Positions 1-36,913 of a stretch of DNA of 36,913 nucleotides are shown one piece after another (within the stretch, counting starts at the first letter, position 1; every line of letters starts with the position of its first letter). The notes below the pieces were generated by a model. The model saw only the letters and a list, made by a program, of their open reading frames with translations, was not told the DNA's origin and ran no database searches. The position numbers and the translations under genes were made by a program. Source of the DNA: an uncultured Caryophanales bacterium (GTDB taxonomy: Bacteria; Bacillota_I; Bacilli_A; RF39; UBA660); contig CAMOID010000007.1 of NCBI GenBank assembly GCA_946615975.1, positions 1-36,913 on the forward strand, read 5' to 3'.

Positions 1-1176
1 CCTCCTAGTAGTAATAATAATTTAAAGAGTTTAAGTATTAATCCTGGTGGAATTAATTTTAGTCCAGGTAACACTAATTACAATGTTAATGTAGATTCTA
101 ATGTTACAAGTGTTACTATCAGTGCTCAAGCAGAAGATAGTAAATCAAGTGTATCAGGAACTGGTACTAAACAATTAAATTATGGTAATAATAAAATAAG
201 TGTTAATGTCAAAGCAGAAAACGGAGCAACAAAAAATTATATTATTAATGTTAATAGAAAAGATGATAGATCTGGAGATGCTACATTAAAGTCATTAAAT
301 ATATCAAATGGTAAATTAAATCCAGGATTTAATTCAGGTACTTTAGAATATCATATGGATGTTCCATATGATGTTAGTAAATTAAATATTGATGCAAAAG
401 CAAATGATTCTAAATCAAAAGTATCTATTTCTAATAATGATTTAGTTGCTGAAAAAACTACTAAAGTAGAAGTTAAAGTAACAGCTGAAAATGGAAGTAC
501 AAGAACTTATGTAATACAAGTTAAAAGAGGAAAAGATCCTAATAAAGTATTAAGTACTAATAATTATTTAAGTAGTATAAGTGTTGATCAAGGTATATTA
601 AGTCCAGCATTTAATAAAGATCAAACTAATTATATTGTTTATATTCCATATGAAATAGATAAAGTAAATATTTCTTATGAAGTTGAAGATAAAGAATATG
701 GTATTGCTAAGATAGATGGTCCATCATCATTAGGTATAGGAGAAAACCTATATAAGATAAATGTAACAGCAGAAGATGAATCAGTTAAAACTTATAATGT
801 CATTATTAATCGTGGTAGGAATTTAGCTGGTGAAGTGTCTAATAACATTTACTTAAAAGAACTAAAATTAGAAAATGGTAAATTAACTTCTAGTTTCAAG
901 AAAGAAATATTTTTTTATAGATATAGTGCAAAAAAAGATTTTAAAATAGAAGCTATACCTGAAGATGAAGATAGTAATGTTGAAATAATTAAATCAGGTA
1001 ATATATATGTAATTTTAGTAACAGCTCCTTCTGGAGATAAAGCAACATATATATTAATACCTAAAGAATTTAATATAGCATTACTAATTGGTATATTAAT
1101 GTTTACAATTACTATTATAGGAATAGTAGTATATATAATAGCTAATAAGAGAAATAAAAAGCATGCTAAAAAATAG
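1..1176 (+). CDS. Cell-surface protein with cadherin-like beta-sandwich repeats, C-terminal part (5' end outside window)
   Basis: The reading frame is open from base 1, so the start lies upstream; the ATG at 355 is an internal methionine. The 391 visible residues hold three clear copies and one degenerate copy of an ~85-residue repeat. Each begins with a 'LKSL-x-I-x-x-G' type strand, has a central 'Y-x-V-x-V/I-P' strand, and ends with 'T-V/A-E-N/D-G-x-T-x-x-Y-x-I-x-V-x-R'. This is the pattern of the cadherin-like beta-sandwich domain (PF12733-type) found in Bacillota surface proteins. A hydrophobic helix of about 25 residues near the C-terminus is followed by a short Lys/Arg-rich tail, so the repeats project outward from a C-terminal membrane anchor. 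There is no LPXTG motif. The fold call is fairly sure; ligand and role are unknown. Confidence 0.8.
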   Translation, partial: PPSSNNNLKSLSINPGGINFSPGNTNYNVNVDSNVTSVTISAQAEDSKSSVSGTGTKQLNYGNNKISVNVKAENGATKNYIINVNRKDDRSGDATLKSLNISNGKLNPGFNSGTLEYHMDVPYDVSKLNIDAKANDSKSKVSISNNDLVAEKTTKVEVKVTAENGSTRTYVIQVKRGKDPNKVLSTNNYLSSISVDQGILSPAFNKDQTNYIVYIPYEIDKVNISYEVEDKEYGIAKIDGPSSLGIGENLYKINVTAEDESVKTYNVIINRGRNLAGEVSNNIYLKELKLENGKLTSSFKKEIFFYRYSAKKDFKIEAIPEDEDSNVEIIKSGNIYVILVTAPSGDKATYILIPKEFNIALLIGILMFTITIIGIVVYIIANKRNKKHAKK

Positions 1177-1190
1177 CATGTTTTTGTTTG
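1156..1190 (+). terminator. Intrinsic terminator of the cadherin-like gene
   Basis: The inverted repeat CATGCT/AGCATG (1162-1167 with 1175-1180) is followed by five T. The stop codon (1174-1176) lies inside the hairpin. Confidence 0.75.
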
Positions 1191-1241
1191 ATTTAATATA
1201 TATATTAATATATAATAAAATTCAAATAGTGAGGGATATAT

Positions 1242-2366
1242 ATGAGTGAAGAAAGATTTCAAGAATATGTATGGGATGTTTATTATTATTCAATTGATCA
1301 AAGATGGAATGAATTAAGAAATATCTTATTTTTATTTACTAATGAATGTAATAGTAAAAGTGCAATGTTATTATTATTTTTAGCAAAGAATTATGACTTT
1401 GAATATTTATTTGAATATATGGATGATTTAAGAAGAGGAAAAGAAATAAATTTAAAAGAAATAGAAGATGAATGTATTGAATCTATTAAAAATGGTGATT
1501 TAGAGTTTGCTAAATATTTAATTGATTTTATAGAATCAAGAGGAAAAGGAACTCATCAAGAAGTTAATATGCCATATATTAAATTTGCATATAATTTTAT
1601 GAATTATAGATTAAATAATGTTGTATATAATTCACTAGATGATGATTTAGAATTAGAAGAATCTTTAATAGATGAATTAAACGGTAAACAAACTATAAAA
1701 GATATAGTATCTTCTGATAGATTAACTTCATTAAAGAAAGAATTTATGATTAATTTATATAATAATATTGATACATATACATGTACTGATAGAAAAGGTA
1801 AGTATCATATATATGCTAAAGTAAATGAAGAAACAAAGGAAATTAATGTAGAAGATATACTTAATAAAGTTGATTATGAAATTTATTTAGGTAAAATAGA
1901 AAATGCTAAAGAAATAGTTAGAAAAGCTTTAGTTGAAACAAAAGGATATGATCCTGATTTAGTTAGACTATATAACAAATTATTTAAAGATGAAAAGATT
2001 AATAGATTAGAAAGACATATATGTCCACCTGAAGTAGAAGATGATTCATATAATATTTTATATAATCATATGTATGGATTTGATAATATAGATGAATATG
2101 TTAGAAAAGCCCTTAGAAATAAACAATTAGATTTATCTAATTATAATGATGAAGAAAAAGGATTAATATATTTAATTGTTGCAAGAGAAGCATATAAACA
2201 TAGTAATTCAAATGTAGGTAGTAGATATTTACAAATAGCTAGAAAATATATTAAATATCCTGAAGTAAATTATTTCTATAATTATGTAGATAGTAATAAA
2301 GGTAATTTAAATTATCAAATAGTAAGAAGTTTACCTGATGCTATTAGATTGGAACTTAAAAAGTAA
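1242..2366 (+). CDS. Protein of unknown function, 374 aa, mostly helical
   Basis: I do not recognise this family. The protein is soluble, with no signal peptide or membrane segment. It is acidic and rich in Tyr, Asn, Leu and Glu, with many short amphipathic helices, as in helical-repeat scaffold proteins, but no repeat register is clear. A GAGGG ribosome-binding site sits about 8 bases before the ATG. The stop codon overlaps the start of the next gene by one base (TAATG), so the two are probably co-translated. That would place it with a HAD nucleotidase, but it gives no firm functional hint. Confidence 0.75.
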   Translation: MSEERFQEYVWDVYYYSIDQRWNELRNILFLFTNECNSKSAMLLLFLAKNYDFEYLFEYMDDLRRGKEINLKEIEDECIESIKNGDLEFAKYLIDFIESRGKGTHQEVNMPYIKFAYNFMNYRLNNVVYNSLDDDLELEESLIDELNGKQTIKDIVSSDRLTSLKKEFMINLYNNIDTYTCTDRKGKYHIYAKVNEETKEINVEDILNKVDYEIYLGKIENAKEIVRKALVETKGYDPDLVRLYNKLFKDEKINRLERHICPPEVEDDSYNILYNHMYGFDNIDEYVRKALRNKQLDLSNYNDEEKGLIYLIVAREAYKHSNSNVGSRYLQIARKYIKYPEVNYFYNYVDSNKGNLNYQIVRSLPDAIRLELKK

Positions 2367-2893
2367 TGGTAATAGGTATAGATATAGATGATACTTTAAC
2401 TGATTCTAAAATAGAAATAATTAATGCTTGGAAAGATTATTATAGATTATATGATCTAGGAACATATACTGATAAAGTACCAAGTAATATTAACACAGGG
2501 TGGAATGATAAGTATATAAGACAATTTTGGGACTTATATAGAACTGAAATAGCATCTAGAGTAAAACTAAAGGAGAATGCTGCAGAAGCATTATATAAAT
2601 TAAAATTAAATGGTCATGTTATTAAGATAGTAACAGCTAGACCAGAAGATCAAAGATTAGTTACTTTAAGATGTTTAAAAAGCCAATTATTAACATATGA
2701 TGAATTAGTATTACAAGCTAGATATAAAGGAAAAACATGTTTAGAACATGGAGTAGAGCTACATATAGATGATACTCAAATGAATTTAGATGATATAGCA
2801 TCATATGGTATTAAAACTTTATTATTTAAAGAAAATGATAATTGGAATGATGTATATAAAAAGATTTTAAATATATCTAGAAATAGCAAATAA
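2366..2893 (+). CDS. HAD-superfamily phosphatase, 5'-nucleotidase (NT5C)-like
   Basis: The 175-aa protein starts with HAD motif I, DIDDT, whose nucleophile and acid/base aspartates are D6 and D8. A motif II threonine sits in 'VTARPED' and a motif IV acidic cluster in 'HIDDT' near residue 131. The size and the small cap match the bacterial YorS/YqfW and NT5C-type nucleotidase group, which removes phosphate from (deoxy)nucleotides. Substrate is inferred only from family resemblance. The start overlaps the preceding stop by one base, implying translational coupling, and the gene ends at a strong bidirectional terminator. Confidence 0.8.
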   Translation: MVIGIDIDDTLTDSKIEIINAWKDYYRLYDLGTYTDKVPSNINTGWNDKYIRQFWDLYRTEIASRVKLKENAAEALYKLKLNGHVIKIVTARPEDQRLVTLRCLKSQLLTYDELVLQARYKGKTCLEHGVELHIDDTQMNLDDIASYGIKTLLFKENDNWNDVYKKILNISRNSK

Positions 2894-2920
2894 AAAAGGA
2901 GGTTTTAAACCTCCTTTTTA
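2892..2920. terminator. Bidirectional terminator between converging genes
   Basis: A perfect A-tract/GGAGG...CCTCC/T-tract hairpin separates the HAD gene from the oppositely oriented prsA-like gene and works in both directions. Confidence 0.9.
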
Positions 2921-3946
2921 TTATTTATTATTTTTTTGATTTAATTGATAATTGATATATCTTTTATATCTTTCATTTAATTCAGAATCAATTATCTTCA
3001 TACCATATTTTTCTCTTAATTTATCCATAGCTGTAACTGAGATAGTAGAATCATCAGTAACTTTCTTTTCAGCTAATGCAGAAATAATTTCTTCTTTAGC
3101 ATCATCTAATGATTTCTTTTCTCCAACTTTAGTAATTAAGATAACATGATATCCATATGAAGTTTTAACAGGAGTCTTAGACATTTCTCCAGCTTTTAAG
3201 TTATAAGCAGCTTTTGAGAAATCTTCAACCATATCTGTATAATTGAAAGTACCTAAATCTTGATATAATGTAGCATCATCTGAATCTTCATCATATGCTT
3301 TAAATGCATCTTCAATTTTAGTTCCAGATTTAACTTTCTTATTAATTTCACTTATGATATTTTCAGCTTTAGTTTTAGCAGCAGCAAGTGATGCATCATC
3401 AGTAGCAGTTGGTTTAACTAAAATATGTACACCAGTTAAATCAGGTCTAATATCTGTTTTATAATATGCTTTAATATCTGAATCAGAAATTAATGTTTTA
3501 GCATAATCTGTTGCAGCTTTATTAGTTAAATAATTAGATTTAACTGTAGCTAAATATGCATCTAATGAATTATATCCATAATTTTGTAATGCATCATTTA
3601 ATGCTTGTTCATCATAATTTCCATCTTTATCTTTATATTGAGCTTTGATAGATAATTCAGCAGTTTGTACATATGTCTTAGTATCTGCTTCAGAATCTTT
3701 ATATTCTTCATCTAAAATTTTAGAATCGATTTTATTAAGTAGGTTTGATAAACCATTGCTTATTTTAATTTCATTCCAAATTTCATTTGCTGAATATTTA
3801 GTACCATCTTTTAATTCAATGATTGCTTCCTCTCCATTTTCTAACTTTGGAATCATATGAGCTCTACCAGATGCAATGATTATTGTTTCAACAATAACAG
3901 CAATTGCAAGTACAGCAATAATGATTAAGTTGATATTCTTCTTCAT
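2921..3946 (-). CDS. prsA: PrsA-like peptidyl-prolyl cis/trans isomerase (parvulin foldase)
   Basis: The 341-aa protein has an N-terminal hydrophobic segment (about residues 5-26) with no lipobox cysteine, so it is either anchored by an uncleaved helix or secreted. An N-terminal chaperone (SurA-like) region is followed by a parvulin domain at about residues 165-275. The latter opens with 'GVHILVK' and closes with 'SYGYHVILITK', both hallmarks of PpiC/PrsA. It should help secreted proteins fold on the outer face of the membrane. The ribosome-binding site GGAGGAG lies 7 bases before the ATG. The lack of a lipid anchor distinguishes it from the Bacillus subtilis lipoprotein. The gene stands alone between a terminator and its own promoter. 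Confidence 0.88.
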   Translation of the reverse strand: MKKNINLIIIAVLAIAVIVETIIIASGRAHMIPKLENGEEAIIELKDGTKYSANEIWNEIKISNGLSNLLNKIDSKILDEEYKDSEADTKTYVQTAELSIKAQYKDKDGNYDEQALNDALQNYGYNSLDAYLATVKSNYLTNKAATDYAKTLISDSDIKAYYKTDIRPDLTGVHILVKPTATDDASLAAAKTKAENIISEINKKVKSGTKIEDAFKAYDEDSDDATLYQDLGTFNYTDMVEDFSKAAYNLKAGEMSKTPVKTSYGYHVILITKVGEKKSLDDAKEEIISALAEKKVTDDSTISVTAMDKLREKYGMKIIDSELNERYKRYINYQLNQKNNK

Positions 3947-3974
3947 GTTAGTTTCTCCTCCCTAAACAAGTATT

Positions 3975-3983
3975 ATTATACCA
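3975..3983 (-). promoter_or_regulatory. Extended -10 promoter for the prsA-like gene
   Basis: Read on the minus strand, TGG-TATAAT lies about 30 bases upstream of the start codon, directly ahead of the GGAGGAG site. Confidence 0.6.
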
Positions 3984-4041
3984 TATATAAAATTAAAATA
4001 GTAAAAAAATAGTATTATCTATGTGATTAAAAAGTTTAAAG

Positions 4042-4050
4042 TGTTATAAT
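4042..4050 (+). promoter_or_regulatory. Extended -10 promoter for the polysaccharide deacetylase gene
   Basis: TGT-TATAAT at 4042-4050 has only a weak -35 match 17 bases upstream. The expected transcript start near 4057 leaves too little room for a GTG start at 4062, which supports the ATG at 4074. Confidence 0.6.
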
Positions 4051-4073
4051 TTTATAGATAGGTGTTGGTATAT

Positions 4074-5528
4074 ATGATATTTCACAAAATGAGAGTAAGT
4101 GAATTGTATAAAGTGTTTGTAATAACTGGTATTTTATTAGTTATTATAATTAATTTAGTTACAATAATTGGTATAAGACACAATCTAAATAAAGTTAATG
4201 TTGAATTAATAGGTGATACTAATTTATTAGCTAATATAAATGAAGAATATAAAGATCCTGGTATTAATGTTAATAGACATGGAAGAACTGTTAAATATGA
4301 TGTTCATGAATCTAATAATATTGATATTACTAAATTTGGTAATTACATATATGAATATGATATAGTAGTAGATGGTAAAACATATAAATTAACTAGAAAT
4401 GTAGAAGTAGTAGATAAATCTATGCCTATTATTAATGTAGAAGAAAAAGAATTAATAAGAGATTATTGTTCTAAAGCGATATCTAAAGAACCAACATATA
4501 AAGCTACTGATAATTATGATGGAGATATAACAGATAAAGTTACTAAAAAAGATAATGGTTCAACTTATTTATTAAGTGTAGTAGATTCACATGGAAATAA
4601 AAATGAAGTATCTATACCAATTAAAGATCAAGAAGAACCTAAAAATAAAATAGTATTAAATGGATATAAAACTCAAACTATATATATAGGAAATGAATAT
4701 AAAGATCAAGGTGCTAAAGTTTATACTGGATGTGGTATAGAACTTCCTGATGAAAGTGTAACTGTTGAAGGAAATGTAGATACTAATACTTTAGGTACTT
4801 ATGAATTAACATATAAAAATGATAAGTATAATATAAGTGCAAAAAGAACTATATATGTTACTAAGAAAACAGAACCTGTTGTAAATGAAGAAACTGATAA
4901 ACCTGGAAATGGTAAAGTAGTTTATTTAACATTTGATGATGGTCCAGGCGGATATACTATGCAATTCTTAGATATATTAGATAAATATAATGCTAAAGCA
5001 ACTTTCTTTGTAACAAATCAATTTACAAGTTATCAATGGGTATTAGGTGAAGAAGCTAGAAGAGGGCATACAGTTGCAGTTCATTCATTAACACATAACT
5101 GGAATATATATAATTCAGTTGAAGCATATAAAAATGATTTTAATGCTATGAATGATATTATTGAACAACAAACAGGAAAGAGAAGTAATATATTTAGATT
5201 CCCAGGTGGTTCTTCTAATACAGTATCAAGAGGACATTCAAGAGGAATCATGACAACACTTTCTCAAGTAATGCAATCAGAAGGATATCAATATTTTGAT
5301 TGGAATGTAGATTCAAATGATGCAGCAGGAGCTAATAGTACTCAAGTATATAATAATGTTATAAGAGGTATTAAAAATACATCTAAGCCAGTTATATTAA
5401 TGCATGATATAAAGAAGAGTACACTAAATGCTTTAGATGATATGTTAAGATATATGACTAATAATGGATATAAATTTGGAACATTAGATATAAATGGACC
5501 AATTGTACATCATGGAATTAATAATTAA
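4074..5528 (+). CDS. Membrane-anchored polysaccharide deacetylase (NodB domain) with Ig-like modules
   Basis: The protein has an N-terminal membrane helix, then two DUF5011-type Ig-like modules, marked by 'EEYKDPGI' and 'NEYKDQGA'. A C-terminal NodB deacetylase domain starts near residue 285. All catalytic motifs are present: TFDDGP, HSLTH (first His near 337), RFPGG, DWNVDSND and LMHD. It should deacetylate peptidoglycan N-acetylglucosamine or N-acetylmuramic acid, or a related wall glycan, outside the cell; deacetylated peptidoglycan resists lysozyme. I prefer the ATG at 4074, with AGGTG upstream, over the GTG at 4062, which would lie almost at the predicted transcript start. It converges with a wall hydrolase gene across a shared terminator. 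Confidence 0.88.
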   Translation: MIFHKMRVSELYKVFVITGILLVIIINLVTIIGIRHNLNKVNVELIGDTNLLANINEEYKDPGINVNRHGRTVKYDVHESNNIDITKFGNYIYEYDIVVDGKTYKLTRNVEVVDKSMPIINVEEKELIRDYCSKAISKEPTYKATDNYDGDITDKVTKKDNGSTYLLSVVDSHGNKNEVSIPIKDQEEPKNKIVLNGYKTQTIYIGNEYKDQGAKVYTGCGIELPDESVTVEGNVDTNTLGTYELTYKNDKYNISAKRTIYVTKKTEPVVNEETDKPGNGKVVYLTFDDGPGGYTMQFLDILDKYNAKATFFVTNQFTSYQWVLGEEARRGHTVAVHSLTHNWNIYNSVEAYKNDFNAMNDIIEQQTGKRSNIFRFPGGSSNTVSRGHSRGIMTTLSQVMQSEGYQYFDWNVDSNDAAGANSTQVYNNVIRGIKNTSKPVILMHDIKKSTLNALDDMLRYMTNNGYKFGTLDINGPIVHHGINN

Positions 5529-5555
5529 AAAAGAGACTTAATTGTCTCTTTTTTT
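5527..5555. terminator. Bidirectional terminator
   Basis: AAAAAAGAGAC pairs with GTCTCTTTTTT around a six-base loop. It serves the deacetylase gene and the converging NlpC/P60 gene. Confidence 0.9.
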
Positions 5556-6897
5556 AATCATTCCACATCCATGTCCAGAAGCCATCACCATTTGGATAGA
5601 TATCTGACATTTCAATTACATAAGTTAAATTATCATCTTTAACAATTCCATGATATCTTTCATATGTATATACTTTTAATTTTGCTGGTAATGATTCAGC
5701 AGTATAAACATTATTATCATCAACACCAATTATAAGTGCTGCATGTCCATTTCTTCCTATAAAGTCTCCTGGTTTAAAATTACCATTTGTCATATATTCA
5801 GTTGTTATTTTTTGATGAGGTCCCATATCTGATAAATCATCATCAAATTGTGCATAATCACCAGCACCAACATCTCCAATATCAAATCCACCATTTAACA
5901 TAGCCCATGTAACAAATCCTGAACAGGTAAATCCATTCATATTCATTTTAGATATAAATTGATCATATATTTGGCATCCCCACATTTTAGGACCAGTAGA
6001 AGTAGACTTTGATATATCTTTATATTTACTAGCACTTAAATATAATCCTTTATGATAATATCTTCCTTCGCCATCAATCTTTGGTCTACCATGACCTTGT
6101 AATCTACCATTTTCATTAAAGTATCTAATAGAGTAAGGTAATTCCATACTTAAGAATCTAGCAGCTGCAAGTACAGCACCTCTAGTACCAACTCCAGCTT
6201 CTTGAATTCTTGAATCTAATATTTTATCCATTAATTCAGCTTCTTCTTCTGAATATCTTCCACATGGTAAATATGGTTTATCATTATTAGGAGAAATTGG
6301 TTGAATTAAATTTGTTACTTGAACAGTATATGTTTTACTATTACCATCTAATAATCTAGCAGTAAATGTAGTAGTACCTTTTTTTAATCCTTTAATAGTA
6401 TTATTTTCTATAGATATTATTTCAGGATCTTCTATTGAATAAGAAACTGTTTTATCAAATTTATCATCATATTTAAATTCATAATGCATTTTCTTTGTTC
6501 CATTTAAAGCTAAATAATAAATAGGAGTTCTATCTAAAGTAGAAGAAAATTCTCCAACTATATTAGATATAATTTGAAAATCTTTTTTATATGTTTGATC
6601 TTCTTGTTTAATATATAAAGTATAATTACCAGGTTCTAAATCAAAATTACAATCATGTATTTCTTTATAATGTATTCCATTTATAGAGCAATAAGTAGGT
6701 CTATCATCTTCATATGAAACTACAATATGATATTGTCCTTGATTATTGATTTTATTTTCATATGTTATTTCAACTAAATCAAGATTTATTATAGTTTTCT
6801 TTGTATACATTTTTATTGCTAATAAAGTTATTAATATTGCAAGTGTAATAATAGATAATACATAAAAAATAGTTGTACCTAAATATTTTTTAATCAT
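5554..6897 (-). CDS. Membrane-anchored NlpC/P60-type cell-wall hydrolase with Ig-like domain
   Basis: The 447-aa protein has an N-terminal membrane helix (about 10-30). An extracytoplasmic region follows that includes a BIG_2-like module near 140-200 ('...IKGLKKGTTTFTA...'). The C-terminal cysteine peptidase-like domain has its presumed nucleophile at C325 in 'FTCSGFVTW' and its histidine at H385 in 'NGHAALIIGV', matching NlpC/P60 order and spacing. Such enzymes cut stem peptides of peptidoglycan. The segment between the Ig module and the catalytic domain is long and not recognised. With the neighbouring deacetylase it forms a wall-remodelling pair, convergent and separately transcribed. It could act on another amide substrate, as CHAP-type enzymes do. 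Confidence 0.8.
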   Translation of the reverse strand: MIKKYLGTTIFYVLSIITLAILITLLAIKMYTKKTIINLDLVEITYENKINNQGQYHIVVSYEDDRPTYCSINGIHYKEIHDCNFDLEPGNYTLYIKQEDQTYKKDFQIISNIVGEFSSTLDRTPIYYLALNGTKKMHYEFKYDDKFDKTVSYSIEDPEIISIENNTIKGLKKGTTTFTARLLDGNSKTYTVQVTNLIQPISPNNDKPYLPCGRYSEEEAELMDKILDSRIQEAGVGTRGAVLAAARFLSMELPYSIRYFNENGRLQGHGRPKIDGEGRYYHKGLYLSASKYKDISKSTSTGPKMWGCQIYDQFISKMNMNGFTCSGFVTWAMLNGGFDIGDVGAGDYAQFDDDLSDMGPHQKITTEYMTNGNFKPGDFIGRNGHAALIIGVDDNNVYTAESLPAKLKVYTYERYHGIVKDDNLTYVIEMSDIYPNGDGFWTWMWND

Positions 6898-6931
6898 ATA
6901 AACTACCTTCTATTATAAAATTATTTTATCA

Positions 6932-6963
6932 TAAAAAAAACATAATCTAAATAGATTATGTTA
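6932..6963 (-). terminator. Intrinsic terminator of the methyltransferase gene
   Basis: On the minus strand an 8-bp perfect stem (CATAATCT/AGATTATG, 6941-6960) with a four-base loop is followed by eight T. It begins at the last base of the stop codon. Confidence 0.9.
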
Positions 6964-7713
6964 CTTTTCTAATATATCTAATATATGTCTTCCAGCACCT
7001 AATAATTCAGGTCTTTCACATGTCGATAAATGATATTTTATAAATAATTCATATTGTTCATCATCCATGTTATTTATTATCTTTTTAATATATTCTGTAG
7101 GTCCATCTTGATTTATAATTTTAACTCTTTTTAACTTACATTTATCTTTTAAATAATTAATATCTTCTAATCTTACATAAGAATATAAATTATCATTATC
7201 TTTTAGTATTTTAAAATTATCATCTATATTTTTTATATCATCTTTAATATATCCTTCTATAAAACCGTGATATATAAGAGCAAATTCATTCATACAATAA
7301 GATATAAATATATATTTCTTAGAAACTCTTTTAGCTTCTTCTAAAGCTTTTACTTTTTCATCCATGCTTAATAAATGATACATAGGTCCAAATAAAAGAA
7401 CTATATCAAATGAATTATCTTTAAATCTAGATAAATCTATAGCATTTCCTTGATAACAATTTATATTAGCTTTTTCCATATATTTAAGATTTTGTTTTAC
7501 TAATTCAACTGCAGTAACATCATATCCTTCATCTCTAAGTGGAATAGAGTAAGCTCCTGTTCCTGCACCTACATCTAATATTCTATATCCTTCTTTAATA
7601 ATCGCATGTATATATTTCATAGCAGTTATATATTCTATATTAGCATGTTTAGTTTTTAATCTTTTATCTTCATTGTGTTTATTGTAATATTCAATTAATT
7701 CTTTTTCATTCAT
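6961..7713 (-). CDS. Class I SAM-dependent methyltransferase, substrate unknown
   Basis: The fold is shown by motif I 'ILDVGAGTGAYS', motif II 'VTAVELV', and 'FDIVLLFGPMYHLL', the usual strand 4 region of Methyltransf_11/25 enzymes. I choose the ATG at 7713 (250 aa) over the upstream GTG at 7722: AGGTG overlaps that GTG and sits six bases from the ATG, so it acts as the ribosome-binding site. The gene is transcribed alone, from a minus-strand extended -10 to its own terminator. Members of this group methylate small molecules or cofactors; nothing here identifies the substrate. Confidence 0.8.
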   Translation of the reverse strand: MNEKELIEYYNKHNEDKRLKTKHANIEYITAMKYIHAIIKEGYRILDVGAGTGAYSIPLRDEGYDVTAVELVKQNLKYMEKANINCYQGNAIDLSRFKDNSFDIVLLFGPMYHLLSMDEKVKALEEAKRVSKKYIFISYCMNEFALIYHGFIEGYIKDDIKNIDDNFKILKDNDNLYSYVRLEDINYLKDKCKLKRVKIINQDGPTEYIKKIINNMDDEQYELFIKYHLSTCERPELLGAGRHILDILEK

Positions 7714-7730
7714 ATAAAACACCTGGAAAT

Positions 7731-7739
7731 ATTATAACA
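7731..7739 (-). promoter_or_regulatory. Extended -10 promoter for the methyltransferase gene
   Basis: On the minus strand TGT-TATAAT lies 18 bases before the ATG, giving a very short leader. Confidence 0.5.
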
Positions 7740-7752
7740 TCTTTGATGTAAT

Positions 7753-7781
7753 TTGCCACATATATTAAAATTTGATATACT
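7753..7781 (+). promoter_or_regulatory. Full sigma-A promoter for the gene at 7819
   Basis: TTGCCA (7753-7758), a 17-base spacer and TATACT (7776-7781), with TG one base before the -10. The -35 hexamer is the same as that of the OLE RNA promoter. Confidence 0.75.
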
Positions 7782-7818
7782 ATCAAACGTTGTTTGTTTG
7801 TAAAAAGGGGAGATAAAT

Positions 7819-8538
7819 ATGGCATTTGTTGATAAGGTATATCCATTTACTACTGAAAGTATATCTGGTTATATTAAACATATGGATGTTAAAGATAAGA
7901 GAGTATTAACTGTAGGATCTTCAATGGATCAAGCATTAAATGCTTGTTTATATGGTTCTAAAGATGTAATGGTTATGGATATAAATGAAGGTACTAAAGA
8001 TTATATGCAATATAAATTACATTTATTAAATGAAAGTGATACTAGAAGAGATTTCTATGATGCTATTTCAAATACAAAAGAATTTAATTTATCTAAAGAT
8101 GAAATGTTTTCTTTTGAAGCATTAAAAAGAATGTCTCCATATATGGCAAGTGAAGATAGTTTCACTTTATTAAAGAATAATATTAAAGAAACTAATTTTG
8201 ATTTTATACCTGGTAATATATATGATATGGATGGTGTATTAGGAGATAGACAATACGATAGAATTATATTATCTAATGTCTTACAATATATTAATTCATG
8301 TCGTGGTAATATTCCAATTTATCAATTTATAAAAGATAATTTTGATCAATTTTGTAATCATTTAAGTAAAGATGGAATATTACAATTAATGTATATATAT
8401 GCTTTTGAAAAGAATAATCACTTTGAAGGATATAGCACAATTGATGTATTAAGAGCATTAGAAGGTAATATTTTAGAAATAGTAAAATTTGAATCAGGAT
8501 CAAAAGAAGATGCTGCAATTCTTTATACCAAAAAGTAA
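7819..8538 (+). CDS. Rossmann-fold methyltransferase-like protein
   Basis: The N-terminal third reads like a SAM-binding fold: a glycine loop in 'RVLTVGSSMDQAL', an acidic strand end in 'VMVMDIN' and a strand 4 in 'YDRIILSNVLQYI'. The glycine loop is degenerate, with Ser and Met replacing the usual GxGxG glycines, so catalytic activity is uncertain. The 239-aa protein has no membrane segment. A GGGGAGA ribosome-binding site and a near-consensus promoter suggest steady expression. It resembles DUF3419-type or other uncharacterised methyltransferase-like proteins, but I cannot assign it to one. Confidence 0.65.
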   Translation: MAFVDKVYPFTTESISGYIKHMDVKDKRVLTVGSSMDQALNACLYGSKDVMVMDINEGTKDYMQYKLHLLNESDTRRDFYDAISNTKEFNLSKDEMFSFEALKRMSPYMASEDSFTLLKNNIKETNFDFIPGNIYDMDGVLGDRQYDRIILSNVLQYINSCRGNIPIYQFIKDNFDQFCNHLSKDGILQLMYIYAFEKNNHFEGYSTIDVLRALEGNILEIVKFESGSKEDAAILYTKK

Positions 8539-8558
8539 GATAGATATCTTACTTTTTT
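8530..8558 (+). terminator. Intrinsic terminator overlapping the stop codon
   Basis: AAAAGTAAGAT (8531-8541) pairs with ATCTTACTTTT (8546-8556) around a four-base loop. The stop codon at 8536-8538 is in the left arm. Confidence 0.85.
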
Positions 8559-8560
8559 AA

Positions 8561-8569
8561 TGCTATAAT
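8561..8569 (+). promoter_or_regulatory. Extended -10 promoter of uvrB
   Basis: TGC-TATAAT lies directly after the upstream terminator and just before the AAAGGAGGA ribosome-binding site. Confidence 0.65.
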
Positions 8570-8592
8570 ACATTTATGAAAGGAGGAATAAT

Positions 8593-10551
8593 ATGTTTAA
8601 ATTAGTTTCAAATTATGAACCTGCAGGAGATCAAATAACTGCCATAGATGAATTAGTTAAAGGTATTGAAGAAGGTAAAAAGAATCAAGTATTATTAGGT
8701 GCTACAGGTACAGGTAAAACATTTACCATGGCTAATGTTATTGCTAAAGTCAATAAACCAACTTTAATACTTGCACATAATAAAACACTTGCTGGTCAAT
8801 TATATGCAGAAATGAAAGAATTATTTCCAGAGAATAGAGTAGAATACTTTGTATCATACTATGATTATTATCAACCAGAAGCATATGTTCCTCAAAGTGA
8901 TACTTATATAGAAAAAGATGCATCTATAAATGATGAAATAGATGAATTAAGACATGCTGCAACTGAATCGTTATTAACAAGAGATGATACTATTATAGTT
9001 TCATCAGTATCTTGTATATATGGTTTAGGTGATAAAGAAGATTATGAAAATGAAGCTTTAGTTTTATGTACTGGTGATGAAAAGAGTAAAGAATATATCC
9101 TAGGTAGATTAGTTGATATGGGATATGAAAGAAATGAATTAGATTTTCACCGAGGTACATTTAGATCTAAAGGGGACACTATTGATATAGTTCCATCATC
9201 TGAAAAGAAAAATGGTATAAGAGTAGAATTATTTGGTGATGAAATAGATAGAATAGTTGAATTTGATGTATTAACGGGAAGTATAATTCAACAAAAGAAA
9301 ACAGCTATGTTATTCCCAGCTACTCACTTTGTTACTAATAAAGATAAGATAGATGAATCTATTAGAAGAATAGAAGCTGAATTAGATGAAAGATTAAAAT
9401 ATTTTAAAGAACATAATAAGCATCTAGAAGAACAAAGATTAAGAGAAAGATGTACATATGATATAGAAATGTTAAAAGAAACAGGTTTCTGTCATGGTAT
9501 AGAAAACTATTCTAGACATTTAGCATTAAGAGAAGAAGGAGAAACTCCTTCAACACTTCTTGATTTCTTTCCAAAAGATTATTTATTAATAATAGATGAA
9601 TCACATGTAACTATTCCACAAGTAAGAGGAATGTACAATGGAGACCGTATGCGTAAAACTACATTAGTAGAATATGGTTTTAGATTACCAAGTGCATTAG
9701 ATAATAGACCACTTCAATTTAATGAATTTGAAGCTAAAATAAATCAAGTTATATATGTATCTGCAACTCCAGGTGACTATGAAATGGAACTTGTTAATAA
9801 TAAAGTTACAGAACAAATTATTAGACCAACTGGTTTATTAGATCCAAAGATTGAAGTAAGAAAAACTGAAGGTCAAATAGATGATTTAATTAATGAAATT
9901 AATATAAGAAAAGAAAAAAATGAAAGAGTATTAATTACAACATTAACAATACGTATGGCTGAAGAATTAACTTCTTATTTAAAGAATATAGGTATTAAAG
10001 TTGCATACTTACATTCTGAAGTTAAAACTTTAGAAAGAATGAAAATATTAAGAGAATTAAGATTAGGTAAATATGATGTATTAGTAGGTATTAATCTATT
10101 AAGAGAAGGTATAGATTTACCTGAAGTATCTTTAATATGTATCATGGATGCTGATAAACAAGGATTCTTAAGAAGTGATAGATCACTTATCCAAATAATT
10201 GGACGTGCAGCTAGAAATGCAAATGGAGAAGTAATCATGTATGCTGATACTATATCTGATAGTATGAAAACTGCAATAGAAGAAACTGAAAGAAGAAGAT
10301 CTATTCAAGATAAATATAATAAAGAACATGGTATTGTTCCTAAAACAATTATTAAAGAAATAAGAGATCTAATTTCTAATAAAGAAGAAGATGAAGCTAT
10401 TAAAGCTGAAAATAATAAACTATCTAAGAAAGATAAAGATAAATTATTAATAGACTTAGAAAGAGAAATGAAAGAAGCTGCAAAGAACTTAGATTTCGAA
10501 AGAGCAATGGAATTAAGAGATGTTATATTTGAATTAAAAAGTGAAGAGTAA
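8593..10551 (+). CDS. uvrB: UvrABC nucleotide-excision repair helicase subunit B
   Basis: Full length (652 aa). Walker A GATGTGKT is at 36-43. The DNA-wedging beta-hairpin region '[15 protein letters not shown]' lies near residue 95. 'LLIIDESHV' is the Walker B box, 'QIIGRAARN' helicase motif VI, and a UVR motif ('[22 protein letters not shown]') that binds UvrC closes the protein. UvrB verifies DNA damage after UvrA loading and recruits UvrC. Here it stands alone, with its own promoter and terminator; uvrA, usually next door in Bacillota, is absent from the window. The ribosome-binding site AAAGGAGGA is very strong. Confidence 0.98.
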
Positions 10552-10564
10552 AATCTTCACTTTT
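10536..10564 (+). terminator. Intrinsic terminator of uvrB
   Basis: AAAAGTGAAGA (10537-10547) pairs with TCTTCACTTTT (10554-10564). The stop codon is in the loop and the T-run is short. Confidence 0.75.
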
Positions 10565-10608
10565 CATATATAATATGATATTATTTTAATAGAAAATAGG
10601 TGGTTAAT

Positions 10609-11412
10609 GTGGATATTAGAGATAAGAAGATTATTTACCATATTGGTAATGTTATTTTATTGTTAATTAAATATTTCTGCTTAATATTATTTATATTAAC
10701 AGCAGGAAAAACTTTAGGATTAACTGTATTTAGTTTAGTAAAAGGTGATACTATGCCAAATACTTTAATTGCCACTATGATAAATCATATAACAGGAAAT
10801 GATATTCAAGAAGTATTAGAATCAATTATTAGATTTGGTAAGTTAGATACTATTGTATCTGCTGCTGGAATTGGATTTGCTGATTCTATAACATATATTT
10901 TATTATTCTTTGTATTAGGTGGTTATTCTAAATTATATAAATCATTAATACTAGATAATATTTATACAAAAGAAAATTTAGAAATATTAAAAGAATCTGT
11001 ACCTTTAACAATGATATTATTATTTACTCAACCAATAATAATTACTATTATTAGAGATTTAATAAAAATAAATAATAACTTTGGAGGTTATAATTTTATA
11101 GGTATTCCATTTGTTATTATTTCAGTATTATTATACTTAGTTGTAGATAAAGGTTTATTACTTGAAAAGAAAATTAAATTATATGAAAGAAAACTTGCAA
11201 AAGCTGAAGAAGAAAAACAAGAAGCTGAAATAATTGCACTTGAAAAAAAGGTAAGAGAACATCATGATAAAAAAGTAAAAAAAGTAGTTGAAAAGAAAAC
11301 AGTTACTAAAAAGGAAGAACCAAAGAAAGAAGAACCTAAAAAAACTGTTAAAAAGTCTACAACAACTAAGAAAAAAGTTGCAAAAACAACAACTAAAAAA
11401 TCTAGTAAATAA
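10609..11412 (+). CDS. Membrane protein with a lysine-rich C-terminal tail
   Basis: Four hydrophobic segments are visible, near residues 12-38, 85-105, 125-145 and 158-180. A charged helical region follows, then about 65 residues made almost only of Lys, Thr, Glu, Val and Pro with repeated 'KKEEP' and 'TTKK' patterns. The membrane part recalls DUF2975-type proteins but I cannot confirm it. The cytoplasmic tail resembles histone H1-like tails and could bind nucleic acid or acidic polymers; that is inference. The start is probably the GTG at 10609, five bases after AGGTGG, not the GTG at 10600, which lies within that site. An extended -10 (TGA-TATTAT, 10576-10584) precedes it. Confidence 0.7.
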   Translation: MDIRDKKIIYHIGNVILLLIKYFCLILFILTAGKTLGLTVFSLVKGDTMPNTLIATMINHITGNDIQEVLESIIRFGKLDTIVSAAGIGFADSITYILLFFVLGGYSKLYKSLILDNIYTKENLEILKESVPLTMILLFTQPIIITIIRDLIKINNNFGGYNFIGIPFVIISVLLYLVVDKGLLLEKKIKLYERKLAKAEEEKQEAEIIALEKKVREHHDKKVKKVVEKKTVTKKEEPKKEEPKKTVKKSTTTKKKVAKTTTKKSSK

Positions 11413-11425
11413 GCTAGATTTTTTT
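11395..11425 (+). terminator. Intrinsic terminator
   Basis: AAAAAATCTAG pairs with CTAGATTTTTT. The stop codon of the Lys-tail gene lies in the loop. Confidence 0.85.
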
Positions 11426-11569
11426 ATTATGTAAAGCGAACATTTCTTAAAATAACATAAATTCGTTAGTTAAAAAAATAAGTTAATTTTTTGCTGTAAA
11501 GAGTATGTTTTTGATAGCATAATTATCCTCTTTTTATTATATAATTAAAATAGAAAAGGAGAGGTAAAA

Positions 11570-11890
11570 ATGAATGTATATCAATTGAAGATTGACGACC
11601 TAGATATGGTTCTAGACCCAGTGTTCAAAACAGAAGAAAGTGCGATGATAGCTAGCAAAAAATACTACAATCGTAAAATATCTATTATTGAAAAAACATT
11701 AGATAGTTTATCAGATTGTGTATATCGTGTAGCAGAGGTAAGTGAAGACGGCATTTCACTTAGAGATTCTGTATTTGCTACTATGGAAGGTGCAAAGAAT
11801 TATAGTTTAGAAAATCATTTAGGCAACTCAAAAATTTATAAAGAAGACATAATCAACGGCAACCATGATTATGAATTAATTGAAGTTTAA
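11570..11890 (+). CDS. Small acidic soluble protein of unknown function, 106 aa
   Basis: I do not recognise the family. The protein has no signal peptide or membrane helix, and contains 'GNSKIYKEDIINGNHDYELIEV' at its C-terminus. AAAGGAGAGG is a strong ribosome-binding site. TATAAT at 11540-11545 is a possible -10, but unlike most promoters here it lacks the TG extension. Codon use differs from its neighbours: GAC, GGC, AAC, CTA and CGT codons appear where the rest of the window uses GAT, GGT, AAT, TTA and AGA. Such codons can mark high expression or recent acquisition. The 157-base upstream gap holds only the preceding terminator and AT-rich sequence. A 14-bp-stem terminator follows. Confidence 0.75.
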   Translation: MNVYQLKIDDLDMVLDPVFKTEESAMIASKKYYNRKISIIEKTLDSLSDCVYRVAEVSEDGISLRDSVFATMEGAKNYSLENHLGNSKIYKEDIINGNHDYELIEV

Positions 11891-11897
11891 GAACGTG

Positions 11898-11930
11898 AAA
11901 AAGATATAGAAAACTATTCTATATCTTTTT
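11898..11930 (+). terminator. Intrinsic terminator with 14-bp stem
   Basis: AAAAAGATATAGAA (11898-11911) pairs perfectly with TTCTATATCTTTTT (11917-11930). Confidence 0.92.
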
Positions 11931-11936
11931 ATTTTA

Positions 11937-11945
11937 TGTTATAAT
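11937..11945 (+). promoter_or_regulatory. Extended -10 promoter of the pyrophosphatase gene
   Basis: TGT-TATAAT lies seven bases after the preceding terminator and 25 bases before the ATG. Confidence 0.65.
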
Positions 11946-11969
11946 CGTATACGTTAAGGAGGGGATAAC

Positions 11970-13592
11970 ATGGATAAGATCTATATATTCGGACATAAAA
12001 ATCCTGATACAGATTCGGTTTGTAGTTCTATTACATATGCTAATTTAAAAAATAAATTAGGATTTAATGCTGAACCAAGATTGCTAAGTCCATTAAATCC
12101 AGAAACAAAATTTGTATTAAACAAATTTAATTTAGAAGAACCAAAATATTTAAATGATGTTAAGGTAAAAATAAAAGATGTTAAATTTCATAAGAATTAT
12201 TTAATTAATGAAAATAGACCTATTATAGAAGCATTCAATATGATGAATAAAAATAGTATAACAGGTATTCCATTAGTAGATGATGAGAAGAAATTAACAG
12301 GTTATGTTTCATTAAAAGAAGTTGCAAATGAAATGATATTTAATGAATCAATTAAAATAAGTACATCATTCGATGACTTAGTTAATATATTAGAATCAAA
12401 AGACTATATAAAATGTGATGAACATATAGAAGGTTATGCACATGCTGCAACATTTGATGATGCATCATTTATAAGAGATATTCCTTTAGATAATGAATCT
12501 ATTCTTATAGTTGGAGATAGAGCTTCTATCATCAATTATGCTTTAACTAGTAAAGTTAAATTAATAATAGTTGTTAAGGATAAAAAATTAAATAAAGAGC
12601 AAAAGAAACAAGCCAAGGCAAATAATATAAATGTAATATGTACTCCTAAATCTTCATTTAAGATTGCTAGAGTATTATGTTTAGCTAATCCAATTAAATC
12701 TATTAAAAGAGGTGGATCAGTTATTACATTTAATAAAGATGACTATTTAACTGATTTTGTTGAAGCAACATCTAAATTAAAACATACAAACTATCCAATT
12801 GTTGATAGCAATAATGTTTGCTTAGGTATGTTAAGAACAATTGATGCTCATGAAATAAATAGAAAGAAAGTAATCTTAGTAGACCATAATATGGTTGGAC
12901 AATCAGTTGATGGTTTATATGAATCTGATATATTAGAAATTATTGATCATCATAATATAGGTGATATTAATACTTCTAATCCAATTAACTTTAGAAATAT
13001 GGCAGTTGGATCAAGTTGTACAATAGTATTCTTCTTATATAGAGAAAACAGTGTTAAGATTACTAAAGATATTGCTGGCTTATTATTAAGTGGTATCTTA
13101 TCTGATACTCTTATGTTAAAGAGTCCAACAACTACTGAAACAGATAAAATGGTTGCTAAAGAATTAGCTCATATAGCTAAATTAAATATTAATACATATG
13201 GATTAGAATTATTAGAGAGTGGAGTATCTATTGAAGGTATGACACCATCAGATATAATTTTTAAAGATTTTAAAATTTATAATGTTAATGAAAGAAGTAT
13301 GGTAGTAGGTCAAGTATTTACTACTGATTATAAAGAATTTGCAAGAATAGAAGATGAACTAGTAGAAGAATTAGATAGAGTTCAAGCTAATCATGACTAT
13401 GATGCATGTGTATTATTTGTTACTAATTTCTTAACAAATAATTCTAATGTTTTATATGCACACAAGTGTGAGGATTTAGTTGCTACAGCATTTAATATAA
13501 GACATATAGAAGAAGGGTTCTTACTTAAAGATGTAGTAAGTAGAAAGAAACAAATCGTACCTAATTTAATGGATGTATTAGAAAGTAGATAA
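11970..13592 (+). CDS. ppaC: Manganese-dependent family II inorganic pyrophosphatase with CBS and DRTGG domains
   Basis: The 540-aa enzyme begins with the metal-binding 'HKNPDTDS' (residues 9-16). The DHH phosphoesterase core is interrupted by a regulatory insert: one CBS domain near 70-125 ('ITGIPLVDDEKKLTGYVS'), a DRTGG-like domain near 165-225 and a second CBS near 250-300. The core resumes with 'ILVDHNMVGQSVDG' and 'IIDHHNIG', and the DHHA2 domain completes it. This is the long CBS-PPase form, in which adenine nucleotides or diadenosine polyphosphates tune hydrolysis of pyrophosphate to phosphate in the cytoplasm. The 540-residue length is typical of that form; simple PpaC has about 310. 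The ribosome-binding site AAGGAGGGG is strong. Confidence 0.95.
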   Translation: MDKIYIFGHKNPDTDSVCSSITYANLKNKLGFNAEPRLLSPLNPETKFVLNKFNLEEPKYLNDVKVKIKDVKFHKNYLINENRPIIEAFNMMNKNSITGIPLVDDEKKLTGYVSLKEVANEMIFNESIKISTSFDDLVNILESKDYIKCDEHIEGYAHAATFDDASFIRDIPLDNESILIVGDRASIINYALTSKVKLIIVVKDKKLNKEQKKQAKANNINVICTPKSSFKIARVLCLANPIKSIKRGGSVITFNKDDYLTDFVEATSKLKHTNYPIVDSNNVCLGMLRTIDAHEINRKKVILVDHNMVGQSVDGLYESDILEIIDHHNIGDINTSNPINFRNMAVGSSCTIVFFLYRENSVKITKDIAGLLLSGILSDTLMLKSPTTTETDKMVAKELAHIAKLNINTYGLELLESGVSIEGMTPSDIIFKDFKIYNVNERSMVVGQVFTTDYKEFARIEDELVEELDRVQANHDYDACVLFVTNFLTNNSNVLYAHKCEDLVATAFNIRHIEEGFLLKDVVSRKKQIVPNLMDVLESR

Positions 13593-13593
13593 T

Positions 13594-13683
13594 ATGAAAT
13601 ATAAAAATGATATTATAGTATTTATACTTGCTATTATAGTATTAATAGGTAGTGTTATTATGTTAGTAAAAGAATGCATTTAA
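13594..13683 (+). CDS. Possible 29-codon single-helix membrane peptide
   Basis: An ATG lies two bases after the pyrophosphatase stop and opens a 29-residue frame. Its residues 7-25 are almost purely hydrophobic (Ile, Val, Leu, Phe, Ala, Gly), between 'MKYKND' and 'VKECI'. This is the shape of small bacterial membrane peptides. The terminator overlaps its last codons, as it does for several known genes here, and the spacing fits an operon with the pyrophosphatase. The ribosome-binding site is weak (AGAAAG). It could be a chance frame; coding is moderately likely. Confidence 0.45.
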   Translation: MKYKNDIIVFILAIIVLIGSVIMLVKECI

Positions 13684-13696
13684 GCATTCTTTTTTC
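13668..13696 (+). terminator. Intrinsic terminator
   Basis: AAAAGAATGC (13668-13677) pairs with GCATTCTTTTT (13684-13694), leaving TTAA-containing loop bases that hold the stop codon of the 29-codon frame. Confidence 0.88.
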
Positions 13697-13708
13697 TTTG
13701 TTATTGAT

Positions 13709-13737
13709 TTGCCAAAATAAGAAAAATTTGCTATAAT
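13709..13737 (+). promoter_or_regulatory. Strong promoter of the OLE-type RNA
   Basis: TTGCCA (13709-13714), a 17-base spacer, then TGC-TATAAT with the -10 at 13732-13737. This is among the closest to consensus in the window and puts the RNA start near 13744. Confidence 0.85.
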
Positions 13738-13743
13738 GCTTAT

Positions 13744-14260
13744 ATGTGTGGTGCATTATGCTAGTCATTATACTATTTGAAGGTGGGGCTAAAAATCCAC
13801 CAGAATGTCGAATGACACTTTGCTATTTTGCTTCTTCTGCCCAAGTTGGGGTGAGATAGTAATTTAAGACATAAGGATAACTACAATGGCATGTAGCTGA
13901 TAATTCCTTATATCGCGTCACTCAGCAATGAGAATAATATAATACGTACATGATGTGAGTGTTGATCTGGGATTAGCTGTAAACAGTTATGAAATGATTA
14001 ATGCAAAAGCATATAAGAATAGTCACTTATGTTAGGGAAAACCTCTAGCGTGTATATACTATAGGTATTGAGGTGCGGACTAAGTGGTAATCGAGACGTT
14101 AAGTAGTGATGCTTAACAACTTCCATTAAAACGAAAGTGCTTTAGAGTAATCAAGAGTTGGAAGTTGAGAAACTCTTCTCGACCTAAGCCGTAAATTTGA
14201 TTTATAGTATACCATACAAATAGACTTTAATTTGGGGAAGAACCGAGTTGAAGTTTTTTT
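13744..14260 (+). ncRNA. ole: Large structured RNA, probably OLE RNA (ornate large extremophilic RNA)
   Basis: About 515 nt lie between a near-consensus promoter and a terminator, with no credible reading frame and more G and C than its surroundings. Hairpins are plain: GGTGG/CCACC (13782/13797), TGTC-GAAT-GACA (13806-13817), AGG-GAAAA-CCT near 14035, GTTAAG/CTTAAC (14098/14112) and GTTGAG/CTCGAC near 14165. TATACTATA (14055-14063) can pair with TATAGTATA (14203-14211) over a long range. OLE RNAs are about 600 nt, bind the membrane protein OapA and are usually encoded just upstream of it. The next gene here fits OapA, and that adjacency is the main ground for the name. I did not match the sequence to the OLE consensus base by base. 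ROOL-type RNA is the alternative. Confidence 0.72.
14224..14260 (+). terminator. Terminator at the 3' end of the OLE-type RNA
   Basis: ACTTTAATTT (14224-14233) pairs along its full length, with G-T wobbles, with GAGTTGAAGT (14245-14254). GG/CC extends the stem on the loop side, and seven T follow. Confidence 0.8.
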
Positions 14261-14283
14261 ATGCGATAATTTAATATAATATA

Positions 14284-14292
14284 TGTTATAAT
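14284..14292 (+). promoter_or_regulatory. Possible extended -10 for the oapA-like operon
   Basis: TGT-TATAAT 18 bases before the start codon would transcribe oapA separately from the RNA. The -35 region is weak. Confidence 0.5.
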
Positions 14293-14309
14293 AATAATAC
14301 GGTGATAAA

Positions 14310-14837
14310 ATGAAAAGACATGATAATTGGATACTAATTGTATTTATTTTAACATTTATACTTTCTATAATTTTTAGTGCTATATCAAATGTAATGGCAG
14401 CAACTTTTAATGAAATTGTATTAACAATACTATTAATAGCTACTATAGCGTTTGGTATATTATTTGATGTAATTGGTACAGCAGTAATATCTGCAAATGA
14501 AGCATCATTTCATGCTTTAAATAGTAGAAGAATTAAAGGTGCTAAACAAGGTTTATTTTTAATTAAAAATAGTTCTAGAATATCTTCTGTATGTAATGAT
14601 ATAGTAGGTGATGTATGTGGAATTATATCTGGTGCTTTAGGTGCTATGATTGCTATATCTTTAAGTACTAGATTTGGTATTAATAATACTATTATAAGTA
14701 TTATAGTTTCAGCTTTTATTTCATCTATGACTGTAGGTGGAAAAGCTATATTTAAGAAAGTAGCATTAACAAGTGCTGATAGTATTACATTAACTGTATC
14801 AAAAGTATTAAGTAAATTTAGAATAGGTGGTAAATAG
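14310..14837 (+). CDS. oapA: OapA-like integral membrane protein (OLE RNA partner)
   Basis: The 175-aa protein has about four hydrophobic segments (near 8-30, 36-60, 100-118 and 124-144). Between the second and third lies a polar basic loop: 'FHALNSRRIKGAKQGLFLIK', then 'NDIVGDVCGIISG'. From memory, this layout and the 'D-V-I-G-T-A-V' helix end followed by a charged 'FHA...KGAK' loop fit OapA and related DUF21/CNNM-like membrane proteins of Clostridia and Bacilli. OapA dimers bind OLE RNA and bring it to the membrane; the complex is linked to Mg2+, cold, alcohol and energy stress. It sits 49 bases after the RNA's terminator. The SDR gene starts on the base after its stop, so they form an operon. 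Confidence 0.72.
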   Translation: MKRHDNWILIVFILTFILSIIFSAISNVMAATFNEIVLTILLIATIAFGILFDVIGTAVISANEASFHALNSRRIKGAKQGLFLIKNSSRISSVCNDIVGDVCGIISGALGAMIAISLSTRFGINNTIISIIVSAFISSMTVGGKAIFKKVALTSADSITLTVSKVLSKFRIGGK

Positions 14838-15605
14838 ATGAAAGCTTTAATAACTGGTGCATCTTCTGGAATAGGCTATGAAATGGCTAAATATTTAGCA
14901 TCTCAAAATATAGATTTAATATTAGTTGCTAGAAGAAAAAGTAGATTAGATAAAATGAAAAAGGAATTTAAAAATGTTAATGTTAAAGTTATTCCTTTAG
15001 ATATAAGTTTATATGATAATTTAGAATTACTATATAATTCTGTTAAAGATGAAAATATAGATATTCTTATTAATAATGCTGGATTTGGTTTATTTGGTGA
15101 TTTTTTTGAAACAGATCTTGAAACTGAATTTAATATGATTGATTTAAATATTAAAGCAGTTCATTATTTAACAAAGAAATTTTTAATAGATTTTAAAGAA
15201 AAAGATTCAGGTTATATTTTAAATGTAGCATCTTCAGCTGGATTTACTGCAGGGCCTAGATTATCAACTTATTATGCAACAAAGAATTATGTATTAAAGT
15301 TAACTGAAGCTATATATGAAGAATTAAGAAGAGCTCACTCTAATGTACATGTAAGTGCATTATGTCCTGGACCTGTAGAAACTGAATTTAATTCAGTAGC
15401 TCATGGTCAATTCTCATCTAAGGGTGTAAGTGCAGAATATGTAGCTAAGTATGCTATCGATAAAATGTTTAAAAATAAATTAATAATAGTACCTACATTT
15501 TCTATAAAAGCAGGTATCTTTTTCCAAAGATTTTTACCAATTAAATTAGTTATGAAATTTATATATAATTATCAAAGTGGAAAAATAAATAAAAAAGATG
15601 TATAA
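14838..15605 (+). CDS. Short-chain dehydrogenase/reductase (SDR)
   Basis: The 255-aa protein carries the classical SDR signature: NAD(P)-binding TGASSGIG (residues 6-13), NNAG (79-82), catalytic Ser at 132/133 and the Y145-x-x-x-K149 pair. The arginines in 'VARRKSRLDKM' after the second strand favour NADP(H). It is closest to the DltE/YqjQ-like group of general oxidoreductases, and the substrate is unknown. It starts directly after the oapA stop, with its ribosome-binding site AGGTGG inside the oapA end, so expression is coupled. A hydrophobic stretch near the C-terminus ('IKAGIFFQRFLPIKLVMKFI') may touch the membrane. Confidence 0.9.
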   Translation: MKALITGASSGIGYEMAKYLASQNIDLILVARRKSRLDKMKKEFKNVNVKVIPLDISLYDNLELLYNSVKDENIDILINNAGFGLFGDFFETDLETEFNMIDLNIKAVHYLTKKFLIDFKEKDSGYILNVASSAGFTAGPRLSTYYATKNYVLKLTEAIYEELRRAHSNVHVSALCPGPVETEFNSVAHGQFSSKGVSAEYVAKYAIDKMFKNKLIIVPTFSIKAGIFFQRFLPIKLVMKFIYNYQSGKINKKDV

Positions 15606-15631
15606 TAGCAATCACTTAAGAGGGGATTACT

Positions 15632-16447
15632 ATGGAAAAGAAAGATTTAGTTAGAAAATTTGTTAATAAATATATTAATAATTCAAGTGAATGTGTTCAT
15701 GAATCTATTACAAAATATGTTGGTGTAGATAAAGAAAAGATACATCAAGAAAGAAAAGAAATAATAGATTTTTTTAAAGCTAATTTCTTTATTTCAGGAT
15801 TAACTATTTCATATGATTTATTAAGATATGATGCTGATAATAATGAATGGATTAGATTAAATAATAAAAATGATTTAGAATTATTTGAACAATTAATAGC
15901 AATAGGGTATGAAGCAGGTATCTTTCATGAAAGTTATGTATTAAGATTCTTTGAAATGAAAAAATTAACTAGACAAGAATTAAAGTATAGTATTCCTGAA
16001 GAATTTGAATATATAGATGAAGAATATTATGATGGATTAAATGAAGGTATTATCAAAAAGAATAATTTATACCTTGATCCTTCTTACTATGAAAATGATG
16101 AAAGAACACATAATACTAGAGAATTATTAAAGTATTGGTTTACTACTAATAATGTTCCAAATGCATTTGAATTATGTGAAGGATTCCAATACTTATTAGA
16201 GAATAAATTAGACTTATTATTAAATGTTGCTACTTATTTATATATAAGTGGAAGTGGACCAATTTTATTATTATTTGAATTAAATAAAAATACAAATATG
16301 GGTTTAATTCCAAATATAGAATATACAATAAAGTCACTTAATAAAGAAGATAAAAATAAGTTTGATAGAGAAAAAGAAATATTCTTAAATGTATTAGAAA
16401 GTGAATACAAAACAAATATTATACAAAAGAAAAAAGGACTTAAATAA
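15632..16447 (+). CDS. Protein of unknown function, 271 aa
   Basis: I recognise no family. The protein is soluble, acidic, rich in Tyr, Phe, Asn and Glu, and probably all-helical. A patch at about 205-225 ('LLLNVATYLYISGSGPILLL') is hydrophobic but interrupted by Gly and Ser, so it is more likely a buried helix than a membrane span. The N-terminus ('KKDLVRKFVNKYIN') looks like a short helical head. It follows the SDR gene by 26 bases with no terminator between, so it probably belongs to the oapA operon. AGAGGGGA is a good ribosome-binding site. A bidirectional terminator ends the unit. Confidence 0.72.
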   Translation: MEKKDLVRKFVNKYINNSSECVHESITKYVGVDKEKIHQERKEIIDFFKANFFISGLTISYDLLRYDADNNEWIRLNNKNDLELFEQLIAIGYEAGIFHESYVLRFFEMKKLTRQELKYSIPEEFEYIDEEYYDGLNEGIIKKNNLYLDPSYYENDERTHNTRELLKYWFTTNNVPNAFELCEGFQYLLENKLDLLLNVATYLYISGSGPILLLFELNKNTNMGLIPNIEYTIKSLNKEDKNKFDREKEIFLNVLESEYKTNIIQKKKGLK

Positions 16448-16456
16448 GTCCTTTTT
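16431..16456. terminator. Bidirectional terminator overlapping the stop codon
   Basis: AAAAAGGACTT (16431-16441) pairs with AAGTCCTTTTT (16446-16456). The stop codon falls in the loop and right arm. Confidence 0.9.
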
Positions 16457-16457
16457 A

Positions 16458-17270
16458 TTATTCATCTTTTTTAGTTAATGATTTTACTTTATCAACTGCT
16501 TTAGATACATTGCTTTGACCAAATGCATTTAATACTTCAATTGGTATTGCAAATATAATTGTATTTGATTGATCAGAACTAATATCATTTAATGTAGATA
16601 AAGTTCTTAAATGTAATGAACCAGGAGCACTTGATAATAATTCAGCAGCTTTAGCTAAGTTTTCTGCAGATTCAACTTCACCTTTAGATTTAGTAATAAC
16701 TGCAGCTTTTTCTCTTTCAGCTTCAGCAGCTTTAGCGATAACTCTTTGCATTTCCATTGGTAATTTAATATCTTTTAATTCAACATTTTCAACTTTGATT
16801 CCCCAAGGGTCAGTTGCTTTATCAATGATATCACAGATTTCATTAGATATTTTATCTCTTTCAGATAATAGTTCATCTAATGATACAGCACCAACAGCAT
16901 TACGCATTGTTGTTTGAGCTAATTGAGCTACAGCATATTGATATCTTTCAACTGCTATAACTGCTTTTGATGCATCAAATACTTTGTAGTATAAAACTGC
17001 ATTGATTTTAATTGTAACATTATCTTTTGTAATAGCGTCTTGTTCTGGAACATCTACTGCCTTAGTACGAATATCAATCTTTTGGAATGATTGAATAATA
17101 GGTAATACAATATTCCAACCTGGATTTAATACTTTTTTAAATTTACCAAATTCAAATAGTATACCTCTTTCATATTCATTTACTTGTTTTATTGAACATA
17201 AAAGTATTAAAAAAATAACAAATAAAATTGGTCCAATAAGTGTAGTTAAAATTCCTAATAAAATTTCCAT
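16458..17270 (-). CDS. Slipin/stomatin-like SPFH membrane protein
   Basis: The 270-aa protein starts with a membrane helix (about 5-27), followed directly by the stomatin signature 'VNEYERGILFEFGKF'. The SPFH domain runs to about residue 185, with 'GWNIVLPIIQSFQKIDIRT', 'QTTMRNAVG' and 'WGIKVENVELKDIKLP'. A helical Ala/Glu-rich region ('AKAAEAEREKAA') follows. It belongs to the bacterial slipin/QmcA (YbbK-like) group that oligomerises into membrane scaffolds. These are often paired with an NfeD protein or a membrane protease, but no NfeD is nearby. The AAAGGA ribosome-binding site precedes the ATG. Confidence 0.93.
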   Translation of the reverse strand: MEILLGILTTLIGPILFVIFLILLCSIKQVNEYERGILFEFGKFKKVLNPGWNIVLPIIQSFQKIDIRTKAVDVPEQDAITKDNVTIKINAVLYYKVFDASKAVIAVERYQYAVAQLAQTTMRNAVGAVSLDELLSERDKISNEICDIIDKATDPWGIKVENVELKDIKLPMEMQRVIAKAAEAEREKAAVITKSKGEVESAENLAKAAELLSSAPGSLHLRTLSTLNDISSDQSNTIIFAIPIEVLNAFGQSNVSKAVDKVKSLTKKDE

Positions 17271-17332
17271 ATATCTCTTTTCCTTTCTTATTAATTATTA
17301 TAATTTTATATAGTTTAAAAGTAAAGCAACTA

Positions 17333-17361
17333 TTGACTTTTATTAGCCTAAAAAGTATTAT
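17333..17361 (+). promoter_or_regulatory. Sigma-A promoter for the 17392-18895 operon
   Basis: TTGACT (17333-17338), a 17-base spacer and TATTAT (17356-17361). It lies in the divergent gap with the slipin gene. Confidence 0.7.
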
Positions 17362-17391
17362 TGAATTAGATAATAGAATGGGTTGATAACA

Positions 17392-18003
17392 ATGTTAAAA
17401 AAGAAAATAAAAAAGATGAGTGAGAATAAGAAAAACTTCTATGTAGGTATATTATGCAGTATGGCAATATTTATGATGGGTGTAATATATCTAACAATTC
17501 CATCTTATTATGGATTAGCATCTATGTATAATGTTAATGCAAATAATTTATTTGTTAGTGGACTTTTAATGTTTGCTTGTGTTAATCTAGTGAAGTACAT
17601 TGTTGTTGGAAAGAATCCTACATCTGAAAGAGTATATATGACTGTTGCTTCTGCAGGATCAGGAGCACTTAATATAATCTTAGGTGGTTTCTTTGAAAAT
17701 CAACATATGGTATTAGCTGTATCTATTATGGTATTTGTATTATCAATTACTACAGTTAAGTTATTTACTATAGATTATTATCATGATAGAAAAGATGCAT
17801 TCTTTTATATTGAAACAATGCTATTAGTATTATTTCTTATTGTAGGTATTGTAGTATCTGTTAATTTATTTAGTGATCCTACTATACAAACAATAATGTT
17901 AGGATTCTTATTTATTATAATTGGAATATTAGATGGAGTTAATATTTCTATAAAATGTATGTTAAAAGCTCAAAGATTTTTAAATAAAATCAAATTAAAG
18001 TAG
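17392..18003 (+). CDS. Six-helix membrane protein, HdeD/DUF308-like topology
   Basis: About 203 aa with a basic start ('MLKKKIKKMSENKK') followed by six evenly spaced hydrophobic helices joined by very short loops. The pattern resembles HdeD/DUF308 proteins, but no residue motif fixes this. I prefer the ATG at 17392 to the TTG at 17383, which would only add three residues. The ribosome-binding site is weak. The next gene begins eight bases after the stop, so the two form an operon. Function unknown. Confidence 0.72.
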   Translation: MLKKKIKKMSENKKNFYVGILCSMAIFMMGVIYLTIPSYYGLASMYNVNANNLFVSGLLMFACVNLVKYIVVGKNPTSERVYMTVASAGSGALNIILGGFFENQHMVLAVSIMVFVLSITTVKLFTIDYYHDRKDAFFYIETMLLVLFLIVGIVVSVNLFSDPTIQTIMLGFLFIIIGILDGVNISIKCMLKAQRFLNKIKLK

Positions 18004-18010
18004 GTGTATT

Positions 18011-18895
18011 ATGAAAGTTATTAATGACTTTGAAGATTATGAAATTTTAGATATGGCAAGTGGCCAAAAATTAGAAAGATGGAATGGAGTAATATTATCA
18101 AGACCGGATCCACAAATAATATGGCCTGTTAAATCTAAAAAAAGTTTATGGGATTCTGTAGATGCTAAATATACAAGAAGTAAAACAGGTGGGGGAGAAT
18201 GGCATATCTATAATAAAGATATGGAAGATTCTTGGACTGTTTCTTGGAAAGATTTAACATTTAATTTAAAACTAATGGGATTTAAACATACTGGTTTATT
18301 TCCTGAACAATCTTATAACTGGAATATTATTAGAAATAAAATTGCTAATAGTACAAAGAAGAGTGTTAAAGTTTTAAACTTATTTGCATATACAGGAGGA
18401 GCTTCAGTTGCAGCTTTATCAGCAGGAGCTGAAGTAGTACATGTTGATTCATCAAGAGGAATGGTTGATTGGGCTAAAGAAAATGTTAGATCATCTGGAT
18501 TAGGTGATAAACCAATTAGATTCTTAGTAGATGATGTAGTTAAATTTGTTGAAAGAGAAATTAGAAGAGGTAATAAATACGATATTATAATTATGGATCC
18601 TCCATCATTTGGTAGAGGTTCTAATAAAGAAATATGGAATATAGAATCTGATCTTTATAATTTAGTAGATCTATGTACTCAAATATTAAGTGATGATCCA
18701 ATTATGTTCCTTATTAATTCATATACTACTGGATTATCCATGAATGTATTAAAAGATGTTTTATTGTTAACAGTTAATCAAAAACATAAAGGTTTCATTG
18801 ATGTGGATGAAGTAGGTATACCAATGAAAAATTCTGATTTAGTATTACCATGTGGTATTTATGCTAGATGGGAAAAAGAAAAATATGAAGAATAA
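18011..18895 (+). CDS. Class I SAM-dependent rRNA methyltransferase (RlmI/RlmK-like catalytic domain)
   Basis: The 294-aa protein lacks an N-terminal PUA domain. It has a lead-in region ('RPDPQIIWP', 'TGGGEWHIYN') seen in a PUA-less group of the Methyltrans_SAM (PF10672) family. SAM motif I is 'VLNLFAYTGGASVAAL', motif II 'VVHVDSSRGMVDWAKEN', and the catalytic-loop motif 'IIMDPPSFGRGSN' fits base methylation of RNA. 'HTGLFPEQSYNW' is also characteristic. The target nucleotide is unknown; 23S rRNA is likely by family. The ribosome-binding site AGGTG overlaps the preceding stop codon, so translation is probably coupled to the membrane protein gene. Confidence 0.85.
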   Translation: MKVINDFEDYEILDMASGQKLERWNGVILSRPDPQIIWPVKSKKSLWDSVDAKYTRSKTGGGEWHIYNKDMEDSWTVSWKDLTFNLKLMGFKHTGLFPEQSYNWNIIRNKIANSTKKSVKVLNLFAYTGGASVAALSAGAEVVHVDSSRGMVDWAKENVRSSGLGDKPIRFLVDDVVKFVEREIRRGNKYDIIIMDPPSFGRGSNKEIWNIESDLYNLVDLCTQILSDDPIMFLINSYTTGLSMNVLKDVLLLTVNQKHKGFIDVDEVGIPMKNSDLVLPCGIYARWEKEKYEE

Positions 18896-18922
18896 AAAAA
18901 CGAGATTTTAAATCTCGTTTTT
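18894..18922. terminator. Bidirectional terminator
   Basis: AAAAACGAGAT pairs with ATCTCGTTTTT between converging genes. The same CGAGAT/ATCTCG stem recurs after 31631. Confidence 0.9.
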
Positions 18923-18925
18923 ATT

Positions 18926-19678
18926 TTAGTCTGGAATTGAATCATCGAAATTGAAGAAATCATCAGCATCAGTATTTTCATCAAATTGAACTTCTTCTTC
19001 AACGATTGGTTCTTCTTTTTCTTCAACTTCAACAATTTCTATTTTCTTAGCTTCTTTATTTTTGTCTTTTTTATTTTTCTTATCATCTTTCTTTACTTCT
19101 TCAGTAACTATTTCTTTAGCAGGTTCAATCTTTATTTCGTTTTTAGCTTTTGATTCACCAAAGTATGAACATAAGTCATCTGAATGAGAAGTAGAATATT
19201 CAATAATATCAGAAAGAGTTTTATTATAGAATTCATATGCATCTAATATATAATCTAACTTTAATTGAATAGCTTTCTTTTCAGCAGTTAACTTAACTAA
19301 TTTTTGTTTACTAAATGATGCTTTTTGAACAAGCTTATTCATTGCAATTTGTTCATCTTTAATTTTTTTCTTTCTTTCATCAATCTTTAAAGTAATTTCT
19401 TTATTAGCACTTACTAAAATATTTTGAAGTTCATCATTTTGAAATTTTTCTACTAAGTTTTGATAGTCAGCTTCAAATCCATTTATATCATCATTCATTT
19501 TAGCAATCTTTTCTTTAGATCTGTTAAATGATTCTTTATACTCTTTAACATTTTGTAATTGTTTTTCAATGTCTTGAGTAAGTTCTGCTAATTTATGTTC
19601 ATTTTCAGTCTTTAAAGAAAATAGGTTAACTATTGCTTCTTCAAGTGTTGAGTTAGTTTCTTTAATTAAATCGTTCAT
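18926..19678 (-). CDS. Coiled-coil protein with acidic C-terminal tail
   Basis: Residues 1 to about 150 are heptad-rich coiled coil (Lys, Glu, Leu, Ile, Gln), with no signal peptide or membrane helix. From about 180 onward the sequence is low-complexity Lys/Glu ('KKDDKKNKKDKNKE', 'EEKEEPIVEEE') and ends in an acidic 'DADDFFNFDDSIPD' peptide. A terminal acidic motif with aromatics recalls partner-docking peptides, but no known one is matched. The second ATG (19678) is preferred: AAGAGG is eight bases from it and only two from the first. Its promoter is TTTACA-17-TATAAT with a TG extension. It may be a cytoskeletal or division-related scaffold; this is a guess from shape. Confidence 0.7.
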   Translation of the reverse strand: MNDLIKETNSTLEEAIVNLFSLKTENEHKLAELTQDIEKQLQNVKEYKESFNRSKEKIAKMNDDINGFEADYQNLVEKFQNDELQNILVSANKEITLKIDERKKKIKDEQIAMNKLVQKASFSKQKLVKLTAEKKAIQLKLDYILDAYEFYNKTLSDIIEYSTSHSDDLCSYFGESKAKNEIKIEPAKEIVTEEVKKDDKKNKKDKNKEAKKIEIVEVEEKEEPIVEEEVQFDENTDADDFFNFDDSIPD

Positions 19679-19708
19679 ATTCATAACCTCTTTCGTATTC
19701 TCTTAAAA

Positions 19709-19737
19709 ATTATAACAAAATATAATTTTTTTGTAAA
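19709..19737 (-). promoter_or_regulatory. Promoter of the coiled-coil gene
   Basis: On the minus strand: TTTACA (19732-19737), a 17-base spacer and TATAAT (19709-19714), with TG one base upstream of the -10. Confidence 0.75.
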
Positions 19738-19795
19738 TATATATTATATATATAGAAAAAGAAAAAAATATTTGTAAATATTTTAAAAAAATATA

Positions 19796-19824
19796 TTGAC
19801 TACATTAAATATTAGTAGTATAGT
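19796..19824 (+). promoter_or_regulatory. Promoter of the unassigned structured RNA
   Basis: TTGACT (19796-19801), a 17-base spacer and TATAGT (19819-19824), which puts a transcript start near 19831. Confidence 0.8.
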
Positions 19825-19830
19825 TAAGAT

Positions 19831-20204
19831 ACTTAGTAAGGTAACGAACTAAGAAATGAAAATTATTTATTTGTGGCTATATTCCAAACTATAGTTTCAT
19901 TAATATTTTCATTATATGTATATTGTATACTTCGACTAGAATATACAAATACATGATTTATTATTTAGCGTTTCTGAGTGTTGACTTATGAACGGGATGT
20001 TTATATTTTGATATTTGGAACTTCTGTTACCAGATGCCAAGAAATTGGTCTTAACAAGCTACTAAGTACTGATCGATCAATAGAGAAAGAAAACTCGTAA
20101 TTTTAATTTGTTAAGCATTTTTTACAAACGTGGCTGACATCACATAGTAAAAAGTGATCTCTCAAAACTAGAAAATATATAGTTGTCAGCTATATATTTT
20201 TTTT
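19831..20204 (+). ncRNA. Unassigned structured non-coding RNA of about 375 nt
   Basis: The gap from 19685 to 20288 has no credible coding frame. Apart from the two promoters at its left edge, it holds one RNA unit running from a promoter to a terminator. Pairings visible by eye are CTTAGT/ACTAAG (19832/19848), AATGAAAA with TTTTCATT around 19855 and 19906, ATGTAT/ATACAT (19916/19949) enclosing GTATA/TATAC, and CCAA-GAAA-TTGG (20037-20048), a GNRA-capped hairpin. CTTAACAA (20050-20057) pairs with TTGTTAAG (20108-20115), and ATCAC/GTGAT lies near 20140/20154. I see no hallmark of tmRNA (no resume tag or T-arm), RNase P, SRP, 6S or T-box RNA. It may act in trans or as a leader of the surface locus starting 85 bases downstream. 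Confidence 0.65.
20172..20204 (+). terminator. Terminator of the unassigned RNA
   Basis: AAAATATATAG (20172-20182) pairs perfectly with CTATATATTTT (20190-20200) around TTGTCAG, followed by four more T. Confidence 0.88.
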
Positions 20205-20258
20205 GTGCTAAAATTTTATGAAAACTTTACTATTTTTAATGCAATTTATAATTTTTTT

Positions 20259-20293
20259 TGTTATGATAATAGAGAAGGATGATGATATATGAA
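20259..20293 (+). promoter_or_regulatory. Promoter and start region of the first giant surface protein gene
   Basis: TGT-TATGAT (20259-20267) is an extended -10. The start region AGGATGATGATATATGAA (20276-20293) is identical to that of the X1 gene at 24292-24309, although the two proteins are unrelated. Confidence 0.6.
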
Positions 20294-23200
20294 AAAGTTT
20301 CTAACTTTTGTTATTGTGTTTTTAATGAGTTTTATGTGTATGAAAGGAAATGTGTTTGCTAAGATTACTGCAACTTTAGAATCTAGTAAAGGTAAAGAAG
20401 CAACTTACAAACTAACTTCTAGTTTTAAATATACTAAAGTATGGGCTGAAGTTGGTACTGGTGTTTCTAAAGCTGAAGTTATATGGAATGCTGATGGTAT
20501 TTCTGGTAAGCTTAATGTTACTTTCTCATCACCTGATTGTATTGGTGATGTAACACTTAAATATGATGGTAGTGAAGGATGCGACAAGAGTACTCCTAAA
20601 AATTGTCAAGCTATTCTAGATGATGCTAGAAGTATGGTTGGCAAGATTCCTTATGAAATGGGTGGTAAATGTTCTGCTAAAGATTACGCTCAATGTAAAT
20701 TTGGAACTAAATATACTGATGAAGCATCTTATAATTCAACAAGAGCAATGATAAATGCTAATGGACAAATAAGAGCTTATTCACCAGCATTTACTGATAA
20801 CTTAAAAAGATTTGAAAATAGCTATGCATTAACTGGATTAGACTGTTCTGGTTTTGTATGGTGGATGTTCTTTAGAAATGGATATGACCTAGTTGGTAGA
20901 GGAACTCCTCTTCAAAGTTCAGCATATTCTGGTGTAGCTAATATTACATCTGGTTCTAGTCTAGTATATGCAATTACAAAAGCTGAAGCAAAACCTTGTG
21001 ACTTAGTTACAAGTAAGAAACCTGAAAATCATTCTATACCTCACGTTGGTATTGTTTCTTCAACACCAAATGAAGGAGGATGGAAATTCATCCATGAAAA
21101 TGGATCAGATGCAAATGTAGCTGAAAATAATTACTTTGATAGAGCTGAAACTGAATTAAAATTAAAAGTTTTATATTGGAGAGTTAAAGCTTTATGGGAA
21201 GGTACATCTGAATCATCTGATGATACATGTAACGGTTCTGAACCATTACATTTAGATAATCATGAATTATGTACATGTGAAACATGTGATAATATTGAAA
21301 TAAAAAAAGATTATATAGATGGAGAAGCTTCTAAGATTAATAATTGTTGTATTGATGGAAGTTCTCATATTAAAGAATATTATGTAAGTCAATTATTCTG
21401 TAGTGATGAAGACTATAATACTAAAGTAAAATATTATAAAGATCAATGTAATAATGACTTATATGAAGATGATGTATTAAAGACATTAGGAAATGAATAT
21501 TGTAAGATTTATTGTACTGAAGAATTAGATTTAGAAACACCTAAACCAATTGAATCAGCTACTGGTAAATTCTTCAAATTAGCTGAATTAACTTATACAG
21601 ATTTAGATGGTAATGAAAAGACTACTAAAGCACCAGTTATTGGTGGTAAGAAGACATGTACTATCAAGATCAATTATGATACTTGGAGAAGAGATTATGA
21701 AAATTCTATTAAAGCTGAAATTACAGAATATAATCTATTACAAGAAAATTTAGCAAATTATGAGTTATTAAGAGATCCAATAGTAACTACAAAAAATCTT
21801 GATCAAAGTGTTAATGTAGCATGTACTGCTAAAAATGATTCTTATAGAATTAAAACTAAACATGTTGATAAAGGTTCTACATATTATGATAAGAATGGAA
21901 ATTCAAATACATGTTCTAGCGATGGTGGTTGTGATGTTGATGACTACGTTGGTACTAATTCATCATATACCAATTCATCTGGAGCAAGTGCAACATGTGG
22001 ATCTACAGTATGTGCAAATTATGAAGCATATAAAGAAACTAAGAATGAAAGTGTAAGTTGTACAAACACTTATACAGAATATAAAGTTAATACTTCAGGT
22101 AAAGGACATGGTATTAGCTGTAATGATAAAACTTGTTCAATTGATTATTATCAAGTTAAATCAAATAATTCATTTACTGATGGTAAATCATTCAATGGAT
22201 TAACAATTGAATCAGCTGGTATAAAGAAGGCAACATCTGACTTAATAACTGCAAAAGCTGGAACAGATAATTGTACTACAGCTGTTAACAATAAGATTTC
22301 AGGTGAATCAGGAAGTTGGAGTTGTGAAGCATCTTCAGAAGCAAAGAAAATACCTGATGGTGTTAAAGAATTAGATATGTCTGCAAAAGCTCAAGAATAT
22401 TACAGTAGAGCAATTACTGATAATAATTCGAATGCAAATAACTTAGCAAGTTATACTGCATCAGCAACAACATTAGAAGATGGAATGATTAAATGTCAAA
22501 CAATGTTCCATGATGAAAGTTTAGCTGCTGAATCTACAACATCTCATTCATCAAGTAATTACTTTAAATTAAATCCAAGTACTAAATTCAAGTACTTACA
22601 AGTATATTTAAATAATAACGTTAAGAACAAAGATTGGTCAGAAATTGATTATGGTTCTGCAAAATGTGATTATAGATTTAAAAATACTGGTGTTGATGAT
22701 TTAGATAGTGTTGATCAATATTATTCAACAACTAAATATCATGTTGGTTCTGAAGTAATGAAAGACTTAAAACCAGATAATACTTATATTTCTAATCCAA
22801 ATCAAATCCCAGTTGACGATGCTAAAACAATTGAAAAGAAATTTAGACAAGATGCTGAATATGATGCTCAATGTAATTGGGACGATGCACCAGTACCTGA
22901 AGAAATTACATTATATCCAGGACCTCAAGTTAAAGATATAACAGCAAGATCAGGTGAAGTATTAATTACTAAACATAAATATCAATATGCATTATATGTA
23001 ACAACTTATGTTACTGAATATGAAACATATTGGGAATTAAAAGATATTGGTGGTTCACAAAGAACTAAAGATAAATTTATTAAAGCATTCAACGATGCCG
23101 GAGGAACTTGTGCTGAAAATGGTGCAGCATACTCTGATGGTGGAGCTGAAGTTAGAGAAACTGATAATACTAAGAACACTTGCTTCATCAAAGTAAAAGA

Positions 23201-23780
23201 TGGTGGTATGAGAATCGGTTCATGTGAACGTGGTATCGGTGATATTGAAGATCATTGTGAAGATAATGATGTAAGAGAAGTATTTGAATTTAGAATTGTT
23301 GATCCAAAATCAATCTTCCCAAGTGGCGATTGGTCAGACAAGGCACATAACTGGAAGAATGATGCTGGTGATTGGGGTACAACAAAGAATGCAATTGAAA
23401 CAACTGCAGCATCTGATGCAACATATTCTAAAGATAATTTAACTTATTCATTCAGACTTAATACTACAACATTAAAAGCAATTAAAGATTATAATGATAC
23501 AACTACATATGATGATTTCGATTTAACATGTACTTGTCCAAGCGAATCTGATATTGATAATAGTGGATGTGGTACAATTGATAAACCAGTTTCATCAGAT
23601 TGTTTAATAACAGAAGATGGAAGAACAAAATGGAAATACACTTGTAGAAAGTGTAAGAGCGATTTCTTAAGAAACTTAGCTGTTAATAATAGAGTAGGTA
23701 CTACAACAGTAACTGCTTCATGGAATAATAAAGATACAAGTTTCTTAGATGTCCAAAATAATAAAAATCATTGGGCATAG
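20289..23780 (+). CDS. Giant cysteine-rich secreted protein with NlpC/P60-type domain (giant protein A)
   Basis: The 1163-aa protein has a signal peptide (about 1-25, cut near 'VFA-KI'). An N-terminal hydrolase-like domain follows, with its presumed nucleophile C186 in 'LDCSGFVWW' and histidines H252 ('PHVGIVSS') and H269 ('FIHENG'), as in NlpC/P60. A cysteine-rich middle ('CTCETCD', 'NNCC', 'YCKIYC', 'SATGKFFKL') and a long C-terminal region ('TLYPGPQ', 'HKYQYALYVTTY', 'DGGMRIGSC', 'EVFEFRIVDPK', 'CRKCKSDFL') are shared with the protein at 27581. It ends in 'NHWA', with no LPXTG, membrane helix or wall-binding repeat. It is probably held by its membrane-anchored partners and braced by disulfides (inference). 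The 146-aa gene follows after 10 bases, with GGAGG overlapping the stop. Confidence 0.78.
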   Translation: MKKFLTFVIVFLMSFMCMKGNVFAKITATLESSKGKEATYKLTSSFKYTKVWAEVGTGVSKAEVIWNADGISGKLNVTFSSPDCIGDVTLKYDGSEGCDKSTPKNCQAILDDARSMVGKIPYEMGGKCSAKDYAQCKFGTKYTDEASYNSTRAMINANGQIRAYSPAFTDNLKRFENSYALTGLDCSGFVWWMFFRNGYDLVGRGTPLQSSAYSGVANITSGSSLVYAITKAEAKPCDLVTSKKPENHSIPHVGIVSSTPNEGGWKFIHENGSDANVAENNYFDRAETELKLKVLYWRVKALWEGTSESSDDTCNGSEPLHLDNHELCTCETCDNIEIKKDYIDGEASKINNCCIDGSSHIKEYYVSQLFCSDEDYNTKVKYYKDQCNNDLYEDDVLKTLGNEYCKIYCTEELDLETPKPIESATGKFFKLAELTYTDLDGNEKTTKAPVIGGKKTCTIKINYDTWRRDYENSIKAEITEYNLLQENLANYELLRDPIVTTKNLDQSVNVACTAKNDSYRIKTKHVDKGSTYYDKNGNSNTCSSDGGCDVDDYVGTNSSYTNSSGASATCGSTVCANYEAYKETKNESVSCTNTYTEYKVNTSGKGHGISCNDKTCSIDYYQVKSNNSFTDGKSFNGLTIESAGIKKATSDLITAKAGTDNCTTAVNNKISGESGSWSCEASSEAKKIPDGVKELDMSAKAQEYYSRAITDNNSNANNLASYTASATTLEDGMIKCQTMFHDESLAAESTTSHSSSNYFKLNPSTKFKYLQVYLNNNVKNKDWSEIDYGSAKCDYRFKNTGVDDLDSVDQYYSTTKYHVGSEVMKDLKPDNTYISNPNQIPVDDAKTIEKKFRQDAEYDAQCNWDDAPVPEEITLYPGPQVKDITARSGEVLITKHKYQYALYVTTYVTEYETYWELKDIGGSQRTKDKFIKAFNDAGGTCAENGAAYSDGGAEVRETDNTKNTCFIKVKDGGMRIGSCERGIGDIEDHCEDNDVREVFEFRIVDPKSIFPSGDWSDKAHNWKNDAGDWGTTKNAIETTAASDATYSKDNLTYSFRLNTTTLKAIKDYNDTTTYDDFDLTCTCPSESDIDNSGCGTIDKPVSSDCLITEDGRTKWKYTCRKCKSDFLRNLAVNNRVGTTTVTASWNNKDTSFLDVQNNKNHWA

Positions 23781-24242
23781 GAGGTAAAAGATGAAAGAAA
23801 GTATGTGGGGATATTGGTTCATAGTTTTAGGACTATCAATCATGTCAGTAATGATGTTATTACAAAACTATACAACAACAAATGAACAAGATTATTACTT
23901 AATAAAGAATGTACTAGAAGCAAGTATGTATGAATCAGTAGATTATGCATATTTCAGAGATACATCAAGAATAAGAATGAATACAGAGAAATTTGTTGAA
24001 AACTTTGTAAGAAGATTTGCAGAGTCAGTAAATATCAATAAAACATATGATATAAACTTTTACCAAATCTATGAAGATCCACCAGCTGCATCAGTAGAGA
24101 TAAAATCTGATGGAGATGGAAAAGAAGGAAAAGTAGAAGCTGATGATACAGTAACAAATAGATTAACAGGAATACTATACACAAACCAATTCTATAATCC
24201 AAGTGTAGTAGTATTTAACCCTGAAAATTAATCAAATAAAAA
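23768..24242 (+). repeat. Exact 475-bp direct repeat, copy 1
   Basis: Identical by line-by-line comparison to 31168-31642, at a constant offset of 7400. It starts in the last codons of the giant protein gene, spans the whole 146-aa gene, and ends just after its stop. Confidence 0.95.
23791..24231 (+). CDS. Pilin-like small membrane protein, 146 aa, copy 1
   Basis: The N-terminus is short and polar ('MKESMWG'), followed by a hydrophobic helix (about residues 8-25) that runs into a helical 'NYTTTNEQDYYLIKNVLEAS' stretch. A mixed extracellular domain of about 100 residues follows, without cysteines. This outline resembles TadE-like or pseudopilin subunits; I also associate it, from memory and uncertainly, with the DUF5411 family. 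It has a perfect GGAGG ribosome-binding site overlapping the stop of giant protein A and is co-transcribed with it. A second copy, identical in DNA, follows the paralogous giant gene at 31191, so each giant has its own adjacent copy. Confidence 0.78.
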   Translation: MKESMWGYWFIVLGLSIMSVMMLLQNYTTTNEQDYYLIKNVLEASMYESVDYAYFRDTSRIRMNTEKFVENFVRRFAESVNINKTYDINFYQIYEDPPAASVEIKSDGDGKEGKVEADDTVTNRLTGILYTNQFYNPSVVVFNPEN

Positions 24243-24267
24243 ACAACGTTTATCGTTGTTTTTTTTG
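24238..24267 (+). terminator. Terminator after the first giant/pilin-like pair
   Basis: AAAACAACG pairs with CGTTGTTTT around TTTAT, followed by a long T-run. The stem core resembles that after 25845. Confidence 0.9.
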
Positions 24268-24274
24268 TTTATTT

Positions 24275-24283
24275 TGATATAAT
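24275..24283 (+). promoter_or_regulatory. Extended -10 promoter for the X1-Y1 pair
   Basis: TGA-TATAAT lies eight bases after the preceding T-run and 22 bases before the X1 start codon. Confidence 0.6.
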
Positions 24284-24304
24284 TATAATAGAGGATGATG
24301 ATAT

Positions 24305-25024
24305 ATGAAGAAAACGTTAAATTTTGCATTAACTTTTTTACTTGGTATGTTTGGGGTTATAGGTTTTGTAAAGGCAGATACTAGTAAGTGTACTTCTGAA
24401 ATGAAGTCTGAATTTTCTAAATCAGTTGCTTCTGCAAGTGCATCTTATGAATTTGTTTATGATGATGCTGGTAATGTCAAAGGATTTGATATTACAGTAT
24501 ATAATATTCCAGATAAGATGAATGTATTGTATTCTACTAACGTAGAAGAAAATAAGAAAAGTGGTAGTATCAAAATTGAAAATGGAAAAGGTAAAGTTTA
24601 TGATGATAACTTAACTGATATTTATAGTTATAGTATTGAAATCTATTCACTTGAAACAGGATGTAATTACAAGGTTAAAACTTTAAAAGTTGTTAAACCA
24701 AAAAGAAACACTTATAGTGATTCAGTTTATTGTTCATATGATGAAACTGAAAAATCATCTTATTGTGAAGAATGGATAACAAGAGAAATTAATAAGTCTT
24801 TAGATGAAGTAGAAGAAATCTTAAAGAAGAACTTAGTAAAATCTACTACTACTGAAGCAACATCAAAATGTGTTGATTGTGGTTTAGATTCAATAGGTTA
24901 TTCATTAAAAGATTTCTATAAGAAATATAAATATACAATTATAATTGCTACAGTATTATCTATTGTACTTGTTGGATTTGCAATTGTATTATTAATTAAG
25001 AGTGGAAAAGGTGGTGTTATCTAA
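24305..25024 (+). CDS. Surface ectodomain protein X1 (signal peptide plus C-terminal anchor)
   Basis: The 239-aa protein has a signal peptide (about 1-24, 'FVKA-DT'), a beta-rich ectodomain and a membrane helix at about 213-233, followed by a short basic tail. It is a paralogue of the protein at 25913: both contain 'YEFVY/SEFVY', 'GF-x-I/Y-x-VYNIPD' and 'DDNLTDIYS'. Before the helix lies 'KRNTYSDSVYCSYDETEKS' then 'YCEEW', a two-cysteine motif also present in the Y proteins. An additional 'CVDC' pair precedes the anchor. Its stop overlaps the Y1 start (TAATG), so the two are probably made in equal amounts and may form a heteromer. Unknown function. Confidence 0.75.
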   Translation: MKKTLNFALTFLLGMFGVIGFVKADTSKCTSEMKSEFSKSVASASASYEFVYDDAGNVKGFDITVYNIPDKMNVLYSTNVEENKKSGSIKIENGKGKVYDDNLTDIYSYSIEIYSLETGCNYKVKTLKVVKPKRNTYSDSVYCSYDETEKSSYCEEWITREINKSLDEVEEILKKNLVKSTTTEATSKCVDCGLDSIGYSLKDFYKKYKYTIIIATVLSIVLVGFAIVLLIKSGKGGVI

Positions 25025-25845
25025 TGGACTTTAATAATGAAGAAACACCTAAATTAAATTTAGGAAAAGAAAAAAGAATGGCAAATGCCAATAGTCTTCC
25101 AATTGCAATTTTAGCAATTGTTGGACTTGTATTAATTGTTGCGTTAGTATTCTTTATATTCTATAAACCAGATGATAATGCTATTTCAGATAAAGTAGAA
25201 ATTAGTTTAAATGTATCTGATGTAAAAGTTGGTGAATCATCATTAAAATGTGAACCAGATGAACAAGCAATTAAAGATGCTCAAAATATTAAACTATCTT
25301 ATAAAAAATCAGAACAAACATATTACTATGGTAATTACACTGATTTAATTGATGATAATGGAGATTATGTTGATCCTGGAAAAGATAAATATAAACAAGG
25401 TGTTGAAATGGTTATTGAAAATATAACTGATAATATTTATGTTTATATTGAATTCACTGGTAGTACAGGTGATGCAGATGGAATGAAATATACATCTAAA
25501 GAAGCAGAAAATGGTAGAGTAGTAAAATCGTTTAATGCATTTAAAACAACTGATGTAAGTGTATATGTATATGAAAATAATGAAAATTGTGAAAGATTAT
25601 TAAAACATTATGATGTAATTTTACCAAGATATAATGTTTTATCTACTGATAAAAAATGTTCTACTAAAGTTGGACAAGAATCAAAATACTGTGCTGAATA
25701 TACTTATGAACAATTTGATGAAAAAGTATTAGATAAGCTTGAAGAAGGTAAAAAAGAAGATTCAAGTATTGATGTAGTATCAATTGTAATAGTATTTGTA
25801 TTATTCGTTATTGGTGGAGTAGTAATATTCATAAAACTTAGATAA
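25024..25845 (+). CDS. Surface ectodomain protein Y1 (membrane helix at each end)
   Basis: The 273-aa protein has a cytoplasmic head of about 26 residues, a membrane helix near 27-48 and an ectodomain. That carries the shared motif 'LPRYNVLSTDKKC' followed by 'YCAEY', and a second membrane helix near 250-270 closes the protein. Its ectodomain resembles those of X1, X2 and, most closely, Y2 ('NITDNIYVYIE' here, 'NVTDNLVVEIT' in Y2). The start codon overlaps the X1 stop by one base. Function unknown. The two anchors would hold the ectodomain flat against the membrane (inference). Confidence 0.75.
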   Translation: MDFNNEETPKLNLGKEKRMANANSLPIAILAIVGLVLIVALVFFIFYKPDDNAISDKVEISLNVSDVKVGESSLKCEPDEQAIKDAQNIKLSYKKSEQTYYYGNYTDLIDDNGDYVDPGKDKYKQGVEMVIENITDNIYVYIEFTGSTGDADGMKYTSKEAENGRVVKSFNAFKTTDVSVYVYENNENCERLLKHYDVILPRYNVLSTDKKCSTKVGQESKYCAEYTYEQFDEKVLDKLEEGKKEDSSIDVVSIVIVFVLFVIGGVVIFIKLR

Positions 25846-25871
25846 AAAAACAACGTTTAGTTGTTTTTTTT
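25844..25871 (+). terminator. Terminator of the X1-Y1 unit
   Basis: The short CAAC/GTTG core is extended by A-tract/T-tract pairing, with eight T at the end. The stop codon lies at the base of the left arm. Confidence 0.78.
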
Positions 25872-25883
25872 ATTGCAAATAAT

Positions 25884-25892
25884 TGGTATAAT
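25884..25892 (+). promoter_or_regulatory. Extended -10 promoter of the second cassette
   Basis: TGG-TATAAT, 21 bases before the X2 start. It would drive the four-gene unit to the terminator at 31638. Confidence 0.6.
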
Positions 25893-25912
25893 AATGTATA
25901 AGAGATGGTAGA

Positions 25913-26659
25913 ATGAAAAGAGTAAGTGTTTATTTAATTATATTTATTTTATGTTCTTTTATTTTCGTACCGATAGTATGTGCAGAAGATGAAGAAGAAC
26001 AATCAACATGTGACTCTGTTAAATTAAGAGATCTAAAGAAACAAGCCGAAAATGTTACGGGAACATCCGAGTTTGTATATAACAATGATAATCAAGTAAT
26101 AGGATTTAATTATGTTATATATAATATACCGGATGATATGTATGTAACTTATACTGGAATGAAATCTCAAAAAGTAGATACTTTAGAAATTAGTGAAAAT
26201 GTTGTTGTTGATCCTGAAACTGGTATTGGTAAAGTATTTGATGATAACTTAACTGATATTTATAGTGTTATATTTACAGTTTATCAAAAGTCAGCAGAGT
26301 GCGTAGATAAGCTCTATACATTTAGTATTAAAAAATTAAGATATAATAGTTATTCAGAATTAGAATTATGCCAATACGAAGGACTTGAAGATTATATATA
26401 TTGCCAACCTTGGGTTGATACAGAATTCCCATATAGTTCTGAAGAAGTTAAAAAAAGAATAGAAAGCAAAATAAAAAATGAACAAGAAAAAACAAAATCA
26501 GAATGTGTTTCTTGTAGTGAAAATCAAAAAAATGAAGAAGAATATAACAAATTAGTTATGATTAGAAGTATTGTTATATTTGGATTAATATCAGGAATCA
26601 TAATAGATTTAGTTGTTATAATTAATCTATTTAGAAAGGTTGGAGAGAATAGAATATGA
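25913..26659 (+). CDS. Surface ectodomain protein X2
   Basis: Paralogue of X1, 248 aa: signal peptide (about 1-24, 'IVCA-ED'), ectodomain with 'YNIPDDMYVTY' and 'DDNLTDIYS', then the shared motif 'LRYNSYSELELC' and 'YCQPW'. A 'CVSC' pair precedes the C-terminal membrane helix near 218-240. Its stop is the only TGA in the window and is part of the ATGA overlap with Y2; readthrough would add only four codons before a TAG. The overlap mirrors the coupled X1-Y1 pair. Promoter: the extended -10 at 25884. Confidence 0.75.
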   Translation: MKRVSVYLIIFILCSFIFVPIVCAEDEEEQSTCDSVKLRDLKKQAENVTGTSEFVYNNDNQVIGFNYVIYNIPDDMYVTYTGMKSQKVDTLEISENVVVDPETGIGKVFDDNLTDIYSVIFTVYQKSAECVDKLYTFSIKKLRYNSYSELELCQYEGLEDYIYCQPWVDTEFPYSSEEVKKRIESKIKNEQEKTKSECVSCSENQKNEEEYNKLVMIRSIVIFGLISGIIIDLVVIINLFRKVGENRI

Positions 26660-27579
26660 AAAAGAAAATAGAAAAAGAAGAAAATAACTATTCACATGAA
26701 TATGCTCCAGTTATTAAAGCATTTATAGTTTTATTTATTTTAATTGCTTTATTAGTTGGTGTCATATATTATCAACCTACTAGAAAACCTTTAGTTGAAG
26801 ATCCAAATACATTAAAAACAAATGAAAAAATTGTTAATACTGATACAACTTGTGATGGTAATAATGCAAAAAATATTAAAAATGATGCTGATAAAGTATC
26901 TTTAATATATGAAGTGGTAGATGATTACTTTTTTGGTTATATGGCTGAAAGTGATACTGACTTAAATGAAAATGGAATAATTGATGAAGAACCAGTTATC
27001 GAAAATATTGGTTATGCATTAAGATTAAAGCTTTTTAATGTTACTGATAATCTAGTTGTTGAAATCACTAATAATATTGATGATACTGTTAAAACATTCC
27101 GTAGTACAGATGTTACTCAGGATGGATATATTACATGGTTTGAAAGTGAAAATGTTTTCATGAGAACTTACACTGTTAAAATATATTCAATAAATTGTAT
27201 TGATCAATTATATCGTGAATTTACTGTTGATCTTCCAAAATATAATTATAATTCAAGATCTATGGATTGTTCTTATGAATTCACAAAAGATTTAGAGGTT
27301 TGTCAACCATTTATCTTTAGTAATGCAACTGAAGCTACAGAACTAAAAAAATTCAGATCTGAAATTCAAAAAGCGTATAAAGAATATCAAAAGGGAACGA
27401 CTACTACAGTTCAAATAGATACTGAAGAAAAAGATGATAATAAAAATAATAATAAATATGAAGAGATTGTTGAAAAAATAACAAATATTGTAAAAGACAA
27501 TTATATTACTGTTGGAATTATATGTAGTGCGATATTGGTACTAGTAATTATAGTTATTATAAAGAAAGGAAGAAAATAA
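26656..27579 (+). CDS. Surface ectodomain protein Y2
   Basis: Paralogue of Y1, 307 aa: a Lys/Glu-rich cytoplasmic head, a membrane helix near 21-42 and an ectodomain with 'NVTDNLVVEIT'. The shared motif is 'LPKYNYNSRSMDC' with a second cysteine in 'VCQPF'. An extra Asp/Asn/Lys-rich linker ('EEKDDNKNNNKYEE') precedes a second membrane helix near 283-303. It overlaps X2 by four bases. The giant protein B gene starts two bases after its stop, so X2, Y2, giant B and the 146-aa gene form one tight operon. Function unknown. Confidence 0.75.
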   Translation: MKKKIEKEENNYSHEYAPVIKAFIVLFILIALLVGVIYYQPTRKPLVEDPNTLKTNEKIVNTDTTCDGNNAKNIKNDADKVSLIYEVVDDYFFGYMAESDTDLNENGIIDEEPVIENIGYALRLKLFNVTDNLVVEITNNIDDTVKTFRSTDVTQDGYITWFESENVFMRTYTVKIYSINCIDQLYREFTVDLPKYNYNSRSMDCSYEFTKDLEVCQPFIFSNATEATELKKFRSEIQKAYKEYQKGTTTTVQIDTEEKDDNKNNNKYEEIVEKITNIVKDNYITVGIICSAILVLVIIVIIKKGRK

Positions 27580-27580
27580 T

Positions 27581-30500
27581 ATGAAAAAGAAAATATTATT
27601 TGTAGCCTTATTAATTATTAGTATATTAACTATTGATAATATATATGCTGCTACACCTTCAACATCTTTTTATGCAACAGTAAGAAGTGTTGGTCGTGAT
27701 GGTGCTGATACAAATTGTACATACACTGCAAATACAGGACACTATAGTACTAATATTTTTAAAATAAAGGCTTCTAATGTAGAATATGATGCATTTTGTA
27801 TTGATCCAGGTAAAGGAATTCCTGGAGGAAATTTAACTTGTGAAATGATGGATTCATCATCTTATCCAATGATATATGCTAGTCTTTTAAATCAATCGTT
27901 AATGGGTGAAGGTCAACTTGTTAAGGATATCGTTTTTAGAACACTAGGTATAATGGAAAGACAATCATTAGTATTTACTGAAACTGGATCAACTGGTGAA
28001 TTTAATACTAATAAAAATAATGTAATCTTAACATTGTTATGGGCTCGTAAAGTATCTGAGCATGGTATTGCTGTTCCTGGTCCACAAAATTTTGATTATC
28101 CTAAAGGTGGCGTTTGGGATACAGCTGGTGGCTATATAGGAAATGCTATTCAATATTGGACTGGTAATTATACTGGAGATAGAACACCACCTCCAACTAA
28201 TACAGAAAATCTTGCTGGTATTAAAGAAACATCTGGTTTAATTGGTAACTATTTTAAATTAGAAAAACTTTCAACAGATCCAGCAAATCCAAGATATAGA
28301 GTAACTACTTTATCTGGTGGTCAAGCTGCAGAAGTTGTAATAAGTGGTGTAGATGGTACAGTAGTTAATGTTGAACAACCATGGAATGGAACTAGTGCTA
28401 TATTTTCTTATAAAGTACCAAGATCTAAGGAATGTTTAGGTAAAGCAATGATTAGTGGTGTTATACCTGGAGTTGCAACAATGGGCGATGTACCATATTT
28501 ATGTAGTGCTTCTGGAAATACACAATCATATGTTGCTTTGATGCCTGGTAATGCTACTGATAAATTTACTAATCTTCCTGTTGAAGATTGTAATTCATGT
28601 GATGAGCATGATCATAAAGAAGAGAAAGAGTCTGGTACAACTAGTACTAATTCTGTAGATGGTAGTCATCTAGAAACAATTGATGTAAGTCTTTGTTGTT
28701 TAGATTCTACGCATTCATTTATGGAAGAATACAAAATAGATGATTTATATGAAGCAACTACAAATACATATATTGATGTTAATTATTATACAAATAAATG
28801 TGGTAATGATGATTTCTACGATAAAGAATTAAATGATAAGTTAAAAGAGTATACAGGAAATATGGAAACTACTACAGAAAAAGTTGAAAACTATTGTAGA
28901 GTACTTTGTGTTGAAAATATGGCTGTCGATGTTCCTGGTTCTATTAGTTCTGCTACTGGTAAATATTTTAAATTAACTGAAGTAGAAGGTGGTGGAAAAG
29001 GTCCTAAGATAAAAGGAACTAAAGCATGTCGTATAAGAATCGATTATAGAACATTAAGAGCACATTATGAACAAGCTATAAATGGTAAAGTTACAGATGG
29101 AAAAAATAGAGGTATAAGTAATGCAAACGATGGAGAAGTATATTGGTTTAATAAATATCAAGATGAACAAGCTTGGGCTGATTTATTAAATAATCCACAA
29201 GCAGAGCATAGAACACATACTGCTCATCCAACTAAAATGACTTTTACAAGAGACGTTTGTACTAAATCGAAAACTTATACAGCTGCTCCTGGAAAGTCAG
29301 TTAACGTTTATTCTTATAATTCAGATGGTAAATGTTCTAGTTATACTGAAAAAGCATGTGCTTCAACAGAAACTAAAAACTGTGAATTTTCTGGTTACGA
29401 AAATGAACAAGAATCGAAAGAATCAACACCTAGAGCTTGTACAACAACATATGACACTTATGAAATTAAACCCAAATCTTATTTAGGTGCATCATCTTCT
29501 GGTAGTGGAGCTTCACAAGAATACACAGTAAAATATTATGATATATATTCTAGGGTCGATTTTCCATATGGTTCTAATTCGTTTTCTGGTGTTGACATTA
29601 AAACTAATACTACTACACATACACATACATATAGAAGATATTCTAAGTATAATTTAAATGTCTCTGATTGTACTGCTGCTGTAAATGCTACAGTTGCTAA
29701 TTATCCATCAAGCAAAGGATGGTCTCATACAGGTGGTAGTATTGATGGAGATCAATATGAAACAACACATAAAGATTATAAAACACAAAATCCTGCTTCA
29801 AAATGGTCGACTCATTCTAGTAGTGCATCTACTGCGAAAACTAATTTTGGAAATAAGAAAAGAATGGCTAATGACTTAGAAAAAATAATCAAAGGTTGTG
29901 AAACGTTCTTTGATTCGCAACCTGAAGGATATGATTTGAATATAACTGCTAATTTCCATTACATGCAAGTATATTTAGATGCTAATAGAAATAATGCTCA
30001 ACAAGAATATACTGTTCCATTTGGAACTGTTAAATGTGGTAGTGGATGTGATTGTCCAAAAGTAGTTAATAATCAAGCAACTTCAGGTATATTTAAACAA
30101 GCAACTGAACAAATGAAGGATGTTAAGGAGCTACCAGAACAAATTATTAAAGCTGCTCAAGATATGAATGATACAGCTGCTCCATTTGAAAAGAATGTAA
30201 GAGAAGATATTGTCTACACTGCAACATGTCAATTCCCAGATCCTGCTGAGGATGGTCAAATGACATTATATCCAGGACCTCAATATCAAAGTGGAACATC
30301 TATAAGTGGAGAATTATTAAATAAAGCAACTGGACATAAATATCAATATGCATTGTTCTTAACAACTTATAGTACTGATTACCAAACATGGTGGGATATT
30401 TCTGGATTAGGAACAAAGAGAACAAAAGATAAATTTATGCATGAATTCAATAATCATGATACATGTGCAACTTCAGGAGAAGGAAAAGCATTATCAACTG

Positions 30501-31180
30501 GTGGTGCTGAAAATTTAAAAAAAGGTGTTTCAAAAGTACCTTTCACTTGTACTTTACAAGTTCGTGATGGTGGTATGAGAATTGGTTCATGCTGTACAAA
30601 CTTAACTTCTGATTTAAATGGATGTTGTAAAACATTTAATAATAATGAAGTATTTGAATTTAGAGTTGTAGATCCAAAGAATATGTTCCCAGGTGGTATG
30701 TTTAAAGCTTCAAATATAGCAAAGAACTGGAAGAAAGATGATGGAACATATGAAACTGCAAGAACATATAAGAAAATACATGATGATGCAGTTGCAGATA
30801 AAACATATTCTAAAGAAAACATGACATATTCATTTAGAATTGATACTAATGCTATTAGATTAATTAAACAATATAATGATACTCATGATTATGATTCATT
30901 TGATAATAATAAGACTTGTACATGTAATAGTGGTCCTGAAGATGATTCCTGTGGAACTATCACACCTGGAGGATCTTGTCAATCAGGCGATACATGGACA
31001 TATTCATGTAGCAAGTGTAAGAGTGATTTCTTAACATCATTAAGTGATTCAATTGGTGTAATTCCTGGTGTAGGAAATACAAGTAAGAAAATTTGGAATT
31101 CAGTTAAATTTACAAGTATTGCTTCACTTAGAAATGATGATAAATCAAATGAATATACTGCAGGAGTTCATTGGGCATAG
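27581..31180 (+). CDS. Giant cysteine-rich secreted protein B, paralogue of giant A with a different N-terminal module
   Basis: The 1199-aa protein has a signal peptide (about 1-24, 'IYA-AT'). Its N-terminal ~200 residues are unrelated to giant A and lack an NlpC/P60 site. They contain 'YDAFCIDPG' (C73) and 'ILTLLWARK' (W154), which recall the Cys and Gln-x-A-hydrophobic-Trp motifs of thioester adhesin domains. The Gln position is Leu150, so no thioester bond is expected if the alignment is right. From about residue 340 it follows giant A: 'SATGKYFKL', 'TLYPGPQ', 'GHKYQYALFLTTY', 'DGGMRIGSC', 'EVFEFRVVDPK', 'CSKCKSDFL' and a final 'VHWA'. There is no anchor. It probably works with X2, Y2 and the 146-aa protein encoded beside it. 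Confidence 0.75.
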   Translation: MKKKILFVALLIISILTIDNIYAATPSTSFYATVRSVGRDGADTNCTYTANTGHYSTNIFKIKASNVEYDAFCIDPGKGIPGGNLTCEMMDSSSYPMIYASLLNQSLMGEGQLVKDIVFRTLGIMERQSLVFTETGSTGEFNTNKNNVILTLLWARKVSEHGIAVPGPQNFDYPKGGVWDTAGGYIGNAIQYWTGNYTGDRTPPPTNTENLAGIKETSGLIGNYFKLEKLSTDPANPRYRVTTLSGGQAAEVVISGVDGTVVNVEQPWNGTSAIFSYKVPRSKECLGKAMISGVIPGVATMGDVPYLCSASGNTQSYVALMPGNATDKFTNLPVEDCNSCDEHDHKEEKESGTTSTNSVDGSHLETIDVSLCCLDSTHSFMEEYKIDDLYEATTNTYIDVNYYTNKCGNDDFYDKELNDKLKEYTGNMETTTEKVENYCRVLCVENMAVDVPGSISSATGKYFKLTEVEGGGKGPKIKGTKACRIRIDYRTLRAHYEQAINGKVTDGKNRGISNANDGEVYWFNKYQDEQAWADLLNNPQAEHRTHTAHPTKMTFTRDVCTKSKTYTAAPGKSVNVYSYNSDGKCSSYTEKACASTETKNCEFSGYENEQESKESTPRACTTTYDTYEIKPKSYLGASSSGSGASQEYTVKYYDIYSRVDFPYGSNSFSGVDIKTNTTTHTHTYRRYSKYNLNVSDCTAAVNATVANYPSSKGWSHTGGSIDGDQYETTHKDYKTQNPASKWSTHSSSASTAKTNFGNKKRMANDLEKIIKGCETFFDSQPEGYDLNITANFHYMQVYLDANRNNAQQEYTVPFGTVKCGSGCDCPKVVNNQATSGIFKQATEQMKDVKELPEQIIKAAQDMNDTAAPFEKNVREDIVYTATCQFPDPAEDGQMTLYPGPQYQSGTSISGELLNKATGHKYQYALFLTTYSTDYQTWWDISGLGTKRTKDKFMHEFNNHDTCATSGEGKALSTGGAENLKKGVSKVPFTCTLQVRDGGMRIGSCCTNLTSDLNGCCKTFNNNEVFEFRVVDPKNMFPGGMFKASNIAKNWKKDDGTYETARTYKKIHDDAVADKTYSKENMTYSFRIDTNAIRLIKQYNDTHDYDSFDNNKTCTCNSGPEDDSCGTITPGGSCQSGDTWTYSCSKCKSDFLTSLSDSIGVIPGVGNTSKKIWNSVKFTSIASLRNDDKSNEYTAGVHWA

Positions 31181-31642
31181 GAGGTAAAAGATGAAAGAAA
31201 GTATGTGGGGATATTGGTTCATAGTTTTAGGACTATCAATCATGTCAGTAATGATGTTATTACAAAACTATACAACAACAAATGAACAAGATTATTACTT
31301 AATAAAGAATGTACTAGAAGCAAGTATGTATGAATCAGTAGATTATGCATATTTCAGAGATACATCAAGAATAAGAATGAATACAGAGAAATTTGTTGAA
31401 AACTTTGTAAGAAGATTTGCAGAGTCAGTAAATATCAATAAAACATATGATATAAACTTTTACCAAATCTATGAAGATCCACCAGCTGCATCAGTAGAGA
31501 TAAAATCTGATGGAGATGGAAAAGAAGGAAAAGTAGAAGCTGATGATACAGTAACAAATAGATTAACAGGAATACTATACACAAACCAATTCTATAATCC
31601 AAGTGTAGTAGTATTTAACCCTGAAAATTAATCAAATAAAAA
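31168..31642 (+). repeat. Exact 475-bp direct repeat, copy 2
   Basis: Identical to 23768-24242. The flanking sequences diverge at once: the upstream giant genes are only paralogous and the downstream terminators differ. Confidence 0.95.
31191..31631 (+). CDS. Pilin-like small membrane protein, 146 aa, copy 2
   Basis: Base-for-base identical to the gene at 23791, including the GGAGG ribosome-binding site that overlaps the giant gene's stop. One N-terminal hydrophobic helix is followed by an extracellular domain. Identity at synonymous sites, next to diverged giant genes, means either very recent copying (gene conversion) or a collapsed assembly. It closes the second cassette and is followed by a bidirectional terminator. 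Confidence 0.78.
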   Translation: MKESMWGYWFIVLGLSIMSVMMLLQNYTTTNEQDYYLIKNVLEASMYESVDYAYFRDTSRIRMNTEKFVENFVRRFAESVNINKTYDINFYQIYEDPPAASVEIKSDGDGKEGKVEADDTVTNRLTGILYTNQFYNPSVVVFNPEN

Positions 31643-31666
31643 CGAGATATTAAATCTCGTTTTTTT
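31638..31666. terminator. Bidirectional terminator at the end of the surface locus
   Basis: AAAACGAGAT pairs with ATCTCGTTTT around ATTAA. It converges with the CapA-like gene. Confidence 0.9.
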
Positions 31667-31667
31667 G

Positions 31668-32918
31668 TTATCTAAATTCTTCAGGAATAATTCTAGTATA
31701 TAAATTATTTATATATGTCTTATTTAATCCTGTGTTATACATATAATGATTTGTTTCATAAGTATCATTATACATAGATAAAGGAATCATTCTAAAGTCT
31801 TTTTTATCTTTATTAAAATAATTAATAATAGGTTCTGTTGTTATTTTATTAAATGTAACTTTATTATCATTTAATTCTATATCTAAGTTAGCTAGTAATG
31901 CAATTTGATAAGCTTTAACATAATCTGGACCAGCACGTCCATCTAAATTATCATCTGCTGAAGTAAAATTACCAAGAGAGTAGAATACTAAAGTTTTGTA
32001 ACCATCATCACTTGTATACCATTCAATAGGTTGCATACAGTGTGAATGTGAACCTAAAACAACATCAACTTTTTCTTCATTTAATAATTTTGATAAAGCA
32101 TGTTGATCAACTTCACGTTCTTCAAAATGGAATTCTTGACCCCAGTGCATTATTGCTACTAGAACATCACATTCTTTTCTTAATGCTCTTATTTCTTTTC
32201 TCATTAATTCTTTATTTTCTTCAGATATAACATTATAACTTGGAGGATTTCTATATAATCCTAATCTCCATGATTCTTCATTTGTAATATATTTACCAAA
32301 GTCATTCATACCTAATGCATAAGCAATAAATCCAACTTTAACTCCATTAATTTCTTTTATTCTAAAGTTAGCTCTGTCTTCTTTAGATTTATAAGAACCA
32401 ACTGACATTATGTTAGTATTATTTTTTAAATAATCTATTGTATTATTAATACCATCAATTCCTCGATCAGTTGAGTGATTATTAGTTGTACCTAAGACAT
32501 CAATAGAATTATTATTTAATCCTTGTATTATATTTTGAGGAGTACAAAATTCATATCCATATCCATTTACTTTTAAATTATTATTATCAGTAATGGTTGT
32601 TTCTAAATTACCAATTGTTATATCATCTTTCTTAAAATATTTATCTCCAACCATCGATAGATATGTATTTGGATCATCACCTTGATTAATTGAATCTAAG
32701 TATAATCCTTCAAACATTATATCTCCAATTAAAGTTAAATTAACTTTCTTTTTAACTTCTTTTTTCTTTGTAATCTTTTCAATTATATTTGAATCATTAT
32801 CATCTTTATTACTATTTTTATTATGATCTACTATATATCCATATATAAGAGTAATACCTACTAATAATATTACAAATATGAACTTCCAAATAGGTTTAAT
32901 TCTCTTTCTTTTAGCCAT
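31668..32918 (-). CDS. CapA-family membrane-anchored metallophosphatase-like protein
   Basis: The protein has a Lys/Arg-rich head ('MAKRKRIKPIWK'), a membrane helix near 13-32 and a polar Asn/Asp/Lys linker. The CapA (PGA_cap) calcineurin-like fold follows: 'IGDIMF', 'IGNLETTI', 'TNNHSTDRG', 'IMHWGQEFHF' and 'GSHSHCMQP'. CapA/PgsA proteins take part in polyglutamate or other capsule synthesis. Without pgsB/pgsC genes nearby, the substrate here is uncertain. I choose the ATG at 32918, preceded by GGTGAT, over the upstream ATG at 32945, which would add 'MIKYIYGDN' ahead of the basic head. A minus-strand TGA-TAAAAT near 32936 may be the promoter, divergent from recX. Confidence 0.88.
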   Translation of the reverse strand: MAKRKRIKPIWKFIFVILLVGITLIYGYIVDHNKNSNKDDNDSNIIEKITKKKEVKKKVNLTLIGDIMFEGLYLDSINQGDDPNTYLSMVGDKYFKKDDITIGNLETTITDNNNLKVNGYGYEFCTPQNIIQGLNNNSIDVLGTTNNHSTDRGIDGINNTIDYLKNNTNIMSVGSYKSKEDRANFRIKEINGVKVGFIAYALGMNDFGKYITNEESWRLGLYRNPPSYNVISEENKELMRKEIRALRKECDVLVAIMHWGQEFHFEEREVDQHALSKLLNEEKVDVVLGSHSHCMQPIEWYTSDDGYKTLVFYSLGNFTSADDNLDGRAGPDYVKAYQIALLANLDIELNDNKVTFNKITTEPIINYFNKDKKDFRMIPLSMYNDTYETNHYMYNTGLNKTYINNLYTRIIPEEFR

Positions 32919-32959
32919 ATTATCACCGTAAATATATTTTATCATATATTAATATTATA

Positions 32960-32968
32960 TGGTATAAT
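32960..32968 (+). promoter_or_regulatory. Extended -10 promoter of recX
   Basis: TGG-TATAAT 20 bases before the recX start codon. The -35 is weak. Confidence 0.6.
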
Positions 32969-32988
32969 CAATCTAGGAGGAAATCCAT

Positions 32989-33741
32989 ATGAAGATACAA
33001 AAATTTGTAAAAGATAATGGCAACAAGTATAAAGTTTATGTGGATGATGAAGTTTATAAATTATATGATGATATTATTGTTAAATATGGTTTAACAATGA
33101 AATCATCTATTTCAAAAGAAGAATTTGATAAAGTACTAGAAGAGAATGATAAACTTTCTTCCTATTATGAATCAATTAAATATATATCTAGAAAAATGAG
33201 AAGTACAAAAGAAATTAAAGAGTATTTAAGAAATAAAGATATAAGTGAAGATGTCATAAATGAAACAATTAATAAATTAAAAGAAAATAATTTTTTGAAT
33301 GATGATTTATATTTAAAAGCATATGTTACTGATAGATTAAATCTTTCTAATGATGGACCAAATAAAATAAAAAAGAATTTAATTAAATTAGGAATATTTG
33401 AAAATAAAATAAATGAATATTTATCTAATATAGATGAAGAAATATATATTGATAGAATAAAATCATATGCTGATAAAAAAATAAAAGTTAATCATACAAA
33501 TTCAGGTATTATGTTAAAAGCTAAATTACAACAAGATTTAGTTAATTTGGGATATGATAGAAGTATGGTAATATCTATACTATCTAGTTATTCTATAAAT
33601 GATCAAGATGCTTATAATAAAGAATTAGATAAAATTACTAAAAGATTATCTAAGAAGTATGAAGGTAAAGAATTAGAGTATAAAATAAAAGAAGCTATGT
33701 ATCGAAAAGGCTTTAAGAAAGGCGATTACTATGAAGAATAA
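32989..33741 (+). CDS. recX: RecA regulator RecX
   Basis: At 250 aa it has the usual length for the Bacillota form. After an N-terminal lead the three-helix RecX repeats are clear: 'YISRKMRSTKEIKEYLRNK', 'VINETINKLKENNFLNDDLY', and 'GPNKIKKNLIKLGI', with further copies toward the C-terminus ('KLQQDLVNLGYDRSMV', 'YRKGFKKGDY'). RecX binds RecA filaments and modulates recombination and the SOS response. GGAGG precedes the start. Its end overlaps the next gene by 11 bases. recA is not in the window. Confidence 0.93.
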   Translation: MKIQKFVKDNGNKYKVYVDDEVYKLYDDIIVKYGLTMKSSISKEEFDKVLEENDKLSSYYESIKYISRKMRSTKEIKEYLRNKDISEDVINETINKLKENNFLNDDLYLKAYVTDRLNLSNDGPNKIKKNLIKLGIFENKINEYLSNIDEEIYIDRIKSYADKKIKVNHTNSGIMLKAKLQQDLVNLGYDRSMVISILSSYSINDQDAYNKELDKITKRLSKKYEGKELEYKIKEAMYRKGFKKGDYYEE

Positions 33742-34066
33742 ATATCAAAGGTTAAATAAAGAAGAAAAAAAAGATGCAATTAAAAGATATAAATCAAATG
33801 AAGATAATTTATCTTTATATAATAGATTAAAAAGATTACAAATTGTATTATTAATAGGTGCTTTATTAGGAATAGGTGTTATTATTTATTTAGTTGTTAC
33901 TCAAGATAAATGGTTTTATATTGCTGAATATGGATTCATGATTGTATTCTGTGTAGTTTTATATATGTTTTGTAAAACTACTCTTGAAAGAAAGTATAAT
34001 GAATTTTTAATTAATGAATCTAAGAAAGAAAAAGAAGACAAGCAAAGTAAAAAGAAGAGTAAATAA
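33731..34066 (+). CDS. Small two-helix membrane protein, 111 aa
   Basis: A basic N-terminal helix ('KNKYQRLNKEEKKDAIKRY') is followed by two membrane helices (about 36-58 and 66-84) and a Lys/Glu/Ser tail ending 'KKKSK'. The gene starts inside recX, so it is co-translated. I do not recognise the family. It resembles small membrane proteins found after recX in related genomes only in general shape. A 13-bp-stem terminator overlaps its stop. Confidence 0.68.
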   Translation: MKNKYQRLNKEEKKDAIKRYKSNEDNLSLYNRLKRLQIVLLIGALLGIGVIIYLVVTQDKWFYIAEYGFMIVFCVVLYMFCKTTLERKYNEFLINESKKEKEDKQSKKKSK

Positions 34067-34080
34067 TACTTTTCTTTTTA
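34049..34080 (+). terminator. Intrinsic terminator overlapping the stop codon
   Basis: AAAAAGAAGAGTA (34049-34061) pairs, with one G-T, with TACTTTTCTTTTT (34067-34079). The stop codon is in the loop. Confidence 0.8.
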
Positions 34081-34121
34081 TTTGTATGATAAAATAGTAT
34101 AAAGAAAAAGGAGTGTTGTAT

Positions 34122-34832
34122 ATGGAAAGATTACAAAAAGTAATTGCTGAATCAGGATATACTTCAAGAAGAAAAGCAGAAGATTTAATTAGAGCTGGAA
34201 AAGTATTTGTAAATGGAGAAAGAGTAACTGAACTTGGTGTTAAAGTTGCAGGTGATGATACTATCATGATAAATGGTGAAATATTAAATAAAGAAGATAA
34301 AGTATATTTCTTATTTAATAAACCAAGAGGAGTAGTATCAACTGTATCTGATGATAAAGAAAGAAAGACAGTTTTAGATTTTATTGATACAGATAAAAGA
34401 ATATATCCAGTTGGTAGATTAGATTATAATACTACAGGAATTCTTCTTTTAACTAATGATGGTAAATTAGATAACATATTAACACATCCTTCTCATCATG
34501 TACCTAAGACATATGTAGCTAAATTAAATAAATGTTTAGAAATAGAAGATCTACATAAAATAGAAAAAGGTATTATGATAGATGATATTAAATGTAAACC
34601 TACTAGAGTAAAATTAAAGAAGAATGATAAAGTAGCTGATACTGCTTTAGTTGAAATAACTATAGTAGAAGGACGTAATCACATTGTTAAAAGATTATTT
34701 GAAGCATGTGGTTATTTAGTAGATAAATTAACCAGAATACAATATGGATTCCTTACACTAGATAATTTAAAATCTGGAGAATATAGAGAACTTACTATTA
34801 AAGAAGTTCATAAATTATATGATTACAAGTAA
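34122..34832 (+). CDS. rluB: rRNA pseudouridine synthase of the RluB/RsuA family
   Basis: An N-terminal S4 RNA-binding domain (about 1-45, 'ERLQKVIAESGYTSRRKAE') precedes the catalytic domain. The latter has 'NKPRGVVST' and 'GRLDYNTTGILLLTNDG', where D101 is the catalytic aspartate. 'EGRNHIVKRLFEA' is the closing family motif. It converts a uridine of rRNA to pseudouridine; RluB (23S) is more likely than RsuA (16S) by similarity, but not proven. The ATG at 34122 lies eight bases after AGGAG; the GTG at 34113 overlaps that site and is not used. The gene overlaps rlmD by 14 bases. Confidence 0.9.
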   Translation: MERLQKVIAESGYTSRRKAEDLIRAGKVFVNGERVTELGVKVAGDDTIMINGEILNKEDKVYFLFNKPRGVVSTVSDDKERKTVLDFIDTDKRIYPVGRLDYNTTGILLLTNDGKLDNILTHPSHHVPKTYVAKLNKCLEIEDLHKIEKGIMIDDIKCKPTRVKLKKNDKVADTALVEITIVEGRNHIVKRLFEACGYLVDKLTRIQYGFLTLDNLKSGEYRELTIKEVHKLYDYK

Positions 34833-36012
34833 GATTGAAAGATTAGATGATGAAGGTAGAGGAATTGCTTACAATGAAGGAAAAGTAGTTTTTATACCTG
34901 ATACATTACCTAAAGAAGAAGTAGAGTATGAAATACTTGTTGATAAAAAGAATTTTAGTGAAGGAAAATTAATAAATATTCTTCAAGAAAACAAAAATAG
35001 AGTATTACCTAAATGTCCTTTATATAATGTATGTGGAGGATGTTCTTTAATGCATTCTAATATAGGTTTTCAAGAAGATTATAAATCTAATAAAATAAAA
35101 AACATATTAAGAAGATATGCTAATATTGATACAGATGTTAAATTTGTTAAATCAAATAAAGATTTATTTTATAGAAATAAAGTTGTATTAAAAGTAGAGA
35201 ATAATAAATGGGGATACTATCAAAAAAAATCACATAATTTATTAGAAATAGATTCTTGTTTATTAGTTAATAATAATATAAATGAAGTTATTAGAAATCA
35301 TGATTATATTAATATAATAGATGGAGAAATAACTATTAGAACTAATTATGAAGATAAGATATTAATATCTATTACTTCTGATAAGAAAGTAAATATAAAT
35401 AAAAATACTATACCTTCTAATGTAGTAGGTATAGTAATAAATAAAGAAACTATATATGGAGATAATTATTTCTATGATATGATTTCTGATATTAAATTTA
35501 AAGTATCTTATAATTCATTCTTCCAAATTAATAATTATATAGCTGGAGAAATATTTGATATTTTAAGATGTAATTTAGAAGGAGAAAATCTTTTAGATCT
35601 TTACTGTGGTGTAGGAACTTTAGGTTTATCACTTTCTAAGAAATATAAAAATATATATGGAATAGAAAAAATAAGAAATGCTATAGAAGATGCTAAATTA
35701 AATGCTAAAGAAAATAATATAGAAAATACACATTTCTTTGTAGGTGATACAGGAACTGTGTTAAAAGATATTGATGTGTCATTTGATACAGTTATAATAG
35801 ATCCACCTAGAAGTGGACTAAACGATGAGACATTACAATATATATTAGAATCTAAACCTAAATCACTAGCATATATATCTTGTAATACTATTACATTAGC
35901 TAGAGATTTAAATAAGATTAAAGAAGTATATAATTTAAAGAAAGTTACAGGATTAGATATGTTTCCAAATTGTCATGATGTGGAATGTGTTTGTTTATTA
36001 GAAAGGAAATAA
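34819..36012 (+). CDS. rlmD: 23S rRNA (uracil-5-)-methyltransferase, TrmA/RlmD family
   Basis: The 397-aa enzyme has an N-terminal TRAM domain (about 1-55). The iron-sulfur cluster cysteines C66, C72 and C75 ('CPLYNVCGGC') are joined by C147 in 'IDSCLLV'. 'LLDLYCGVGTLGLSLS' binds SAM, followed by 'VIIDPPRSGL' and 'YISCNTITLARDL', whose Cys is the catalytic nucleophile. It makes 5-methyluridine in 23S rRNA, as RlmCD of B. subtilis does. It overlaps the pseudouridine synthase gene by 14 bases, giving a small rRNA-modification operon, and TraX follows one base after its stop. Confidence 0.94.
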   Translation: MITSKIERLDDEGRGIAYNEGKVVFIPDTLPKEEVEYEILVDKKNFSEGKLINILQENKNRVLPKCPLYNVCGGCSLMHSNIGFQEDYKSNKIKNILRRYANIDTDVKFVKSNKDLFYRNKVVLKVENNKWGYYQKKSHNLLEIDSCLLVNNNINEVIRNHDYINIIDGEITIRTNYEDKILISITSDKKVNINKNTIPSNVVGIVINKETIYGDNYFYDMISDIKFKVSYNSFFQINNYIAGEIFDILRCNLEGENLLDLYCGVGTLGLSLSKKYKNIYGIEKIRNAIEDAKLNAKENNIENTHFFVGDTGTVLKDIDVSFDTVIIDPPRSGLNDETLQYILESKPKSLAYISCNTITLARDLNKIKEVYNLKKVTGLDMFPNCHDVECVCLLERK

Positions 36013-36013
36013 T

Positions 36014-36742
36014 GTGAAGAAGTTTCTAAATTCTAATCATTTAAAATTAATTGCTATTATAGCAATGACAATTGATCATTTAGCTTGGTTATTATTTCCA
36101 GGTTTTCAAACAGCGTGGTATGTTGTATTACTTCATGTGATAGGTAGATTAACAGCACCTATAATGTGGTTCTTTATAGTAGAAGGATATAATCATACAC
36201 ATAATTTAAAAAAATATATAACTAGATTATTTGCATTTGCTATTGTATCTCATTTTGCTTATTGCTTTTGTTTTGGAATATCATTTATTCCAAATTCAAT
36301 CTTTAATGCAACAAGTGTATTATGGTCTTTAGCATGGTCTGTTGTATTAATGGCAATCTTAGATAATCAAAAGATTAATAAATATTTAAAGATATTATTA
36401 TTTATAGGTATATTCCTAATTACATTCCCAGCTGATTGGAGTTGTATTGCAGTATTTGCAATTATATTTATGAATAAGTATAAAGATAACTTCAAGAAGA
36501 AGATGTTAATGATGATGGTTGGAATAATAATGTATGTAGCTGTTTATTATTTCTGTATAGATCATTTCTATGGATTATTACAATTAGCAACAGCATTAAC
36601 AATACCTATATTATATTTCTATAATTCAGAAAGAGGTAAATTAAATTTAAAATATTTATTCTATGTATATTATCCTCTTCATTTAGTTATAATAGGTATA
36701 ATAAAAATAATAGTATATGGAAATATTAAATTATTATTTTAA
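36014..36742 (+). CDS. TraX family membrane protein
   Basis: The 242-aa protein has about seven hydrophobic segments and the TraX signature near its start: 'HLKLIAIIAMTIDHLAWLLF', then 'GRLTAPIMWFFIVEGY', 'HTHNLKKYITRLFAFA' and 'SHFAYC'. F-plasmid TraX acetylates pilin. Chromosomal homologues in Bacillota have no conjugation genes around them and are probably acyltransferases of envelope components; the substrate is unknown. It uses a GTG start with AAAGGA upstream and is the third gene of the rRNA-modification unit. No conjugation gene is present here. Confidence 0.87.
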   Translation: MKKFLNSNHLKLIAIIAMTIDHLAWLLFPGFQTAWYVVLLHVIGRLTAPIMWFFIVEGYNHTHNLKKYITRLFAFAIVSHFAYCFCFGISFIPNSIFNATSVLWSLAWSVVLMAILDNQKINKYLKILLFIGIFLITFPADWSCIAVFAIIFMNKYKDNFKKKMLMMMVGIIMYVAVYYFCIDHFYGLLQLATALTIPILYFYNSERGKLNLKYLFYVYYPLHLVIIGIIKIIVYGNIKLLF

Positions 36743-36762
36743 ATAGCATAGATGATTAAAAG

Positions 36763-36793
36763 AAATAGAACTATTTATATAGTTCTATTTTTG
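36763..36793 (+). terminator. Intrinsic terminator after the TraX-family gene
   Basis: AAATAGAACTAT (36763-36774) pairs perfectly with ATAGTTCTATTT (36779-36790), then TTG. Confidence 0.85.
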
Positions 36794-36800
36794 TTATAAT
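36792..36800 (+). promoter_or_regulatory. Extended -10 promoter of the glycosyltransferase gene
   Basis: TGT-TATAAT overlaps the end of the terminator and lies 18 bases before the ATG. Confidence 0.6.
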
Positions 36801-36817
36801 AAATATAGGGTGGTTAT

Positions 36818-36913
36818 ATGAAATATGATGTTTCAATAGTATTTCCTTGTTTAAACGAAGAAGCTACATTAGATAAATGTATTAAATCAGTTAAACAAGT
36901 TATGAAGAAAACT
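36818..36913 (+). CDS. Family 2 glycosyltransferase, N-terminal fragment (3' end outside window)
   Basis: The 32 visible codons begin 'MKYDVSIVFPCLNEEATLDK', the N-terminal strand and 'P-C-x-N-E' nucleotide-sugar motif of GT-A family 2 enzymes such as dolichol-phosphate mannosyltransferase-like proteins. AGGGTGG precedes the ATG. The acceptor cannot be judged from this fragment. Confidence 0.8.
   Translation, partial: MKYDVSIVFPCLNEEATLDKCIKSVKQVMKKT

Follow-up and report, generated by a model that had tools for sequence, protein, structure and literature searches.

Two cassettes encoding cysteine-rich giant proteins in an uncultured member of the Bacilli are linked to a divergent Tad-like machine and may represent alternative filament tips

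In the genome of an uncultured Caryophanales bacterium, two neighboring gene sets each encode a very large secreted protein without an anchor next to small membrane proteins, which raises the question of what kind of surface structure these parts build. For the window (i.e., the whole stretch of 36,913 nucleotides that was analyzed), a sequence-only reading had proposed two parallel four-part surface cassettes that form an envelope complex unlike any described system. The eight ORFs were confirmed upon re-checking and all lie on the forward strand, namely, giant A (20289..23780), a 146-aa protein (p146 copy 1, 23791..24231), X1 (24305..25024), and Y1 (25024..25845) in the first set, and X2 (25913..26659), Y2 (26656..27579), giant B (27581..31180), and p146 copy 2 (31191..31631) in the second. 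Every part has a homologous counterpart in the other set, e.g., giant A matches giant B (phmmer 5e-93) and X1 matches X2 (about 1e-28), and since the same parts were found in dozens of further genomes, this composition is far beyond chance. The two parallel cassettes are thus real; their division into four families is not, as X and Y are homologous and leave three.

The genes within each set are tightly packed. X1 and Y1 overlap by 1 nt, X2 and Y2 by 4 nt, and in both cassettes the giant gene is separated from the p146 gene by 10 nt, as the sequence-only reading had described. Terminator-like hairpins follow p146 copy 1 (24238..24264, forward strand) and p146 copy 2 (31638..31664, forward strand), and a hairpin with a T run follows Y1 (25846-25875), which suggests three transcription units: giant A-p146, X1-Y1, and X2-Y2-giant B-p146.

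Both p146 copies belong to DUF5411 (PF17424, 1.6e-51, 174 bits against a Pfam cut-off of 30) and carry a single N-terminal TM helix. The two proteins had been noted as identical, and their genes are indeed DNA-identical over 475 bp (23768-24242 and 31168-31642), in a block that starts in the last codons of each giant and ends just past the p146 stop codon. Pairs of p146 that are 99-100% identical were found in 5 of 6 two-cassette genomes, with giants that differ, while a sister species contains one copy only. An assembly artefact was considered as the sole cause of the identical pair and was rejected, because four other MAGs show 99-100% pairs beside divergent giants. DUF5411 is present in 320 of 385 genomes of the family and in 107 of the 121 genera sampled, and no match over the cut-off was obtained in any other family of the class sample.

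Giants A and B are both secreted and rich in cysteine (signal peptide, 36-42 Cys) and lack an LPxTG motif, a lipobox, or a second hydrophobic segment, and the remaining proteins each have one or two TM-like segments, all in line with the earlier description. The giants share a Cys-rich core and the C-terminal end ...HWA; identity between giants rises from 24-40% in the first quarter to 40-71% in the last, and a Trp at the C-terminus is conserved (66/91 vs 36/450, p=1e-37). In size and variability their genes exceed all others of the system. No role had previously been assigned to the giants, but a recognizable module was found in each. Giant A contains an NlpC/P60 domain at residues about 182-280 (Pfam NLPC_P60, 1.1e-5, 25.8 bits; cut-off 23), with the motifs LDCSGF from residue 184, PHVGIV from residue 251, and FIHENG from residue 267. 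For giant B, nothing usable was retrieved from Pfam and NCBIfam, and its N-terminus (residues about 28-339) is predicted from a model of moderate quality (pLDDT 67) to be a class II thioester domain with Cys73 and Gln315 as the putative bond-forming pair. The five best VIA-align matches of the modeled residues 28-339 are all thioester domains (Z 8.0-9.4), the two highest being of class II (Z 9.4 and 9.2); thioester domains topped this second aligner only, and Foldseek with the whole of giant B gave nothing at E<1e-3. Class II motifs place the Cys in [YFL]C-hydrophobic-hydrophilic, which F72-C73-I74-D75 fits, and the Gln in a weak hydrophobic-Q motif, whereas in T314-Q315-S316-Y317-V318 the residue preceding the Gln is not hydrophobic. 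No SLH match was found in the window proteins or the N-terminal parts of the giants, with a weak Slr4 match in 1/89.

X and Y constitute one family (profile-profile hhalign, probability 100%). According to the family alignment and the predicted fold of X2 (pLDDT 88), X1 and X2 consist of a signal peptide, an Ig-like sandwich with conserved Cys, and a C-terminal TM helix, and Y1 and Y2 are X paralogues with a TM helix at each end. Pfam and NCBIfam yielded nothing usable for X and Y, and Foldseek of X2 against the PDB returned generic Ig-like or sandwich neighbors only. A match of X1 to pLS20_p028 was not repeated in other family members, and this identity was rejected. X and Y are probably membrane-bound Ig-like helpers.

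The neighborhoods of related loci place these parts in a larger context. In most of them, X-giant-p146 is followed directly by genes for a CpaB-like protein, a CpaF-like ATPase, and two membrane proteins at the positions of TadB/TadC, and further downstream by Flp-like, TadE/F-like, and TadZ-like genes, an order that recurs across many genera. The parts also travel together: the giant adjoins p146 in 56 of 58 testable cases, with X/Y upstream in 53 of 58, and the ATPase lies directly 3' of p146 for 42 of the 59 genes with enough downstream flank, the exceptions being mostly genomes like that of the window. In the window's own genome, the machine genes are spread over three contigs, with the motor on one (C18, ATPase 7736-9397) and a pilin/TadE/TadZ-like block on another (C12, 6131-9083). 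Co-occurrence of DUF5411 and the CpaF-like ATPase amounted to 29/30 vs 3/20 (p=2e-9), with two of the three odd cases at contig ends; one genome (G088) has the ATPase and X but no DUF5411. A candidate system-less genome was discarded, as it has a TadC fragment and pilin genes at a contig edge, which makes the absence uninformative. Genetic linkage thus connects p146, the giants, and X with an operon that encodes a CpaF-like ATPase and a CpaB-like protein. The proposed composition of secreted giants with membrane-bound partners is therefore a fair one, but not the free-standing complex, given this operon in most relatives, and the outcome that the sequence-only reading had named as refuting it, giants that match a known system such as Tad, has largely come about through the link to a Tad-like machine, though a very divergent one.

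The degree of divergence differs per component. The ATPase is well recognized (T2SSE 4e-27; hhalign 99.8% to a canonical CpaF encoded within the same bacterial family), and its closest solved structures are VirB11 and CpaF, both at about 5e-19. The adjoining CpaB-like protein matches TIGR03177 (1.7e-7) and PF16976 (4e-4), both below the curated cut-offs. The TadB/TadC-like proteins have the right size and position, without a Pfam T2SSF match or hhalign similarity to canonical TadB/TadC, and the Flp-like proteins do not contain the canonical G/xxxxEY site (they read MKEATGELNMTV..., with no E at +5); in relatives, the canonical KGQALVEY Flp is confined to a separate Tad locus. The TadE/F-like (E) proteins reach 50.6% hhalign probability against canonical TadF, and the TadZ-like protein shows a weak likeness to TadZ, for which no match in the PDB could be demonstrated. 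For p146, there is no detectable homology to canonical TadE/F, similarity to the E proteins at the N-terminus only, and no demonstrable PDB match; its N-terminal motif M[KR]E[SA] also occurs in the Flp-like and TadE/F-like proteins. A two-TM protein of the operon weakly matches T4SS_pilin (8e-5, below the cut-off). The prepilin peptidase PF01478, which is not part of the operon, was detected in 12 of the 14 relatives examined but not in the 70%-complete window genome. From these sequence comparisons, clear Tad homology is limited to the ATPase and CpaB, and we do not assign the machine to Tad proper.

Taken as a whole, we consider it fairly probable that the two cassettes of the window encode alternative tips for a type IV filament machine of a divergent, Tad-like kind. 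p146 would be a minor pilin of the TadE/G type at the filament tip, on which the C-terminal core of the giant, often ending in the conserved Trp, would dock, so that different giants could be mounted on one machine. X/Y, anchored in the membrane and probably disulfide-bonded, may hold or fold the giant before loading, after which the CpaF-like ATPase and the TadB/TadC-like proteins would together push the tip out. As tips, giant A could serve to open peptidoglycan and giant B to attach covalently to the surface of a host or a microbe. That the tips are interchangeable is suggested by the variable N-termini of the giants, their conserved C-terminal cores, and the duplicated, practically identical p146.

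Other arrangements of the same parts were weighed. The machine may instead act as a pseudopilus, with p146 as the pseudopilin of a short piston that exports or displays the giants as cargo (enzymes or adhesins) and no long pilus; the prediction of a related operon in Clostridia as secretion-related (PMC9523054), the size and variability of the giants, and the separation of the Flp-like pilin block from motor and giants in the window genus are consistent with this. However, the giants have Sec signal peptides and a single-membrane cell has no obvious need of a pseudopilus, while a tip that is stably mounted agrees better with the close coupling of giant and p146 and with the conservation of the C-terminal core, which makes secretion rather unlikely. 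The complex favored by the sequence-only reading, in which X/Y and p146 hold a giant that lacks its own anchor and share only a neighborhood with the machine, independently of it in the window genus, gains from the location of the cassettes on another contig than the motor and pilin genes and from a genome (G069) that keeps X-giant-p146 without the ATPase. Yet the motor was present in 11 of 11 tested DUF5411-containing members of the window genus, and outside this genus the cassette lies within the motor operon, and a single genome in 30 is an exception; we therefore deem this complex improbable.

A machine for conjugation or VirB11-type transfer, whose TED adhesins would mediate mating contacts as those of plasmid pLS20 do, seems very improbable. 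The nearly equal closeness of the ATPase to VirB11 and CpaF, the T4SS_pilin match, and the use of class II TED adhesins in B. subtilis conjugation (PMC8092201) speak for it, whereas VirB4, a coupling protein, and a relaxase were not recognized in the mapped operons, and near-universal vertical presence (320/385) with a fixed chromosomal neighborhood in the genus is unlike a mobile element.

Parts of the favored tip arrangement have precedents. Miller et al. 2022 (PMC9523054) had predicted a DUF5411/CpaF/PilC operon for Roseburia, Ruminococcus, and Eubacterium; in it, a DUF5411 protein likewise adjoins a CpaF-type ATPase among 8-9 genes that include a large, there internalin-like, surface-type protein. 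These are Clostridia, whereas the window stems from Bacilli, and the part of that text considered describes no Cys-rich giants, thioester or NlpC/P60 modules, X/Y, motor-split cassettes, or duplicated p146, so that the tip module appears to be undescribed. The Kil pilus of Myxococcus xanthus, whose KilLMN tips are interchangeable, provides a case of swappable Tad tips at separate loci (PMC12075869); there too, several paralogous tip clusters, some away from the motor, equip a Tad-type machine with large variable proteins. In that pilus the large tip protein, KilN/TadG, is a pilin-like membrane protein in its own right, whereas the window giants, with a signal peptide but lacking a membrane helix, would leave the part of the pilin to p146; the Kil host is diderm, and the window bacterium is a probable monoderm. 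In Caulobacter, CpaL similarly has a large adhesive/sensing module that is proposed to sit at the Tad tip with minor pilins (PMC12607857), but its vWA domain is fused to a pilin module, in contrast to the secreted giants of the window, which are separate proteins and bear thioester or NlpC/P60 modules. The best structural matches of giant B, the class II thioester adhesins BaTIE, SaTIE, EfmTIE86 (PMC6194298), and TIE-pLS20 (PMC8092201), likewise have an N-terminal domain that follows a signal peptide and carries Cys and Gln motifs, the latter lacking its hydrophobic residue in giant B; they have CnaB-repeat stalks and are anchored by sortase or unknown means, unlike giant B, which has a long Cys-rich core and no sortase motif and is linked to p146 and to a machine of the CpaF-like type.

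If correct, the tip arrangement would assign a function to DUF5411, to X/Y, and to the Cys-rich giants in a genome-reduced family of gut bacteria, most sampled genomes of which carry them, and would provide a monoderm counterpart of swappable Tad tips as well as an instance of a type IV-type filament that bears covalent thioester adhesins. A broader proposal is offered tentatively, with somewhat less than even confidence: a lineage-wide divergent type IV filament machine of uncultured gut/rumen Bacilli that presents interchangeable, very large Cys-rich tips, with a thioester domain to adhere covalently or NlpC/P60 to cut walls, on a constant minor pilin, DUF5411, whose copies gene conversion would keep identical, and whose cassette may be controlled in its expression by an undescribed pseudoknotted RNA placed before it. 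A conserved structured RNA of about 375 nt (19829..20207, forward strand; model R1, 134.9 bits), delineated by alignment and covariation and matching no Rfam family, lies directly 5' of giant A and is possibly a cis-acting leader. It has promoter-like hexamers of its own (19796-19824) and a terminator at its 3' end, and this covarying, pseudoknotted element precedes the cassette across the genus.

The two gene cassettes in the window most likely represent tip modules of a divergent, little-studied Tad-like machine. All eight open reading frames proposed in the sequence-only reading were found, namely, giant A (20289-23780), the first copy of the 146-aa protein p146 (23791-24231), X1 (24305-25024), and Y1 (25024-25845) in cassette 1, and X2 (25913-26659), Y2 (26656-27579), giant B (27581-31180), and the second p146 copy (31191-31631) in cassette 2, all on the forward strand. 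The two sets are indeed parallel: the giants match each other at 5e-93 and X1 matches X2 at ~1e-28, and p146 is identical over 475 bp. The proposed division into four parts holds for the counterparts, but not as four separate families, as X and Y are members of a single family (hhalign probability 100%), with four cysteines invariant in the family alignment. The view of the giants as secreted without an anchor and of the other parts as membrane proteins was borne out by hydropathy: each giant carries a single signal-peptide-like segment and lacks LPxTG and lipobox motifs, and p146, X, and Y contain transmembrane (TM) segments. X2 is predicted with good confidence (pLDDT 88) to fold into a beta-sandwich with a C-terminal helix; this model gave no significant match in the PDB. 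Both p146 copies are followed by terminator-like sites and Y1 by a similar hairpin; the region therefore probably comprises three transcription units rather than two. Downstream of the cassettes, a PGA_cap capsule-type protein (31668-32945) and a TraX-family protein (PF05857, 1e-27; 36014-36742) are encoded.

The gene neighbourhood was assessed in ~110 loci, obtained from a survey of relatives and a genome-collection scan (uncultured gut and rumen Bacilli MAGs). The cassette proved to be a real, conserved unit whose parts travel together; what had been missed was its context. In the majority of genera, the genes run in the order X, giant, p146, a CpaB-like protein, the CpaF-like ATPase, and a pair of membrane proteins occupying the TadB/TadC positions; after these come one or two small Flp-like proteins, a pair of TadE/F-like proteins, one TadZ-like protein, and a protein with two TM segments. 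Among p146 genes with enough flank, the giant adjoins p146 in 56/58 and X/Y lies upstream in 53/58, while the ATPase is immediately downstream in 42/59, the exceptions being mostly the window's genus and close relatives. The giant-to-p146 gap is at most 22 nt in all measured pairs except two, and X mostly abuts or overlaps the giant. The genome from which the window comes has the system split over three loci: apart from the cassettes, contig C18 carries the motor (two CpaB-like genes, ATPase, TadB-like, TadC-like), and contig C12 carries the block of TadE/F-like, Flp-like, TadE/F-like, TadZ-like, and two-TM genes. Across 50 genomes, this ATPase was found in 29/30 with DUF5411, the p146 domain, versus 3/20 without it (p = 2e-9). 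Two of the latter three cases sit at contig ends, so that a single true exception remains in each direction: G069 (cassette without ATPase) and G088 (ATPase without DUF5411). G069, the only tested genome keeping the cassette without the ATPase, also contains an open frame of >3000 aa without cysteine, convergent to X-giant-p146 (L194 1-9083). DUF5411 occurs in 320/385 genomes of the family, and no other family in the class sample exceeded the cut-off.

The machine ATPase shares homology with CpaF (hhalign 99.8%), with VirB11 about equally close, and CpaB is recognisable. The proteins at the TadB/TadC positions show no similarity to canonical TadB/TadC, the canonical site is absent from the Flp-like protein, and the TadE/F and TadZ likeness is borderline; the machine is therefore referred to as Tad-like rather than classed among Tad pili. 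Five examined genomes of the family (L203-L207) harbour a distinct, canonical Tad locus (TadE/F, TadZ, CpaF, TadB, TadC), with a KGQALVEY-containing Flp in 3/5. In 2/5 (G026 and G011) it occurs beside the DUF5411-type machine, indicating that two filament systems are able to coexist. A published hint comes from Clostridia, where the DUF5411-CpaF-PilC operon of Roseburia, Ruminococcus, and Eubacterium was predicted to be secretion-related (PMC9523054); no function has been described so far.

p146 is a DUF5411 protein (PF17424, 174 bits). In five of the six two-cassette genomes its copies are 99-100% identical and their giants divergent, the paired giants (all six genomes) being least alike in the N-terminal first quarter (24-40% identity) versus 40-71% at the C-terminus, where identity is highest. 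The pattern is thus one of a small constant membrane protein with a variable partner. Duplicated p146 genes of 99-100% DNA identity beside widely differing giants are seen in the window, L114, L116, L117, and L134, and such near-identical duplicates point to gene conversion, or to homogenisation of a single small gene in the very recent past. An N-terminal M[KR]E[SA] motif is common to p146, Flp-like, and TadE/F-like proteins, and profile comparison aligned the N-termini of p146 and TadE/F-like proteins (70%). At five loci (L034, L038, L131, L160, and L174) p146 is fused to an additional C-terminal region (392-576 aa total).

Giant A contains an NlpC/P60 domain scoring over the Pfam cut-off, with the Cys- and His-containing motifs LDCSGF, PHVGIV, and FIHENG. 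Giant B had no Pfam match; the top five structural alignments of its predicted model (pLDDT 67) were all to thioester-domain structures (Z 8.0-9.4), ranking above unrelated sandwich domains (Z 6.9 and below), and the motifs defining thioester domains (PMC4450167, PMC6194298) are recognisable at Cys73 and Gln315, the Gln lacking a preceding hydrophobic residue. Among 89 giant N-termini compared with Pfam, TED_2 was matched weakly in one and NlpC/P60 in two. A [YF]C[IVLM]DP-like motif (loose pattern) lies near the start of 60/103 giants, and a conserved C-terminal Trp is present in 66/91 giants versus 36/450 other ORFs. The constancy of p146, the variability of the giants, their C-terminal Trp, and the N-terminal likeness of p146 to Flp-like and TadE/F-like proteins fit a model in which p146 would be a minor pilin and the giants would dock on it via their C-terminal core, their N-terminal modules staying exposed and swappable. 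Giant docking, placement at the tip, and the part played by X/Y are inferences. The best precedent for swappable tips is the Kil pilus, whose four tip clusters are interchangeable (PMC12075869); CpaL offers a further one (PMC12607857).

The 600-bp gap before giant A contains a candidate new structured RNA of ~375 nt (19829-20207, forward strand). It has promoter-like hexamers, and the loop of its terminator (TGTCAG) is the complement of CTGACA further upstream, a putative pseudoknot. Besides the window, it occurs at L111, L113-L120, L122, L123 (two tandem copies), and L141, and lies just before the cassette across the genus, specifically in the nine members with comparable coordinates, plus G031. 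No Rfam family matches it. Covariation is strong: scored against one fixed structure of the 3' part, 14 sequences showed 97.5% pairing and 18 doubly changed pairs, versus 9.2 in shuffles and 5-11 in slid versions. Every sequence contains a perfect palindrome of 8-12 nt, differing in sequence, between TACTAAGT and GAGAAAG, suggesting that two RNA molecules pair with each other. At other loci, weaker members (L228 8720-8881, reverse; L229 7130-7298, L230 3018-3179, and L131 15230-15385, forward) precede unrelated genes on the same strand by 56-103 bp, i.e., a membrane protein (two genomes), a pyruvate formate-lyase-like gene, and a gene inside the Tad-like operon. Their position suggests that the family acts as a cis-acting leader, and one copy retains the pseudoknot pairing with changed sequence (CTGATAA/TTATCAG). 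At a guess, the RNA may be a cis-acting terminator switch. The window also carries an OLE RNA (RF01071, 235.8 bits; 13732-14231, forward strand). A gene resembling those for DHH-CBS-DRTGG pyrophosphatases lies before it, and after it comes a gene for a small membrane protein (14310-14837), in the position expected of an OLE-associated protein gene.
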